From IMG/VR virus record IMGVR_UViG_3300027668_000013, positions 1 to 64,000 of that record: a stretch of DNA of 64,000 nt, one strand, 5' to 3'. The translations under genes were made by a program, and so were the position numbers. A model generated the notes under the pieces. That model was not told the origin of the DNA. It ran no database searches and worked only from the letters and a program-made list of their open reading frames with translations. The stretch's first letter is position 1. Each line of letters starts with the position of its first letter. Below, in pieces: positions 1-64,000 of this stretch. This DNA comes from a virus.

Positions 1-2
1 TA

Positions 3-65
3 CTACATGTACTCAATGTTTATCATCAAATATTAAAGAGATTAAATATTAAAGAGATTAAATAA
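3..65 (+). CDS. Possible 3' end of an upstream gene (partial)
   Basis: A reading frame that is open from the window edge ends at the TAA at 63-65 and encodes a helix-like tail (LHVLNVYHQILKRLNIKEIK). The other two frames close at 36 and 52, so the assignment is weak. If it is coding, a 16-bp tandem duplication lies inside it. Only the sequence to the left of the window could settle this. Confidence 0.2.
   Translation, partial: LHVLNVYHQILKRLNIKEIK
31..62 (+). repeat. Two exact 16-bp tandem copies
   Basis: The unit tattaaagagattaaa occurs at 31-46 and again, without change, at 47-62. The copies lie upstream of the first complete gene and downstream of, or inside, the possible end of the preceding one. 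A slipped-strand duplication is the simplest reading. A regulatory or origin-type iteron is possible, but two copies are too few to argue for it. Confidence 0.7.
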
Positions 66-186
66 ACTCTCCAAACATATGGCATATACGGGTTGTGTTA
101 ATTCACTGTTCAACTAAATGGAAATCTTTAGTCAGAAGAGCACCATGAGCCTAAGTGTTTGGTTTTTTTAATTTAAAGAAATAATT

Positions 187-405
187 ATGAAAGCAGAAAA
201 CTATACATACTATGAAGTTGAAGTAACAGTAACTAAAAAGATTACTATTTTTTTAGATTTTGATGAATTAGATACTGAATTTACTCCCAAAAACTATACT
301 GTAGAAGATTACGCTATAGATGATGTGGTTAACGGTAGACATTTATCATTAGGGAAAAAAGATATAAATAAAGTAGAAGTAAAAAACATGATAATAAAAA
401 AATAG
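187..405 (+). CDS. Small hypothetical protein, 72 aa
   Basis: This small acidic-then-basic protein has no recognised domain. It opens with alternating beta-type residues (VEVTVTKKITIFLDF) and ends in a lysine-rich tail. The ATG follows an A-rich leader (aaagaaataatt), as at most starts in this window, and the stop lies 4 bases before the SF2 helicase start, so the two are probably co-transcribed. The 120 bases before it hold no convincing gene. Its position at the head of the replication block suggests an early gene, but no function can be proposed. Confidence 0.6.
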   Translation: MKAENYTYYEVEVTVTKKITIFLDFDELDTEFTPKNYTVEDYAIDDVVNGRHLSLGKKDINKVEVKNMIIKK

Positions 406-409
406 AACT

Positions 410-1906
410 ATGAAAACAATGATAAACATACCAGTAGATAAACTGGATACGCAAAGGTATATCCGGCAACTACGGTGTGTAGTTCGTTGGATGAAAGACT
501 ATAATGCTCGTGGCACTATCGAAGCTGCTACAGGCTTTGGTAAGTCTACATTAGGCTTGATTATTAAAGCTAAAATGAAGACGTTTACAACAATGAAGTA
601 CGGTGGTAAAGTTATTATCGTTGTACCTACTACACCTCTTAAAAAACAATGGGAAAACGTAATGAAAGACCTGGGTTTCTATGAAAACATAGAAGTACAT
701 GTTATTAATACAGTTGCGTTATCTAATGGTTTTTATAGAGATACAGATTTACTTATTATTGATGAAATCCATCTAATGGCTGCTGAAAAGTTTTCCAGAA
801 TATTCGAAAGGATTAACTACAGTTGGATATTAGGATTGACTGCAACGCTTAGTCGATTAGATGGTAAAGAAAGACTCCTTAAACGATTTGCTCCTATTTG
901 TGATTCCATTTCACAGAAAGAAGCTATTAGTAAGGGTTGGATTTCTGATTTTATAGAGTTTAATCTTGCTGTTCCTGTCTCAAGAGAGGAAGCAGAAAGA
1001 CAAATGTCTTTAAATAAAGAAGTTCGTTATTTTATGTCCAAGTTTGGCGATTTTAATCTGTTATTATCATGTTTAAAATCTTCAAATGCAAAGCTTTATG
1101 CACAGCAAAACAATTATGACGAGAAAGATGTAATGAAATGGGCTCGTCAAGGTATGCGGGTAATCACAGAGCGTAAAAGACTCTTAGAAATGCCCCAGCG
1201 TAAGATAGATGTGGCGGCTGAACTTATAAAAGAGTTTAGCTTAAAAACTATCACATTTTCTCAAGCTGCTGATTTTGCAGATGCTGTTGCAGCTAAACTT
1301 GGAGACACAGCTTTAACTTATCACTCAAACATGAGCTCAAAAACAATCAAAGTAGATCAAAAGAAGATTTACAAAACAGAAAAAGGAGCTCTGAATAATG
1401 TAGAAAAGTTAAAGTTAAAAGACGGAGTTAGTAAAGTTATGTATTACGAAAGTAAGAAGAAGGACTCCCAGCACGTAGTTAAGTGGAAACAAGAAAAAGT
1501 TTTCGGTGGAAGTACACTTGCTGCAGATGCAATGAGCAAATTCAAAAACAATGAAATCTCCGTATTATGTTCTGCAAAGGCATTGGATCAAGGTTTCGAC
1601 GATCCTTCTGTTAGACTCGGAGTAGATGGTTCACGTTCTATTAATCCTACGCAGCATACGCAAAGGACAGGACGTGTAGCCAGAATCTTTAAGTTAGAAA
1701 ACGGAAAGAATGCCGCTAAAATCTATGTGAATTTATACATTCCCGATTGGAGTGTTCCTAATTCACGAGATGAGAAAAAACTAAGACAATGCCAAGCTAA
1801 AAACTCTGAAAGTGTTGTGTGGGTTGATGATATCAAGGAATTAAAGTTAATGTTAAATCAAATATTAACAGACCGTGAACAAAAACCTAAAACAATTTCA
1901 GTCTGA
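410..1906 (+). CDS. Superfamily 2 DNA helicase (UvsW/XPB-like)
   Basis: This is a complete two-domain SF2 helicase of 498 aa. Domain 1 carries Walker A (ATGFGKST, residues 40-47), a conserved VVPTTPLKKQW motif Ia near residues 71-81, the DEIH Walker B box (118-121) and motif III TAT (144-146). Domain 2 carries an ALDQGFD-type motif V and motif VI QRTGRVAR (418-425). Together they resemble the phage T4 UvsW/XPB group, which remodels forks and recombination intermediates using ATP. It opens the replication-recombination block and is followed by a short gap with a promoter-like element. Helicase assignment is firm; the exact substrate is inferred from family only. Confidence 0.9.
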   Translation: MKTMINIPVDKLDTQRYIRQLRCVVRWMKDYNARGTIEAATGFGKSTLGLIIKAKMKTFTTMKYGGKVIIVVPTTPLKKQWENVMKDLGFYENIEVHVINTVALSNGFYRDTDLLIIDEIHLMAAEKFSRIFERINYSWILGLTATLSRLDGKERLLKRFAPICDSISQKEAISKGWISDFIEFNLAVPVSREEAERQMSLNKEVRYFMSKFGDFNLLLSCLKSSNAKLYAQQNNYDEKDVMKWARQGMRVITERKRLLEMPQRKIDVAAELIKEFSLKTITFSQAADFADAVAAKLGDTALTYHSNMSSKTIKVDQKKIYKTEKGALNNVEKLKLKDGVSKVMYYESKKKDSQHVVKWKQEKVFGGSTLAADAMSKFKNNEISVLCSAKALDQGFDDPSVRLGVDGSRSINPTQHTQRTGRVARIFKLENGKNAAKIYVNLYIPDWSVPNSRDEKKLRQCQAKNSESVVWVDDIKELKLMLNQILTDREQKPKTISV

Positions 1907-1922
1907 AAGTGTTGATAGTACC

Positions 1923-1930
1923 TATCTTTG
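1923..1930 (+). promoter_or_regulatory. TAnnTTTG-type promoter element (candidate)
   Basis: TATCTTTG matches the Bacteroidetes primary-sigma -7 consensus TAnnTTTG exactly and sits in the 60-base gap between the helicase and the next gene, 44-51 bases before that ATG. A good -33 TTG at the usual spacing is not obvious; the nearest candidate, TTTC at 1896-1899, is a little far upstream. It could let the host polymerase transcribe the helicase/primase genes. Confidence 0.4.
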
Positions 1931-1973
1931 AAAATAATATTAACTGCCAATCGGCATAATTTTTAAAGTGAGT

Positions 1974-2561
1974 ATGTTATTCAATATCGAAGAAGATTTA
2001 AACCTCTGTCAAGAGTTAAAACTGACAGCAAGACAATTAATGTTTATTAAAATTCTGTATAGAGATCCTAAGTTGGATAAGAAAGAATGGCGGCTTAAAT
2101 CTTATGAGATGAGCTTGCGATTTCAAGACTTAAGTCCTCTTACTACAGATGAACTAAACGATATGGTTGAAAGAGATATTATAATGGATTTGAACACCGG
2201 AAATGGGAAAATTTATTATGATAGTTTCGAGATTAATCCAAAATACAAGAAAAAGTTCTCTATGAATATCGTATCTTGGGTGTCCGAACTTTTCGACGTA
2301 TATCCAAAGTTCTTCTATATGGAAGGTAGAAGATTCAATGCCATAACAACATCAGAAGATGACATCGCTGAGTGCTATCTGAAAGCCATAGGTAAAAGAA
2401 GAGAAACCCACGAAGAGGTTGTCTCATTAATAAAAGAGGCTGCAGACGATAGTGCTATAACAATGGGTATTGAAAAATTTATTAAAACAAAACATTGGTT
2501 ATCCTTAAAAGTTCTAAAACAAGAATCTAAAAGAATAACAAATGACTCAAAACTCGGATAG
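1974..2561 (+). CDS. Hypothetical replication-block protein, about 195 aa
   Basis: The protein is not recognised. The N-terminal half (LKLTARQLMFIKILY, then DLSPLTTDELNDMVERDIIMDL) reads like a helix-rich or winged-helix module, as in phage replication initiators and helicase loaders. The C-terminal third is helical and basic. A GTG six bases upstream (1968) is an alternative start; the ATG is preferred because nearly every other gene here uses ATG. The 3' end overlaps the DnaB-like helicase gene by 20 bases, which implies translational coupling. A helicase-loader or ssDNA-binding partner role is only a contextual guess. Confidence 0.6.
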   Translation: MLFNIEEDLNLCQELKLTARQLMFIKILYRDPKLDKKEWRLKSYEMSLRFQDLSPLTTDELNDMVERDIIMDLNTGNGKIYYDSFEINPKYKKKFSMNIVSWVSELFDVYPKFFYMEGRRFNAITTSEDDIAECYLKAIGKRRETHEEVVSLIKEAADDSAITMGIEKFIKTKHWLSLKVLKQESKRITNDSKLG

Positions 2562-3615
2562 GCCCAATGTTAAAATACTTGAAAAGTTCTCTTCTGCTCA
2601 TGTAGTAGAAAAGAATTTAAAGTATGTTGACGACAGACGTAAAGGACTAATTAAATCATTAGAAACGAAATTCCCAAGGCTGAATAAGAAACTAATGGGT
2701 GGTATCGAATTAGACACAATAACTTGTGTTGCTGCTTTATCTGGCGCAGGTAAGTCAACAATATCGAAATGTCTACGTGATTCTATTTATGAGCTTAATA
2801 AGAGTGTAAATAGTAAACAATACGTATTCAACTTCGAGATGTTAGCTCACCAGCAAATAGGTAGATCGGTAGTTACTGCTTCTAACAAAAGTCTTAACAA
2901 ATTGTATTCGGTTGATGAACCGCTAAGTGACTCAGAATTTAAGTATCTAAAAAACTATTACGATGGATTAAAAGATCGTGATATAGATTTTATAGAAAAC
3001 GCAGATACTGCAGAAACTATAGCTAACTCAATTGTTTACTATTGGAAGACAGAATGTGAAAAGCAAGGTAAAGTACTGATTTACGAGATTGACCATGCGC
3101 TTTTGACTAAAGGAAGACAGGGTCAAGGCGAGAAGGAACGTATAGATGACTTGATGTATGCTCTAATTGATGTGAAAAAGTATATCGCATCAAACGGAGG
3201 ACATTCAGTAGGAATTATTCTATCTCAAATGAACAGAGAAATACGTAAGATTGACAGGATTGCCAATAAGGAAATGCATAGACCAGACACCTCGTGTCTG
3301 TTCGGTGCTTCTTCTATTGAGATGTGCTGTGATTATATCGTATTCTCTCATATGCCAGGTAAATTAGGAATCAAGGATTATTGTGTTCAAAAGTACCCAA
3401 CAGTAATGTATATTGGAAAAGACAGATTTCATATACCCTATTTCGAACTCGTAAAAAATCGCTCAGGTGAACCTGACATAACTATTCCCATGTGGAATAA
3501 GTTGCACAGATTTGATTTCGACGAAATGGATATAGACGTCTTTAAAGATTTACATGAACAACATTTGGAAACTGGTGAGTGCCACCTTACTCCACAAAAA
3601 TCATTAAAAGTTTAA
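2542..3615 (+). CDS. DnaB/RecA-type replicative helicase
   Basis: This is a 357-aa RecA-fold ATPase corresponding to the C-terminal motor domain of DnaB-family helicases. Visible motifs are Walker A (LSGAGKST, residues 66-73), a Walker B-like strand ending VLIYEIDH (D184, H185), a sensor loop IILSQMNRE (around 225-232) and KNRSGEP (305-311), which matches the arginine-finger strand of DnaB. The N-terminal primase-interaction domain of full-length DnaB is absent or very short, as in many phage enzymes. It overlaps the preceding gene by 20 bases, sits one base before the Sak4-like ATPase, and shares an operon with the primase. Confidence 0.8.
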   Translation: MTQNSDRPNVKILEKFSSAHVVEKNLKYVDDRRKGLIKSLETKFPRLNKKLMGGIELDTITCVAALSGAGKSTISKCLRDSIYELNKSVNSKQYVFNFEMLAHQQIGRSVVTASNKSLNKLYSVDEPLSDSEFKYLKNYYDGLKDRDIDFIENADTAETIANSIVYYWKTECEKQGKVLIYEIDHALLTKGRQGQGEKERIDDLMYALIDVKKYIASNGGHSVGIILSQMNREIRKIDRIANKEMHRPDTSCLFGASSIEMCCDYIVFSHMPGKLGIKDYCVQKYPTVMYIGKDRFHIPYFELVKNRSGEPDITIPMWNKLHRFDFDEMDIDVFKDLHEQHLETGECHLTPQKSLKV

Positions 3616-3616
3616 A

Positions 3617-4345
3617 ATGGATCTACCAACAAAGCCACGTAAAATACTACGTGACAATCCCAAAGAATTAGTAATCTTTGGTAAACCCAAATGCGGTAAA
3701 ACTACAATAACTTCACATCTTACATTAGATGGAGACTGGTTATTATTAGAACTCGAAGACGGTGGTGCAGACTATGTAGAAGCAACTACATTATTTGCAA
3801 AAAGCTTATCTGATATTAAAGAGATAGGTAGCACAATCATGGCTAATGATAAACCATACAGTGGAATTATTGTAGATACTGTAACTAAACTCGAAGAATT
3901 GATAATGCCTCATGCAGCAGCTTTGTACAAGAAAACACCGATGGGTGTTAACTGGCAAGGCTCTGATGTGAGAACTTTACCAAAGGGTTCTGGTTATTTG
4001 TATATGCGACAAGCATTCTTTGAAGTGTTAGACTACATAAGATCGTGGTCTGATAATATTATCTTACTCGGACATTTGTCAGACAAGATGATCGAGAAGA
4101 AAGGCGAGGAAGTATCTGCAAAGGAATTAGACTTAACTGGTAAAATATCATCTTTGACGTGTGCAAGAGCCGATGCTATTGCATATTGTTACAGAAAAGA
4201 CAACCAAACTATTCTTAATTTCAAGAGTAGTGAGGATGTTATTTGCGGTGCAAGGTCTAAGCATTTAAAAGGACAGGAAATAGTGGTTGCCGAGTCCGAT
4301 GAAAAGGGAAATATCACATACAACTGGAATCAGGTTTATATTTAA
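3617..4345 (+). CDS. Sak4/AAA_24-type RecA-fold ATPase
   Basis: The 242-aa protein has a strong Walker A (GKPKCGKTT, residues 22-30) and a Walker B-like strand (GIIVDTVTKLEEL, D87), then a strand NIILLGHLSDK where AAA_24 proteins carry sensor 1. Length and layout fit the phage AAA_24 family, which includes Sak4-type single-strand-annealing recombinases that work with a phage ssDNA-binding protein. It follows the helicase with one base between genes. Two small proteins downstream, one possibly an ssDNA binder, fit that partnership. ATPase assignment is firm; the recombinase role is family-based. Confidence 0.75.
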   Translation: MDLPTKPRKILRDNPKELVIFGKPKCGKTTITSHLTLDGDWLLLELEDGGADYVEATTLFAKSLSDIKEIGSTIMANDKPYSGIIVDTVTKLEELIMPHAAALYKKTPMGVNWQGSDVRTLPKGSGYLYMRQAFFEVLDYIRSWSDNIILLGHLSDKMIEKKGEEVSAKELDLTGKISSLTCARADAIAYCYRKDNQTILNFKSSEDVICGARSKHLKGQEIVVAESDEKGNITYNWNQVYI

Positions 4346-4349
4346 ACCG

Positions 4350-4365
4350 AATTATTAATTTTAAA
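4350..4365 (+). promoter_or_regulatory. AATTATTAA + TTTAAA leader
   Basis: The leader AATTATTAA followed directly by TTTTAAA precedes the ATG at 4377. Similar leaders are found at 9760, 13661 and, on the minus strand, 61914. It could be a translational enhancer or a promoter element; which of these is not decidable from one sequence. Confidence 0.3.
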
Positions 4366-4376
4366 AAGCATAAAAA

Positions 4377-4802
4377 ATGTTCAATTTTCAAGGATTATCA
4401 AAACAAAAGACAGTAGAAAACTTTGACGTAAAAGTATTAGCTGCATCAAGAATTAAGTTAAGTCAAAACGCTAAAAATACTATCAGTTTAACTGATGATA
4501 AGCAAGTATTCTTAGATAAAGATGTAACTACAAATTCTTTCTGGATTGCCGCAGTAGAAGAAAACGGTAAGAAACTTACTTCAACTAACACTTTTGGTCA
4601 TAAAGTATTGAACCAAGCATTAGGAGAAAATACAGAGTGGAAGATTGACATTTTAAATTCTAAAGAACACGATGGTGTTACTTATTTTCCATTATCTTTG
4701 ATAGAAAAGACAGAAGAATCTGTGAAGACAATTACATTGGATAAAGTAGGAAACACTGTAGAAGCTGTAGAATTAGAAACTACGGAAGAAGAAACAGTTT
4801 AG
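4377..4802 (+). CDS. Hypothetical acidic-tailed protein, 141 aa
   Basis: No named domain is recognised. The body (residues about 1-110) looks beta-rich, and the last 30 residues are strongly acidic (ending TTEEETV), as in many ssDNA-binding proteins that recruit partners through an acidic tail. It lies between the Sak4-like ATPase and another small protein and is followed at once by a strong intrinsic terminator, suggesting that this transcript is made in high amounts. Its leader contains the AATTATTAA motif. An ssDNA-binding or replication accessory role is possible but not shown. Confidence 0.6.
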   Translation: MFNFQGLSKQKTVENFDVKVLAASRIKLSQNAKNTISLTDDKQVFLDKDVTTNSFWIAAVEENGKKLTSTNTFGHKVLNQALGENTEWKIDILNSKEHDGVTYFPLSLIEKTEESVKTITLDKVGNTVEAVELETTEEETV

Positions 4803-4817
4803 TAAAAATAGTATTAT

Positions 4818-4854
4818 GAGACTTTCAATATAACGTTGGAAGTCTCTTTTTTTT
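4818..4854 (+). terminator. Rho-independent terminator
   Basis: The hairpin pairs GAGACTTTC (4818-4826) with GGAAGTCTC (4838-4846): nine pairs including one G-T, with an 11-base loop, followed by eight T residues. It ends the helicase-ATPase transcript before the next small gene, although read-through is likely since the same-strand genes continue. Confidence 0.85.
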
Positions 4855-4884
4855 CAAAAATTTTAATAAATAAAAACAAAAATT

Positions 4885-5484
4885 ATGTTCGATTTTTCAA
4901 ACGAAGATTACACTGGCGAAAACAAGTTCGCAGAGATTAACCCAGGATTAAATGTTCCTGCAATTTTAGAAAAAGTAAGTGTTAATGACGAATCTGGAGA
5001 TTTAATTTTCTCTTTTAAAGGTAGTCAAGCTGGAAACACAGGAAGTTTTAATCACAGAGTATGGGCTAATAACTTTGATCCTGAACATGAGTATTACAAC
5101 AAAGATAGAGCAATAAGAACTATAAACTCTACTAAGCATATTTTAAAAGCGTTTTTACACGTTGATAAAGTAGATGCAATTAAGTCTAAAGACTGGTTGG
5201 GTTTTGCTAAAAGTATTGAAACAGCTATGGTTGAAAAAGTTTTTAAAGACAAAGAACTAAAACTAAAGATTGTTCTTAATAACTCAGACAAAGCTATATT
5301 CCCTACATTTCCAGACTTTATTTCGTCAAGCATGATGCCAAAAACATTTAGACTTAACGCAAAGGTAAATCCTAACACAGGTCAGCCATATGAGAGAATT
5401 ACGCCAGTTGAAATGGGAGGTAATGCAACAGAAAGTTTTGATGCAATCGCAACTAATGATGCACCAACACCTAAATTTGGATAA
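4885..5484 (+). CDS. Possible ssDNA-binding protein, 199 aa
   Basis: The N-terminus (MFDFSNEDYTGENKFAEI, then NPGLNVPAILEKVSV) follows a pattern common in phage replication proteins: a short lead, then a beta-rich fold with the G-x-N-x-x-x-L-x-x-V start of an OB-like barrel. The C-terminus is flexible (ending DAPTPKFG). The gene sits between the Sak4-like ATPase and the primase and has its own upstream terminator and A-rich leader. ssDNA binding is inferred from this context and pattern only. The stop codon overlaps the primase start (TAATG). Confidence 0.5.
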   Translation: MFDFSNEDYTGENKFAEINPGLNVPAILEKVSVNDESGDLIFSFKGSQAGNTGSFNHRVWANNFDPEHEYYNKDRAIRTINSTKHILKAFLHVDKVDAIKSKDWLGFAKSIETAMVEKVFKDKELKLKIVLNNSDKAIFPTFPDFISSSMMPKTFRLNAKVNPNTGQPYERITPVEMGGNATESFDAIATNDAPTPKFG

Positions 5485-6614
5485 TGATTGAATTTTTACC
5501 AGACATAGATAAACAGTACATACTAAAACATGTTTCTGAAGAAGAAATCTATAAAAGGTATTTCAATCTTGACGTTTCGTTTGAAGGGGGAGCAAAGTTT
5601 TGTTCCCCTTTACGAAGCGACAGAAATCCCACCTGTAATTTTTTCAGACATCGTAATTCAAAAGAAATCTATTTAAAAGACCACGCAGGTCATTTTGTAG
5701 GTAATTGTTTTGATGCGGTAATGGTTTATTATGGATGTACTTTTATGAAAGCATTGCTAATAATAGCAGATGATTTCGAATTAACTAAAACGAATGTTGA
5801 ACGAATGCCTATCAAACATCAGTTGGTAGAAAGAGAAAAATCAGAAATAAAGTTTATAAAAAGAAATTGGAATCAAGAAGATAATGATTATTGGAAAAGT
5901 TATGGCATAAGTGAAGAACTGTTAGAATACTTTAATGTATACGCAGTTCAGAATGTATTTTTGAATGGAAATTTAATGTATACGTATCATAAATCAAACC
6001 CGGCATATGCATATATGTTTGGTGATGATGATATTAAAATATATTTCCCTAAAAAGAAAGAAAATAGATTCATTTGCAATACTTCCGTTACTCAAGGATA
6101 TAAACAGCTTCCCGACAAAGGCAAAATGCTTATAATAACTAAAAGTATGAAAGACATATTAGTCTTATACAACTTAGGTTATTCTGCAATAAGCTTTCAA
6201 AGCGAAACTAAATATATATCCGAAGAACAATATGATGATCTGAAAAATAGATTCGATGAAATTTATTCTCTTTATGATTTTGACCTAACTGGTATTAGAT
6301 CGGCTAATAAAATGAGAAAACTATATGGAATACCCGCATTATTCTTCACCAATGGTAGATTTGGAAAAGAGGATTTTCGTGCCAAAGATGTGTCAGACAA
6401 AATCCAGTTCATATTACACAATACACTCAAGTTATCGGATGTTAGCAGAGAGATACAACGCACAAAAAGGTTATTTATCTCAAGCAACAATGCTGCGTAT
6501 AGTAGCTTCTCACACATCTCGAAACAGAAAAAACTTAATGAATCCATTGAGCCCAGACGAGGTAACGAAAATGAAGGATTTCTACAAGGAATGGATGATT
6601 CCTGTCCCTTTTAG
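5484..6614 (+). CDS. DnaG-type primase (zinc finger + TOPRIM)
   Basis: The 376-aa protein begins with a CHC2-like region (FCSPLRSDRNPTCNF, with C40 and C51, and C75 further on) resembling the zinc-binding module of bacterial-type primases. The TOPRIM domain follows: a GKMLIITKSMKD strand near residues 213-224 and an acidic YDFDLTG motif near 263-269 for metal binding. The TKS(M/L)KD variant of the first TOPRIM motif is common in phage primases. The enzyme would make RNA primers for the DnaB-like helicase encoded upstream. The C-terminal 60 residues are unlike known primases and overlap the next gene in another frame. Confidence 0.75.
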   Translation: MIEFLPDIDKQYILKHVSEEEIYKRYFNLDVSFEGGAKFCSPLRSDRNPTCNFFRHRNSKEIYLKDHAGHFVGNCFDAVMVYYGCTFMKALLIIADDFELTKTNVERMPIKHQLVEREKSEIKFIKRNWNQEDNDYWKSYGISEELLEYFNVYAVQNVFLNGNLMYTYHKSNPAYAYMFGDDDIKIYFPKKKENRFICNTSVTQGYKQLPDKGKMLIITKSMKDILVLYNLGYSAISFQSETKYISEEQYDDLKNRFDEIYSLYDFDLTGIRSANKMRKLYGIPALFFTNGRFGKEDFRAKDVSDKIQFILHNTLKLSDVSREIQRTKRLFISSNNAAYSSFSHISKQKKLNESIEPRRGNENEGFLQGMDDSCPF

Positions 6615-6939
6615 AGATGTATCTGGAAAACATCTTTCACTTGGAGATGTAATATACCGAATTGATTATAATAGACTTGTGTTATCAGTTGTTAGTAGAA
6701 TGACAGAAAGTGGCACTTTAACCTTTTTAGAATGTTATTACCCATTATGGGGAAAACAATCAGAAGGAGCACCTACAACTTATAATTACACTGAAGATGG
6801 AATACCTACTGAAAAAGTAGTAAGAACAGAAGGTCATAGTTCTGGTTATGATTCATCTAAGTATATTAAAATAGAAAAGAACGCATTAAGTGAGTTTCAA
6901 AAGAAGCTTATCAAAGACAAACTAAAAATTACAATTTAA
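6538..6939 (+). CDS. Hypothetical protein, about 133 aa
   Basis: No domain is recognised. The frame is open from at least 6325; candidate starts are 6439, 6538 and 6571. The start at 6538 is preferred because it has an A-rich leader (gaaacagaaaaaactta) like neighbouring genes, although 6571 has a GAGG about ten bases upstream. Any of these overlaps the primase tail, by 77 bases for the chosen start. The body (VPFRDVSGKHLSLGDVIYRI, then VLSVVSRMTESGTLTFLECY) suggests a small beta barrel. The stop overlaps the rIIA-like start (TAATG). Confidence 0.5.
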   Translation: MNPLSPDEVTKMKDFYKEWMIPVPFRDVSGKHLSLGDVIYRIDYNRLVLSVVSRMTESGTLTFLECYYPLWGKQSEGAPTTYNYTEDGIPTEKVVRTEGHSSGYDSSKYIKIEKNALSEFQKKLIKDKLKITI

Positions 6940-9755
6940 TGGCAATACAAGAAATAGAAAAAAGTTCACCTGTTGGTACGGCTGGTATAGACAGGTCTAT
7001 AAATGAAGCTGCAATGGGGATGGTTATGGATATTGTTCAAGCACAACAATACCAAAAACCAATACCTTCTACTGTTAGAGAATTAACTGCAAATGCTGTA
7101 GATTCTCAAAGCGAGAAGGAGAAAGCTATAAAAATTCTAAATGGTGAATCTAAACCAGAAGAGTTCTTTATACAAAGAAAAGGTGCTTTATACGAAGACA
7201 GTAAATGGGATGCGTCATATTATGACTTAAAACATTTAGACCAGGATAATAATGGAATTGAATTACTTTATTTTGAAGGAGAAGGGACAGGTAGATGTGA
7301 TAAATTCATTGTTAAAGATTACGGTGTAGGTGTAGGTTTAAGAAGATTGAAGGGTATTTTAGAAGTAGGTTATTCTACAAAGCGTAATCGTAAGGATGCA
7401 TTAGGTGCATTCGGATTAGGTGCAAAAGTAGGTTTAGCTACAGGGGCTGATTATTACAAGATGACAACTGTACATAACGGTATAAAATATGTTTTAAAGA
7501 TTTTTAACAAAAAAGTTAACTCTTTGATTGCACCATTTAATTTACAAACTAAAGAAAAGAATATTGCCTATGAATTTAAAAACAATAACGGAGAAGTATC
7601 AGGAATTATTTATGGTGAAAAAACAGATGAGTTAAACTACACAGAAATAGAAATACCTTGCCTTAAACATTACAGATATGAATTTGAAACATCAGTAAAG
7701 ACACAATTATTGTTCTTTAGCAATGTTTCTTTTTATAGAGAATATGAAGGTATGGGAGAAGCATTTGAAATAGACTTTAAATCAGAAATTCTACACAACA
7801 GTGATAATCTAATTATTGCTAAAAATGTACCTTACTCAAAGCCATACGTAGTTATCGTAAATGGTGATAATGCAGTAGGTGTATGTTACGGACACATTGA
7901 TTTCAAAGAACTCGAACTCGAAGATTTATCAGGCCCAATCGGTATAAAATGCCAGATTAGACAGGTTTATGAAGATCCCGATACAGGTGAAGAAATTGTT
8001 GTAACTCCTGGTGTAGATGTAATTGCATCTCGTGAAGCTATTCGATGGACTCCTTCTACAAGAGATTTCTTGTTAAGTAAGTTCGAAACAGCTCAAGACG
8101 AAGCTACTATGATTGTTCAAGAACAATTGCAAGAAACAGATTTCTTGAAGTGGATTAAAGCCTGTAATGACATAACAAGTTTTAGTAGAAACGATACTCT
8201 TATTGGAAGATTGTCTAAAATTGTAGATTTAAAGAAAGTAAATCCAATTTTTAACAAGACAAAAATTAGATACCGACAACCAAAACTTATGTTCGAAGGT
8301 ATTGCCAGTGTTAGAAAGATTACTAAAGTTAAAAAACACAGTGGTCTTCATGATATTGAATATAACGAATCTGAATCTTGGTTAACTTTTGATCCTAAAG
8401 ATGCTTATTTCCTTATAAACGAACAAACCAAAGCTAAAAATGATCGTACTAAAAACTTTTTCATAGCAGGACAATCTAATTCTGATTCTTTCTTTAGAAT
8501 AGATATATTCAGTGATGAACAGTTTGAAACATGGTTAGAAAAAAAGCTTACATACTCTAATGTTTTAGGAGAAACTGCTTTTAATAAAATCAAAACAAAG
8601 AAAACTGATTTATTTAATAAAAAAGAATCAGTTTTCAATAAAGTAGAAGATGATGGTTTTAAGAAGAAAAAAGCAAAACTAAAGAAGAAACTAATCGCAA
8701 ACAGAAACAATGTAATCAATTTATTTAAAGAATCTGAAGACTATACTTCATATGAAGATGTAGTAGTTCCAGAAGACTTTAAAGTTAATCTAATTAAGAA
8801 AGAAGAAGAAATAAAGACAGAAACTCGAATTAAAGCACTAAGTAACAAAGAAAGACGTGATTTAGAAGACAGATTGGTTTTAAATACTTTTGTATGTAAA
8901 CATACAAACTACAGTGGTCAACATGAAGTATTATACAAGAAAAGTAAAGTAGAACCAAAAATAAGAGAGATAGAAGATTTTGAAGGAAAATTATACTATG
9001 GTTATCAAATAGATGATGAGAAGATGCAGTTTGCTGCAAATATTCTACATAAACAACTTAGACCACAAGGTTATAATTCCCTTTATGATACTAAAACTTT
9101 CTTTACTGATGAATTTAGACTATGTTCTATTTCTAAAAACAATAAACGTCATTTTAAAGAACATTCGCACATAGATGATTTATATGGAAAACAAGAATTA
9201 ATTAAAAAAGATGGTAAAACATTAGGATTAAAAATAGTTATGGACGACAGAATAGTAAAATGGAACACTGCAAGACTATTGAACGAAAGAATGGGAGACA
9301 TTTCTTTTTTCAGAAATTTCAAGTCAATTGATGAAGATAGAACAGCAGTTTATGATGAGATAATGTTGTATATTAAAGATAACTTTATGGAGAGTTCTGA
9401 GTTTAGAAACACCAGTTCTTACAAGAGTTTTTATAACGATTTTGTATCTTATTTAGATAATGTTGAGAAATTTCAAAACTTTGTAGAAGATGAAAACAAT
9501 AGTAATGAAGACATTTCTGAGAAAGCTAAAGAATTTGCTTTACCAAACGGTACAGTGGGTGGCGTATCTGTAGACAGTGAAATGTTGGAAAAACTAAACG
9601 AATTGCTTAATTATGCAAACCCAGTAAAAGCGTTATTTAATCGTATTGACGTTTTAAACTGTGAGAATCATCATTACGGAAAGCCTACTTTATCAGATGA
9701 TCTTTCAATGTTCTTGAAAGAAATTATTGATATGAGAGGGATTTCAAATAACTAA
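6939..9755 (+). CDS. rIIA: rIIA-like protein with GHKL ATPase domain
   Basis: This is a 938-aa protein. Its N-terminal third is a GHKL (Hsp90/MutL-type) ATPase: N-box RELTANAVDSQ (E48, N52), G1 box DYGVGVG (D127) and G2 box GAFGLGAKVG (about 156-165). The middle has a strongly lysine-rich coiled region (around residues 545-600), and the rest is helical. Length and domain layout agree with phage T4 rIIA, and the next gene encodes an rIIB-like protein, as in T4 and crAss-like phages. In T4 the pair protects against the RexAB exclusion system; here a host-defence or membrane-energy role is inferred. Confidence 0.85.
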   Translation: MAIQEIEKSSPVGTAGIDRSINEAAMGMVMDIVQAQQYQKPIPSTVRELTANAVDSQSEKEKAIKILNGESKPEEFFIQRKGALYEDSKWDASYYDLKHLDQDNNGIELLYFEGEGTGRCDKFIVKDYGVGVGLRRLKGILEVGYSTKRNRKDALGAFGLGAKVGLATGADYYKMTTVHNGIKYVLKIFNKKVNSLIAPFNLQTKEKNIAYEFKNNNGEVSGIIYGEKTDELNYTEIEIPCLKHYRYEFETSVKTQLLFFSNVSFYREYEGMGEAFEIDFKSEILHNSDNLIIAKNVPYSKPYVVIVNGDNAVGVCYGHIDFKELELEDLSGPIGIKCQIRQVYEDPDTGEEIVVTPGVDVIASREAIRWTPSTRDFLLSKFETAQDEATMIVQEQLQETDFLKWIKACNDITSFSRNDTLIGRLSKIVDLKKVNPIFNKTKIRYRQPKLMFEGIASVRKITKVKKHSGLHDIEYNESESWLTFDPKDAYFLINEQTKAKNDRTKNFFIAGQSNSDSFFRIDIFSDEQFETWLEKKLTYSNVLGETAFNKIKTKKTDLFNKKESVFNKVEDDGFKKKKAKLKKKLIANRNNVINLFKESEDYTSYEDVVVPEDFKVNLIKKEEEIKTETRIKALSNKERRDLEDRLVLNTFVCKHTNYSGQHEVLYKKSKVEPKIREIEDFEGKLYYGYQIDDEKMQFAANILHKQLRPQGYNSLYDTKTFFTDEFRLCSISKNNKRHFKEHSHIDDLYGKQELIKKDGKTLGLKIVMDDRIVKWNTARLLNERMGDISFFRNFKSIDEDRTAVYDEIMLYIKDNFMESSEFRNTSSYKSFYNDFVSYLDNVEKFQNFVEDENNSNEDISEKAKEFALPNGTVGGVSVDSEMLEKLNELLNYANPVKALFNRIDVLNCENHHYGKPTLSDDLSMFLKEIIDMRGISNN

Positions 9756-9759
9756 AATT

Positions 9760-9775
9760 AATTATTAAATTTAAA
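9760..9775 (+). promoter_or_regulatory. AATTATTAA + TTTAAA leader
   Basis: This is a second copy of the leader pattern, 10 bases before the rIIB-like ATG (AATTATTAA at 9760-9768, TTTAAA at 9770-9775). No Shine-Dalgarno sequence is present in this gap. Confidence 0.3.
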
Positions 9776-9784
9776 CTAAAAACT

Positions 9785-10942
9785 ATGATTGTAGTTAACA
9801 AAATGGATGATGTAATAAGCATATCCACAAACAACGAGGAGTACACAATTCCTCATTGCGAAATTAAATTCGCACAATTAATGAAGCTATCTGCTAAAGC
9901 TCAAGAAATTTCTTCTATGGAAGATTATGCAATCTTGATGGAAGATTTAGAAGGAATCCTTAAGCAAGGCGAAATGGAAAAAGCAGAGTCTTTTCACCCA
10001 GACGTGTACAGATGTCCTAAAACAAATGGATATTATCTAAAAATTAAGACAGGAGTTATTTCTTCTGTTGCAATGCCAAAACCTTTAGTTCGAAGATTAG
10101 AGGAGTCTATTGACAAAACAATTGATATTTCACCTTTGCTTAAATGTTGGATGAGATTTTTAAGAAACAAGAAAGCAAATCAATCTGATTTTGCAAACAG
10201 GTTCTTTAATTACATCGACATGAAGTATCAACACCCTAAGATTTACAACGAAAAGTTGGAAGCTGGTTATTCAGAAGAAGTTGCTGAGAAGATGGCTGAA
10301 GTTTTTCAGGTTAAGATTACTAACGAAGGCTTGATAAACTGTTATAAGGTATCTTCAGAAGTTGATTGGGCATATAAGTCAGACGAAGATGGTAACCCTA
10401 TTAAAAAGCCTTTGTATGAGAAAACTTTCGATCCTGTAACTGGTGAAGTGACTGGTGATTCAAGAGAAGGTCTTACTGCAGAAGCAAGAACATTCATTCC
10501 TGCAATAATGGCTATGGGTGGTGATGCTTTTTATTGTGAGGGCGACCTTGTAGATAAAGCAGGTCACATAATTAAAGTTGGTCATGTTCATAGACTTCCT
10601 TCGTGGGATAATGTGAATTGTGATGACAACAGAAGTTGTGTACCTGGATTACACGTAGGTGGATTGCATTATATCTCATATATCAGTGGTGAGATTCATA
10701 ACGTTTTTGTAGATCCTATGCACATTGGTGCCATACCAAATGACGATACAGGCGCAATGCGAGTATTACAGTATTTTGTTCATTCTTCAATGACAGCTGT
10801 AAATGGAGCTATTTATCATTCTTCTAAGTATGCAGAAAAGACTGAAGGAGATTGGAAAGAAATCAAATCTGAAATCCTCAAAAAGTTTGGGGAATTAGAA
10901 AAATCTAATTCTAAAGAAGAAGAAGAGGTAAATGCTTTATAA
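9785..10942 (+). CDS. rIIB: rIIB-like protein
   Basis: The 385-aa protein shows the rIIB signature: a long N-terminal helical region, then DNRSCVPGLHVGGLHYI and the strand-rich block IHNVFVDPMHIGAIPNDDTG followed by MRVLQYF, which is the conserved C-terminal core of phage rIIB proteins. It directly follows rIIA, separated by 29 bases that hold an AATTATTAA leader. Its C-terminus is a run of glutamates. It is expected to act together with the rIIA-like ATPase. A terminator follows immediately, closing the rIIA-rIIB unit. Confidence 0.8.
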   Translation: MIVVNKMDDVISISTNNEEYTIPHCEIKFAQLMKLSAKAQEISSMEDYAILMEDLEGILKQGEMEKAESFHPDVYRCPKTNGYYLKIKTGVISSVAMPKPLVRRLEESIDKTIDISPLLKCWMRFLRNKKANQSDFANRFFNYIDMKYQHPKIYNEKLEAGYSEEVAEKMAEVFQVKITNEGLINCYKVSSEVDWAYKSDEDGNPIKKPLYEKTFDPVTGEVTGDSREGLTAEARTFIPAIMAMGGDAFYCEGDLVDKAGHIIKVGHVHRLPSWDNVNCDDNRSCVPGLHVGGLHYISYISGEIHNVFVDPMHIGAIPNDDTGAMRVLQYFVHSSMTAVNGAIYHSSKYAEKTEGDWKEIKSEILKKFGELEKSNSKEEEEVNAL

Positions 10943-10945
10943 ATG

Positions 10946-10972
10946 AGAGAGGGCCTTGAGCCCTCTTTTTTT
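10946..10972 (+). terminator. Rho-independent terminator after rIIB
   Basis: A perfect seven-pair stem (AGAGGGC at 10948-10954 with GCCCTCT at 10960-10966), a five-base loop CTTGA and a run of seven T residues lie four bases after the rIIB stop codon. Confidence 0.9.
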
Positions 10973-10985
10973 AAATTAAATTCTT

Positions 10986-11651
10986 ATGCAAACAGTAACA
11001 ATACCCCAATATTTAAGAAGGGTAAAACTGTCTGAAGCACGTCGAGCGAAGTATTACGAATTAGGGAAAAAACCACCCAAAGCCAAGAAGTATCACGATA
11101 AAAATAAATATGAATATCGTGAAGTTAAAGGTTTTGGTAAAAGGCGTTTTTTAATTGATAAAGAAACAGGAGATAGGGTTGTAGCAAACCCACGTGCAGC
11201 AGGCACACCAAACTACATTATGATAAATGGTCAAAAGATTTATAACGGAGAAGTTTCCGGGCCATTTAGAAATAAATTAATGAAGGCTATTAAAAAGGAG
11301 ATGTCAAAATATACAGATACTCTTAAACCTATTAAAGAATTTCCAATAAGAATCAATCTTGAGATACACGATGTAATTCAAGAGGATGGGTTTTCTTATT
11401 GGGATGTAGATAATAGATCCTGGCCTTACATTAAAGCTTTCCAAGATTGTTTAACAGGAGATAGAGGTAATTGTAAGAAAATTATCGAGGACGATCACAT
11501 TATGTATGTGACACAAGCCCCAATACCTTTATTTATACCAGTTAGCGATTCTAAAGATAGAAAGCTTGTATTTACAATTACAAAAGAAAGCGACGATAGG
11601 ATACTAAAGCAAAAAGAATTTAAGGAACATTTAAAAAAATTAAAAAAATGA
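10986..11651 (+). CDS. RusA-like Holliday junction resolvase
   Basis: The 221-aa protein carries the RusA pattern of acidic residues and lysine: DVDNRSW (D140, D142), K150 in the helix KAFQDCL with D154, and IIEDDHIMYV (D169, D170). RusA enzymes bind four-way DNA junctions as dimers and cut them. A long basic N-terminal extension (residues 1-60) goes beyond the usual 120-140 aa of RusA. It is the first gene after the rIIB terminator and overlaps the next gene by four bases (ATGA). A role in resolving recombination or replication intermediates before packaging fits its neighbours. Confidence 0.75.
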   Translation: MQTVTIPQYLRRVKLSEARRAKYYELGKKPPKAKKYHDKNKYEYREVKGFGKRRFLIDKETGDRVVANPRAAGTPNYIMINGQKIYNGEVSGPFRNKLMKAIKKEMSKYTDTLKPIKEFPIRINLEIHDVIQEDGFSYWDVDNRSWPYIKAFQDCLTGDRGNCKKIIEDDHIMYVTQAPIPLFIPVSDSKDRKLVFTITKESDDRILKQKEFKEHLKKLKK

Positions 11652-12262
11652 AGTTTGAAGATTATTTAGAAGGTATTAATAGAACCTGGAACAAGGACGA
11701 CAAGCAATCAGAAATTGATCATTGTCGTTTGGCTATAATGGAAGAGGTTGGAGAGATAATAGGTTGGTATAAGAAGATACATGGTTACAAGAGAGAGAAA
11801 ACAAATGAGTGGAGAACAGAATTAAAAGGTGAATTTGGAGATTTAATCTATTATGTGGTTAAATTACTTGAGATACTTGATGAAACTGAAATGATAGCTC
11901 ATGATTTTAAACAACTTTCGTATCAAGATATTATTGAAATAAATCATTTAACTTATATGTCAAGATGTGCTGTGCAAATTTCAGAATTTGTTGAAATGGA
12001 GAAAGATAAATTTGATCAAAGACCTCTAAATGCACTTATTCTAAACAGTCTTGATGGGTTATTTGACTTTACAAGAATGTTAATTGTATACGAAGGTCTT
12101 GATTTTGAAGATGTACTTCTTTCAAACTTATTAAAACTACAAACCAGACACGGTTCTGATTTCGATATTGATTCTACTGTAGAAAAAGGTAGAGATAGAG
12201 AAGCAGAGTCTGAGTCGCTTAATTTAATTACAAAATTCAAACATTTAAAACCAAGAAATTAA
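11648..12262 (+). CDS. MazG-like nucleotide pyrophosphohydrolase
   Basis: An all-alpha NTP pyrophosphatase domain of the MazG/dUTPase-2 superfamily is recognisable from the metal-binding motifs EExxE (residues 32-36, in MEEVGEIIGWY) and ExxD (62-65, in GEFGDLIYYV). The C-terminal half repeats a similar four-helix pattern (HLTYMSRCAVQISEF, then ILNSLDGLFDFTRML) without the acidic motif, suggesting a fused degenerate second half. Such phage enzymes hydrolyse nucleoside triphosphates, altering the dNTP pool or stringent-response nucleotides. It has ATGA overlap with the resolvase gene, and its stop codon overlaps the exonuclease start. Confidence 0.7.
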   Translation: MKFEDYLEGINRTWNKDDKQSEIDHCRLAIMEEVGEIIGWYKKIHGYKREKTNEWRTELKGEFGDLIYYVVKLLEILDETEMIAHDFKQLSYQDIIEINHLTYMSRCAVQISEFVEMEKDKFDQRPLNALILNSLDGLFDFTRMLIVYEGLDFEDVLLSNLLKLQTRHGSDFDIDSTVEKGRDREAESESLNLITKFKHLKPRN

Positions 12263-13320
12263 TGGAAGAATTACATTATTATTCCATTCCTGCTGTATCT
12301 AACAGTGGGTTGAAGGAAATTAACCCTGATCAGGGAGGTTCGCCAGCAAAATTCAAGAAAGTTGTTCTTGATAGAGATGTTACATACGAACCAAATCCGT
12401 CTTTTGAAAACGGGAAGATAATCCACAAGTACGTAGAAGATCCAGCAAACTTTGTTATTTCAGACTTTACAAAGCCGACGGAAACTATGGCCCTATGGGT
12501 TGGGAGAGTCTTTAATGCATTACCAGGTGCTATTACTGTAGATAATTTTCTAAGTTCAGAAAAGATCATAAAGGAAATAGCTTTGGACGTAAGAGAAGGA
12601 GCTTACAAGTCTATGAAAGATGATACTGTAACTGCTAAATTCTGGAAAGAAGGTGCAGAGTACATTAATTATTTATTTATAGAAAGAAGTGATCAAATAA
12701 TTCTGAATCAGCAGCAATTAAACATGATGGGTTTTATTATTGAAAGTATCAATAACAATCCAAAAGCTTATGAGTTGCTTTTCAAAGAGCCAGACTTCAA
12801 AGACGATATAAAAGCTTACAACGAGGAAGCTATTTATTGGAAAAAAGAAGTTAATCCTGGAAGTACTTACAGTCTTGTGAGTATGAACATGAAATCTTTA
12901 GTTGACAGATTCAAATTACATTTTATTTCTAAAAAAACCATTGTTGTAGATTTAATTGACTTTAAAACTACATCTTCTACTGTTGCAAACTTTAAATACA
13001 GTTTTAAAAAGTATCGTTATTATCGACAACTTGCTTTATATAAAGAAGCAATTACAGAGTTTATTAAACAAACTTATATCTTAAAAGGAGATTATCCTGA
13101 AGATACAAGAATTGTTTTTAGTCACTATATAGTTGCTGTAGAAACAACAGGTCTTTATCAATGTAAAGTTTTTAGAATTGGAGAAAAATACATTGAGAAA
13201 GGTGAAAAAGAATACAATCGTTTGTTAAGCATGGTTGCTTATCACCAGGCTTCTGGACAATGGAGTAAAACACAAGAAGAGTTTATACATGGACACGAAG
13301 TCTTAGAACTCGAAGAGTAA
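12262..13320 (+). CDS. PD-(D/E)xK exonuclease (RecB/RecE-like)
   Basis: The 352-aa protein has the PD-(D/E)xK nuclease core: D215 (SLVDRF), then D233-F-K235 in LIDFKTTSS, followed by a YYRQLALY helix carrying the conserved QxxxY-type tyrosine/glutamine seen in RecB and Cas4-like nucleases. An early motif, VSNSGLKEI, matches the start of phage RecE/DUF3799-type exonucleases. Together with the Sak4-like ATPase it would form a phage recombination pair in which the exonuclease exposes single strands. It is followed by a large nested hairpin. Confidence 0.75.
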   Translation: MEELHYYSIPAVSNSGLKEINPDQGGSPAKFKKVVLDRDVTYEPNPSFENGKIIHKYVEDPANFVISDFTKPTETMALWVGRVFNALPGAITVDNFLSSEKIIKEIALDVREGAYKSMKDDTVTAKFWKEGAEYINYLFIERSDQIILNQQQLNMMGFIIESINNNPKAYELLFKEPDFKDDIKAYNEEAIYWKKEVNPGSTYSLVSMNMKSLVDRFKLHFISKKTIVVDLIDFKTTSSTVANFKYSFKKYRYYRQLALYKEAITEFIKQTYILKGDYPEDTRIVFSHYIVAVETTGLYQCKVFRIGEKYIEKGEKEYNRLLSMVAYHQASGQWSKTQEEFIHGHEVLELEE

Positions 13321-13326
13321 CAATCA

Positions 13327-13388
13327 AACCAGCCACAGTTCGAAAAGTACAGTTTAGAAAATGTACCTATTAGACAGTGGCGGTTTTT
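13327..13388 (+). terminator. Nested hairpin followed by T-run (terminator or RNA switch)
   Basis: The outer stem pairs AACC-A-GCCAC (13327-13336, one bulged A) with GTGGCGGTT (13377-13385). The inner stem pairs GTACA (13347-13351) with TGTAC (13362-13366). Five T residues end the structure. It lies seven bases after the exonuclease stop. An intrinsic terminator is the simplest reading; the nested inner hairpin is unusual for one and leaves a regulatory RNA open. Confidence 0.55.
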
Positions 13389-13398
13389 AAACTTAATT

Positions 13399-13659
13399 AT
13401 GACAAAAATAATGAAAGAGCCAAAAATAATAAGAGAGTTCGATTTAAAGTACAGCTGGGGAAGCTGGGTGGCAGTAATAAGAAAGCATTTCAGAAGAGAC
13501 GAATATGTTTGGTCAGTATCTGATAAAAATGGAGATGAAACTTATGATTTATACAGTGACATTGACAGTGAGTTAAAATCTCCAGAAGATGCTGAAAAAG
13601 ATATGATAAAAACTGTTTATGATAAAATTGGCCACTGTCCAGATTCACAATTAAGTTGA
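13399..13659 (+). CDS. Hypothetical protein, 86 aa
   Basis: No domain is recognised. The sequence is rich in tryptophan and aromatic residues (KYSWGSWVAVIRKHFRR, then YVWSVSD), suggesting a compact beta-sheet. An internal ATG at 13411 (MKEPK) is an alternative start. It stands alone between a hairpin and an AATTATTAA leader, so it may be its own transcript. Small proteins with this position in phage early regions often act on host targets, but nothing here shows that. Confidence 0.5.
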   Translation: MTKIMKEPKIIREFDLKYSWGSWVAVIRKHFRRDEYVWSVSDKNGDETYDLYSDIDSELKSPEDAEKDMIKTVYDKIGHCPDSQLS

Positions 13660-13660
13660 T

Positions 13661-13678
13661 AATTATTAACTATTTAAA
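13661..13678 (+). promoter_or_regulatory. AATTATTAA + TTTAAA leader
   Basis: This is a third copy of the leader pattern (AATTATTAA 13661-13669, TTTAAA 13673-13678), ending ten bases before the ATG at 13688. Confidence 0.3.
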
Positions 13679-13687
13679 AAAATATTC

Positions 13688-14053
13688 ATGATAAAAGGAT
13701 TTGAAAATGAAACAGAACCATTAAGCGCAGAAGAACTTATAGCATTACCAATACTTATAGAAGGTTTTAAGAAACTTAAAGGAAAAGAATGTGCTATGAC
13801 AGCAAAATATATAGCTGCACAAATGAAAAAGCATCATTTTATAACAATAGATGGTGCAAGAATTAGAAAAGTAGTTAATTATATTAGAACAAATAATAAA
13901 GTGCCATTTCTTATGGCTACAAGTAGAGGATATTATGTATCTGATTCAACAGATGAGATATTAGAATACGTAAAGTCTTTAAAAGACCGAGCTGATTCTA
14001 TTTATCATGTTGCTAAATGTTTAGAAGGTCAAATTAATAATTACGAAATATGA
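13688..14053 (+). CDS. Probable winged-helix DNA-binding protein, 121 aa
   Basis: The helix pattern LPILIEGFKKLKGKE, then YIAAQMKKHHF and ARIRKVVNYIRT, followed by the beta-wing-like FLMATSRGYYVSD, looks like a winged helix-turn-helix. The RKVVNYIRTNN helix would be the recognition helix, and the ATSRGYYV hairpin the wing. Small proteins of this form are common in phage early regions and may regulate transcription or take part in replication. The assignment is by eye, not by profile. The stop codon overlaps the start of the next small membrane protein (ATGA). Confidence 0.55.
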   Translation: MIKGFENETEPLSAEELIALPILIEGFKKLKGKECAMTAKYIAAQMKKHHFITIDGARIRKVVNYIRTNNKVPFLMATSRGYYVSDSTDEILEYVKSLKDRADSIYHVAKCLEGQINNYEI

Positions 14054-14187
14054 GTTTTATACTAAATGCTGTTTTAATTGTAATAGTTGGAACAGCAACA
14101 CTTACCCTTATACCTATTGTTATAATGTCAATTGTTTGGATTTTGTACACATTAATCTATATAATTAAAAAAATTTTTAAAAACTGA
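14050..14187 (+). CDS. Small membrane protein, 45 aa
   Basis: The 45-residue protein is almost wholly hydrophobic, with one or two membrane segments (ILNAVLIVIVGTATLTLIP, then VIMSIVWILYTLIYII) and a basic tail (KKIFKN) that would stay in the cytoplasm. It starts inside the stop codon of the preceding gene (ATGA), which indicates translational coupling. Its length and composition are like the small inner-membrane proteins many phages make early, for example for superinfection exclusion. No specific role can be stated. Confidence 0.6.
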   Translation: MSFILNAVLIVIVGTATLTLIPIVIMSIVWILYTLIYIIKKIFKN

Positions 14188-14376
14188 AATATAACTCTAT
14201 TAGATGCAATAATCTAAACAGTATCAAACAAAAGACAGACGAGAGAAACAAGTACCAATTTAATAAATCCTTTTTGGAATTTAGTACTTAAAGGTGGAAT
14301 AGCATATTGTAAACAAGAGAACTGCACTTACAGAGGAGAGTTTAGTCGAACGAGTTATATTTCAAAAAAACATTTT

Positions 14377-15237
14377 ATGAAAATCCAAAAGATTGATCGA
14401 AAATCTATGGTAATAAGGGAGTCTGGAAGGAGTAGTGATTACATTACTCCTTCTTTTGGCTATGGGTGTTTGTTAAATTGTAGCTATTGCTATATGAAAC
14501 GACATCTTTCCAAAGGACTATCAATAGCAAGAAATGCTAATCAAATTTTAAGTGAAGTAAACAACCATTCGTATTTTGTTGCCGATGTAGAAAAGCCTAA
14601 TCAAACACATAAAGCACATATCACTTATGATATTGCATGTAACGAGGATTTTGCACTACATAGAAAACACCACGATTGGAAATTTATTTTTGATTTTTTT
14701 AGAAATCATCCAATTGCTATGGCTACATTTGCAACCAAGATAATACCTGTTGAATTTCTAAATTACGATCCTGATAAAAAAGTTAGGATTAGATTTAGTT
14801 TAATGCCACAAGTAATATCTAATGAATTGGAGCCAAACACACCTGCTATCATAGATAGGATAAAGGCTGTAGACGCTTTTATTGACGCTGGTTATGAAGT
14901 TCATCTTAATTTTAGCCCGGTCATTGTATATAAGAATTGGTTAGAAGATTACAAGTTTTTGTTTCAAATGTGCAATGATTACATTGATTACAAAGACGAA
15001 GTAAAATGCGAAGTAATCTTTCTTACACATAATGAAAGAAAGCATTATGTAAATTTAGAAAACAATGTAGGTGGTGAAACTTTATTATGGACACCTCAAA
15101 ACCAGGAGAAGAAAGTATCAAGTTATGGAGGTACGAATGTTAGATATAAACGTAATTTAAAAAACAATTATATAAAATTATTCGTAGACTTGCATGACAG
15201 AATTATTAACTGGAATAAAATCCGCTACATTTTTTAG
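14377..15237 (+). CDS. Radical SAM protein, spore photoproduct lyase-like
   Basis: The 286-aa protein has a radical SAM cluster motif C31-x3-C35-x2-C38 (YGCLLNCSYCYMKRH) right after a short N-terminus. About 50 residues later comes ITYDIACNEDF with C88, which matches the position and C-N-x-D setting of the conserved catalytic cysteine of spore photoproduct lyase. That enzyme reverses UV-made thymine dimers of the spore photoproduct type using S-adenosylmethionine. The rest is a shortened TIM-barrel. Since the host is not a spore former, DNA repair of UV lesions in phage DNA or another radical reaction on nucleic acid is inferred. The frame is open 53 codons upstream, but without an ATG. Confidence 0.7.
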   Translation: MKIQKIDRKSMVIRESGRSSDYITPSFGYGCLLNCSYCYMKRHLSKGLSIARNANQILSEVNNHSYFVADVEKPNQTHKAHITYDIACNEDFALHRKHHDWKFIFDFFRNHPIAMATFATKIIPVEFLNYDPDKKVRIRFSLMPQVISNELEPNTPAIIDRIKAVDAFIDAGYEVHLNFSPVIVYKNWLEDYKFLFQMCNDYIDYKDEVKCEVIFLTHNERKHYVNLENNVGGETLLWTPQNQEKKVSSYGGTNVRYKRNLKNNYIKLFVDLHDRIINWNKIRYIF

Positions 15238-15240
15238 AAC

Positions 15241-15360
15241 ATGAAGAAACCGAAACCAAACAAAGAAGAAAACATGGAATTGTACAAAAAGTACATGAAC
15301 TACAGAAAAACTCTTAAACACAAATTAAGTTTTCAAGAGTATCAAAAGAATCACATGTAA
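15241..15360 (+). CDS. Small basic protein, 39 aa
   Basis: A short open frame begins three bases after the radical SAM stop codon and ends just before the terminator at 15365, so it is the last gene of the plus-strand transcript. The product is very lysine-rich (MKKPKPNKEENMELYKKYM, then FQEYQKNHM) and looks helical. Tight spacing and position make it likely to be real. No function is apparent. Confidence 0.5.
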   Translation: MKKPKPNKEENMELYKKYMNYRKTLKHKLSFQEYQKNHM

Positions 15361-15364
15361 AATC

Positions 15365-15399
15365 AAAAAAGGAAGGGCTAAGATCCTTCCTTTTTTTTT
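15365..15399. terminator. Bidirectional terminator between early and late blocks
   Basis: A six-pair GC core (GGAAGG 15371-15376 with CCTTCC 15385-15390, loop GCTAAGAT) is flanked by A6 on the left and T9 on the right. On the plus strand it ends in T9 after the early block; on the minus strand it ends in T6 after the late block. It lies exactly between two converging gene sets. Confidence 0.9.
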
Positions 15400-15428
15400 A
15401 CTAACACTAAACCAAACCTAAACTAATA

Positions 15429-16085
15429 TTAATATTGTACTACTTTTTCTCTTAATGAAGAAGGTCTATTAGACTTATGATAAACAATATGAGGATGAGT
15501 TGTAAATGATTTATCTCTATCCCTATGTAATTCCATAGTCATCTGGTCAATTGGCTTATCAAACTTTTCAAGCTTTTCAATATATGCATCATAAACATTT
15601 TCGTTTATACCATATGCTTGACAACACCATGCTCCTCCTAATTTTTTTAAACATGCTGCTACCCACTCGGAAGGATGTTCGTCAAATGAGTTAAAATGTA
15701 AAAAATCCCAATTTCCTTTTTCTTTTTTAGGTAAAGAATTTAGTGCTTTTCTAAAAATACTTTGGAAATTAATATTGATCATATATGAATCATCTTCAAA
15801 TATAAATATTCTTTTATATCCTTTTGCTTTAGCGTTTTTAATAAGTTTTAAAGTTGTAAATGCTAAAGCAGCAGCGTTTTTATTCCAACCTTCAGTTTCA
15901 GTACCATTAAATACAACACGTTTATCTTTCCCAGAAATAGCAGCAACTCTGGCTGCTTTTACTCCTGTTCTTATAGCTTCTATTTTAAAATTAGCTAATC
16001 TAACTTTATCTTTTGCTAAATTTATTACATACACTTTATCAAAAAATGCATTTAATGGTGGTACTTCTTTTTCCTTCTTTTCCAT
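15429..16085 (-). CDS. GT25-family-like glycosyltransferase
   Basis: The 218-aa protein has the layout of glycosyltransferase family 25 (LPS-type): the opening strand DKVYVINLAKDKVR (residues 16-29), a substrate loop, and the metal-binding FEDDS (E97-D98-D99) in RIFIFEDD. GT25 members move a sugar from a nucleotide-sugar to LPS or to protein (collagen hydroxylysine). It is the last gene of the late block, directly downstream of the spike gene. This suggests it glycosylates a virion protein or alters host surface sugar to block re-infection; which of these is unknown. No membrane segment is visible. Confidence 0.7.
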   Translation of the reverse strand: MEKKEKEVPPLNAFFDKVYVINLAKDKVRLANFKIEAIRTGVKAARVAAISGKDKRVVFNGTETEGWNKNAAALAFTTLKLIKNAKAKGYKRIFIFEDDSYMININFQSIFRKALNSLPKKEKGNWDFLHFNSFDEHPSEWVAACLKKLGGAWCCQAYGINENVYDAYIEKLEKFDKPIDQMTMELHRDRDKSFTTHPHIVYHKSNRPSSLREKVVQY

Positions 16086-16115
16086 CTGTCTTTATTTTAT
16101 TCCCCTTATTAATAA

Positions 16116-18473
16116 TTATGGAAGTGGTTGTGGTCTTGGATTATTTATATCCGAATGTGCTTCAAAATTACTTCCTTGAAAAACGTGAGGTTCTGTACCA
16201 CTTGTAATAAGAACTGCTAATGGGTAACCAATACTTGTCCATGTATATGCCCCACCTTGTGGTGCATGATCAATACTATAACCTACTGATTCATTTGCTA
16301 CATCTGAACCAGTTCCTTTTACTCCATTTGGAGGAGGAAAAGTACCTGTAAAAAGACCACTACCACCAGCACCTTCGTAAGAAACAATTATATCAGTATT
16401 AGAACTACTACTACCTGGCCACCAGTGATTATTTTTTGTTACTACTCCTTCTACTGAATGAGGTCTACTCATTAAATTTGAACTTTGTGCTTTAATATAA
16501 TAAAATCCTGTTGTCATGCTTACAATAATCCCAAGTCCTTGTGATTTAGCACTGTTTGCATATTGAAGATTTATTGCTGCCATTAAACCAGCTGTTACTG
16601 TAGCTTTTGTTACTGTACCTGTTGCAGGAGTAGTATAAGTAATTGCGTAGTTAAGTACAGACTGAGTACCTACAGGCCAATTTTCAAATTCTATCGAGAA
16701 CGTAGCGTTATTTGAAACGGCAGAATCTTCAATTTCTAAAAGAAATTCTGGTTGCGTTGATTCACTAAGTCCTTTTTGTCTTACTGATACAATTTGAGAA
16801 TACCAACTTGTATAATCAATAACTTGCGTATCAGCATTAGGAGTAATAAAAGAAAAACTATTTAAAGGAAAATCCTTAAAGGTTTTATTTCGAATACCTC
16901 TACAAAAACTTGTATTCATTAAAGAAGGCCCAGAAATGTATCCTGTACCACCAGTACTTACTTGTCCAAACATTAAATTTGCACACTCATCTCCAAACAT
17001 ATTACCTCTTCCTCCGTTTATTCCATGAAATGAAATATTTGAACAAGCTATTCCGAATGTATTATATGCCATTTCAGAATATGGAGAATAATAATTACCT
17101 CCAACAAAAGAAGCATCTTGCTCTCCAATTAAATTAATTAAGTTACAACCTTGAGCAAATCTGTTATATCCACCTGAATAAATATCAATAGCTGTACAAC
17201 TTGCTCTAAAATCGTTTGCTGTAGTACTTCCTAAACTAATTGCACCACAACTATTTCCAAATACATTCTTATGAGATTGTCTAATTATAAAAACTCCTAC
17301 ATTTTTACTACCTAATTCATTAAAATTACTTTTTAAAATAATAATATCATTTGATTTCTGCTTTATTTCATTATTAGTAGAATCAATTACTAAAACTTCA
17401 TTACAATGATTTTCAATTTTATTTTCATTACTATCAAATATTAAAATTTCAGTACATTTTTTACCAATAGAAATTTCGTCAGATCGCATTACTACAACGT
17501 TAGAAGAATCTTCACCAATGGCAATGTTTCTACAAGCCAATATTGTTATTCCATTTGACCCTTTCCCAATTTCTATATTTTCACATTTATGACTTGCACC
17601 AAAGAATTGATTTCCACTACCGATTAAAACATTTGTAACTCCTTTTGCTAATTTAATTCCAGTATGAGTTGACTCAGAATTGGATTTAAGAAAACAAGGA
17701 TAAAAAGTAGGGGTTGATGATACAGTAATAGTATTACTAAATAGTTCTATAGACCCTCCATTATAAGCATAATAAGGTTGATTTTCAAATACATTACCAA
17801 TATCATTAACCAATCTAAAATTATTTTGAGCTGAATCATCTCTAACAGAAATACGAATACCCCCATTAGATGGATCTCTATACATTTCACTTCTATCAAC
17901 TGTAGTTGCCGTACTTGGAATTGAACTGTTAAGTAATTTAAATCTTGCAACAGTATAATTTCTGAAATCAAAATAAGCTTCGTTATCATTTAAGATATCA
18001 TATCTTCTAATTACAGTACCATTATCAAGAACTGCAGGTGAACCATGGCTTGCTTGAGTTTGATTATATTCTATAACATCATATGGATTGTCTTCTGAAA
18101 GAGCAAAACCACTCAACTTATTGGTAGTAGTTGCAAGAACTAAGAACTTTTCAATGATTTGAGTATATCCTGGAACTGTAGTATTTGTTAATAAACTATC
18201 AGTAATAGCATGAACATTTTCAAAATCAAATCTATACCATGTACCAGGTACTAATGTACCAGCTGCTACATGAACTCCTAATTGAGCATATGTTAAATTT
18301 ACTATGTTTGCGTTACCACCTCCAACATTGTCTCCCCATAAGGATTCAATCATGTCGCATAATGATTTTTGCAGTCCTTCTCCTGTTATTCCAAAAGTAT
18401 CATTTTTAAAAACCTTTGCTACTACAGCATTTATTAGGTCTTGTTTTACGTTATAATCAGTTCCTATTGCCAT
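16116..18473 (-). CDS. Beta-helix tail spike / receptor-binding protein
   Basis: The 785-aa protein begins with a short helical N-terminus (MAIGTDYNVKQDLINAVVAKV) typical of virion-attachment domains. Residues about 270-500 are a run of short repeats of the kind N-x-I-x-I-G-x-x-S-x-N-I-x-I (for example CRNIAIGEDSSNVVVM and CTEILIFDSNENKIE), the hallmark of a right-handed parallel beta-helix. A C-terminal beta-sandwich (residues about 580-680) and a glycine/serine-rich end follow. This fits a trimeric spike that binds or degrades host polysaccharide. No catalytic residues can be named. Confidence 0.65.
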   Translation of the reverse strand: MAIGTDYNVKQDLINAVVAKVFKNDTFGITGEGLQKSLCDMIESLWGDNVGGGNANIVNLTYAQLGVHVAAGTLVPGTWYRFDFENVHAITDSLLTNTTVPGYTQIIEKFLVLATTTNKLSGFALSEDNPYDVIEYNQTQASHGSPAVLDNGTVIRRYDILNDNEAYFDFRNYTVARFKLLNSSIPSTATTVDRSEMYRDPSNGGIRISVRDDSAQNNFRLVNDIGNVFENQPYYAYNGGSIELFSNTITVSSTPTFYPCFLKSNSESTHTGIKLAKGVTNVLIGSGNQFFGASHKCENIEIGKGSNGITILACRNIAIGEDSSNVVVMRSDEISIGKKCTEILIFDSNENKIENHCNEVLVIDSTNNEIKQKSNDIIILKSNFNELGSKNVGVFIIRQSHKNVFGNSCGAISLGSTTANDFRASCTAIDIYSGGYNRFAQGCNLINLIGEQDASFVGGNYYSPYSEMAYNTFGIACSNISFHGINGGRGNMFGDECANLMFGQVSTGGTGYISGPSLMNTSFCRGIRNKTFKDFPLNSFSFITPNADTQVIDYTSWYSQIVSVRQKGLSESTQPEFLLEIEDSAVSNNATFSIEFENWPVGTQSVLNYAITYTTPATGTVTKATVTAGLMAAINLQYANSAKSQGLGIIVSMTTGFYYIKAQSSNLMSRPHSVEGVVTKNNHWWPGSSSSNTDIIVSYEGAGGSGLFTGTFPPPNGVKGTGSDVANESVGYSIDHAPQGGAYTWTSIGYPLAVLITSGTEPHVFQGSNFEAHSDINNPRPQPLP

Positions 18474-18476
18474 AAT

Positions 18477-19010
18477 CTAAGGTTTTATTTGTTTTAATAC
18501 TGAACATCCTGGTTCTACAGGTACACAAGAAGCTTTCTTTGTACCACCTGTTAAAGTAAATCCCGCACTCGTGAAATCACAGTACGAAAACTCTCCTTTG
18601 AACAATGTAGGATCTGCACAAGGTTCATTTAATTCTATTTTTAATTCTGAAGCTAATGATTTCCACTTACTTAAGTAGTTTCCACCAAGCTCATTTGATA
18701 TGCAAGGTAAGTTTTTTTGAACACAGTCTATTTTAAATTCTGAAAAAACAACACTTGAAATACAAGTCCTGTCTATTTTATTTCTTTCCATGTACGAATC
18801 TATATTCATCGCATAATGAAAAAGATATATATAATAATTGGCCGCTTTATAATTTTTTAAAGCCTTTTTAGCTTTTCCTTTTAAATCATATTTCCAAGCA
18901 GCATTTAATAATGCAGTTACTTCAGTATCTACAATTGCCCATGCTTTAATGTACTTGTTTTCAACTACATTAGCTACGGCTTTCTTACTATATGGTACAA
19001 TTAAACTCAT
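18477..19010 (-). CDS. Hypothetical tail-associated protein, 177 aa
   Basis: The product is not recognised. The first two-thirds are helical with many tyrosines (NYKAANYYIYLFHYAM) and the last third is cysteine- and glycine-rich (ending EPGCSVLKQIKP). Seven cysteines could form disulfides or metal sites. It lies between the 613-aa beta-rich protein and the spike gene and overlaps the former at the stop/start, so a structural or assembly role in the adhesin complex is probable. Its leader contains a short A-rich tract but no clear ribosome site. Confidence 0.5.
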   Translation of the reverse strand: MSLIVPYSKKAVANVVENKYIKAWAIVDTEVTALLNAAWKYDLKGKAKKALKNYKAANYYIYLFHYAMNIDSYMERNKIDRTCISSVVFSEFKIDCVQKNLPCISNELGGNYLSKWKSLASELKIELNEPCADPTLFKGEFSYCDFTSAGFTLTGGTKKASCVPVEPGCSVLKQIKP

Positions 19011-20851
19011 CAGCTACAACCACATCCACTTGAGGATGTATTTACATTAGTACTTGCAGTATTTGTAGAGTTACAATTGCAACTTCCACTCTTACTACTC
19101 CAGCTATTTACAGGCCCATTAGTGTTTGTTCCTTCTGAAAAAGAAGAATCTAAACACTTTCTTCTACTACAAAATAAAGACATTTTATTTAAAACGCTAC
19201 TAATTGAAGTTAATTCATCTAATTTTTCTTGAGACAATCCAGTATAAAAATTATTTAAAGCATATTCTTTATTCAATTTCATGAAATAAGTATAGCTCAT
19301 TAATAGTATCTGGTTAAGTTCATTGTCTTCTGGACATGGTGAACAAGGATCACCTCCTCCACAAAGTAAATCTGTTATATAACTTGTGATACATTTTTCA
19401 ACTTCACAGTGATTACTAATTATATATTTTTCTACCGTAGTACCATAAGTAGCTGTCATTACAAAAATTCCAGGATTTGTAAAAGTAATATCTGTACTTC
19501 CACCTGCTACTAAAGCACCAGAAGCTACAGATTTTGTTACACCATGTTGTTCAATATTATAAGCAACATCAGTAACACTACTCTTATTTTCTATTGTGTA
19601 TGTATTACAAGACTTGTATTTTACATTAATAAATTTACAAGTTTCAACGCAATATTCTATTGGAAACTCAGTGCCACAATCATCATCTTCAATTACAGCT
19701 TTTATTTTATATGTACCAAGCTTAAGTAGTTTAAGTGTTACAGTAGCATTTGCAAAACTTGTACTTAAAGGAAACGTATCCTGAGCTGTACCTGAAGTGT
19801 TAATTGGATCAACATCAAATCCATCTGAATCTGTTATAGTATAAACAATTTTGTGATTGTTTGCTATAGATCCCGGTCTATTTAAAGTCCAAGTTGGAGT
19901 TATTGTAATTGTTTCTCCCATAGCATAGCAACTTAAAGAAGTTGAAGCAAGGGGTTTATTTGGAGTTGTAAAACCTAAAGATAAATCAGGTCTGTATTCT
20001 GTAATACTTACATTTGTTACTTTATCTAAAATTAAATAATTTCCAATTGGTTGTTTTGTTTTATTAAAAACTGTATTTCCTTGTAAAGTAGTTGCAAAAG
20101 CTTTTAACCATTCTGAATTTTCTACAACATGTTTAACTTGGTAATTACCAGGATATATAAAATCTATCTTAGTTTTAGTTCCTGTAGAATATAAAATATT
20201 GTTTACATACCAAGAAGATTGTGAAATACTTCCTGAATTTGCTGAGTAATAATCTGCTTTAAACGAACATATGTCTAAAAAATGAAACATGTCTGGATAA
20301 ATATTAGCATATGGATGGACATTAACTTTAACAACCGAACCACCTTCTGGATCAGTACTTACACCAAAAGATTTATTTACTTTAATTTCATAATCAGATA
20401 CTATATGAGTAACTGTAGTATTACCATCATAACTTGCATTTGTTGCTCCGGCATCTTGTGTTATAGAAATAACATCTCCTACAATAAAAGAATGTTTATT
20501 AGTACTACTAAAAGATAAAAATGTTAAAGTTCCTGCACCTGTACCGTTATTATACCCATTGTCGTCAAATTTCCAAGCTACATTATTTCCTATTGGTACA
20601 ATTTCTTGTAAAACAATATCTATTGCTTTATCTGCAGAATATACATTATCAATAGTCATTGAATACGGCTGATAACCAGTTTTAGTAACTGTTATATTTA
20701 CAGCTGTTTTATTTGTAACAGCAGCCGTAAAAGTATTTACCGTACCCGTTGATGATAAAGAACCTATCGTGATACCACCTGCCGCAACGGTTAAAGCTGT
20801 TTTAGCTGAGGTAGCATAATCTGTACTTTTGACGTTTATAGTTAAATTCAT
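19010..20851 (-). CDS. Beta-rich adhesin-like protein with Cys-rich end, 613 aa
   Basis: The protein opens with a carboxypeptidase-regulatory/Ig-like beta fold (residues 1-90, TINVKSTDYATSAKTALTV), followed by several further beta-sandwich segments of PKD/Ig type up to about residue 470. A helical part follows (NQILLMSYTYFMKLNKEYAL). It ends in a serine/asparagine linker with six cysteines (KSGSCNCN, then SSSGCGCS). Earlier CGGGDPCSPC adds a CxxC motif. This layout suggests an exposed appendage protein. Its start overlaps the spanin-candidate stop codon. No catalytic motif is visible. Confidence 0.55.
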   Translation of the reverse strand: MNLTINVKSTDYATSAKTALTVAAGGITIGSLSSTGTVNTFTAAVTNKTAVNITVTKTGYQPYSMTIDNVYSADKAIDIVLQEIVPIGNNVAWKFDDNGYNNGTGAGTLTFLSFSSTNKHSFIVGDVISITQDAGATNASYDGNTTVTHIVSDYEIKVNKSFGVSTDPEGGSVVKVNVHPYANIYPDMFHFLDICSFKADYYSANSGSISQSSWYVNNILYSTGTKTKIDFIYPGNYQVKHVVENSEWLKAFATTLQGNTVFNKTKQPIGNYLILDKVTNVSITEYRPDLSLGFTTPNKPLASTSLSCYAMGETITITPTWTLNRPGSIANNHKIVYTITDSDGFDVDPINTSGTAQDTFPLSTSFANATVTLKLLKLGTYKIKAVIEDDDCGTEFPIEYCVETCKFINVKYKSCNTYTIENKSSVTDVAYNIEQHGVTKSVASGALVAGGSTDITFTNPGIFVMTATYGTTVEKYIISNHCEVEKCITSYITDLLCGGGDPCSPCPEDNELNQILLMSYTYFMKLNKEYALNNFYTGLSQEKLDELTSISSVLNKMSLFCSRRKCLDSSFSEGTNTNGPVNSWSSKSGSCNCNSTNTASTNVNTSSSGCGCS

Positions 20852-21330
20852 TGTATAAGTATTTTAATTAAAAATACAGACACAACACCAACTGCAGTAC
20901 CGTATCTAAACATTTTCCATTGTCTTTTTTCCAGTTCCCCAACCTTTTTAGTAAGATAGTCATTTTCTATGTCTATTTTAACAAGAGTTTCAGTACAATC
21001 GTCTAAACCTTCTATTAAAACAAATTTTTGCTTATTGGTACTATCAATTTCTGCTTGTAAATTTTCTTCAATTAAATCATTTATAATGTTAAGAGAATCC
21101 AATTTTCTCTGTACGTTTGGAAGATCACGTTTAATTTTCTCTAAATTCTTTTTATAAAGATAAAATTCAGTAAACTTCTCAGGACTCATTTGAATCTTCT
21201 GACAAGATGAGTCAACCTGTACAATAGAGACAGAATCTTTATCGCATTGACCAAATGTACTAAAAGTTGTTAATAGTAGCAAAACTATTACCTTATAGTA
21301 TCCTTTACTCCGTGTGTATCTTTTATCCAT
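20848..21330 (-). CDS. Unimolecular spanin-like lysis protein, 160 aa
   Basis: Topology is the clue. There is an N-terminal signal-like segment (YYKVIVLLLLTTFSTFGQC) with a cysteine at residue 29, a long coiled-coil middle rich in K/E/L/I (residues 45-135), and a C-terminal membrane segment (YGTAVGVVSVFLIKILIQ). This is the arrangement of unimolecular spanins, which link the outer to the inner membrane and fuse them at the last lysis step. The residue before the cysteine is Q rather than the usual G/A/S, so lipidation is uncertain. The 5' end overlaps the upstream gene by 43 bases, as in Rz/Rz1 pairs. Confidence 0.5.
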   Translation of the reverse strand: MDKRYTRSKGYYKVIVLLLLTTFSTFGQCDKDSVSIVQVDSSCQKIQMSPEKFTEFYLYKKNLEKIKRDLPNVQRKLDSLNIINDLIEENLQAEIDSTNKQKFVLIEGLDDCTETLVKIDIENDYLTKKVGELEKRQWKMFRYGTAVGVVSVFLIKILIQ

Positions 21331-21626
21331 GATAATGCTTCAATTACATCTTTATGTGTAACGGTTATTTTTGTATGACCTTTAATTATATTAATTGCAG
21401 AGTCCAATTCGTTATCAATTGTATTCTGAACTAATATTAAAGAATCTCTTTCAATTTGCAATTTTCGAATTGCGATTGAATCTTGAAAAATGATACTATC
21501 ACGGAAAACCTGTCTTTTTTCAAAAAGAATTAGTTTGCTTTCATATGTATCTTCAACAACAACTTTAGTAAATAAGTTACTTAAACACAAAGCTAAAACA
21601 AATGAAATTATGATTTTATACGTCAT
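21288..21626 (-). CDS. Rz-like inner-membrane spanin candidate, 112 aa
   Basis: One N-terminal membrane segment (TYKIIISFVLALCLSNLF) is followed by a charged coiled-coil-type region (residues 30-95), the layout of an Rz-type i-spanin. It lies between the two holin candidates and the unimolecular spanin-like gene and overlaps its downstream neighbour by 43 bases in another frame. If the downstream gene makes a lipoprotein, the two could form a classical two-part spanin; otherwise one of them has another function. The role is inferred from position and topology only. Confidence 0.5.
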   Translation of the reverse strand: MTYKIIISFVLALCLSNLFTKVVVEDTYESKLILFEKRQVFRDSIIFQDSIAIRKLQIERDSLILVQNTIDNELDSAINIIKGHTKITVTHKDVIEALSWIKDTHGVKDTIR

Positions 21627-21828
21627 TTTCTTTTTTCTTTACAGAAGGTTTAACCGTTTCAGCTCCTAAGTAAGTCATTATTGGCGCGTTTATAAAAGCA
21701 AGTCCAGCACCAAGAGATGCAAGATCAGAACCTTTATACATACCGTACCAAAAAAGTAAAACATTTACCATAAATGCAAAGACAGTTATTTTCAGTCTTT
21801 TACTCACTGGCATCTTCATCTTTTCCAT
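21616..21828 (-). CDS. Holin-like membrane protein, 70 aa
   Basis: Two membrane segments (ITVFAFMVNVLLFWYGMY and SLGAGLAFINAPIMTYLGA) with a basic N-terminus and a charged C-terminal tail (KKKENDV) match class II holin topology. Length (70 aa) is within the holin range. It lies directly between another small two-segment membrane protein and the spanin candidates and overlaps its upstream neighbour, so the lysis cassette reads endolysin, holin, holin-like, spanins. Confidence 0.55.
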   Translation of the reverse strand: MEKMKMPVSKRLKITVFAFMVNVLLFWYGMYKGSDLASLGAGLAFINAPIMTYLGAETVKPSVKKKENDV

Positions 21829-22018
21829 TTAATTTCTTTTTATCAAGTTTTGCAAATATTTTCTTCAACCATCGGTTTACTAAAAAACCTACAACACCAC
21901 CTACTATCGCTCCTATTGTAGACAATAATATTGTATGCATTGCTACCTCTACAAATCCAGCAGCACCAATGCTACCGAAAATTGCTCCCACCATGTTATT
22001 TGATCCTTGATCGTTCAT
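21800..22018 (-). CDS. Holin-like membrane protein, 72 aa
   Basis: The start is placed at the ATG just after the endolysin stop (residues MNDQGSNNMVG); a longer frame upstream runs into the endolysin gene. Two glycine-rich membrane segments (AIFGSIGAAGFVEVAM and LLSTIGAIVGGVVGFLV) are followed by a strongly basic tail (LKKIFAKLDKKK). Glycine-rich helices suit pore formation. It is the best holin candidate because it follows the endolysin directly. The second two-segment protein downstream could be its antiholin. Confidence 0.55.
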   Translation of the reverse strand: MNDQGSNNMVGAIFGSIGAAGFVEVAMHTILLSTIGAIVGGVVGFLVNRWLKKIFAKLDKKKLNGKDEDASE

Positions 22019-22019
22019 T

Positions 22020-22748
22020 TTAAAAATCTTTTTCTTCGAGTAATGTATAAGTGAAGTTTTCACCTTGACCGTGTTTTGTTTGTAATTCACAAAGAGTAAT
22101 TAAACGAAGAAAAAGATCCGGACTTTGAATAACTTGACATCCTGCTGAATACCTGCCAATATTCAATAAGTTTTTCCACTTAGACGCACGATGTATGTTA
22201 GTTTTAGAATTAGATATTTCAAACTTATCACTATTGTGATCTGTTGTCATATCTTCATATAGATTAAAATCTAATTCAGAATCTTTAGAATTGTCACGAA
22301 CATAAGTCATAGGTTTAACTTGTTCGAGTGCCTTATAAGCTGTCTTTGGTCTACTTCGACCATGAATACCTATTCGATAAGCTCCTCTGTATTGGCCAGG
22401 TACAATAATGATAGTTCCTTTTTTGTTCATTGGGTTTAAAAGCCAATGTTTACCAGGATCTGTAGTACATGGAAATACTTCGTGACATTCTTCTCCTTTT
22501 TCGTCTTTAAATAAAACATGAATTTCATCATCAAACTTATCAGATTGGCTATTGTTAGATCGTATTCCTATAATATTTAAATTATAGCTCCCCTTACTAA
22601 AAAACTTATAGCCTTTTCCTTTAACGGTCTTAATAATACTCTTAGATGATATATATTTTTTCATGTTATAATTATTATAAATTCTATATTTTTTTACTTT
22701 AGCATACAATAAAATAAGTATTATCATAATGATAGGAAAAGATAACAT
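22020..22748 (-). CDS. Membrane-anchored endolysin with YkuD-like motif
   Basis: The 242-aa protein has an N-terminal membrane segment (SFPIIMIILILLYAKV), consistent with a signal-anchor endolysin that reaches the periplasm without lysis by a classical holin. The C-terminal part carries H186 in TNIHRAS and YSAGCQV with C204, which matches the H-x(14-17)-S-x-G-C pattern of L,D-transpeptidase (YkuD) folds; some phage endolysins of this fold hydrolyse peptidoglycan peptides. Holin candidates follow at once. The enzyme class is therefore tentative; the peptidoglycan role is well supported by context. Confidence 0.6.
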   Translation of the reverse strand: MLSFPIIMIILILLYAKVKKYRIYNNYNMKKYISSKSIIKTVKGKGYKFFSKGSYNLNIIGIRSNNSQSDKFDDEIHVLFKDEKGEECHEVFPCTTDPGKHWLLNPMNKKGTIIIVPGQYRGAYRIGIHGRSRPKTAYKALEQVKPMTYVRDNSKDSELDFNLYEDMTTDHNSDKFEISNSKTNIHRASKWKNLLNIGRYSAGCQVIQSPDLFLRLITLCELQTKHGQGENFTYTLLEEKDF

Positions 22749-22749
22749 A

Positions 22750-23145
22750 TTAATCTAAATAAGTTACTTCTACATCTCCTACATTTGGAAAAAACTCTTC
22801 AATTATTTGTTTTCCATAATTACTCATCATATAATGTAAAGCCTTTAAACCTGTTTTACCCCCTTCAGAATAAATATACTTATCAGATTTATCTTCTTTT
22901 TCCATTTCAAAGTCTTGGCCCATAATGTTTTTTTCTGAACCTTCAATACTTAACTTAACAGCATTCTCTGCTTTCCATTCAGTAGACTCTCCGTAACACC
23001 AATTAAAAGGTATGTTAAAAGTTTGAAGAGTTTCTCTTCCTGTACCAATATTCCCAGGACAAGATATTTTTCTTATACCTGCTGCGTAAATATCAAGACC
23101 TCCTGCTTTTACTCCGCTATTTTCTGTTAAAGTTATTGTTATCAT
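22750..23145 (-). CDS. Hypothetical protein, 131 aa
   Basis: The product is not recognised. A beta-rich N-terminus (ITITLTENSGVKAG) is followed by a mixed region (EKNIMGQDFEMEKEDKSDKY) and a helical C-terminus (LKALHYMMSNYGKQIIEEFF). It lies between the Ig-domain protein and the endolysin, one base from the latter. It could be a small structural or chaperone protein of the fibre-lysis region, with no direct evidence. Confidence 0.45.
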   Translation of the reverse strand: MITITLTENSGVKAGGLDIYAAGIRKISCPGNIGTGRETLQTFNIPFNWCYGESTEWKAENAVKLSIEGSEKNIMGQDFEMEKEDKSDKYIYSEGGKTGLKALHYMMSNYGKQIIEEFFPNVGDVEVTYLD

Positions 23146-23157
23146 TTTTATTATTTT

Positions 23158-24171
23158 TTACATCATTAAAAAAAAATTATTATTTCCTGTAGAAGCTTCA
23201 GTAGTTACACTACCGTTTAAAGTAATATTTCTGGTTGTAGCATCAGTTGACGCTACGGTTAATGTTTCACTATTATAATCAGCTTCTGATAAACTTGTTT
23301 TAAGTCTTACATAAACTGTTCTTGGTTCTGATACAAGGTCACCCCCAGATCTACCTATTGACGCAGTTCCTCCAAACCCACTCCCACTTGATAATGATAC
23401 TTCATAATTAGTAGGTGCGGTAATAATTGCGTTTGCAGTTAAGTCATCTCCAGATACAGTAAAGGTTTGATTTGAACTTGGTCCAGAACCTTCCTCATAA
23501 GTAAATCCACTTAATGCTGTTTCTGAAACAGTAAGAGTTGGAGTTGCAGAAACTGCTGCTTTTATTTCTATAGTATTGTTAGTAAACTGCTTCCAACTTG
23601 CACTTGCAGTTACAACACAAGTAACTGTTCCTGATACTTCCTGAGTAGAAAGACCAACCCCCATTTTATTACCAATGTTTAGATTGTGTCTTTTGATTAA
23701 AGTTTGGCCCCCTATTGTCCAACTCCCTTGAGATGGGGATTGAGTACTGATACCCATTAATAACATTCTTGATCCAGCAGTTACTCCAGTTCTGTTTCTT
23801 GAGTGAGGTGTGTTTGCTACATCGTTATTTCCAACAACTCCACCATCAGAAGACGCTCCTGTAAATGAATAAACATGAGTTCCAATTGGATTCCAAGTTC
23901 CAGCAGTCATGGTTATTTTAACTTGATTTGTTCCAGTTGCTGGGTTGGCTAAAACAAAAAACCCATACTTATTAGTAGATCCGTTGTGATACAATCTTGA
24001 TGTTAAAGTAACATTATTGTATTTGATGTTGCTTATCTGGTTAGATTTATTATGAGCAATAGCAATAACAAGAAATCTATCATCACCTGTATTTTGGCTA
24101 TGATTAAATGTAACAGTAGTTCCTCCCGGATTTGTTACATTAGTTGTTTTTGTTCCTGCTGCTATCGCCAT
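23158..24171 (-). CDS. Beta-sandwich protein with flavobacterial Ig-like domain, 337 aa
   Basis: Residues about 1-205 form one beta-sandwich (MAIAAGTKTTNVTNPGGTT onward). Residues about 215-325 match an Ig-like repeat found in secreted and T9SS-associated proteins of Bacteroidetes: LTVSETALSGFTYEEGSGP, then FTVSGDDL, APTNYEVSLSSGSGF, YVRLKTSLSEADYNSETL and ITLNGSV. Such domains often bind carbohydrate or act as spacers. In a phage tail region this suggests an adhesion function and gene exchange with a flavobacterial host. It is followed closely by the 131-aa gene. Confidence 0.65.
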   Translation of the reverse strand: MAIAAGTKTTNVTNPGGTTVTFNHSQNTGDDRFLVIAIAHNKSNQISNIKYNNVTLTSRLYHNGSTNKYGFFVLANPATGTNQVKITMTAGTWNPIGTHVYSFTGASSDGGVVGNNDVANTPHSRNRTGVTAGSRMLLMGISTQSPSQGSWTIGGQTLIKRHNLNIGNKMGVGLSTQEVSGTVTCVVTASASWKQFTNNTIEIKAAVSATPTLTVSETALSGFTYEEGSGPSSNQTFTVSGDDLTANAIITAPTNYEVSLSSGSGFGGTASIGRSGGDLVSEPRTVYVRLKTSLSEADYNSETLTVASTDATTRNITLNGSVTTEASTGNNNFFLMM

Positions 24172-24172
24172 A

Positions 24173-24463
24173 CTAAAGTTGGTTTATGTTTGTTACCTCA
24201 ACACCTTTTAATTCACCAGAATCATAAACTTCTGTTCTTGCTTCATAAACATGTTCAACGTTATTATCGGTAAAAAATGTTGAAATATCAAGAGTTTCCA
24301 TTTCCAAAGCAACTCTATTATCTTCAATAAAAGTTCCTAAAGTATTATCATATAAATTATTTATTTCTTCTTGTAAAGAAATATCTGTAGTAAAAGCATG
24401 CTCAGAAAACTTTAATTCTCCAGGTATGTCACTTAACTCTATTTTACTTATAACTATATACAT
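24173..24463 (-). CDS. Hypothetical protein, 96 aa
   Basis: The product is acidic and not recognised (MYIVISKIELSDIPGELKF). Its length and location, between the fibre gene and the Ig-domain gene, with one base to the latter and 11 bases to the former, suggest a small tail accessory or fibre-assembly protein such as a chaperone. It has no cysteine and no membrane segment. Confidence 0.45.
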   Translation of the reverse strand: MYIVISKIELSDIPGELKFSEHAFTTDISLQEEINNLYDNTLGTFIEDNRVALEMETLDISTFFTDNNVEHVYEARTEVYDSGELKGVEVTNINQL

Positions 24464-24474
24464 TAGTCTTCATT

Positions 24475-26910
24475 TTATGGTTGAACTTGTACTGCTACAA
24501 CATCCCATTTAGTATCTACTACATTATATTTACAACCTATGTAAACTGTTTTACCTGCCACAGTTGTAGTTGGTAAAGCTCCTGTATAATCTACAAATAT
24601 AGCGTTCCAAGTTAATCCGTAAGCATTTCCGTTATCTTTTATTCTAAAAGTTAATTCTTTTCCCTCATAAAATGAAGATGCTACACCAGTTGGTACTGCT
24701 ATTGTTAAAGCACTTGCTAATGCTGAAACAATTTCCATTTCTGAACTATCAATATTAGGCGTTATAGTTGTTGCACTTGCAACAGAAACGCTTTCAATAT
24801 TACCTTTTATCTTTTCCCAAGCCGTACCGTTCCAAAAGAACTTTTTATTTTTATCAGTGTCAAAACCTTCTAATCCTTTTTGATCTGCATTAAATGAGCC
24901 ACTACTATTTATAAAACCGTTAGTTGTAGTTCTTACATTTGCAAAAAATAGTTGTTGGTAAGTATTAGCACTTGCGTTTTGAATTGTAAACTTTGCCCCT
25001 GTTATTCCTGTTTGACCACCTACCACTAAGGATGTTGCATCAATATGAGAAGCACCACTTTGTAAGTCTACAATCAACCCTCTTGAAGAGTGATAAAGTT
25101 GTATGTGTGGAACTCCACCTTGAGCAAAAGTTAGAAATATAACACCTTGACTGCTGTTAGCTGTAGTTATTCTTCCAGCAGTACCTAAATTAATTCCCGT
25201 TGTTCCATTATTGTCTATAAGTCTTAAAAGACTTGATGCTTGATTACTTGGGTTATACATTATGTGTGCAACATTGACAACTTTTGCACCACCCCAACAA
25301 GTTTGTCCGTTATTTCTTACATCTAATAAACTAAGGTTATTAACATCAGTAACTTTGAACCCGCTTGTTGATGCTGAATTGTTCGATCCCTTAATTAACG
25401 TATCTTCTTGAATGCTGAATTTTTCGTTTGCTATTGGAGATGGCGCCGTCGTTTGCGTAGACCAAACAAAAACGCCCGTATCCATTGATCCATAAAAAGT
25501 TGAACTATCGTTTGATTTGAAATTAACCTTGTTTGACTTAAACCACGTTGCCCAAGCGGGTGACGTAACATTAAACACTATATTTATTCCCAATTCTATC
25601 GAAGTGGGAATAGTTCCATTTGATTGACCAGTCAATATTAAATCATCTCCTAAAGTGTTTATTTTTGCCCCTCCATTTCTAAAAGTTATAATTCCAACAT
25701 TTGCGCCCGATCCCTTTATTGATACAGAAGGAATTGCGCCAACTGCATCGGCATCACCAGCATAAAAATTTAGATTTGTCCCATTTTCCCATTGAATAGA
25801 TTGATTTGTGCCTCTAAATCTTAATTTAGAGATACCTGCAATTGCTGACCTTGTATAAGTCCGTATTAAATCTGTTTGAACTAAGTCAGAAGTTGAAAGA
25901 TTATCACTACTTGCCAAAGCTGCAATAGCTTGTTTTATTCTTTGTGCAGTAAATCTTTTAGCGTTTGTATCTGTCCCTGCTTCTATTTCTGCTTGAGTTA
26001 TTAAAGGTACTTGGTTATTATAAGCAGTTTCTATTTCCGCATCTGTTTGATCAGTTGTTGCACTGGCTTCAATTCCGGATAACTTATTAGTCTGTGCTGA
26101 ACTAATACCAGTTTTAGCTGTGTTTAAAGCTATTGCATTTGCATTGACTTGGATGTCCGCTGCTCTGGAGTTAATATTAGTTACGTTAGTTGCTATTGCA
26201 GTAGCGTTAGTTGCTATGCCAGAAATATCTTGATCTCCTGTATTAGTACCATTTACTGTTCCTAATTTAGTTTTTTCTGCATCGGTAAAAGCATTTGTAT
26301 CATTTTCCCCCTCATAGGAAGACTTAATCTGTGCACCTGTTTGATCTGCTGTTGCTCCATTTTCTACATTAATTATAGATCTTACTGAAGCAGGATTTAA
26401 ATCTTCAGGATCTCCTGTTCCACCAGTTAATCTACCTTTAATTGCACCAGAAAGCATGTTTGCCAACTTATTGTTACTTATTTTATCATCTCCTATAGTA
26501 AGAACTGTTGTTCCTGTTACATCTCCTGAATGGTTTACTACTAAATCACCTCCGCCAGCATTTGATAATCTACCGTCATAAATTACAACACTATTTACTT
26601 CAAGTACCCCATATCCAGAGTAAGAAATTACTCCTGTACCATTGTTTACAGGAATAGTATTTAAAACAACTACACCTTCAATAAAAAGAGTAACAGTTTC
26701 AGTAGAATTAAACTCTACTATATCGTGTTCTAAACTACTAACGGTATTGTCAGAATTTTCCAATCGTCCATAAAATCCAGACCTTGCAATATTTAAACCA
26801 ATAAATTTTTCTACGAATTGTTTAGTCTGATATTTTTTATTTCTAAATAATTCAGTTGCATTTTCAATAATGCTTATAACATCTATGTTTTTTATGTCTT
26901 TAAATTTCAT
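24475..26910 (-). CDS. Tail fibre protein, 811 aa
   Basis: The N-terminal 160 residues are a virion-attachment and linker region. Residues about 180-330 hold repeats typical of phage tail fibres: DQTGAQIKSSYEGENDTNAF and TDAEKTKLGTVNGTN, then GDQDISG, then DQTDAEIETAYNN with QAEIEAGTDTNAKRFTAQ and RIKQAIAAL. The rest is beta-rich, ending in a small C-terminal domain (GNAYGLTWNAIFVDY). These proteins are usually trimers that contact host surface glycans. An intergenic gap of 100 bases, the largest within this part of the block, precedes it and may hold a promoter. Confidence 0.7.
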   Translation of the reverse strand: MKFKDIKNIDVISIIENATELFRNKKYQTKQFVEKFIGLNIARSGFYGRLENSDNTVSSLEHDIVEFNSTETVTLFIEGVVVLNTIPVNNGTGVISYSGYGVLEVNSVVIYDGRLSNAGGGDLVVNHSGDVTGTTVLTIGDDKISNNKLANMLSGAIKGRLTGGTGDPEDLNPASVRSIINVENGATADQTGAQIKSSYEGENDTNAFTDAEKTKLGTVNGTNTGDQDISGIATNATAIATNVTNINSRAADIQVNANAIALNTAKTGISSAQTNKLSGIEASATTDQTDAEIETAYNNQVPLITQAEIEAGTDTNAKRFTAQRIKQAIAALASSDNLSTSDLVQTDLIRTYTRSAIAGISKLRFRGTNQSIQWENGTNLNFYAGDADAVGAIPSVSIKGSGANVGIITFRNGGAKINTLGDDLILTGQSNGTIPTSIELGINIVFNVTSPAWATWFKSNKVNFKSNDSSTFYGSMDTGVFVWSTQTTAPSPIANEKFSIQEDTLIKGSNNSASTSGFKVTDVNNLSLLDVRNNGQTCWGGAKVVNVAHIMYNPSNQASSLLRLIDNNGTTGINLGTAGRITTANSSQGVIFLTFAQGGVPHIQLYHSSRGLIVDLQSGASHIDATSLVVGGQTGITGAKFTIQNASANTYQQLFFANVRTTTNGFINSSGSFNADQKGLEGFDTDKNKKFFWNGTAWEKIKGNIESVSVASATTITPNIDSSEMEIVSALASALTIAVPTGVASSFYEGKELTFRIKDNGNAYGLTWNAIFVDYTGALPTTTVAGKTVYIGCKYNVVDTKWDVVAVQVQP

Positions 26911-27010
26911 ACTTTAAAATTTTAATGATACTGTCTCCCACTAAACATTAAACGTATAAAAAAATACAACTTTGTTTATAAAGATAAGTAAAATTTTACT
27001 ACTAATAAAC
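26911..27010 (-). other. AT-rich gap with palindrome, upstream of the fibre module
   Basis: This 100-base gap is the widest in the late block before the fibre genes. It includes a perfect 14-base palindrome AGTAAAATTTTACT at 26987-27000 and near-matches to TAnnTTTG on the minus strand (TATCTTTA, TACGTTTA), each differing at the last base. These could form a promoter for the fibre and lysis genes. No terminator with a proper T-run is seen. Confidence 0.35.
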
Positions 27011-30000
27011 TTACATTGTATTTGTATTTACTAAATACTGGTACGATTTCTTTACGTCTTTTGCTACAAACTGTTTATAAAAAGGATTAAATAATTTTTG
27101 CACATTTACATAAGTTTTAGATTCTCCTTTAAATTGACCACGTTCATAATATTCTGGAGAAATACCAAAACCATCTTCCATAAGTTGAACTCCCGTTCTG
27201 TATAATGCTTCTAATATTGATATTGTTGCCGATGGACTTTTTATAAATCTTAAACCTTCTCCAAATATACCTACCGGGGTATAGAAAGCAAGTTCTCCAT
27301 ATTGCCTTCTCATTAAATATGCTAAAGCATATATCTTTCTTTCATCATCTTCATCACCAACACCTTCAGCTAATTTAACTAACAGAGTAGAAGCAATTAA
27401 AGTTGCAACTGTCATTGATAATTCTGCAATAGCACTTTTTATATTTCCTTTTTCGGTATCTGTAAGCTTATTCCATTCTTTAGAATAAACTTCTGTTTGC
27501 ATAAATTTACCATGTTTCCATAGTTTACTTAAATACATAATTCCAGACACGTAAGTTCCTTCTTTAAACTCTTCTGAGAATTGAGAATACATTGCTCTAT
27601 CTTCTAAATTAGAGTCTATATCTTTAAATAAATTTTCTCCACCTCTCCATCTTCTTTGAACACCAGGTATCATCCATTTCTTTAAAAAGAATACAAGCTT
27701 TCCATACCAATGTCTTTGTATTTGAGCTTTATTGTTCTCGTCGTAGTTACCATGAAGATCTTTTACTACTTCTTTTAATATTTTAGACATTACAAATTCT
27801 ATGTCTGGAGCATCTTCATATCCTTCAACTTTCCAATCTTTGTTTTTTAAAGTTAACTTTCCTTTTGTAGCCTCTTTATCTTTTGGATCATAGTAAGCTT
27901 CATCTAAACTTATTGCTTCTTCTCTTGTTGCAACTACATTACCATTTTTACCAATATACTCGCCATTTTTATTAACTACTTTTTTATTATTTAAAAAAGC
28001 ATAAACAACTGTACCGTGTATGTAATGTTCCGCAGCACTATTTATAGCATGTAAACTTTGCATTCCTGCCATGTTCTTAAATCTACTATCTTTAGTAAGT
28101 TTGTTCGACATCCCAGTAAAATCCATAGAAGTATCTACAAATTTTTCAATAAGCATTTGAGTTTTAGATGTAGGATAACCTACTCTACCAATATCTGCAG
28201 ACCAATTTGTAAAGTCTAACATGTATTTAAGTTCAGCGGCTCTTAAATCTTTTCTTCCATAGTGCTGTCCTCTAACACCTTCAAACCAGTTCATTACTTT
28301 ACCAGCAAGCATGTTTGCACCACCTCCCATATAATTTGCAATAAGGAAATTATTAGAAGACCATCCTATAAGACCGTCGGTTAAAGAATCTACATCCATA
28401 CCGAGTATCTTGAAATCAGATTTAACCATTTGTCTACCATACAGTCTATCTTCAATTATACCTTTTATTAACTCATAACTCTGAGAAGTTTTCCCACTTT
28501 CTAATATTTCTTGCTCTTCATCTAATTCTACACCAGCTAAATTTTTAACTTTACTAAGTAATCTTTTAGAACCTCTATTTTTAACAACACTTCTTTCTCC
28601 CATAATATCAGAAAGAACTTCTATTTGTGTTTTTATTGCATTTTTATTCTTATAATTAAGGGATACAAATCTATTTGTTAAAGCCATTCCCATTAAATCA
28701 TAAGACTGATCTTCGTATTCTAATTTGCTTCTAAAAGGAATATTAACTCTTTTTAATACGTTTCCAGATTCATCAGTAACAACTTTTACCCCTTTACCAT
28801 CTTCTGTAAGATCTCCGTATTTATCAGATTCATCTTTTTGAACTCTTTTAAGTTCTTTCCAAACCCTACTTGCAGTTTTTTTCGCTCCATTATCTGTTAA
28901 AGTTTCAGAAAGAGCTTTACTAATACCAGGTAGTTTGAATCCTAACTTGGCTTGTTGAGGGACATTGTTATCTGAATCTTTATTAAACTGAATAAGATAA
29001 TCATACATTTCTTTTTTTCTACTATCTTTTTGTAGAGCAAAGTATTGTGGATTAAGATTGTCTTTTTCTGGATAATTTTTTTGAAATTCTTCTTTTAATT
29101 CACGTCTTTTTTTAGCACTTTCCTCTTTAAATAATTTTTGATTTAATTCATTTTTAGCTGTATAATAAGTAGAATAATATAGTTGTACATAATAGTTAGT
29201 TTCTTTACCATTAATCTTTTCAATAATATTATTGTACAATTCCTTTTGATTTGTAGGAGTTACTGATTTTCCAAAACCTTTTTTAAATTCTTTCCAAGTG
29301 TCTATTGCATCTACTCTTTTGTCAATAAATTCAGCTTGACTACTTTTTTCAGCGCGTTCTAACATCTGAACTGTTAATTGTACAAGATGATCATTAATTC
29401 CTTTTGGATCTATAAGTAATTTAGAAAAAGCACTAATATCTTTTTTAGAAACGTCTAACATTTCTCTTAGGGTTTTCTTCTCTTCCCTTAGAATTTTTGC
29501 AGCATTATCATTCATTGCCTGTTTGATATATGCTTTTGCCGCTAAGTTGTGCTCTTTTGCACTAAGCTTTGTTTTAGAACGAGGGTTATTAACTCTAAAC
29601 TCCCTTGCAAATTTTTCTTTATATGTATCTCTTACTAAAGAAGATTCGTTTGCAAGAATATCAACCATTACATCTTTAGAGTACGCTATATATTTTGCAT
29701 CAAAAGAATCTACTCTACCTGCAGCACTTGCAATTCTTGCCTTAAAACTTTTAGGAATATCATCTCTACTTTCTATTATTTTAGCAAGATCTTTAACCAT
29801 GTCAAAAGTACCAGCATAATCACGAAGTCTTTTTAAATTTCCAGGGCTCTTTTTAAAAGAACCACTTTCTATTTTTTCTATTAAACTTCCAGTAACATCA
29901 ACTTTTCTACCACCTACTACTTTAGTATATCCTAAATGAGAATCTATGTTTTGTATGTAAATTAAAATTGATTTTGTAATATCTGCTTTTTCAAAGTCTT

Positions 30001-30337
30001 CTATTAATTGTTTTAATTTTTTTATAGATTCTTCTTTTTTAGAACCTTCGTAAATATTGTATTTAGTACGTAAAGAATTTAAAATTCTATTTCTTTGTTT
30101 AGAAATTTTCATAAAAAAGTCAGAGTCTAAATCCTGTTTTTCATTCATTTCAAAAGAAGCTTCAGAACCATCCGTCATTGAATAACTACCATCTGCATCA
30201 ATAATTGGCATTTCATAACCATTCTTAGAAAAAATAAAGTAGGCTTCTAATTCTCCTACTTTTTCTACTAAGATATTCCAATCGCTTTTTTCTTGAGTTG
30301 GATCTGTTTTAAAACTTATATTGGGACAATTTGCCAT
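27011..30337 (-). CDS. Large virion cargo protein downstream of RNA polymerase, 1108 aa
   Basis: The N-terminus (MANCPNISFKTD, then WNILVEKVGELEAYFIF) resembles the opening of the last cargo/polymerase-region protein of crAss-like phages. The body is highly helical and lysine-rich (residues about 75-480), consistent with a coiled, DNA-associated or ejectable internal protein. Hydrophobic stretches occur near residues 980-1000 (AELSMTVATLIASTLLV), which could insert in a membrane. It sits six bases after the giant polymerase gene and would be co-expressed with it. No catalytic motif is visible. Confidence 0.6.
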   Translation of the reverse strand: MANCPNISFKTDPTQEKSDWNILVEKVGELEAYFIFSKNGYEMPIIDADGSYSMTDGSEASFEMNEKQDLDSDFFMKISKQRNRILNSLRTKYNIYEGSKKEESIKKLKQLIEDFEKADITKSILIYIQNIDSHLGYTKVVGGRKVDVTGSLIEKIESGSFKKSPGNLKRLRDYAGTFDMVKDLAKIIESRDDIPKSFKARIASAAGRVDSFDAKYIAYSKDVMVDILANESSLVRDTYKEKFAREFRVNNPRSKTKLSAKEHNLAAKAYIKQAMNDNAAKILREEKKTLREMLDVSKKDISAFSKLLIDPKGINDHLVQLTVQMLERAEKSSQAEFIDKRVDAIDTWKEFKKGFGKSVTPTNQKELYNNIIEKINGKETNYYVQLYYSTYYTAKNELNQKLFKEESAKKRRELKEEFQKNYPEKDNLNPQYFALQKDSRKKEMYDYLIQFNKDSDNNVPQQAKLGFKLPGISKALSETLTDNGAKKTASRVWKELKRVQKDESDKYGDLTEDGKGVKVVTDESGNVLKRVNIPFRSKLEYEDQSYDLMGMALTNRFVSLNYKNKNAIKTQIEVLSDIMGERSVVKNRGSKRLLSKVKNLAGVELDEEQEILESGKTSQSYELIKGIIEDRLYGRQMVKSDFKILGMDVDSLTDGLIGWSSNNFLIANYMGGGANMLAGKVMNWFEGVRGQHYGRKDLRAAELKYMLDFTNWSADIGRVGYPTSKTQMLIEKFVDTSMDFTGMSNKLTKDSRFKNMAGMQSLHAINSAAEHYIHGTVVYAFLNNKKVVNKNGEYIGKNGNVVATREEAISLDEAYYDPKDKEATKGKLTLKNKDWKVEGYEDAPDIEFVMSKILKEVVKDLHGNYDENNKAQIQRHWYGKLVFFLKKWMIPGVQRRWRGGENLFKDIDSNLEDRAMYSQFSEEFKEGTYVSGIMYLSKLWKHGKFMQTEVYSKEWNKLTDTEKGNIKSAIAELSMTVATLIASTLLVKLAEGVGDEDDERKIYALAYLMRRQYGELAFYTPVGIFGEGLRFIKSPSATISILEALYRTGVQLMEDGFGISPEYYERGQFKGESKTYVNVQKLFNPFYKQFVAKDVKKSYQYLVNTNTM

Positions 30338-30343
30338 AACTAT

Positions 30344-33300
30344 TTATTTACATGAGTTATTTAAAGATAATAACAATCCTTGAATGTCAAAGCGACTAAT
30401 CTTTGCTTTAGCCAAAGCTACTGCTTCTTCTTGAGTTGACGCACCTTTTGGTAACATACTTTTTCCTTCTTTTAAATCAGCAGCTGCATCTTTATCAACA
30501 TTTTCTATTAAAACATCATCAACTATATATGCTTGATAAACAACACTGCCTTCTACAATTTCTCTTCTAACTTCTACTCTAAATCCAGAAACTTCGTTTA
30601 CTCTAAAAACTTTAACTACAGACTCGTCTTCATTTTTAATTTCTTCTATTGAAGGAGGTTTAGGTAAATCTTCTACTTTAGGTACAGAAGCTTTATTTTC
30701 AACAACATCTGCAACCGTATCTTTTCTAAACTGTTCAACCATTTCTTTATCTTGAGGAACTTCTATTAGTTCAGAAGATAAAATAGACTGATGTTCTTCT
30801 GGAATTGGTTTACCAACTGAATTAGGACTATGGAATTTACCAAACTCTATATTCCCTTCTGTATCATAACTGTACTCTGTAGGAACTAATAAGATACTTG
30901 TAGTTGCAACTTCAAATCCTTTTTGTTCAAGCATCTCTTTATAGATACTAAGTTGTCTACTCCAACCTGTTAATTTAGATTCGAACATACCGTCATTATA
31001 TAAATTGCTATCCCAGAATTGTTGTTTGTCTGAATTAAATATTTTGTTTTTAAAATCAATAATGTGAAGTTTTCCATCTGAATCTACACCAAGTAAATCA
31101 AGAGTACCACCGATACCATCTTTTCCTTGGGCTTTGATTTGTTCTGCTGTAAAGTTTGCGTTTAAGAACAATTCTTTAGAAATAAATTTCATGTCAGGGA
31201 AAGACGATTTAATAGATGTTAAGTGATCTACTAATAAGTCAAACTCTTTTTGAGTTACGTTATTTAATTTAAATCCGTTTTCTTTATTTTGAGTATCTGC
31301 TTCTTTAACATATTCTGCTAAAGTTTTTACTTTACCACCATCAAAAATATCTCGTCCTACATTATCTACAAAGTTTCCTACAGAAGCTCCTGCTTTCATT
31401 GCTGGTTTAGCTTCAGATTGTTTAATTGCTTTATCTACAACCGCTTTTCCTATAGGAGATGTAATTCCTCCTTTTAAAACAGCTCCTGTTTTTAAATTAG
31501 TTATTTTCCCATTTTTAAAATCTACGCTATATTTAATACCATTGTATTCTACTCCTAATTTACGTGTTACATAATTAGATTGTCTTTCTAAAACTTGGTC
31601 TCCTAATTTATAAACAGACTCTTCGCCTATATCACTTTCAACTGTTGCCAAAGATGATTGTTTAGAAACTTCTTGTAAACCGTCAAGTTTACTTATAGTA
31701 GTTTCTGCTGGTGTTTGTTCAGTAGTTTTATTCATTTTTAACATTCCAGTATCAACCCATTCTTTACTAAATACAATATTAGAAGGTCTGTCTATTAAAC
31801 CTTCAGCGTCATTAAACATTTCAATCATTTCTAATCCTGTATAACCATTTAAAGACATTTCTGTAGTATTTCTATAAGCTACTTTAAATTGTTTATTAGG
31901 ATTTTGTTTAGCTGCTTCATATAGTTTAATTATACTTGTTGTAATATCTCCTTTAGAAATAGATTTAAAACCTCTATTTTCTTTTATTCTTAAGTCTTTT
32001 GTAGGTAAAGCATAAGCATTTCCTTGTAATCCTTCACCTTGTCCGGATGTAGCTCCAAATTGATCTTTAGCAATTTTAGCTGCTCCTTTTCCATGTCTCC
32101 CTTCAGGATTACTTCCGAATACAAATATAGTATTAGGTTCAGGAGTTATATTTCCTTCATAATACTGTTCAACATTTTCTTCTTCTGTTTCTTCCGTTTC
32201 TGTTTCTTCCGTTACTTCTTCAAGTATTGGTTCGTTACCATTTCTAAAAGAAGGACTATCATCATTGGTAATATATCCAACTCCAGAAGATTGATTACCA
32301 ATACTATTTTCATAGTCCGGACTTAGTGTGCTTTCAAAAGGACTTACAATTGAAGATTCAACCTCTGTATCATAAGCATACTCTGTTATATGATTTCCTT
32401 TTTGACTCATTCCTAAAGTAGGAACTCTTTTATAATATTGTTTTCCTCCTTTTTCTCCCATGCGTTTATATAATAATTTAGAAGTTTCATGTTTATATCC
32501 TGTATCAACATCTTCGTCTACAAATTTTTTCTTAGGTGTAAGTACAATAAACTTTCTAAGTTTACCCTCCCCATGATCTGAATAAAAAGAATAAGGAATA
32601 TATTTAGAATCTACACTAAAACCACCTTTGTATTTATTTAAAGCACCAGTTTTATCCGCAATACCTTTAAGCTTTTTATCATTTATAGTATGAGTAGGTA
32701 AAATATCAACATTATGACCAATAAATTGATCAAAGAAAGTATCAAAATTCACACCTTCTGCAAATGTGTTTTCCATAATAGAATTAAAAGGTAATACTCC
32801 ATCTTCCATTGATCTTTGTAAAATCGTATTTGGAATTAAATCGTAAAACGAATTTATATTTTTTTGGAAACCAGAAGATGCATAAGCATACTTTATTAAG
32901 TCTGTTGCAAATGCTTTTGTTTCTTCATTATCATATAACTCTTCCCACTCTAACCACAATGGATCTTTTTCTCTACCTTCTTTTTTCTTAGAAGAAGCAA
33001 AGGTAACAAAGTCTGGTCCTTTTCCAGGATTAACTAAAGTACCTAAAGAATTTAAAAAGGAATTAGAAGAATACAATTCTGTATTTCTCAATTTAAGTAA
33101 TCTTTTAGCCATACTTCTGTCTCCAAAAAACATTGCTTTTGTATTTTCAGGACTTAAATTAAGAGCATTTGAAAATGAATACGTTTGATATGCTTTAAGT
33201 ACTTTTCTATTAAATTCAACATCTGTACCATCATAATTTTGATATGTAGAGTTTAATCCTATTTCTTGATTTGTTTTTATAACAAGATCAATCATAGGTT

Positions 33301-36300
33301 TTTTAGCTGTTGAGAATAGATTCGACATTAAAGTTTGAACATCGTCAAATGCTGTTTCTTTCATAGCTCCAACAAAAGTCTCATTTATAATTGCCTTGTA
33401 CTCTTCTGCAAACTCTCCATCTAAAACTTCTTGTTCTAATTGTTTTGTAGCTATATGTTCTGCAATTCCAGAACCAGGCCCTGTAGTATCATACTTTGAT
33501 GCAGTAACCATTTTATTAAATTTTCTACCAAGTTGTTCTTGTTCCATAAAGAATAAGATCAATCCTGGATCGCTCTCGCCACTAACAATCATTTCTTCTA
33601 TCTCAGCTTCAGTAAATTCATTTGGTCCTTTAGAAGTTAATTTTTCTAATTCGGATTCTTTCATATTTAAATGAGAAAACTTTTCAAATGTTTTACTCCA
33701 AGGGTTTATAACACTATTGGTTGCAGAAGTTGTTTTTAAACTACCATTCTTAGTAAGCCCAAGTATTTTAATATGATCTTTCTTTTCTTTCTTAATTAAT
33801 TTACTGTTTTGAGAATCTATATTTTTTACATAATTTCTTATTTCTGGAAGAGATAACAATCTGTTTGCAGTACTTGCAGACATTCCTTGTCTCAACATAT
33901 AAAATACAGTGTTTGCGGTATTTAAATTGTTGTTAATTAAAGATATAAAAGGATCTTTCGCATTATCAACATATGCATTCATATAAGCCGATAAAGTTTC
34001 TGAAATAGATCTTCCATCAGTACTATAAATCTCAGCCATTTTTACAGCTTGTAATAAGTTGTGGTGAGTTAAATGATTTGCTGTTATACCAACACCTGCT
34101 TTACCACCAAGGTTTCTTTCTCTTATTTCATTTTGTGTAAATGGAGAAGCAAATTCTAAAGAACTACCAGGCCTCTGTTTAAAGAACTTAGCAGCAGCTT
34201 CATCTCTTAATCCTGTTGGTAAAGCCATGTAATTATTAAAAATTTCAGTTGGACTTAAAGCATCTCCTTTTTCATCAAGGAATAAGTTTAAGTCTACGTT
34301 GTCATCTGTCGCATACTTAGTATTTTTAAACCAATTTACAAATTCTTCTGTATTTTTTCTAATACCTAAAGTTTCAGTAAGAACATCCTCTAAACCATCT
34401 TTTTTAGAAGTATTGTCTTCTGATATATAATTTAATAAATGTAAATAATAAGCTTCGTTCTTTAACCAAGTTGTATCTACAGGTAATATAGCATCTGTAA
34501 ATGTACCTTTTGATTCTAATACACTTGCCCACATTTCCAATCTCTCGTTTTCAAGAGCCATTTCAGCTCTTTTACGAGCACCATATTTCTTTTTAGTTTT
34601 TGGATTTACTGCAAGTTTTGAGTTTTTATTATTAACTCTTTCAAGTATACCAGACTTAGGATTAAAGACAGTGTTGTACATCATTACGTACATCTTATCA
34701 ATATCAAAATCCGATCCTGTTTTACCAGTAATCTCATCGTACACAACTACACTATCTCCAGCAGAAGGAGGTAAAATTCCTACAATCTCAAGACTATCCA
34801 TCCCTGAAATTTTTTGGTTAGGAATACGATAACCTACTATGTTCTTAATTGTATCTCCAAGTGCGTCTTTTAAGTCTTTATCACTCATGTTTTCCCAACC
34901 TGGAATATTTTCTACATCTTTAAATGGTAAGTAAACTTGAGCTGACAAAGAACCATCCTCACGAATACGAGGACCTTTTAATTTGTTAGTACTCTTTGGG
35001 TCATAACCTTCTAAATGTCGAATATTATTTTTAGTAAATTTATCGATTTTGCTATAAGCAGCTGTTTTTTCAAAACCTTCTCCAGCAATTTGTACAAAAG
35101 ATCCACCAGTAGATGTTAATTTTATAGTAGCCTTTTTAAGCTCGGCAAATATTTCTTGTTCTATTTTATCAACGTGTTGAAATATTAAACTTAAAGGAAC
35201 CCTTGTTTCAAGTTGTTCTATTACGTTCATATCAACATTATCTCTTTTAAATTTCTCTATTAAATGTTCATAGATAGCTTCTTGATTTGTAATTCTTCCG
35301 TTTACTACATCATATTTTTGATCAAATTTCTGTCTACCTAAATGAGAAAGAACACTTTCTACCGCATTTATTTTTTGAGCCATTTGATCAGGAGTAAGTT
35401 TTTTTCCATTAAGAACGTATTCTCTTACATATTCTCCGTTAGCATTTCTTTCGAACATATTCTGAAATATGTTTTTACGAGGTTGTGAACCTACAAGTGC
35501 TTCACCTTTCTTCTCATATTTCGTAGGTAAATCTTGTTGTAGTTTCCAATGATAATTAGAAAGAGTAGTTGTTTTATAATCTACTTTACCACTAATTACA
35601 TCTTCTTTATTATAAACCGTACCTGCACCAGACTTAGCACCAGACTCATATATTACTTCGTCAATTGGATTATTAGGATTTCTCATTTTTTTAAGCAATC
35701 CTTCATGTGAAGTTCCTTTAACAAGACTCGGCCATAATACAGCTTGTGAATATTTAAGATAAGTAGGTACTGCAGATCCATTTTCATTACGTAATTCAAA
35801 ATGCATACCTTTTAGAGGTTGCATTGCTAAAAGATCTCTTGGGTCTGGATCTCCATCTTTATCCATTAATCTTTCAAAAGCTTCATCGTAATTAGTTGGC
35901 CAATTACCAAGTCCTATCATTAAAGACTTGAATCTTTCTGGAGTAATAAAAGCTTGACCATCTGCTTTATTTAACTCGTTTTTACGATAAGGTTTTAATA
36001 TTGCTATTGCTTCTTCTTTAGTGTATGCGTTAACATCTTTTCCATTACGAACAATCTTTTGATTCATAAGATGATTTAAATAATCATCGTACTGCTCACT
36101 TGTTTCTGTATCAGCATCTTTTATTACTAATATTTTATAGTCTTTAGGAGTATTGTACTTTCCAAATTCATCTTTTGTAAAAATTAAATCTGAACCTTGA
36201 CCTGAAGTAGCTGGTGTACGTTTAGATATATCCTTATAGAATGCAGGATCTCCTGTAAACAACATTGTAAATTCTATATTTGCTGTCATTGAATTTACCA

Positions 36301-39300
36301 TATAATCAAGAACCATATTATTAACAGCATCTGTTTCAGTTGCGTTTTCATTTTGATAATGATTTAAAACGGTAGAATCTATACCAATTATTGTTAATCC
36401 TCCTTCTGGATTTTCTTTTATAATATTATTATCTTTTAAAGTCTGTACAGCTTTTTCGTGTTGTAATTCTATAGTTTCTTTAATATGGTTTTTAACTTTT
36501 ATTACAACTTTTTCGTCAGAAATATTTACCACACCTTTACTATCAAACAAACCTATTTCTTTTGCCAAGGTAGTTCCAAATGATAATTCTGGAAACCAGA
36601 AAAACTTTTTACTTCCTTCGTTATCAAAATATTCGTTTCCGGTTTTATTTTTTTTGTTTCGAGCGTTTGAATATCTATCTACTTCTGCAGTAAAATATTG
36701 AAACATATCCTCTACGGCCTTATGATCGGCATTACCGTTTTTATCTACATTAATTAATTGTCCATTTTGAGCAACCCTATATTGATCCATTGGGAGCCCA
36801 GTAAACATAAAGTGAGAACTTTTATCTGCAAGTGTAAGTGGAGAAAATACAGAACCATTTTTATTTCTAACTCCATTTAAAACTTTGTTCATACTATCAA
36901 GTTGCATATCAACAGTGGTCATGTTCTTAAACGCTGTACCAGGATCTGATGAGTCGTTCTCAACTCTGTTTGATAAATAAACTTGTACTGCAAATTCTTC
37001 TAATCTTTGCTTACTTTGAGAACTTAATTCTTGAGGTTCTAAACTATTAAAGTCATACTCATCTCCAAGTAAGAACTTAATCCATTTTGAAGACTGATGA
37101 TATTTACCACTATTAAGTAATTTACTTAAAGATGTATGGTCTTGTTTCCACTGATTAACATTTTTACTAATAAAGTTGTTTAATGACTTAGTCCAGTACA
37201 AGTTATTCTCTGGTCCTAAAACCATATTTTCAAGAGTGTCTTTTTTACGGTATCCTTCAATTGATGCAAAAGTTTGGAAAATAGAATTTTCAGTAATAAA
37301 GTCTGAATTTTCATCTGTATCAAAATCATAATCTTTACTAATCATTTTTTCTAAAGTCAAAGACTTATTGTTTCTTGCGTAAGAAGAACCTGACTTTATA
37401 ATCTTTCCGTTTGCGTCTTTTACTTGTGTAGTTCCAGGCTCAAGAAAAGGGAATATCATTTTCTTTAAAAAAGAGTTTCTAAACTTACTCGCTTCTGAAG
37501 CATTAGTTACTTTTTCATAGACTCCAGGGACAACTTGTTCTGTAAGTTGACTACCCATTACATATGATTGTAATGATTCTGGTGAAACTTCGATACCTAA
37601 TGTATCAAGAGCATCTGAAATAGTAATGTAATAACTAAAGTCAAATTTTCCTTCGTTTCTTTTGTTAAAACCTTTTAAGTCATCATTAAGTTCTATAGCA
37701 ATAGATCTAAATGTTTCAACAACTTCAGATAATTTTTTTCTTGCACGTACTTCAGTAGCCGTGTCTGGTTTGAAATCACCATTTTCAATAAATTTATACC
37801 TGAAGTTTTCACTAAACTGGTTTCTTAATAATTTAGCATGTGATTGTTGATCTGCATTTCCTATTTTATAATTATACTCCTCCCCTTCGACTATAACCCC
37901 AGTGTGATTGTACGTAATTTTTTGTTTAGAAAACGCTCTATAAAATTGAACCTTTTTAAATAAAGGAACAACGTCATCAGGAGCTTCCAATTGACTTATC
38001 AGTTCATTAAACTCTGGATGAGTTACTGCTAAACTTTTTATTTTGTTTAACATTTTATCAACTTGATCTCCGTTAGAATCTTCAACAATGTTAGCAAGAC
38101 TGTCTTCTAACATTCTCCAAGACACTTCAAACGGAGCAAGTTTTTTAAACTTACCTCCAAAGTTTTTAGAAGTTGTATTTGGATCAGCTAACATCTTTAC
38201 CATAAATCTGGTATTGTGTGTAGCATTGTCTTTACCAGAATAAGTAAGTGCTTGTCTAATATTTAAATCTCCACTCACATCATCTTCTTGTGTCTCACCC
38301 ATTGGAGTTTCGTCTGTAATAGATTCAGAGTCTAAAAGAGCAAAGCTTTTAAGTGAGTCTTTAGATAGTTCTACAAGGTCTTTCCAGTTATCTAATTTTT
38401 TATCTGCACTATGAAGAAGTTCAAGCTGATCAAAAGTAACCCAATCATCTGTTACATCAGCTTCATCGTATGCCATGTTTATTTCATTGACAATATCTTT
38501 TCTTATTATTTCAAAAATATCATCTAAGTCTTCAAAGCCTTCTTGAACAGATAGATCCATAGATCTTATCCCAGCCATTTGAATTGCTTGATAAGTAATG
38601 TGATCAACAGCTTCGTGTATAAGATCTTGTTTTATACCACCTTTTAATCTTGAATTAATAATTCTTTTTGAATGAGCAAAAGGAGGAATGTAATCAAATC
38701 TACCTCTTCTTATTTGTGAAAATATCTTTCCTTTGTTAGTTCTAAATGCATCTACTAAGTCCATTAGTAAATCATAAATCCATTTAACAGAATTAGGAAC
38801 CTTCATTGTTCTTTTAGAAAGCATGTACTCTCTAAACTCTTCTGCTAATATCTCTTCAGCTTGAGCAGCGTTTACAGCATATTTCTTTTGTACTTTCTTA
38901 AGAAGGTTGTTTCTTTCTCTTAAAGTTAAATAACCGTCCATTACAGCATGGAAACCTTCATGGTATGCAATACCTTCGTTAGCTCCGTTAGCAATAGTAA
39001 CAACACCTTGATAAAACTGACCTTCTGCAACACCACCATAAGCACCTGCTATTAAAGTTTTAGCAACTTCAACTGGAACATGAGGTAATATTAATGCTAA
39101 GTTTTCAAGTTCTTTAGTAATGTCTGCTTCAGTTTTTCTTTTTGAGTATATTGAATATGTAGGATCATCTTTTATTTCTTTTTCTATTTCTTTTTTTCTT
39201 TCAATAGGAACAGTATTTATTAAAGTTTGTTCTTGTGGAGTAAAATCAGTAATTATTTTACCGCTAATCATATGTCTGACTAACTGTTCTGCTTTTTGAG

Positions 39301-42300
39301 TATCAGTTCCTTTATTTTTATTATTAGCAACTTCTCCATTAGCTACAATTTCTTTTTGTTTAGTAGTTAACGTTTCTACTTCTCTACGATTTCTTACTTT
39401 TTTTGTACCAGGATTAGGTTTAGCTAACCCATTTGCATTCTGATTATCAGTCTCACTCGCTACTTTACCTTTTCCTTCAAGTGAAGTAGCAATTTTTATA
39501 TCGGGTATATTTGTTGGAAACTTGTCTGTTTGATTTTCAGGATTTCCTTCTACTCTTCCATTAGCTTCTTTTTGAGTTACATTAAGAGGGTTTCCTTCTT
39601 TTTTTCCAGAAGTATTATTTTTATTTTGATAAACAGCCTTTTTCTTTGGTGCACCTTTATCTTTAAATTCATTAGGTCCTGGAGTAGTAGTATCGACATC
39701 TGCTTCTTTAGCTATTTCTGCAGCAGTTTGTTCTTTTTGTGCAGCTGCGTCTTTTTGTGCAAATGCTTTAACTGATTCTTCAAGAATGTTTTTAGTTCTA
39801 CCAAATACTTTTAGTATTGCCCCACTGTCAGTTTGAGACATGGACATCACTACACCTTTTCTATTTACTACATACTTAAACTTGTTTTCCTTTCCATTTT
39901 TATCTACATACGAATCTTCAACAACAACAGCATCTCCTTTTTTTATTTGATAGTTTGCAAATATTTTATTTCGTACTGTATTTTTTGTACCCTCTTTAAA
40001 TGCAAAAACTTCTACACCTTTATGATTTAAAATTTGAGAACCTTTAATAAAGTATCTTGATTTTTTTTGCTCTGCTTTAGGAGCATTTGGGTTCCTTATA
40101 TAAAAAACTTCATTTGAATTAGGATCTGTAATATCAGGTACTGTTTCAGATTTAGTAGAGGTATCTCTTGATGGGAGTTTTCCTCTTATTTTATAAAATT
40201 CTCGACTTGCAATAACAAAATTTATAGCGTCTTTTACAGCGTCTTTTCCTTTAAACGTTGTTTGTTTTCCATTAATTTCTACATACCAAACACTTTTTGC
40301 TCCTTTTCTAACTCCGATGTCAAATGTTTTACCAAAACTATCTACTACTTTATTTAAGTATTGTGCATCTGTTAAAGGTTTAACTTTAGTAGGAATATAA
40401 GCTACTGGTAATACTTCTTCTTCTCCTATTTTATCACCAGCATCTTCTATTTCTTTTCTAACTTTTGGATATAGTTCTGTTAGGTATTCAATAGCTTCTT
40501 TTGCAGTATAAAATGACTTTGATTTGTTACGACTTTTTACATTAAAAGTATTTTCTCTTCCCCCCTGTGTTATCGTAATCGTATTGTTCTTAGGCAAAAA
40601 CTCTTTGAAATGATTACTAAGTTCCGTAAGTTTAGAAATATCAGTTAATTCATTATCTGCATTTTCTTTTAAGTCAGAAGGTTTTACCTCATCGTTAGAT
40701 TTAGATATTTCTTCTTCTTTTTCTCTAATCTTTTTTTGAGCGTCTGTTTCAAATGAAGTTCTTTTTGTTTCTGATTTTTTGAAACCAGTAGTTTTTTTGA
40801 AAAAAGAATCTTCTCCATTTTTTAAAAGAATCTCAATAAGTCTTTTACCTGCTTCAACTCTTTTAGCAGGCATGTCTTTTGTTCCATAATTTGTAGCAAT
40901 CTCTTGTAAAGTACTAATAATACTTTCATCACCCCTTTTCTTTAAAGTAGATCTAATTTCTTCTACTAATTGTTTAGCTTCTTCATTGTTTGGAAAAACT
41001 TGTTCTTTAAGAAAAACTGTTAGTGCGTTATACGTAGTATAATTATTTGCCTTTATTCTAAGAGCATCTAATCCTAACCAAGTTTTATTATAAAAATTTT
41101 CTGAAAGAACAGGTTCTGATTTTATAGAAGGATCTGATATTGCTTTTATACCAGCAAGAGTATCATCGTAATCATAAAATTCATGAATGTCTTCTTTTGT
41201 TATTTCTTCTTTCCCAGTACCAGTTAAAAACCCCCAGTTTGATGTTTCTTTTTTACCACCAATCTTTTTCCAGTTCTTTGGTTCACTCATAATAACTGTA
41301 GGATTAACAAACAGTCTATTACTTGGGAATGTAGCATTTGTACTTAATGCTTTTTGAGAAAATTGAAAATCATTGTAATTAGTATCTGAAGGAATTTCAT
41401 CACCAAACCATGTAAATGTAGTGTTACCAACATCTGTTTGATTTAATTTTTGATTAAGAAATTTTGCATTTGTTGTTCTCCACATTACTGCAAGAGATTC
41501 TGCAATTTCTAATTGAACACTTGACTCTTGTAATTCAGAAAGTTCAACTTTCTTTTTATTTTTTCCAAAAGTTATAGAAGGGCTTGGCTTGTCTGATAGA
41601 TTTATCCAAAAAGGATATTCTGTATTTAAACTGGCTTGGCCCGTATAGATTAACAAATCCATTATATCCTTATTTCTAAGTCCTGATATATTAGATTTTC
41701 CATTAAACAAAGCAGCAGAGTCGGCACCTTCAGCATATGCTACAAGTACTTCCATGATTGCTTGTATCTCTTTATTTTCTAACTTTCTTGAGTTAAGTTT
41801 TAATGGGAAAGGTTTATTGTCAAGACTTCTTACTTTCATAAAAACAAATCCTGCAAGTCCCCCTACACTCGCTCGACCTGAGTTTTCAAGTTCTTCATCT
41901 TCTATATTCTCTTTAGTATCATACACAAGACCAACACCATCAGAGACTAATAATTTTCCTTCTCCGTTTGCTTTAGGTTTATCAAAAAACTCACTTGGAT
42001 CATTTCTTAATCCTGTTTTAGTATCAGACTTAAGTATTCCAGTTGAAACACTTTCTATTTTAGTTTCATATGTTTCACCATTTAGTAAAGCTTTTATTAT
42101 ATCTTTTCTTGCTGCAGTAACGGATTCGTACTGACCTTCAACATTTAAATCAAAAGGCAATTTAAAACGACCATAAACTTCTTTAGCTAAAACTTTTATC
42201 TTATTACCATTTCTATCATAAGCAACCATTCTAATTGGAAGGAATTGCATATCTTCTTCAGTTAAAGAATTTGGATCATTAAAGAATTTATCTATAGCTT

Positions 42301-45300
42301 TAGCTGCTTCACCTTCTCCTTTAGTAGCCCATTTTGCTTTACCGTCTGCTTTATCAACTTCAAATCTAAAGGAAGTACCTCTCTTATCTGTAATCTCACT
42401 TTCTAACCAATCAGAAATACCACTATCATCTAAATCACCAACACCATCGGAAGAAGAAACATAGGCTAAACTCCAACCATACTTCTCATTCATTCCTTTT
42501 TGCTTACTATTATGAGAATTACTTATTGGAGGATTTATTTCAGGATTAGTAACATCTGTAACTACAACATCTTTATTAGCTTTATCCGCAGCTATTTCTT
42601 GCGCTGTAGCAGCAGCTGCTACTTCTGAAGCAAGTTTACCACTGGGATCAAGATTTTCAGTTATTACTTCTGTAACAGCTTTCAATGTTTCAGAAGTAGT
42701 TTGAGTTGTTCCTTCTGGATTTGGATTACCTGGTTGAGAATTATCTGTAACACCAGTAAGGTCTACTACTGAAATACCATCAGGTACTTCTTTAGGTCCT
42801 GTTTCAGCTTCAAGATTTACTCCTGCTGCTTTAGCTAATGCATCTATTTCAGCTTGGAGAGCATCTGCTTTATTAGTAACAGCTTGCTTTAATCCATTTT
42901 CATTTACTTCTGCAACAGTTTCAGTAATGCTTAATTTATTTTCTTCCGGTACTTCAGTAGGTACTTTATTAGCTCCTGTGTTTGTTTCTGTAGGTTGTCC
43001 TTTTATAGGCCCGTCTTCTCCTTTACCAACTACAAGGGCTCCATCTCCACCACCTTCTCCTTCAATTACTTCTGTTGTATTTTCTTCTTCAAATTCAGAA
43101 TCTATATTTCCATCAACTAATGTTTCTAAATATTTATCAACTCTATATTTAAAACCATCTGCAGTTTCATGAATTTCAATCGCTTTTAATTCATTGATTG
43201 CTATATCATATCGAGCACTCATTTTTTCTCTTTGTGCAGCAACCTGTTCTTTCTTTTGTTTGTATACAGTTTTTGCAACAGCTCTTTCTGAAATAGCTTT
43301 TTTCATTTCTGCTCTTTCTAAACTATGCTCTTTACGTAAACTGGATTCAGCTTCTTTTAATCTTTTATATTCGGTAGGTGAGTACTTTATATTTATTTTT
43401 TGTTTTTCTTGTAAAGTAAGACCTTCTTTGTTCTTACGCATGTATCCGTACTTACCAATTTGCTTCTCTTGTTCAAAAGCATTAAGTTCTTGTTTAGCTT
43501 TACTGTAAGCACGACCAGTTGTAGATACTTTATCTCTTTGTTCTTTGAAGTCGTATTCGTTCTTTTCTTTCCAATCATCCCAGGCTTTAGAAGATTTAGC
43601 ATCAATTGCTATTTTCATTCTTTTTATAGCATTAATTCTTTTCTCAGATCTCATGACTTGGTCTTTGACGTCATTCATCTCATCTGTGATTTCTTTATTT
43701 GCTACATTTAATTTGTCAATTAAATCCTGTCTTTGTTTTTTACTTAACTCAACTTTACCAATCATTGCCAGATTGGTATAAACATCTTTTTCATTAAATG
43801 TTTTAGTTTCAATTTCGTTTGTTAAGTACTCATGATATTTTTTCCTAAGTAATTTTTTAGATTTTGCAGAGTTTTCAAATTCAAAAGTTTTAGACAAACC
43901 TTGATACCCAACCCAAGCACTCATTTTTTTACCTGCTGTTTCTACAAACTTTTTATAAGAATCAAGAGATTCTATTTCATTATCAGATATGTATTTTCCA
44001 AATGATTCTGAACCATCTCCTTTCTTAACTTTAACTTCTTCTTCAAGCTTCCCAATCTTCTTTTCAATTTCTGCTTCTTTAGCAATAAGTTGTTCTGCTA
44101 ATCCTATTTTTAATTCTGGATTTTTGTTAAGCTTGGATCTCATTTGATTCAATGCTACCATTTCGGCTTTAGTAGCCATTAGTTCTAATTGTAAAGGACT
44201 AACGTCTTTTCCACTAACACTTTTAACTTCTTTTATAATTGAATTTCTACTAACATCTAAATCCTTATCAATTGCCGTCATTGTTTGCTTTAACCCATCA
44301 ATTCGAGACTTTAATTTAAATAAATCATTTGCTTTAGCAGTACCATGTTTATTGTATAAGCTCATGTAATCTGAAGAGTAGCCTTCTAATTTTGATAATA
44401 AAGCAGTTGCTTTTGTTTGATCTTCAGCAGTATATCCTTCTCCACCAGCTTCAACTTCTTTTAAATGATTTTCAAGACCTTCTATCATACCCCTATTTGC
44501 GTATCTTGCAAACAAGCCTTCAAATCTTTGATTTTCTATATCCTCCATTGCTGTACCGTCTTCATCTAATACAGCATCTTTATAGGCCATCATAAGATTA
44601 CCTTCTTCTTTAAAGAATTTATCAAGATCTTCTTTTGCTTTTAGGTTTGTACCAAGCCTTCTATTTTCTATATAGTTTACGTATTCTTGTTTTTCAAGTG
44701 TGTGTTTATTTTTTCTTTCTTGATACCCTTTCATTTCAGCATCAAATTCTTTTACAGATTCATTGTACTGATCTTCTGAAACACCAGACTCATCATAAAC
44801 TTTTTTCTTTTCTCTGTAATCATCCCACTCTTTTGCTGTAACAACTTTAGATGCGTCTTCTTTACTAACTCCTTTATTAGCAGCCATGTATTTTTCAACA
44901 GGATCTAAAGGAGCGGGTCCTTCTGGAACAGATTGTTCCTTTACAATATCTCCTCTCTTAGGTCTTTCTTCTGTAAATTCTTTTGGTTTGGTAACAGGGT
45001 CTATAAGTCCTGCCGCTTCTCTTGCTTTAGTTATACTTGCTGAAAAAGCCTTTACAGTATAATGTTGAAAAGGACCTCCAATAAATCCCATAAAACCTTC
45101 AGTCAAACCTTCTTCGGAAGTTGCATAATCAGTAGCCCTACCTAAGTAAGAAGATTTATCTTTTTGTTCTAATCCAAGTTGAATAAGAGCATCTCTTGTA
45201 TTATCTTTTTGAAAGAATCCAGCAGACATTTCTTCAAATGATTCTCCTAATCCGTCTTTAAGATGGTTTCCCATTTGTTGCTTAAAGCCTTGTTTCATTC

Positions 45301-46312
45301 CTCCTCTAATCGTACCGTTCCCTTTAATAATACCTCTTAAAGCAATCGCATCTGTAAAAACGTTTACTTTATTATACAGCATAAAGTCTGATACTTCACT
45401 ATCAGCTATCTTTACAGCTTCTGCGTAAGACACATCATTTGCAAGTGCTTTATCCATAATTTCTTTGTGCATTTCTGCACCCATCATTACAGATTCAGCA
45501 TAGTTAGTAACAGCTGCTGTTCCAAGTTGTGTTATAATTTGTTGTGGGATTTTACCCATCTTAACTAAAGTCCCTATTAAACCTGTAGCACCTTTAACTA
45601 AACTTCCAGCACCAGCACCAATACCAGCAAAACCAACTGTAGAATCTACAAGTCCTTGCAGTCCCCGCATTGTTTGTGCCATTGCGCTATCTCCATAAAT
45701 ACCATTGTATTCATCGTACTTTTCTTTTCTTTCGCCAGCCCATTCAGATAACATGTTTGTATATCCTTCTTCAAATGAATTTGAAAATCCAAACCATTGT
45801 GGTACATCGGCAATATAACCAACGTTTTGAATAAACGTCATTGTACCTTTATAAACACCTCCAGCTACAGCTCGTGTAAGTTGAGAACCAAAATTTTGAG
45901 CTTCTTCAAATGCTTTATCAGCATCGGCATTTACTTTTAGAAAAGCGTTTTGTGGAATTTCATATTCTTCGGCTTCGGCTAATTGAGCGTCAGTAATTGC
46001 TTTAGATTGTAAAGATATATCTTCAAATTCTGAACTACTAACTCCATCTTCTTCATCAAAGTAATTAGACATTTTATCAAACCCGGAAGTATCGTCAACA
46101 GCTGGTTCTTCAACTACTTCTTCTTCAAGATTAGTATCTGCAACTACTTCATTATTAATAACTTCCGGTTTTTCTGGACTTATTTCTGTTCCTTCCTTAA
46201 CCTCTGCTCCAGATCCCACAACCGTAGGATTAACTTCAGTTTCTGGCGTTTCATTTTTATTATTTGATGCAACACCATCTTCGTATAATCTTTCATTAAT
46301 CCTACTTGCCAT
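30344..46312 (-). CDS. Giant virion RNA polymerase polyprotein, 5322 aa
   Basis: This single open frame of almost 16 kb encodes: an acidic low-complexity N-terminus (1-130); hydrophobic glycine-rich segments (about 155-290, GFAGIGAGAGSLVKGATGLIG) that may insert in membranes; a long coiled region (about 480-1070); a zincin motif HEGFH (H2451, E2452, H2455) with a likely third ligand in AEEF (about E2491); the DFDID active-site motif (3868-3872) in GSDFDIDKMYVMMYN, which in YonO/crAss RNA polymerases holds catalytic Mg; a macro-like domain (about 4725-4850, VFGSNPEGRHGKGAA); and a PD-(D/E)xK nuclease (D5072, D5086-F-K5088). In phi14:2 a much shorter homologue is packaged and transcribes early genes. 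Here several functions are fused, and cleavage by the zincin domain is an attractive but untested idea. Confidence 0.85.
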   Translation of the reverse strand: MASRINERLYEDGVASNNKNETPETEVNPTVVGSGAEVKEGTEISPEKPEVINNEVVADTNLEEEVVEEPAVDDTSGFDKMSNYFDEEDGVSSSEFEDISLQSKAITDAQLAEAEEYEIPQNAFLKVNADADKAFEEAQNFGSQLTRAVAGGVYKGTMTFIQNVGYIADVPQWFGFSNSFEEGYTNMLSEWAGERKEKYDEYNGIYGDSAMAQTMRGLQGLVDSTVGFAGIGAGAGSLVKGATGLIGTLVKMGKIPQQIITQLGTAAVTNYAESVMMGAEMHKEIMDKALANDVSYAEAVKIADSEVSDFMLYNKVNVFTDAIALRGIIKGNGTIRGGMKQGFKQQMGNHLKDGLGESFEEMSAGFFQKDNTRDALIQLGLEQKDKSSYLGRATDYATSEEGLTEGFMGFIGGPFQHYTVKAFSASITKAREAAGLIDPVTKPKEFTEERPKRGDIVKEQSVPEGPAPLDPVEKYMAANKGVSKEDASKVVTAKEWDDYREKKKVYDESGVSEDQYNESVKEFDAEMKGYQERKNKHTLEKQEYVNYIENRRLGTNLKAKEDLDKFFKEEGNLMMAYKDAVLDEDGTAMEDIENQRFEGLFARYANRGMIEGLENHLKEVEAGGEGYTAEDQTKATALLSKLEGYSSDYMSLYNKHGTAKANDLFKLKSRIDGLKQTMTAIDKDLDVSRNSIIKEVKSVSGKDVSPLQLELMATKAEMVALNQMRSKLNKNPELKIGLAEQLIAKEAEIEKKIGKLEEEVKVKKGDGSESFGKYISDNEIESLDSYKKFVETAGKKMSAWVGYQGLSKTFEFENSAKSKKLLRKKYHEYLTNEIETKTFNEKDVYTNLAMIGKVELSKKQRQDLIDKLNVANKEITDEMNDVKDQVMRSEKRINAIKRMKIAIDAKSSKAWDDWKEKNEYDFKEQRDKVSTTGRAYSKAKQELNAFEQEKQIGKYGYMRKNKEGLTLQEKQKINIKYSPTEYKRLKEAESSLRKEHSLERAEMKKAISERAVAKTVYKQKKEQVAAQREKMSARYDIAINELKAIEIHETADGFKYRVDKYLETLVDGNIDSEFEEENTTEVIEGEGGGDGALVVGKGEDGPIKGQPTETNTGANKVPTEVPEENKLSITETVAEVNENGLKQAVTNKADALQAEIDALAKAAGVNLEAETGPKEVPDGISVVDLTGVTDNSQPGNPNPEGTTQTTSETLKAVTEVITENLDPSGKLASEVAAAATAQEIAADKANKDVVVTDVTNPEINPPISNSHNSKQKGMNEKYGWSLAYVSSSDGVGDLDDSGISDWLESEITDKRGTSFRFEVDKADGKAKWATKGEGEAAKAIDKFFNDPNSLTEEDMQFLPIRMVAYDRNGNKIKVLAKEVYGRFKLPFDLNVEGQYESVTAARKDIIKALLNGETYETKIESVSTGILKSDTKTGLRNDPSEFFDKPKANGEGKLLVSDGVGLVYDTKENIEDEELENSGRASVGGLAGFVFMKVRSLDNKPFPLKLNSRKLENKEIQAIMEVLVAYAEGADSAALFNGKSNISGLRNKDIMDLLIYTGQASLNTEYPFWINLSDKPSPSITFGKNKKKVELSELQESSVQLEIAESLAVMWRTTNAKFLNQKLNQTDVGNTTFTWFGDEIPSDTNYNDFQFSQKALSTNATFPSNRLFVNPTVIMSEPKNWKKIGGKKETSNWGFLTGTGKEEITKEDIHEFYDYDDTLAGIKAISDPSIKSEPVLSENFYNKTWLGLDALRIKANNYTTYNALTVFLKEQVFPNNEEAKQLVEEIRSTLKKRGDESIISTLQEIATNYGTKDMPAKRVEAGKRLIEILLKNGEDSFFKKTTGFKKSETKRTSFETDAQKKIREKEEEISKSNDEVKPSDLKENADNELTDISKLTELSNHFKEFLPKNNTITITQGGRENTFNVKSRNKSKSFYTAKEAIEYLTELYPKVRKEIEDAGDKIGEEEVLPVAYIPTKVKPLTDAQYLNKVVDSFGKTFDIGVRKGAKSVWYVEINGKQTTFKGKDAVKDAINFVIASREFYKIRGKLPSRDTSTKSETVPDITDPNSNEVFYIRNPNAPKAEQKKSRYFIKGSQILNHKGVEVFAFKEGTKNTVRNKIFANYQIKKGDAVVVEDSYVDKNGKENKFKYVVNRKGVVMSMSQTDSGAILKVFGRTKNILEESVKAFAQKDAAAQKEQTAAEIAKEADVDTTTPGPNEFKDKGAPKKKAVYQNKNNTSGKKEGNPLNVTQKEANGRVEGNPENQTDKFPTNIPDIKIATSLEGKGKVASETDNQNANGLAKPNPGTKKVRNRREVETLTTKQKEIVANGEVANNKNKGTDTQKAEQLVRHMISGKIITDFTPQEQTLINTVPIERKKEIEKEIKDDPTYSIYSKRKTEADITKELENLALILPHVPVEVAKTLIAGAYGGVAEGQFYQGVVTIANGANEGIAYHEGFHAVMDGYLTLRERNNLLKKVQKKYAVNAAQAEEILAEEFREYMLSKRTMKVPNSVKWIYDLLMDLVDAFRTNKGKIFSQIRRGRFDYIPPFAHSKRIINSRLKGGIKQDLIHEAVDHITYQAIQMAGIRSMDLSVQEGFEDLDDIFEIIRKDIVNEINMAYDEADVTDDWVTFDQLELLHSADKKLDNWKDLVELSKDSLKSFALLDSESITDETPMGETQEDDVSGDLNIRQALTYSGKDNATHNTRFMVKMLADPNTTSKNFGGKFKKLAPFEVSWRMLEDSLANIVEDSNGDQVDKMLNKIKSLAVTHPEFNELISQLEAPDDVVPLFKKVQFYRAFSKQKITYNHTGVIVEGEEYNYKIGNADQQSHAKLLRNQFSENFRYKFIENGDFKPDTATEVRARKKLSEVVETFRSIAIELNDDLKGFNKRNEGKFDFSYYITISDALDTLGIEVSPESLQSYVMGSQLTEQVVPGVYEKVTNASEASKFRNSFLKKMIFPFLEPGTTQVKDANGKIIKSGSSYARNNKSLTLEKMISKDYDFDTDENSDFITENSIFQTFASIEGYRKKDTLENMVLGPENNLYWTKSLNNFISKNVNQWKQDHTSLSKLLNSGKYHQSSKWIKFLLGDEYDFNSLEPQELSSQSKQRLEEFAVQVYLSNRVENDSSDPGTAFKNMTTVDMQLDSMNKVLNGVRNKNGSVFSPLTLADKSSHFMFTGLPMDQYRVAQNGQLINVDKNGNADHKAVEDMFQYFTAEVDRYSNARNKKNKTGNEYFDNEGSKKFFWFPELSFGTTLAKEIGLFDSKGVVNISDEKVVIKVKNHIKETIELQHEKAVQTLKDNNIIKENPEGGLTIIGIDSTVLNHYQNENATETDAVNNMVLDYMVNSMTANIEFTMLFTGDPAFYKDISKRTPATSGQGSDLIFTKDEFGKYNTPKDYKILVIKDADTETSEQYDDYLNHLMNQKIVRNGKDVNAYTKEEAIAILKPYRKNELNKADGQAFITPERFKSLMIGLGNWPTNYDEAFERLMDKDGDPDPRDLLAMQPLKGMHFELRNENGSAVPTYLKYSQAVLWPSLVKGTSHEGLLKKMRNPNNPIDEVIYESGAKSGAGTVYNKEDVISGKVDYKTTTLSNYHWKLQQDLPTKYEKKGEALVGSQPRKNIFQNMFERNANGEYVREYVLNGKKLTPDQMAQKINAVESVLSHLGRQKFDQKYDVVNGRITNQEAIYEHLIEKFKRDNVDMNVIEQLETRVPLSLIFQHVDKIEQEIFAELKKATIKLTSTGGSFVQIAGEGFEKTAAYSKIDKFTKNNIRHLEGYDPKSTNKLKGPRIREDGSLSAQVYLPFKDVENIPGWENMSDKDLKDALGDTIKNIVGYRIPNQKISGMDSLEIVGILPPSAGDSVVVYDEITGKTGSDFDIDKMYVMMYNTVFNPKSGILERVNNKNSKLAVNPKTKKKYGARKRAEMALENERLEMWASVLESKGTFTDAILPVDTTWLKNEAYYLHLLNYISEDNTSKKDGLEDVLTETLGIRKNTEEFVNWFKNTKYATDDNVDLNLFLDEKGDALSPTEIFNNYMALPTGLRDEAAAKFFKQRPGSSLEFASPFTQNEIRERNLGGKAGVGITANHLTHHNLLQAVKMAEIYSTDGRSISETLSAYMNAYVDNAKDPFISLINNNLNTANTVFYMLRQGMSASTANRLLSLPEIRNYVKNIDSQNSKLIKKEKKDHIKILGLTKNGSLKTTSATNSVINPWSKTFEKFSHLNMKESELEKLTSKGPNEFTEAEIEEMIVSGESDPGLILFFMEQEQLGRKFNKMVTASKYDTTGPGSGIAEHIATKQLEQEVLDGEFAEEYKAIINETFVGAMKETAFDDVQTLMSNLFSTAKKPMIDLVIKTNQEIGLNSTYQNYDGTDVEFNRKVLKAYQTYSFSNALNLSPENTKAMFFGDRSMAKRLLKLRNTELYSSNSFLNSLGTLVNPGKGPDFVTFASSKKKEGREKDPLWLEWEELYDNEETKAFATDLIKYAYASSGFQKNINSFYDLIPNTILQRSMEDGVLPFNSIMENTFAEGVNFDTFFDQFIGHNVDILPTHTINDKKLKGIADKTGALNKYKGGFSVDSKYIPYSFYSDHGEGKLRKFIVLTPKKKFVDEDVDTGYKHETSKLLYKRMGEKGGKQYYKRVPTLGMSQKGNHITEYAYDTEVESSIVSPFESTLSPDYENSIGNQSSGVGYITNDDSPSFRNGNEPILEEVTEETETEETEEENVEQYYEGNITPEPNTIFVFGSNPEGRHGKGAAKIAKDQFGATSGQGEGLQGNAYALPTKDLRIKENRGFKSISKGDITTSIIKLYEAAKQNPNKQFKVAYRNTTEMSLNGYTGLEMIEMFNDAEGLIDRPSNIVFSKEWVDTGMLKMNKTTEQTPAETTISKLDGLQEVSKQSSLATVESDIGEESVYKLGDQVLERQSNYVTRKLGVEYNGIKYSVDFKNGKITNLKTGAVLKGGITSPIGKAVVDKAIKQSEAKPAMKAGASVGNFVDNVGRDIFDGGKVKTLAEYVKEADTQNKENGFKLNNVTQKEFDLLVDHLTSIKSSFPDMKFISKELFLNANFTAEQIKAQGKDGIGGTLDLLGVDSDGKLHIIDFKNKIFNSDKQQFWDSNLYNDGMFESKLTGWSRQLSIYKEMLEQKGFEVATTSILLVPTEYSYDTEGNIEFGKFHSPNSVGKPIPEEHQSILSSELIEVPQDKEMVEQFRKDTVADVVENKASVPKVEDLPKPPSIEEIKNEDESVVKVFRVNEVSGFRVEVRREIVEGSVVYQAYIVDDVLIENVDKDAAADLKEGKSMLPKGASTQEEAVALAKAKISRFDIQGLLLSLNNSCK

Positions 46313-46373
46313 TGAAAAATATTTTAGTACAAGTGCTAATATAACTAAAATAATAATCAGATACTATTTTCAA

Positions 46374-49300
46374 TTAAGTTGTTCCTACTGTAATATCTTT
46401 TTGATAGTAATTGCTTTTTTTATTTTTATCTTCTACTTTTGCTTTATCCATTAATGCTTGTAATTCTTTAGTGTCTGTGGCAGTCATATTAGATACCCTT
46501 CTCTTAGAAATTATTTCATGGGTATCTGAATTAAATTCCATAATACTAACAGAGTCTTTTTGATTACCACCAAGAAGTCTTAACGTTCCGTCTTGGTTAG
46601 CACCAGCGTTAAAAGCAACATGATAACCTGAAGATCCCTTTGAACCTTTTCTTCTAATTACTATAATATCACCCGGTTTATCATCGTCTTTAGCAACAGC
46701 CGATCCAAGTTTTTGATAATCTCTGGCTCTTATGTTTTTGTAAGGATTATTAATGTTTCCTTTTACTTTTAATCGTTTACCTTCATCATCTGTTAATTTC
46801 TGTACTGGGTCATAACCACCATGTAATAACACATGGTTAACAAAAGCAGCACACCAAGCAGTACTTGTAACAGAGTCTTTCTTTGCAAAATGAGAGTCTG
46901 TTCCACCTATAGCTTCAGTAAAGAATCCGTGGATAGTCTCTTGTTGATCTATGTCATTTTCATTGTAACTAAGAAAAGAAGAAGCGTATTCTATCACGTT
47001 TTCTTTTGTTGGCTTCTTTCCGTCTGGAAAAGGGTAAAGCATTCGCTCTAATCCTTTTTCAACCAATTCTACTTTTTTATCTGCAGCACCTTCTGGATTA
47101 GCTAAATCTTTTTTAATTATTTCTTTTTTAGCAACAGGAGAAACTGTTTTTAAATTTACAATTTTTAATGAATCATCTGTGTTTAATGGGGTAGGAATAT
47201 TTAATTTAGTAAGTTCCTCATCAAAATTATTTACTTTTAAATCCTCTCTATCTAAATTAAATGATTGCGGTTTATCTAAATTTTCAGAATCTTTTTCGTC
47301 GAAATCAAAATTTACCATTTCTTCAACTTCTTCATCAGATATGTTTGTTGGATTTTCATTAACATCAAAATTAGGATTAACTTCTCCTTGATCATCAACA
47401 TATCTTCTACTTGTATTATTAAATTGACTTGGGTTAAATGCTTCAGCGTTGTCAAAAGGAATAGTTGTCTCATTGTCTTGAACTTCCGCTTGAGCTATTT
47501 CATCTTGAGACATTGCTTGTTTTTCAATATCTGTAAATCTATACGGTTCAAATTCTTCTTCTTCTGGTTCAGATGTTAATGATGAATCAGAATAATCAGA
47601 ATACTCTCTCATTTCCGCTTCCATAATAGAATCGAGTTCTTCAGGTCTCATTTTTAAATTTGGTTGAACACCATCTGGATAAGAATACATTCTACCTTCT
47701 GAATAACTCATACCATTTCTACCTTCTGAATATCTTCTACCGTGTCTAAAAGAACCTAATTCAACTTTCTTCTTTTCAATTTCTTTATAGTCTTTAGGTT
47801 TTTTATTAGGGTTTATTTCATATATTTTTTCTCTTACCAACTGTCTCGATATTTCACGAGCATTCATATCTTTAAATCTTGGATAAGCATCTTGAAAGTT
47901 TTTTAATCTTTTAGGATTTGATTCTAAAGTAGAACTGTTTTTATAAACTTTTAAAAATTGAATAGCATCTGGGCCTGTTAGATTTAATTCCTTATTTGTC
48001 ATTCCATTTCCAAGGTCTATGAAAATACCAACTGAGGTTGGATCTAATGAAATTTTATAAGCCCCCCCATCAGAAAAATTGAAATTAAAATCCTTTTTAA
48101 ACGGTTTACCTGCACCAGGCTCTTTAGTTTGTATACTAACTCCATCTCTATGATTTCCAACAGGAGTTCTACTTAAAGAATTTATTCTTGCATTATGTAA
48201 ATCAGATCTAATTTCACTTTCTACCAATTCTCTTTTTGGAACACTATAACCTTTAAGTTCAAGTTTGTATCCACCAGCTGGTTTAGGTTGATTAATAGTA
48301 AAAGGAATTTTAAAATTCTTACCATTTAATGTAAATGTAATATTTTTTTGTCCTGTAATAGGGTCTATATCATCACTAAAGAAACCATCTGATATTGATT
48401 TTGTTAAAACACTAATGTAATCTTTAGGTTCTACAGCATTTGAACCACCTGTTTTAAAAGTACTTCTTGGTGTTTCTTTAGTATTGTTATCTAAAGCTGT
48501 AAAAAATGAACCGTCAAGAATTGTACTAATAGGTAAATTCTTTATAATATCTTTCATAAAAAACTGCCTATCTTCTACTCCAGCTATATCTGATTTTAAA
48601 TTTATAACATTCGATTGATTTAACTCTATTGATACTCCTTTTTCTCTTTTTGCATTTAATGATTTATTAAAAATATCGTCAGATCGAGTAAGTTGATCTT
48701 TCATTTCTTGATGATTATTTTTTACTTTTCTATATTCTTTTTTTTCTTTTGCCATGGTTGCAGAAAATCTTTTAAGTTTTTCCCAACCTGCTTCTGGATC
48801 TCCGTTTCCTATGTTTGTTAAAAATTTTGAGTTTGATGCTACTCCTAATATCTTCTCTTTGTATGATGACATATTCTTTTCAAAGTCATCACTACCTGGT
48901 TTTTCATCGTCGTCTGCGTCTGCATCGGCTCCTTGAAAATACCTACTTTCCATTGAAGAAAGTAATTTAGAAATACCATTAATATTTATACCAGATTTGT
49001 TAGCTCCAGTAGACCTATGAGCATTTGTTGTTCCAGATACTGTACGAGTATAATTATCTCTAATATAATCTACTCCCTCTTTGTAATTAGATCTTACTGT
49101 AGCAAGTTTATCTGCTGTGTATGGAAGATTTGTTTCTGGATCAATATCAAATTTTGTTTTAAGACCTTTAATTAAAAAACCATCTACTTTACTTACAATA
49201 GCAGTTGACATTTTATCTTGTTGTAATTTTAATTCTTTAACTCCATTAGGACGTGCTAAAAGACCTTTTTCGTAAACTTCTCTTTCATTTTCTTTAATTC

Positions 49301-50837
49301 TTAGCTCATTTAAATAAGTTATTTTATCTCTTTGTTTTGCAAGTTTTATAAATTCATCTGCATCTTTTTTACTGTAAAAGAGCTTATCTGTTTTAACGTC
49401 ATCATCATTAAGAACAGTCATGTTATTTACAAGATCGTCATCTCCTTCGGCTATTCTTTTAAAAAGAACATTGTAACCAACTTCACTAATTTCAGAAGTT
49501 ACCCCATCTTGTGAAACATTCACTAACTTTTTAAGTTCTGAATCACTATTAAATATTTTTAATAATCTACCATTAAAATCATCTTTAATTTTATTATTTG
49601 ATTCAACACTTGATAAGTCTTGATTTTTAAAGTTGTTTTTAAAAGTATTGTAAATCTGACCTTGATCGGTATAGTTAAGTAGATAATTTTTATTTCCTTT
49701 TGTTATTTTCTTTTTTAGAGTTTTTAAAAGTTCATCCTCATCTACTTTTTCATTATTTTCTTTAAATTGATTATTGTAGTTATTAGCAGTTGAATTTGAT
49801 ACAACAATCCCTTGCTTTTCTAAAGCTTCCTTTTGAGCTTTTTTATTAGCAATTTCATCTTTAAGTTTATTATCTGCAGTAAGTGTATATTCACTTTCTT
49901 CTTGCATATAAGCATAAGCATCTATGAATCCAAACTTTTCAGCAAACTTCATTTGTTGATATTCAGTTCTACTAAGATCTCTTGTTTCAACCCCTATTGT
50001 ACCGTCAGCATTTTTAACAGGAACTTTTCTGTTTTTATGCATACCAACCATCCTTTCGGCATCAATCATATCTTTGAAATCAGGAAGGTCGTAAATACCT
50101 GAAGCAACTTCTCTAATACGAGCTAAATCTACTCCTTTTTGAACTGTACCTTTAGTAACAAGTTTTCCTAAGTCTTCATCGCGATAAGTTGTAGATGCAC
50201 CAACATTAGCAAATTTTGTAACAGTTTTTCCATTTGCATCTTTAGTTGTATATCTTTGAATTTTATCTCCTTTATTTGCTTTTAGTTTATCAACCCAACC
50301 AACTAAAGTATCGGCTAATTTACTTTCATCATAAAGAATTGGCTCGTCTATTCTACCTCCTCCACGAACTCCTCCTGAACTATTATAACGAGTTCTTAAA
50401 TAATTAGATTGTGCTTTTTTCATTCTACCAGAAAGTTCAGAATCTTTTATTTGTTCTAATTTTTCAGTCATTTCAGCTAAACGAGAAACTGCTTGAGCTC
50501 CTTCTCCAGTAGTAATAAAGTTTCTATATTGAGAAGCTACTCCTTTAACAGAACCACTTAACTTACGCCAATCTCCATTAACAGCCTTTAAAGCGTCACC
50601 AATAGTATTTTGGTACTTATTAACTTCTTCCTTCATTAAAGGTTTATCAGCATCTAATACTTTTTCACCCATTTTAGAACTAATAACAGCCCAGTTATCT
50701 TCAATCGTATCAAACTCCTTTTGTTCGTTTTCTGCTTTTTTTTGCATTACTTCAAAAGGCATAGGGACGTATTGACTAACATATGTTTGACTATATTGGT
50801 CTTGAACTGGTCCCATGTTTTCGTTAACATCACTCAT
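46374..50837 (-). CDS. Virion cargo protein with C-terminal NlpC/CHAP-like peptidase, 1487 aa
   Basis: Residues 1-1250 are helical and hydrophilic, starting MSDVNENMGPVQDQYSQTY, with many asparagine, lysine and acidic residues. The C-terminal part (about 1300-1470) is a cysteine peptidase of the TIGR02594/CHAP type: AWCAAFVNHVLLHGGY with C1329, PGDIIVIRRKG, GYHVAFNAG with H1406, and LLGGNQKDSVSIMEF. Such domains cut peptidoglycan. A large protein with this end in the cargo gene cluster fits an ejected protein that opens the cell wall for DNA and polymerase passage. It precedes the giant polymerase gene by 61 bases. Confidence 0.7.
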   Translation of the reverse strand: MSDVNENMGPVQDQYSQTYVSQYVPMPFEVMQKKAENEQKEFDTIEDNWAVISSKMGEKVLDADKPLMKEEVNKYQNTIGDALKAVNGDWRKLSGSVKGVASQYRNFITTGEGAQAVSRLAEMTEKLEQIKDSELSGRMKKAQSNYLRTRYNSSGGVRGGGRIDEPILYDESKLADTLVGWVDKLKANKGDKIQRYTTKDANGKTVTKFANVGASTTYRDEDLGKLVTKGTVQKGVDLARIREVASGIYDLPDFKDMIDAERMVGMHKNRKVPVKNADGTIGVETRDLSRTEYQQMKFAEKFGFIDAYAYMQEESEYTLTADNKLKDEIANKKAQKEALEKQGIVVSNSTANNYNNQFKENNEKVDEDELLKTLKKKITKGNKNYLLNYTDQGQIYNTFKNNFKNQDLSSVESNNKIKDDFNGRLLKIFNSDSELKKLVNVSQDGVTSEISEVGYNVLFKRIAEGDDDLVNNMTVLNDDDVKTDKLFYSKKDADEFIKLAKQRDKITYLNELRIKENEREVYEKGLLARPNGVKELKLQQDKMSTAIVSKVDGFLIKGLKTKFDIDPETNLPYTADKLATVRSNYKEGVDYIRDNYTRTVSGTTNAHRSTGANKSGININGISKLLSSMESRYFQGADADADDDEKPGSDDFEKNMSSYKEKILGVASNSKFLTNIGNGDPEAGWEKLKRFSATMAKEKKEYRKVKNNHQEMKDQLTRSDDIFNKSLNAKREKGVSIELNQSNVINLKSDIAGVEDRQFFMKDIIKNLPISTILDGSFFTALDNNTKETPRSTFKTGGSNAVEPKDYISVLTKSISDGFFSDDIDPITGQKNITFTLNGKNFKIPFTINQPKPAGGYKLELKGYSVPKRELVESEIRSDLHNARINSLSRTPVGNHRDGVSIQTKEPGAGKPFKKDFNFNFSDGGAYKISLDPTSVGIFIDLGNGMTNKELNLTGPDAIQFLKVYKNSSTLESNPKRLKNFQDAYPRFKDMNAREISRQLVREKIYEINPNKKPKDYKEIEKKKVELGSFRHGRRYSEGRNGMSYSEGRMYSYPDGVQPNLKMRPEELDSIMEAEMREYSDYSDSSLTSEPEEEEFEPYRFTDIEKQAMSQDEIAQAEVQDNETTIPFDNAEAFNPSQFNNTSRRYVDDQGEVNPNFDVNENPTNISDEEVEEMVNFDFDEKDSENLDKPQSFNLDREDLKVNNFDEELTKLNIPTPLNTDDSLKIVNLKTVSPVAKKEIIKKDLANPEGAADKKVELVEKGLERMLYPFPDGKKPTKENVIEYASSFLSYNENDIDQQETIHGFFTEAIGGTDSHFAKKDSVTSTAWCAAFVNHVLLHGGYDPVQKLTDDEGKRLKVKGNINNPYKNIRARDYQKLGSAVAKDDDKPGDIIVIRRKGSKGSSGYHVAFNAGANQDGTLRLLGGNQKDSVSIMEFNSDTHEIISKRRVSNMTATDTKELQALMDKAKVEDKNKKSNYYQKDITVGTT

Positions 50838-50864
50838 AACTAAAATATATTATTAGTATTTATT

Positions 50865-53543
50865 TTATTTTGCATGGTATACACCATCTGCATCTTTAGT
50901 ATAAAGAACTCCACCTATTAAAACATCTTTTCCTTTAGATTGTTTAGTACTTGTTGTTTCATCTGTTGTCCCATCTGATTTATATTTAACACCATCTGGA
51001 GTAACTCCAAATTTATTTGTACCAAGATAAGGAAGTGTTGCTTTATCTCTTAAAAACATTTTACGATCTTTATTCATCATATACTGTTTTTGCTCGTCCA
51101 ATTGTGCAAATTTACTAAAATCTGAGTAAGAAGCATCTTTATATCTTTGTTGAACTCCTCTTTGTTGTCTTTCTATTGCATCATATTGATTAGCAAGAGC
51201 CGTGTTTGCTTGCTTATCTTTATTTGTTAACTCAACATTTGCGTTTGAAATCTCATATCTTTTTTTATTTTCTCTTTGATTTATTCCTTCAGAGTTACCA
51301 TAATACTGAGCATTATTCTGAGCACCATAAGATTGAATTTGTCCTGCTGTAAGACCCTTACCTCTCATAGAAAGGTTTTGATAATTTCTTTGTTCTACGT
51401 TAGTTTGTCTGTCTTTAGCAGACATGTCTTCGTACTTATATTTTTCAGAATTAGAGAATCTTCTTTCTACTCCTTCAATAGGTTTACTACCTTGAATAGA
51501 TTTATTAATCATTGAAGCGTACTTGCCAGGATTATTGTACTTCTCCATCTTGGTAATTTCATCCCAAGTTTTTTGACCATCACTTACTTCTTCTCCCTTT
51601 TCAACTGCTTTTACTCTTTTTTGATATTCTTCGTAATCACCTTCTTCATTTGAAGATTGTTCTACTTTTTGTAAACCTTCCCCACTCTGAGATGAATTAG
51701 GACTGTCTTCAACTGGAGACATTTTTATTTCGTTTCCATTCTCGTCTACTGGAGGACCAAAGTTATAAGTTCCGTCTGGATTTTGATTAGGACCCCCTGT
51801 CACTTCAGCAGTCTGGTTTACCTCTGGTGGAGTATCACTTTGATTAGATACGTTTTGTATCGAAGGAAGTGTTCCTGTCTTATTAAGTTTATATCTCTGC
51901 TTTGCTTCAACCATTGCCTGAATATCCTTAGCGTCTTGTACATTATTTGGATCTAAAAACCCATCTGGTCTAACGCCATTATAAGTATCAGTTACTTTCT
52001 TATAAGTTTCTTGGTTTTGTGTATTACCAATTCTTCCTTTAAAACTTTTTTCATATGTAGGATTTGGATTTTCTAAAGTATATCTTTCATTTGTATTAGG
52101 ATCTACACCATCTGTTTTATAACCGTCGTGTTTAGCAGCTACAATATCATCTAAAGTTATATTTTCAAGGTTTTCAGGAACAGGATTTTTTCCTGCACCA
52201 TTCCATTTATCTAAAGTTATATCTCCTCCTGCGTAGGCTAATACATCGCTTGCAGACCTACCACTATTAAAATTCCAATCTGTTAATTCTTTAAGAATGT
52301 CAGTATCTAATTTATTAAAATTTTCTTCTCCCAAATTCTTTTTCATATCTGGGATATAATGATTTTTTAATAAATTAACTAAATCTTCATGTGTCTTTAC
52401 CTTACCTGGTAAGTATGGATTATTCGCTGTAAACTTTGCTATAGAAAGAGCTTGTCCTTGAAAACCACCTTTTTTTTCTGCATTTTCTATCCCATATGCC
52501 AACTCTTCAATTTGAGCATCTGTCATTCCTTTAGTTTTAGAACCACCAGAAGGAACCTTCGTAGAAGTACGAATATTAGCCATTTCTTCACCCATTTCAT
52601 CACCAAGTTGTTTTTTACTTACGTCATCCATACCTAAAGCTTTTAGATAATCTTGTGATGTAGGTGAATCAACTCTATTTTGCATTTGATCAACAGTTTC
52701 ACCTTGATTACTATTAGATAACATCTCGTCTGCAAATTGCTCAAAATCTTTTCCTGTTTTAGAACTATCAATTATTTTTTTCTCATTGTCTTTCAAGAAC
52801 TCATCGTAATTTATATTAGGAAATTTTTTCTCAAAAGCTTTTCTTTTTGCTTCTAAATTTGTTTTAGTTATATATTCACCATAAGCTTTACCTTTACCTT
52901 CGGGATACTTTTTATCATACCCGTAATCTTCATCGGTAGGTAATCTGTCTCTTGTTCTATCTAATAATTTTTTAGCACGAGGATCTCTTTTTAATTTCCA
53001 TTTATTTATAGCTCCAAGAACTTTATTAAATTCTTCTTCGTTATCTTGAGTTGGAAATATGATGTCTTCTTTTTCAAGGTTTTTTATTTCAAAACCACCA
53101 TCTTCGTGTCTTTCGCTACCTCTTGCAATATTTTTAATGTTATAGTTCTTATCAACATGAATCTCTCCAATACCAGAAGCGCTTCCGGAGCCGTCTCCTT
53201 CTATTTCTGCAGTTTCGTATCTCTTATTAGGATTCATTCCGTATCGTGCCTGTGCGCTTACCATAGTATCTTCTCTTAACGATCTACCTTCTAAGTTATC
53301 TGTAAATTCATTTTTTAATTTAGCGTTACCAAGTGCTTGTTTTTCCAATCTCTGCATTTTCTTTTGCTGAGTTAAAGCATACCCTCCTGCAATAAGTCCT
53401 CCAGCGGCAGCTCCGTAAGGCCCAAAGTTAGCACCTAATTTAGCACCTTGTGCCGCAGCACCTGCTGTTGCGCTTGCTACATCTAAACCATCTCTAACTT
53501 CAGGTTCTTTAACTTTTTGTACTCCGTAAATATTATTTGCCAT
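50865..53543 (-). CDS. Virion cargo protein with muramidase-like region, 892 aa
   Basis: The N-terminus is glycine/alanine-rich and hydrophobic (residues 24-60, TAGAAAQGAKLGANFGP, then GAAAGGLIAGGYAL), suggesting membrane insertion. Near residue 140, HEDGGFEIKNLEKEDIIFPT resembles a conserved crAss-like cargo motif. Residues about 350-450 (AKFTANNPYLPGK, then LKELTDWNFNSGRSAS with W423) look like a phage muramidase/GH108-type module. The C-terminal third is glutamine/lysine-rich and helical. It probably leaves the capsid with the DNA. The hydrolase assignment is weak and by pattern only. Confidence 0.6.
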   Translation of the reverse strand: MANNIYGVQKVKEPEVRDGLDVASATAGAAAQGAKLGANFGPYGAAAGGLIAGGYALTQQKKMQRLEKQALGNAKLKNEFTDNLEGRSLREDTMVSAQARYGMNPNKRYETAEIEGDGSGSASGIGEIHVDKNYNIKNIARGSERHEDGGFEIKNLEKEDIIFPTQDNEEEFNKVLGAINKWKLKRDPRAKKLLDRTRDRLPTDEDYGYDKKYPEGKGKAYGEYITKTNLEAKRKAFEKKFPNINYDEFLKDNEKKIIDSSKTGKDFEQFADEMLSNSNQGETVDQMQNRVDSPTSQDYLKALGMDDVSKKQLGDEMGEEMANIRTSTKVPSGGSKTKGMTDAQIEELAYGIENAEKKGGFQGQALSIAKFTANNPYLPGKVKTHEDLVNLLKNHYIPDMKKNLGEENFNKLDTDILKELTDWNFNSGRSASDVLAYAGGDITLDKWNGAGKNPVPENLENITLDDIVAAKHDGYKTDGVDPNTNERYTLENPNPTYEKSFKGRIGNTQNQETYKKVTDTYNGVRPDGFLDPNNVQDAKDIQAMVEAKQRYKLNKTGTLPSIQNVSNQSDTPPEVNQTAEVTGGPNQNPDGTYNFGPPVDENGNEIKMSPVEDSPNSSQSGEGLQKVEQSSNEEGDYEEYQKRVKAVEKGEEVSDGQKTWDEITKMEKYNNPGKYASMINKSIQGSKPIEGVERRFSNSEKYKYEDMSAKDRQTNVEQRNYQNLSMRGKGLTAGQIQSYGAQNNAQYYGNSEGINQRENKKRYEISNANVELTNKDKQANTALANQYDAIERQQRGVQQRYKDASYSDFSKFAQLDEQKQYMMNKDRKMFLRDKATLPYLGTNKFGVTPDGVKYKSDGTTDETTSTKQSKGKDVLIGGVLYTKDADGVYHAK

Positions 53544-53544
53544 C

Positions 53545-56500
53545 TTATCTAAAGTTATTAGTAAATATAGTTTTTAAGAAATTTAAAACAAATTCTAAAT
53601 TTAAAGTATTATCGTATTTTAAATTTACTACTATATGATCTCCTTTTATTCTTTCTCTAAACTTTTTTGTATTATCTAAATTCGTTGTAGCAAAAAGATC
53701 AATTGAATTATCTACAACTGAATCTCTTGGTATTGTAATTCTATATTCGTTATTTCTATATTTAACAGAAACTTCTCCATTTGCTACTGCAACATTAAAT
53801 GTATTACCTGGAATCATGGTATATGGCCCGGTATTACTTATTTGATTATGAGCAGACATTTTATAGAAATTATCATCTCTTTGTTTAATGTTTGTAGTTC
53901 TATCTTTTGAAACAGAATTTATAACAATATTATTAAACGTGCAAGTTTGCCCTTTTGTAGTAACAACAAAAGTTAATTCTGAATCATACACTGTTCCGAA
54001 ATAAGAACCTTTAGGCCCTATATTCATCTCATGAAATTGAGAAGTTGTTGTTTTATTATCTACAAATAAGAATCTATTGTTATAAGATATATAAATATTA
54101 GGCATGTAAGAATGATAATTAAACCATTTGCCTATATCTTTTGCATAAGATAAAGTAAATCCATTTGTTTGTCCATCAACTGGGAACTTAGTAATAAGAT
54201 ATCTATTTAGTTTATAATCATACCCAGAAACAATTCCAATTCCTAAATATGGATTATCAATTAAATGTGCCTTTTTTGTACTAACATTTGTTAAATCTGT
54301 TTGTCCACTAATTTTAGTTATACCTAAAGAAAGAGTTTTATGCATTTCTGTAGATATACCTTCTTTACTTATTTCTTTAAGTATAGTTCCTCCTGTTTTA
54401 GTAGCACCTACAAGAAATATTTTACCTTGTAGTATATCAGCAAAAATATAACCAAGCTGCGTATGAGCTCCACCATACTGTGAAATACTACCACCATAAC
54501 CTCCATCTGTCTCAAGTACTTCTTGAGCAGGTCTTGCAAACAACCTACTTGTTCCAAGAATTGCATCTGCTATATTACCACCTTTAATTGTAGCTTGTCC
54601 TTCTGCAAATGTTTGCCATAATGCTTTTGGAGTATGCATAAATAAAGTATTAAACTCTATAAACGTATCCCAAATAGGTCCTTTTTCAGAAGGTAAATCA
54701 TAATAATCATTTTGTAAAAAAGATCTATACGAATCTAATGTATCTTCTTCTGCAGCTTTTTCTGAATATATAGTTCTGTTTTCAAAATCAGATATTGTTT
54801 GTTGTGTAGAACCCCCTAAGAAAGATTCTATTACATTATTTTCATATGAGTATTGTGTATTGTATGCTTGAATGTTTTTTAAATATGGATACCAATTATG
54901 AAGCATCTTACTCATATCTATTTCATTTGGAAAATAATCTTGCAATGGCTCATCTGCAGGACGATGTCTGTAATTAGTATTTATATTAGATTCTACAAAA
55001 TAATAAGTACAAGTTCTAAAGTCCCAACCGTTAACCGTACCTGTACCAACTACATTACCATAACTTCCTGGTCTTTGAGTATTACCTCCTTTAGCACTAT
55101 TTATTGGATAAGTTCCCCCATCATAAAAAGGATCATAACGAACAAGTATTCCAGCATTAAAAGAATATTTACTAATAAATGTATCTCCTCCAAAAACACT
55201 ATTAAATACAAGAATACCAACCCCATTTACTGGATTTTTTATAGGAGTTCTTTTTATTGGAATATAAGCAGCGTTATTAATTTGCCCATATTGTTTAAGA
55301 TTGTCAATACTTATATTATATAAAGATCTTAAATTCTCTGCGGTACTACTACCAGTATGAGATGTAAAATTATTATTAACATCTTTACTACCAATTGAAG
55401 TTACAGTACCAGTAAAATCATTAGAATCTTTATACATGTAAGTATTATTACATCTCATTGATGCTACATCAGATCCTGCTGCCCCACCATTAGTAGTAAA
55501 AGAATCAGCATTTAAAAGTAATTGCAATCCTCCTTGATTCCACCTTGTATTTGTTTTAAGAGCAGGGTGATCTGGATCTAAAGAAGCATGTCTTTCTATA
55601 TTTGGTTCAAGATAACGAGCGTCTTCAATTTCTCTGTTTTTTGCAGAATCAATCGGAACAGTATCTATTTCTGAATAATTACAATATGAATCAAAATACA
55701 TAAATTTATCTATCCTATATTCATTATTAATCAGACCACCAGTTCTTGAATTTTGTCTATCTCCTTTAAAATTAACGCCAATAATTTTACCTTTTATTCT
55801 TAATTCTTCAACTAAATTTTGACCTACTAATTGAGCTTCTTTTAATTTAAAACCAGTTTCTAAATTACTTTCTGGACTGTGAAACATTACTTGATTTTTT
55901 ATAACTTCACTTATCATTCTTTTACCATTCTGGTAGGTGGCATTACTTGGTTGAACATTTCTTATTGGATTTACCATACCAGTACGAACTTCTGCTCCGT
56001 TATCTTCAAAATTACTTAAACCAGTAACTTCAAAATTTAAATTAAAAAAAGGAATTTCTTGTAAATGATAGTTACTTTTCATGTTGTCATAGGCACTACC
56101 ACTAACATCTTGTAATGCAGTTCCCAGTACCTGACCATCATTATTAAAACCATCAGCTGTAATCATATGTTTATGAATAAGTCCTTGAGAATATATAGAT
56201 TTGTTATTATCTGTATTTCTACGTTCTCTTAAAAATATAATATCATCTGCTTCTTCAAGTATACTTTGTGGGATAGCTTGTGTAAATTCAAAATCTAATC
56301 CTAAAACTCTTATAAATTCTACACCACCATCGTTTTTATAATGAGGTTCGTTTTCTAATCTTGGTATGTAATGATGTCTAATATTACGTTCTATTCCTGC
56401 AGGACCTTGTTCAGTAGTATCATCTCCGGTATCATTTCCAGGATATTTTTGATCAAGTGAATAAAGATCTTCTGAAACATAAGTTCCAAGATATCCTTGT

Positions 56501-58569
56501 CCAGTACCTGTCCCTACGTTTGTAGTAGGCCATAAGTCAGCTCCCGTAGGTGCTATTTTACCTTTGGTATTTGCTGTAGTATATCCAGCATAACCAGGTA
56601 TGTGAAAAGCAGTAGACATTGATCCATCTTTCCAAAGTACTTTAAAACCAAGAGAATATACTTCTCCTCTTCTATATCCTTTTTTAGTAGCTGTTAAAAA
56701 TTCATTTGTATAATCTGTAAATCCAGGAACTACATTTAAACCTGCACTACCTACAGGCTGTACTGCTAATACAGGTAATCCTGATGTTCCTGTCTCGAAA
56801 TCATCTGTAAGAGTTGCATTTTTAAAACCTGGAGAAAGTACAATTAATTCATCTGCAACATTTACTGTTTGAGGAAATGTTATATCTATTTCATTTGTTA
56901 CAGAAACAACTGCTGTAGTAGCATTAATTGTTACAACTGTTGTATTTGCACCAGCAAACGAAGTTGCTGTAATAGCTGCAGTATTGTTAGATGTAACTGT
57001 ACTATTTGCAGCTATATCTACTGTAGACCATGATAAACTAACAACATTTGCTGTAGGAGCAATGGCAAAATATTCTGTTATAAGAAGAGAATTATTAATT
57101 GCAGTAAACAAATTTATAGCAGTATTATTATTGTCAGTTCCAATTGCGAATTGTTCAGCTGTAGGTGATGCCCCAGCTGCAATTGCAGTAAAAGTTACAG
57201 CCACTTGAGATCCTGTATACCCAGCACCTGTAGGTGCAGATATAATAATTGTATTTCCTACTACAATTTGAGTATAATCTACTATTGTTATTGCTGCTGC
57301 TGCAGGAGTACCATTTTTTATTAATTGATATGTTGCAGGAACGATAGCCGTAATAGAATCAACATCTTCATTCATTGGTAAAGTACATGTAAAATTACCT
57401 TGAAGAAAAGGATTTGAAGTATTAGTAAAAACTAAACTTGGTGTTGTACTTACATCGTCTCCTCTTCCTGAAAACTGAACGTTTTCTATTCTATACTTTA
57501 CTCTTATTTTATTTGCAACATCTTGAAGATCTCCAGAAAGTTTACTTCTATCATCTCTAAGATTTGATAAAAATAAAGAATTGTCTTTTTGCTCAATACA
57601 CTTAGCATGTGTATAAGAAACACCAACTTGTTGTAATTCGGCTCTTGTTAAATTAATTAAATTTTCTGTATTTGGACCAGTATATGTAAACTCAACTGTA
57701 TCACCTGATATTGGAACTTGTCCAACAACACATGCTCTAAATACAGAAGAAGAACTTTCATAAAATAAAGCTACAACTTCCAACTCTTGATATTTAGTAT
57801 CTACATTTTCAAATTTAACTACTAAGTTTTTATTTACTATACCAAATTCATAAAACTCACCAGAATATGCACTTACCCCATCTTTTTTTTCAGAAGTTAC
57901 AATTGGAAAAACTTCAGAAGGCAATCCAAATATTGTTGTACCTCCGTTTGCAGTAACATATCTTGTTATAAATTGAACAACTCCAGGTTGTATAGAGGAT
58001 TGTACTCCTTCTATAATTTCTGTTACAGTAATTTTTGGTACAGATTGATCAAAAATAAGCTTAACAGATTCAGCAACTTTTCCTACAACAGGAGGTTCAT
58101 CTAAATCAAAAAATCCATAAGGAACATTGTTGTCTGTAAAATATAATAATCTGTGACCATTAATAAGTTTTCTACTTACACAATCAACAGGTCTGTTCTT
58201 TTGAAAACCCAATTCGCTATTATTTGAAACAGGAAGACCTGATGAGTCAACAGGCCCTGAAGCATGGTAAAAGCCTGTAGTAGCATCTGGACTATCATCT
58301 TCTACAATGTATCCAATTTGACTATTGTTTGTAGCATCACAAAGTATTACTATAATATCATTATTTAAAATAGTATGACCAATAGGTTTAAATCCAGTCG
58401 GGAATTTAATGTTAGACATTAATTTAGTACCACTTTCATTAGTAATACTATATAAGTTTCCCTCTTCCGTCATGGGAATAAAATTCAAACCATACCGAAT
58501 AGTATGTTCTTTTTGTTGACTTGGATGCGAATCCGTATCAAGACCTCCTAAAAACTTATTAATATCCAT
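53545..58569 (-). CDS. Giant tail (muzzle-like) protein, 1674 aa
   Basis: The N-terminus (MDINKFLGGLDTDSHPSQQK, then GLNFIPMTEEGNLYSITNE) matches the opening of the crAss-like muzzle/P22 gp10-like tail protein, which forms a beta-propeller-type ring at the tail tip. Residues about 420-560 form an alanine/threonine-rich beta domain (ITIVDYTQIVVGNTI and onward) that looks like an inserted module. The remainder is beta-rich up to a C-terminal helix (FVLNFLKTIFTN). It lies between the ring/connector genes and the cargo genes, as in other crAss-like genomes. Its start codon overlaps the stop codon of the upstream ring protein gene by one base. Confidence 0.65.
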   Translation of the reverse strand: MDINKFLGGLDTDSHPSQQKEHTIRYGLNFIPMTEEGNLYSITNESGTKLMSNIKFPTGFKPIGHTILNNDIIVILCDATNNSQIGYIVEDDSPDATTGFYHASGPVDSSGLPVSNNSELGFQKNRPVDCVSRKLINGHRLLYFTDNNVPYGFFDLDEPPVVGKVAESVKLIFDQSVPKITVTEIIEGVQSSIQPGVVQFITRYVTANGGTTIFGLPSEVFPIVTSEKKDGVSAYSGEFYEFGIVNKNLVVKFENVDTKYQELEVVALFYESSSSVFRACVVGQVPISGDTVEFTYTGPNTENLINLTRAELQQVGVSYTHAKCIEQKDNSLFLSNLRDDRSKLSGDLQDVANKIRVKYRIENVQFSGRGDDVSTTPSLVFTNTSNPFLQGNFTCTLPMNEDVDSITAIVPATYQLIKNGTPAAAAITIVDYTQIVVGNTIIISAPTGAGYTGSQVAVTFTAIAAGASPTAEQFAIGTDNNNTAINLFTAINNSLLITEYFAIAPTANVVSLSWSTVDIAANSTVTSNNTAAITATSFAGANTTVVTINATTAVVSVTNEIDITFPQTVNVADELIVLSPGFKNATLTDDFETGTSGLPVLAVQPVGSAGLNVVPGFTDYTNEFLTATKKGYRRGEVYSLGFKVLWKDGSMSTAFHIPGYAGYTTANTKGKIAPTGADLWPTTNVGTGTGQGYLGTYVSEDLYSLDQKYPGNDTGDDTTEQGPAGIERNIRHHYIPRLENEPHYKNDGGVEFIRVLGLDFEFTQAIPQSILEEADDIIFLRERRNTDNNKSIYSQGLIHKHMITADGFNNDGQVLGTALQDVSGSAYDNMKSNYHLQEIPFFNLNFEVTGLSNFEDNGAEVRTGMVNPIRNVQPSNATYQNGKRMISEVIKNQVMFHSPESNLETGFKLKEAQLVGQNLVEELRIKGKIIGVNFKGDRQNSRTGGLINNEYRIDKFMYFDSYCNYSEIDTVPIDSAKNREIEDARYLEPNIERHASLDPDHPALKTNTRWNQGGLQLLLNADSFTTNGGAAGSDVASMRCNNTYMYKDSNDFTGTVTSIGSKDVNNNFTSHTGSSTAENLRSLYNISIDNLKQYGQINNAAYIPIKRTPIKNPVNGVGILVFNSVFGGDTFISKYSFNAGILVRYDPFYDGGTYPINSAKGGNTQRPGSYGNVVGTGTVNGWDFRTCTYYFVESNINTNYRHRPADEPLQDYFPNEIDMSKMLHNWYPYLKNIQAYNTQYSYENNVIESFLGGSTQQTISDFENRTIYSEKAAEEDTLDSYRSFLQNDYYDLPSEKGPIWDTFIEFNTLFMHTPKALWQTFAEGQATIKGGNIADAILGTSRLFARPAQEVLETDGGYGGSISQYGGAHTQLGYIFADILQGKIFLVGATKTGGTILKEISKEGISTEMHKTLSLGITKISGQTDLTNVSTKKAHLIDNPYLGIGIVSGYDYKLNRYLITKFPVDGQTNGFTLSYAKDIGKWFNYHSYMPNIYISYNNRFLFVDNKTTTSQFHEMNIGPKGSYFGTVYDSELTFVVTTKGQTCTFNNIVINSVSKDRTTNIKQRDDNFYKMSAHNQISNTGPYTMIPGNTFNVAVANGEVSVKYRNNEYRITIPRDSVVDNSIDLFATTNLDNTKKFRERIKGDHIVVNLKYDNTLNLEFVLNFLKTIFTNNFR

Positions 58570-59375
58570 TATCTTCTACCGTCTAAATCGTTATAATCAA
58601 ATACCCTTAACCAATTATTTTTTAGTCTTTCTATAGTCTCTAAGTCTGGCATATTAGCACTTGCTCTTGCTTGACCACAATATTTTAACCATCTCATTTC
58701 ACAAACTTCATAATTACGAAGTTGTGGATTTTTTAATAACAAAGGATTTAACATAGCTATATGCATTGCACATTTCCAAAATAAAGCATCTCTAAAAGAT
58801 ACATCATCTGGAACTAAAGGAAAACCTTTGTCATCAACAGGCATTGCTAAATACTGAAGTTGTATTACACCAGTTTTAAAAGCGGCTGTGATTTTGTTAA
58901 AATTTATATTGTAATCCATATCGGTATGCTTGTTTGCTTTAACATTACCAATGAGATTATTATTTCTTTCTAAAGCATTTGCTATTTGATGAGGTATTGG
59001 AAGATCCGATCTCTGTAGTCCTTGAACCGGGAGAATATTGAATCTTTCATACGCGGGTAAGTTTTTCCATTCTACTCCACATTCAGATAACATTGATTGA
59101 ATTGACCCACCATAAAAACCACTACTTGTAGGTTCTATTGAACAACCTGCTTTAAATCTAATAGGTTTGTGAAAGTCACAAGGTAACATACCTGTATATT
59201 CTTCTATTAGTATGTTACATTCTTTTTCTTCAAATTGATAATATGATCCTATATGCTCAAGTGCATCTGCAATCCATTCAATAAAAGATTGATATGGGAT
59301 TTCACCTTGACCAAGTCCTAAGTCAGTTATTACTTTATTGATTACTCTATCTATGGAATTTAAATTATGAATCAT
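58569..59375 (-). CDS. Tail tube/ring protein, 268 aa
   Basis: The opening INKVITDLGLGQGEIPYQSF and IEWIADALEHIGSYYQ is a conserved start of crAss-like ring or tail tubular proteins; later LPVQGLQRSDLPIPHQIANA and LQYLAMPVDDKGFPLVPDD follow the pattern of P22 gp4/gp10-type connectors. The 268-aa length fits. Overlaps of four bases upstream and one base downstream imply coupled translation with its ring-protein partners. Confidence 0.6.
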   Translation of the reverse strand: MIHNLNSIDRVINKVITDLGLGQGEIPYQSFIEWIADALEHIGSYYQFEEKECNILIEEYTGMLPCDFHKPIRFKAGCSIEPTSSGFYGGSIQSMLSECGVEWKNLPAYERFNILPVQGLQRSDLPIPHQIANALERNNNLIGNVKANKHTDMDYNINFNKITAAFKTGVIQLQYLAMPVDDKGFPLVPDDVSFRDALFWKCAMHIAMLNPLLLKNPQLRNYEVCEMRWLKYCGQARASANMPDLETIERLKNNWLRVFDYNDLDGRR

Positions 59376-59815
59376 GTCAAAAATCTTTTATGTATGTCTT
59401 TTTGTTTTATAAACTTCCTCAACCTTCTTGCATTAGACCACGTTGGTTTAAATGTATAGTAAACAACATGATGAGAAACAGATCTTAATCTATTCCAAGC
59501 CCACTTTGCTAAATATCCATCTTCTGGTAACTCTAACAAATAATGAGTTATCCCAGTCTCCTTAGTTTTTCTAATATCAATTTTGAGTTTGCTATAAACA
59601 ATCTCATACTTTTTAATTCTAATTCTACCCATTTTAAAAGGTAGTTTAACAATCTTCCCTTCAAATGCATCCTCAACTAACATCTTGTTAAAATCACAAC
59701 ACATGTCTCTGTACGCGCGTTTACTAATTTTATAATTCTCTCCTTTTGGAAAGTGCTTATCTTTGTAAAATTTATAAGCATGAGATATACTATATCCCTT
59801 ACTTACCTCCGGCAC
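59372..59815 (-). CDS. Ring/connector protein, 147 aa
   Basis: This is a small basic protein (ISHAYKFYKDKHFPKG, then RRLRKFIKQKDIHKRFLT) with a conserved look among crAss-like structural genes: short, aromatic/lysine-rich, between two other ring proteins. Four bases overlap with the following gene and 17 with the preceding one. It may contact DNA in the portal channel or stabilise the neck, but only its position supports this. Confidence 0.5.
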   Translation of the reverse strand: MPEVSKGYSISHAYKFYKDKHFPKGENYKISKRAYRDMCCDFNKMLVEDAFEGKIVKLPFKMGRIRIKKYEIVYSKLKIDIRKTKETGITHYLLELPEDGYLAKWAWNRLRSVSHHVVYYTFKPTWSNARRLRKFIKQKDIHKRFLT

Positions 59816-60512
59816 CTAACAATTCTGTTAATTGATCTAAACTATTATTTGAATTATCTACAGGTATTGCAGATAGTACTGACAATTCTGTTTGAGCGAT
59901 TAACTTAACTATTGTGTCTACGTGATGTAACGGTAAAGGATATTCAAAATCAAATCCTTTTGAACAAGGATCATCATTTCCAGGACAATCACAAGTTTTA
60001 AATTCTTCTGCTTTTTGAGGACTTTCAAATATTCCTTGAACATTCATATCAGAAAACATTTTTGTAGGAGGGTCTACTAAATAAACATATCCCCCTTGAA
60101 AATACCAAGCTGGTTCCTTGCCTGTCCATTTTGCAGCACCTTTCCAATACATTGCATTGTGAGATTTATGCTGAAAAGGTTTTCCATTAGAATTACCAAC
60201 AAAAGTTATATTTATACCTGTGTGTGACTCTAAAGGCTTTGGAAGTTTTAATGATGTTCTTAAAATACAATCGTCTGGTTCATCAGTATCGCATTTTTCG
60301 TTTTTATCTTTTTGACTAACCTCAACACATCCTAAGTTTTGAACATACAAAGATTGCATGAATCTACCCTTTTCTTGATCTTGTTTTAGTAGCCTTGCTC
60401 TGTAGTAATCAATTATAAACATTAACTGTTTGTTGGAAATGTTTTCATCATCTGATTGAACTCCTCCAGCAATAAGGTTTTTAATATTGTATATAATTTC
60501 TGAAGCTAACAT
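59799..60512 (-). CDS. Neck ring protein, 237 aa
   Basis: The N-terminus SEIIYNIKNLIAGGVQSD, then NKQLMFIIDYYRARLLKQD is a recognisable start of crAss-like ring proteins that attach below the portal. The middle contains cysteine pairs (EKCDTDEPDDC and TCDCPGNDDPC) that might bind metal or form disulfides, which is rare in such proteins. The following gene overlaps by 17 bases. It follows a terminator that separates it from the abundant structural protein gene. Confidence 0.55.
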   Translation of the reverse strand: MLASEIIYNIKNLIAGGVQSDDENISNKQLMFIIDYYRARLLKQDQEKGRFMQSLYVQNLGCVEVSQKDKNEKCDTDEPDDCILRTSLKLPKPLESHTGINITFVGNSNGKPFQHKSHNAMYWKGAAKWTGKEPAWYFQGGYVYLVDPPTKMFSDMNVQGIFESPQKAEEFKTCDCPGNDDPCSKGFDFEYPLPLHHVDTIVKLIAQTELSVLSAIPVDNSNNSLDQLTELLGAGGK

Positions 60513-60542
60513 ATATTGTAAATATAATTAATCTTATGGTAT

Positions 60543-60567
60543 AAAAAAAGGGAGTATAAAAACTCCC
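60543..60567 (-). terminator. Rho-independent terminator (minus strand)
   Basis: On the minus strand GGGAGT (60567-60562) pairs with ACTCCC (60555-60550) over six pairs, with a six-base loop, and seven T residues follow (60549-60543). It lies 31 bases after the stop codon of the 429-aa structural protein, between it and the neck ring gene, so it limits read-through. Confidence 0.85.
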
Positions 60568-60598
60568 TCCTTTTAAAAATTTATAAACAACCTTTCTA

Positions 60599-61888
60599 TT
60601 AGAAAGAAATTGCAGCGAATCCTAATTTAGTTCCAAAGAAACCATTAAGTTTTGCTGTAAACTTGTTGTTACCTGCAGTAGCATCAGCTTGAGCTGTTCC
60701 AGTAGGAATATAGATCTCAGTCTGAAGAGGTGCTGAGTATTGACCTTGAAAGTCTCCACCTTGTACATCTGCATGAGTAATAATAATTGAATTGTATTCT
60801 ACAGTTGGATCAACTACAGAGTTAATTCTCTTATCGTAGAATCTTCTTTTAGAAGTATCTCCGAAGTATCCTTTAGCAGCTTCTTCTCTGTCAGCAACTT
60901 GTTTCCAGTATCCTTGTCCAGGATTTCCAGCAACTTTTGTTACAGTAGCAGAAACTTGTCCAGATGCTAAATCATCAGTTGTAGAGAATACAGCGTCAAA
61001 GTTAATAAACTCATACTGATCAAATGGCTCATTAGCCGCTCTACTTACATCAGAATCCTGAGCAACAGCAGTTAATTTAAATCCAAATTCAGTAGGAACT
61101 GTTCCAGTTGAAGCAATGAATTTAATATTTGCTGCAGCAATTGTACCAGTTGCACCTTTGTAAGCTACATCTAATTTAATTTCTCCATCAGCAGTTACTG
61201 TAAACCCATATACAGGGGAAGCAACAGTAGGAGTAACTGTGTCAATTCTAACAAAACCAGTTGCACCAACTGCACCAAAAGTAACTCCAGCTTTAGCAAC
61301 CTTTGTTGATCCTTTAACTACAGCAGCAGTACCCGCAGTAGCTGCATAAGTACCATTAGATACTCTTTCTAATTTGATTTTGTCAGACATGTAATTGTCT
61401 CCATAATCTTTTTGATCAAACAAAGCTGCAATAGAATAAGCCAATTTAGCTTTATCTGTACCAGCAGCAGTGAAATTAACATCACCGATTGTTTGACGCA
61501 TTCCATTAACTCTTACAGAATCTTTTATTAAGACTCTCAATCTGTATTCTGTATCTGCAACAGCAGGAATACTTGTAGACGCTGTTCCGTTATAACCCAA
61601 GGTAACAACCTGTTCCGAAGGAGTGACTTTTCCAAGACCCTCGAACTTCGAAACAGTGTTGCCTTGAATTGGGGAAGACAGAATCGCTATACCGTCTGCA
61701 ATTCCTGCAGCGATAGTTACTTTTTCAAATCGCGGTAATGCTGCAGCAGCAGCTACAGTTGCGATTACGTTTTTACTTTCGTCTATTAGTAAAAGGTCTC
61801 CTTTTTTGATACCTGAAAGATGTGTAACTGAAGCGGTAGTAATACCATCTCCAATCAACACTCTGTTTACATTGTTGTAATTAGACAT
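60599..61888 (-). CDS. Abundant virion structural protein, 429 aa
   Basis: The sequence is alanine-, valine- and threonine-rich, with many beta strands and almost no long helix (MSNYNNVNRVLIGDGITTA, then TVAAAAALPRFEKVTIAAGI). Codon use and composition are even, and it has its own terminator and an AATTATTAA leader, features of highly expressed capsid or tail proteins. It lies between the connector proteins and the neck ring genes. An auxiliary head or tail-barrel role is plausible. It is not the major capsid protein if the partial gene at the window edge is. Confidence 0.55.
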   Translation of the reverse strand: MSNYNNVNRVLIGDGITTASVTHLSGIKKGDLLLIDESKNVIATVAAAAALPRFEKVTIAAGIADGIAILSSPIQGNTVSKFEGLGKVTPSEQVVTLGYNGTASTSIPAVADTEYRLRVLIKDSVRVNGMRQTIGDVNFTAAGTDKAKLAYSIAALFDQKDYGDNYMSDKIKLERVSNGTYAATAGTAAVVKGSTKVAKAGVTFGAVGATGFVRIDTVTPTVASPVYGFTVTADGEIKLDVAYKGATGTIAAANIKFIASTGTVPTEFGFKLTAVAQDSDVSRAANEPFDQYEFINFDAVFSTTDDLASGQVSATVTKVAGNPGQGYWKQVADREEAAKGYFGDTSKRRFYDKRINSVVDPTVEYNSIIITHADVQGGDFQGQYSAPLQTEIYIPTGTAQADATAGNNKFTAKLNGFFGTKLGFAAISF

Positions 61889-61892
61889 AACT

Positions 61893-61914
61893 TTTAAATT
61901 TAAGATTAATAATT
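61893..61914 (-). promoter_or_regulatory. AATTATTAA + TTTAAA leader (minus strand)
   Basis: This is the fourth copy of the leader pattern, on the minus strand: AATTATTAA at 61914-61906, then TTTAAA at 61898-61893, ending just before the structural protein start. The gap has no Shine-Dalgarno-like sequence. Confidence 0.3.
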
Positions 61915-61925
61915 AAAAAAAATTT

Positions 61926-62645
61926 TTATTCAATACTCTGTGTATTCTTTACGTTTGATTGTACTCTTGGTGATTGTAGATTTTCAAGAGAAATATCTAC
62001 TGCCATTTGTACAATTTCTTTATGCATATGCTCACTTAGTTCACAATCAGTTGTTGTACTAAGATTCATTCTTATTGGTTTCTTTATAAATGTAATTAAA
62101 ACATTGCTAATAGTATCATTATCTCCAACTTGAATAAATAAATTACCTTCTTCAAAAAATCCAACAGGATTATTAGCACTTGGCTTATTAAAGGGATCGC
62201 TTCCAAGAGTATACAAATCATCTTGTTGTACTAACTTTATAGAAGATCTTGTTCCACTACAACCTGTTCCTGAAACAAATGCATCTCCTTTTATATAAAA
62301 CATGTACTCTTCTATAGCACCCGAAAGTAGTCCAACATCATTATATAAACCTCCAAGACTTAAATCTGCTTGAGAAACATTTTTTCCAACACTTGTGTAC
62401 TGAGGTACAGGAGTTAAATTTGGAAATCTTGATACAACAAGTTCTTTTAAATCATCTGTACGCTTTTGATTTTCTTCAAATCCTTTTCTATACAAATTGT
62501 TTTTACCATAGCGAGTTTTTACAACTCTGTCCATTGCCTCGTTTAAAGTGATGTCAATTTCTTCGTCCAACATTTCAGGGTATGCGTTGGAATCAACGGC
62601 ATCCCTAAATATTTTGAACTCTAAATGCATTTCGGCAATAGTCAT
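61926..62645 (-). CDS. Head-tail connector (adaptor) protein, 239 aa
   Basis: The N-terminus MTIAEMHLEFKIFRDAVDS, then AYPEMLDEEIDITLNEAMDR and VVKTRYGKN follows the conserved pattern of crAss-like connector proteins beneath the portal: a helical hairpin, then a long beta-rich middle with YNDVGLLSGAIEEYMFY. It is the second gene after the probable capsid protein and lies upstream of the 429-aa structural protein. Its length agrees with this family. Confidence 0.55.
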   Translation of the reverse strand: MTIAEMHLEFKIFRDAVDSNAYPEMLDEEIDITLNEAMDRVVKTRYGKNNLYRKGFEENQKRTDDLKELVVSRFPNLTPVPQYTSVGKNVSQADLSLGGLYNDVGLLSGAIEEYMFYIKGDAFVSGTGCSGTRSSIKLVQQDDLYTLGSDPFNKPSANNPVGFFEEGNLFIQVGDNDTISNVLITFIKKPIRMNLSTTTDCELSEHMHKEIVQMAVDISLENLQSPRVQSNVKNTQSIE

Positions 62646-62658
62646 TTGTTTTTATTCT

Positions 62659-63471
62659 TTACAATTTATCAATAGCTTGTTCAGCTTTCTTTAAACCAAT
62701 TAAAATGTTTTGGTTATCTTTTGATTTCAAATATGCTACTGCAGCATCAATAGAATCTCCAAGTAAAATATCATTAAATCTTAATGGTAAATTATAACCT
62801 TGTCCAACACCATCTTTACTTACAATACCTTTCTTAACTAATTTTATAATCCACACCTTGTCTTCAAAGTAAGGATCTCCAATTATTGCTAAGAATTTTG
62901 CAGGATTCTTTTCCAACTTGTCTCCAAGTAAATTTCTACAAATTTCTGGATCAGTAGTTCCTGGATAAGCACCTAACATGTATAATGCGTTGGCAACTTC
63001 GTCCTGAGTCATTGTTGCAAACTTAGCATAAGATTTTGCTACAATATCTCTTTCTTTATTTTTAGTTTTAGCTTCATCATTAGCAGTAACCATTATAAAT
63101 TCAATACCAGGCCCATTAATTTGACCTTGTGTTGTTGCAATTGTAGGATCTGCTTTTAAAGCATGATACTGCAAGTTGTGAAGTGGTACGTTTTCAGTAT
63201 CTAACTGAACACCTTCTTCTGAAATAATAATAAAAAAATTATCCCAAAAATCACCATTCATTTTCAAAGAACCTTCGTTGAGCCCTAACTCTTCTTCAAA
63301 TTTTGTTTCTTCCTTTTGTGTTAAACCTGTTCTTAATTGGCCAGTACTTTTATTTAAACCAGGAACCCATTTGGTTGCTGTATTATCATACTGTGGTTTA
63401 ACCTTACCAGTCTTTTTGTCTTTTACTCCCCATGATACTTCACGGTCATGTTTTTTTACTGTAACTATCAT
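62659..63471 (-). CDS. Structural protein following the capsid gene, 270 aa
   Basis: This acidic-basic mixed protein (MIVTVKKHDREVSWGVKDK, then FWDNFFIIISEEGVQLD) lies directly after the probable major capsid gene and before the connector, a position that in crAss-like genomes holds a head-completion protein. The C-terminus is helical (DAAVAYLKSKDNQNILIGL). The leader contains a possible TAnnTTTG element overlapping the upstream terminator. No domain is recognised. Confidence 0.5.
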   Translation of the reverse strand: MIVTVKKHDREVSWGVKDKKTGKVKPQYDNTATKWVPGLNKSTGQLRTGLTQKEETKFEEELGLNEGSLKMNGDFWDNFFIIISEEGVQLDTENVPLHNLQYHALKADPTIATTQGQINGPGIEFIMVTANDEAKTKNKERDIVAKSYAKFATMTQDEVANALYMLGAYPGTTDPEICRNLLGDKLEKNPAKFLAIIGDPYFEDKVWIIKLVKKGIVSKDGVGQGYNLPLRFNDILLGDSIDAAVAYLKSKDNQNILIGLKKAEQAIDKL

Positions 63472-63497
63472 TTTCTGTCTTCTTTAAATTTCTTTCC

Positions 63498-63538
63498 CAA
63501 AAATAAAGGAGGGTTGGGGAAATCCCTTCCCCCTCCTT
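63498..63538 (-). terminator. Hairpin after the capsid gene (minus strand)
   Basis: On the minus strand AAGGAGGG (63538-63531) pairs with CCCTCCTT (63513-63506) around an inner GGG-CCC hairpin, followed by TATTTTTG (63505-63498). It separates the capsid gene from the following gene. The same TATTTTTG fits the TAnnTTTG -7 consensus and lies 27 bases before the next ATG, so this site may be both terminator and promoter. Confidence 0.65.
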
Positions 63539-63544
63539 ATTATA

Positions 63545-64000
63545 TTATATTGATCTTAAGATTAATTCTCCACACGATGTTGGATCTTCAACCATGATAC
63601 CACACTGCGATAAGAAGTGAACTTCATACCCGTCAATACCACTTGACCTTTGTATACTAATTGATTTAGCAACTCCTCCATAAGGATCTGTTGAACCATT
63701 AACATGCCACATAGCCATATCTGAATCTTTCATTGCAACCTTTCGGATGTTTGCTCTACCATTCTTTCTACCGAAGTTTAAGATTGAAAATCTGTAAGAC
63801 TCAATTGGTTTTTTAGTAATTGGATGTAAATCTCTGTTTCTGATGATGTCATCATACGGAGAAAATTCCTTAACAGTCAACTCAATACCATTCATAAACG
63901 TTACCGTTCTGAAGTATCCAGTGAATCCTAATTCATCACCCTTACCTGTAATAAACGTTCCTGTATTAGTAACAGTAATGTTATTACCTTTTGCGTACTC
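63545..64000 (-). CDS. Probable major capsid protein, C-terminal part (cut by window edge)
   Basis: The frame is open to the window edge (35 residues before the first internal ATG: EYAKGNNITVTNTGTFITGK and onward), so this is the C-terminal 151 residues of a longer gene. The end (GYEVHFLSQCGIMVEDPTSC, then GELILRSI) resembles the C-terminus of crAss-like HK97-fold major capsid proteins as remembered. The position upstream of connector genes and the terminator that follows agree with a strongly expressed capsid gene. Without the N-terminal half it cannot be confirmed. Confidence 0.55.
   Translation of the reverse strand, partial: EYAKGNNITVTNTGTFITGKGDELGFTGYFRTVTFMNGIELTVKEFSPYDDIIRNRDLHPITKKPIESYRFSILNFGRKNGRANIRKVAMKDSDMAMWHVNGSTDPYGGVAKSISIQRSSGIDGYEVHFLSQCGIMVEDPTSCGELILRSI

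Follow-up and report, generated by a model that had tools for sequence, protein, structure and literature searches.

A 5322-residue Crassvirales protein combining gp47-like, zincin-like, virion RNA polymerase, macro and predicted nuclease modules, and a terminal-cysteine pattern at cargo-protein junctions

Giant polymerase genes encoding up to ~6000 amino acids are a hallmark of the Crassvirales (PMC10136315), a group for which a 2021 description reported large multidomain transcription proteins, in some crAss-like phages with a PD-(D/E)xK domain inside (PMC7886860). For homologues of these polymerases, presence in the virion and transcription of early genes are known (PMC10172136; PMC10136315). 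In PhicrAss001, gp47, gp49, and gp50 were identified in virions by mass spectrometry (PMC10172136), and g065–g067 of phi14:2 bear an MS/MS-based annotation.

Here, we analyze a window of 64,000 nucleotides—positions 1–64000 of the 77,557-base IMG/VR virus record IMGVR_UViG_3300027668_000013. The features described below lie on its minus strand unless marked otherwise. At 30344..46312, 5322 codons are open in the standard code without stops or frame breaks, in agreement with the single uninterrupted frame of ~16 kb claimed by an earlier sequence-only reading of this DNA. A crAss-like MCP, portal, and TerL are encoded elsewhere in the same record, and the phage is a member of the Crassvirales. 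In the order muzzle–C1–C2–giant protein–1108-aa protein, its genes are arranged as in the transcription/cargo block of the Crassvirales. The muzzle or tail stabilisation position is held by a virion structural protein of 1674 aa (53545..58569; phrog_15100, E 9e-37, and synteny). It is followed in the C1 (gp45) position by a cargo protein of 892 aa without cysteine (50865..53543) and in the C2 (gp46) position by one of 1487 aa (46374..50837), the latter two named by position only. As the 1487-aa protein ends in a CHAP/TIGR02594 domain, it may bear a peptidoglycan-cleaving module if ejected. On the other side of the giant frame follows the gp49/gp65-like polymerase-associated protein of 1108 aa (27011..30337), a homologue of phi14:2 gp65 (profile E 1.1e-123). 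RIIA-like and RIIB-like genes are found on the opposite strand at 6939–9755 and 9785–10942 (+).

The N-terminal part of the giant protein (residues 1–2390; 39143..46312) is gp47-like, with a distant match to cr108_1 (146–458) and long matches to the relative L015 and to a separate 1692-aa protein of the relative L016. Its center is formed by a two-barrel-type virion RNA polymerase (residues ~2629–4721; 32150..38428), delimited by gp66 homology and by homology to L015 up to residue 4721. When searched with phmmer against all PDB chains, residues 3008–4177 matched phi14:2 gp66 (6vr4_A) as the sole chain with an E of 2.5e-93, and a second, weak match to gp66 covers residues 2629–2849. The catalytic DFDID lies exactly where it had been claimed (residues 3868–3872; 34697..34711); its D.D.D-K signature is, along with other residues, invariant in an alignment of 11 polymerases. 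Homology to gp66 and the DxDxD motif thus identify this region as a Crassvirales virion RNA polymerase. Structure models cover the zincin and macro domains, and the polymerase was judged by homology: because residues 3008–4177 are homologous to the solved phi14:2 polymerase, a double-psi β-barrel near residue 3868 is predicted. Pfam matches on slices of the protein, including one to EAD9, were weak and below cut-offs and were treated as chance. In cr108_1 (L005 17677–29267) and L099, the polymerase frame is broken within the catalytic GSD/FD motif in an intron-like manner.

Between both parts, a zincin-like metallopeptidase domain is found (residues 2397–2626; 38435..39124), with HEGFH exactly at residues 2451–2455 as proposed and a second helix bearing E2486/E2487..A2490-E2491. 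The domain belongs to a conserved family that likewise closes the gp47-like region in other Crassvirales and retains its catalytic residues: 11 Crassvirales rows share H, E, H, E, E, A, E, and F without exception, and a 35-row alignment does so for H, E ... E, A. By chance, HExxH with a downstream E..AE was obtained in 3 of 1000 shuffles. The AlphaFold model displays a confident core of a helix, three strands, the HExxH helix, and a second helix with E, E, A, and E. As a whole, this model yielded no significant Foldseek match, and no Pfam zincin scored above threshold for residues 2397–2626. The nearest solved zincin by profile is the Pro-Pro endopeptidase Zmp1 at a weak E of 0.006–0.008, a similarity that is suggestive only. 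In L084 and L087, the motif reads HEVFE rather than HExxH, and the second zinc ligand is gone.

The polymerase is followed by a domain of the A1S_2505/phrog_2072 family (residues 4712–4870; 31703..32179), matching NCBIfam A1S_2505_Nterm with an E of 1.4e-29 and phrog_2072 with 6.6e-32. It contains FGSNPEGRHGKGAA at residue 4732, the segment that had been read as macro-like around residue 4733, and the structure model (pLDDT 90) bears out this fold: the top Foldseek matches are macrodomains (E ~4e-4 to 1e-3, probability 1.00, TM 0.5–0.6), and the matches include ADP-ribose complexes and DarG. By this model, residues 4712–4870 are a macro fold. The phage family A1S_2505/phrog_2072, which is catalogued without a fold, appears to consist of macrodomains. 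In IMG/VR, 32 of its matches are short stand-alone ORFs, and in about 40 of the 80 loci from a separate scan for the macro domain it resides in polymerase ORFs, either C- or N-terminal of the polymerase.

Closer to the C-terminus, residues 5010–5164 (30821..31285) are predicted to be a RecB/Cas4-like PD-(D/E)xK nuclease with a QxxxY motif, its site being G..D5072 ... D5086-F-K5088 ... Q5120...Y5124. Taken alone, the PD-(D/E)xK pattern is not significant, as it is present in 117 of 300 shuffles. The nuclease claimed at residues 5072–5088 is nevertheless conserved in relatives: G, D, G, D, K, and Q are invariant in 13 rows, and Y in at least 90%. The zincin and nuclease motifs are hence accepted because of their conservation across relatives and not by pattern alone. 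Matches to a phrog_298 exonuclease (E 1.4e-4) and to solved nucleases (best E 0.04–0.05) are weak. For both domains, conservation and profiles thus speak for the proposed folds, whereas a significant fold match was not obtained.

The sequence-only reading had regarded the protein as an unusual all-in-one take-over machine. Four modules are indeed combined in one ORF, but the literature already counts giant multidomain virion polymerases among the hallmarks of the order, and the individual modules recur in other phages. A single-sequence scan for relatives found none, and an alignment-based scan of IMG/VR delivered 80 loci. In this alignment-based sample, 39 of 82 polymerase ORFs carry a zincin (32 of these 39 are closed ORFs, 2582–5006 aa), and a macro domain is carried by dozens of polymerase ORFs. 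Two other, uncultured phages, L175 and L180, appear to unite the four modules with the nuclease preceding the macro domain, the nuclease match of L180 being weak and devoid of the strict motif. New is the module arrangement; giant multidomain Crassvirales polymerases as a kind are already known. The open frame of L176 (282–19040, minus strand), containing zincin, macro domain, and polymerase, is with 6253 aa larger than the 5322 aa of the window. Among named phages, a single ORF of 4287–4946 aa encodes the gp47-like region and the polymerase in Flavobacterium Fpv3 and the Suoliviridae examined; two separate genes do so in the Steigviridae examined. On a tree of 69 polymerase cores—with distant loci left out—the 5322-aa protein is sister to L015 and then to L016, and macro presence changes 11 times. 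As L015 and L016 bear neither macro domain nor nuclease, the simplest reading is that this branch acquired the macro–nuclease block, as a recent addition. Similarity to L015 stops at residue 4721 and resumes shortly at the extreme C-terminus; hence, the block appears to be inserted ahead of a retained tail.

A further pattern concerns the ends of these proteins. The 5322-aa protein contains a single cysteine, the penultimate Cys5321 (codon at 30350..30352), and the next protein of 1108 aa likewise a single one, Cys4 in MANC (codon at 30326..30328)—the proposed partner of Cys5321. In the Crassvirales, gp47-like, polymerase, and gp49-like proteins are nearly free of cysteine apart from one at each end that faces the next protein, and where two of them are fused in one ORF, the cysteines of that junction are missing. 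In phi14:2, gp67 carries one cysteine (its last residue), gp66 two (residue 3 and the penultimate one), and gp65 one (residue 3). For PhicrAss001, the counts are one in gp47 (third residue from the C-terminus), three in gp50 (residue 5, an internal one, and the ninth from the C-terminus), and one in gp49 (residue 5); the pattern holds although gp47 and gp50 are encoded on opposite strands. With polymerases of IMG/VR loci classed as separate or fused by lead length, and starts taken as the first ATG of each frame, an N-terminal cysteine (residues 1–10) is present in 40 of 41 separate (short-lead) versus 4 of 34 fused (long-lead) polymerases. The upstream partner contains exactly one cysteine within its last 10 residues in 32 of 33 cases, compared with 1 of 28 upstream of fused proteins; the 1487-aa C2-position protein, without a terminal cysteine, matches this expectation. 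A C-terminal cysteine is found in 91 of 93 polymerases, and an N-terminal one in 79 of 79 downstream partners (84 of 86 when the partner is found by profile). The five length-based misfits were all reassigned post hoc by gene content or clade, three of them by clade only: in L107 the zincin lies in a separate 1858-aa frame, L144 has a separate upstream protein of 1292 aa with a cysteine near its end, L105 and L131 fall into a separate-polymerase clade, and L075 into a fused Fpv3-like clade.

The second joint behaves alike. The gp49-like domain lies inside the polymerase ORF in four loci only (L061, L079, L104, and L173, of which L104 runs off the locus at both ends and L173 at the start), and these bear no cysteine at the gp49-like joint or near the C-terminus—L061 has none in 5008 residues. 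Unusual splits are cysteine-flanked as well, be it ahead of the zincin (L016, the cysteine of the upstream protein being 17 from its end) or inside the polymerase (L032 and L100). The intron-like breaks in the GSD/FD motif of cr108_1 and L099 are not flanked by cysteines, and the C1, C2, and muzzle neighbors do not follow the terminal-cysteine pattern. On the tree, the junction state—corrected by gene content—changes five times, and the N-terminal cysteine follows every time. Fisher's test gives p ~1e-15 with related phages treated as independent; a sign test aware of relatedness is left with four usable pairs (p 0.125), too few for significance. Junction cysteines are encoded by TGT (88) and TGC (7), and this use of both codons makes selection on the amino acid likelier than a cause at the nucleotide level.

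Two further phages, neither of them used for discovery of the rule, were consulted. In crAss002 (Intestiviridae), gp32 contains one cysteine, the penultimate residue. As the rule predicts, gp33 (L189 11243–23980), in which polymerase and gp49-like regions are united, lacks a cysteine at its C-terminus. The first cysteine of gp33 is residue 35 from the annotated start, and an internal ATG at 33 reads MSC, so that the N-terminal match depends on a start chosen by us that differs from the annotation. The annotation probably places the start 32 codons upstream of the true one, which would read MSCTPSN. Outside the junction rule, the putative transmembrane protein gp30 of crAss002 (L189 548–2221) has a single cysteine eight from the end (FRCGGKKKIA). 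In crAssE-Sib (epsilon), a 2208-aa protein with one cysteine as last residue is followed by a 752-aa protein with cysteines at residue 5 and the penultimate position, this middle protein not being recognised as a polymerase by profile. In its annotated form, the gp49-like protein has no cysteine near the N-terminus, and an overlapping ORF just upstream begins with MTSTC, which would match the rule if a frame error divides the two. At L191 5086–11488, this gp49-like gene seems to be split into the 281-aa MTSTC ORF and WOZ57323, possibly by a frame error. Both phages are supportive of the rule, if not clean tests of it. A limited literature search found no earlier report of terminal cysteines in these proteins. 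Overall, the pattern is very likely real as a correlation.

As best explanation, we consider the 5322-aa protein a Crassvirales virion-cargo fusion—a gp47-like part, zincin, and RNA polymerase, to which macro domain and nuclease were added—that belongs to a cargo train joined by fusion or by cysteines, with a probability of roughly 0.65. That the frame is merely an assembly artefact, or that undetected introns fuse unrelated genes, appears highly improbable: while it stems from one metagenomic record without an isolate, it runs without stops or breaks, the relative L015, whose polymerase core is 53% identical, shows this gene order too and a fused ORF of 3989 aa, and other contigs repeat the C-terminal macro/nuclease extensions. 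A more serious alternative is a self-processing polyprotein, whose zincin would cut beside itself and free the polymerase from the gp47-like part, be it ahead of packaging, within the head, or once inside the cell. The zincin is located directly N-terminal of the polymerase, the two flanking regions are separate genes in Steigviridae, and zincins are predicted to process polyvalent proteins, P1 DdrB being a processed example (PMC5512222). On the other hand, the N4-like virion RNA polymerase also carries a zincin, and the N4 protein is packaged uncut (PMC5512222). HEAFH is kept in PhicrAss001, cr112, and Dulem virus 41 despite a separate polymerase gene—in PhicrAss001 within gp47, on the strand opposite to gp50—whereas Fpv3 and several fused ORFs of IMG/VR have no recognisable zincin, and L084 and L087 have lost its second His. 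As the domain is kept without fusion, undetected in some fusions, and deprived of a ligand in two, polymerase release is unlikely to be its sole role; host proteins or other cargo are possible targets. Cutting would furthermore cost fused phages the link that two cysteines mark in split phages, and this cysteine pattern implies a junction that is meant to remain joined. The earlier idea that the polymerase carries its own protease hence stands with respect to a zincin-like domain, but self-cleavage is doubtful and the polyprotein alternative unlikely.

From the pattern of cysteines, we infer an end-to-end linkage of the giant cargo into one ejectable chain, probably by disulfides. The cysteines might instead represent a packaging tag, a metal ligand, or a docking contact to the portal or core. 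For this speaks that they are conserved where little else at the protein ends is, and that a covalent bond is deduced from their pattern. However, a fused protein should still need its N-terminal tag, yet both cysteines of a fused joint are absent, and in the gp47-like and gp49-like proteins examined, the end facing outwards bears no cysteine, which makes a tag or docking role rather unlikely. Split-intein or native-chemical-ligation chemistry was ruled out, given that both partners of a joint bear a cysteine, that the N-terminal cysteine is usually residue 3–7 and not the first one, and that no intein domain was seen. A disulfide is made harder to conceive by the reducing surroundings of the many anaerobic hosts, and easier by the published intermolecular (inter-subunit) disulfides that stabilise the tail of PhicrAss001 (PMC10172136). 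The macro domain and nuclease, in turn, could serve assembly or replication—for example trimming of packaged DNA—instead of being injected effectors, since Crassvirales also encode separate PD-(D/E)xK nucleases in replication and structural blocks (PMC7886860). Nevertheless, the nuclease sits in several places of virion-cargo proteins (gp47-like, gp49-like, and the C-terminus of the polymerase) and therefore fits a delivery with the cargo, so that an assembly or replication role seems a somewhat unlikely option. Both the macro domain and the PD-(D/E)xK nuclease are mobile among the packaged giant proteins, which points to counter-defence at the start of infection; most likely, they are injected counter-defence or takeover modules.

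For the fused cargo protein proposed here, we consider the following course most likely, with packaging, ejection, and transcription taken from its relatives. During assembly, gp47-like, polymerase, and gp49-like parts would be loaded as one chain, consecutive proteins being coupled by gene fusion or by a near-terminal cysteine pair, probably as disulfide. In the phage of the window, the first joint is the fusion, and the second one would be a link between Cys5321 and the Cys4 that the 1108-aa protein carries. As judged from its homologues phi14:2 gp66 and PhicrAss001 gp47/gp49/gp50, the cargo would be ejected in order and threaded through portal and tail. The linkage may separate inside the cell, where the polymerase would refold and start early transcription. 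Zincin, macro domain, and nuclease might act on host or defence targets—the macro domain by hydrolysing or sensing ADP-ribose species, the nuclease by cleaving host or competing DNA. Whether all three parts are packaged as one covalent chain of ~0.7 MDa, pulled out in order via fusion or disulfide joints and separable in the reducing host cytoplasm, we regard as evenly balanced.

It is an open question how phages get protein cargo of megadalton size through a narrow tail in the correct order, and the cysteine rule addresses it: nearly without exception and readable from sequence, it tells which cargo proteins join end to end. For PhicrAss001, it predicts cross-links of gp47 Cys2339 to gp50 Cys5 and of gp50 Cys2404 to gp49 Cys5. 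Where annotation of a genome is difficult, it also helps to place start codons and the limits of genes.

Compared with described systems, the 5322-aa protein resembles phi14:2 gp66 (6vr4) in the polymerase at residues 3008–4177, in gene order, and in the gp65-homologous next gene. In phi14:2, however, gp67 and gp66 are separate, gp67 ending in Cys and gp66 starting with MAC at the joint that is a fusion here, and gp66 bears no recognisable zincin, macro domain, or nuclease. The sequence-only reading had described the phi14:2 homologue as less than half as long and separate from such modules, which is right for gp66 (2180 aa) but incomplete, as the adjacent gp67 (1797 aa) takes the position of the N-terminal part. 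The Suoliviridae cr10_1, cr50_1, cr118_1, cr1_1, cr4_1, and cr60_1 share the succession of gp47-like part, zincin, and polymerase in 4460–4946 aa, cr50_1 also the macro domain; in contrast, no nuclease was found at their polymerase C-terminus, and cr1_1 and cr4_1 have it in the next protein. L175 (4480 aa) and L180 (4464 aa) likewise appear to unite four modules in one ORF, yet with the nuclease before the macro domain—here, the macro domain comes before the nuclease—and with polymerases of a distant clade. The virion RNA polymerase of P23-45 (PMC10770324) is, as here, a two-barrel single-chain enzyme fused to a large structural/ejection protein; its fusion partner differs in being the tape-measure protein, and the portion of that report available to us does not mention zincin, macro, or nuclease modules. 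Polyvalent phage proteins including the N4 virion RNA polymerase (PMC5512222) are large, injected, and multidomain and, as here, combine an RNA polymerase with a zincin, although the N4 enzyme is T7-like and unrelated. N4 gp50 (L186 9524–20026, minus strand) has zero cysteines in 3500 aa. The 5322-aa protein has several domains in one chain and would be a polyvalent protein if it is delivered with the virion, as its homologues suggest.
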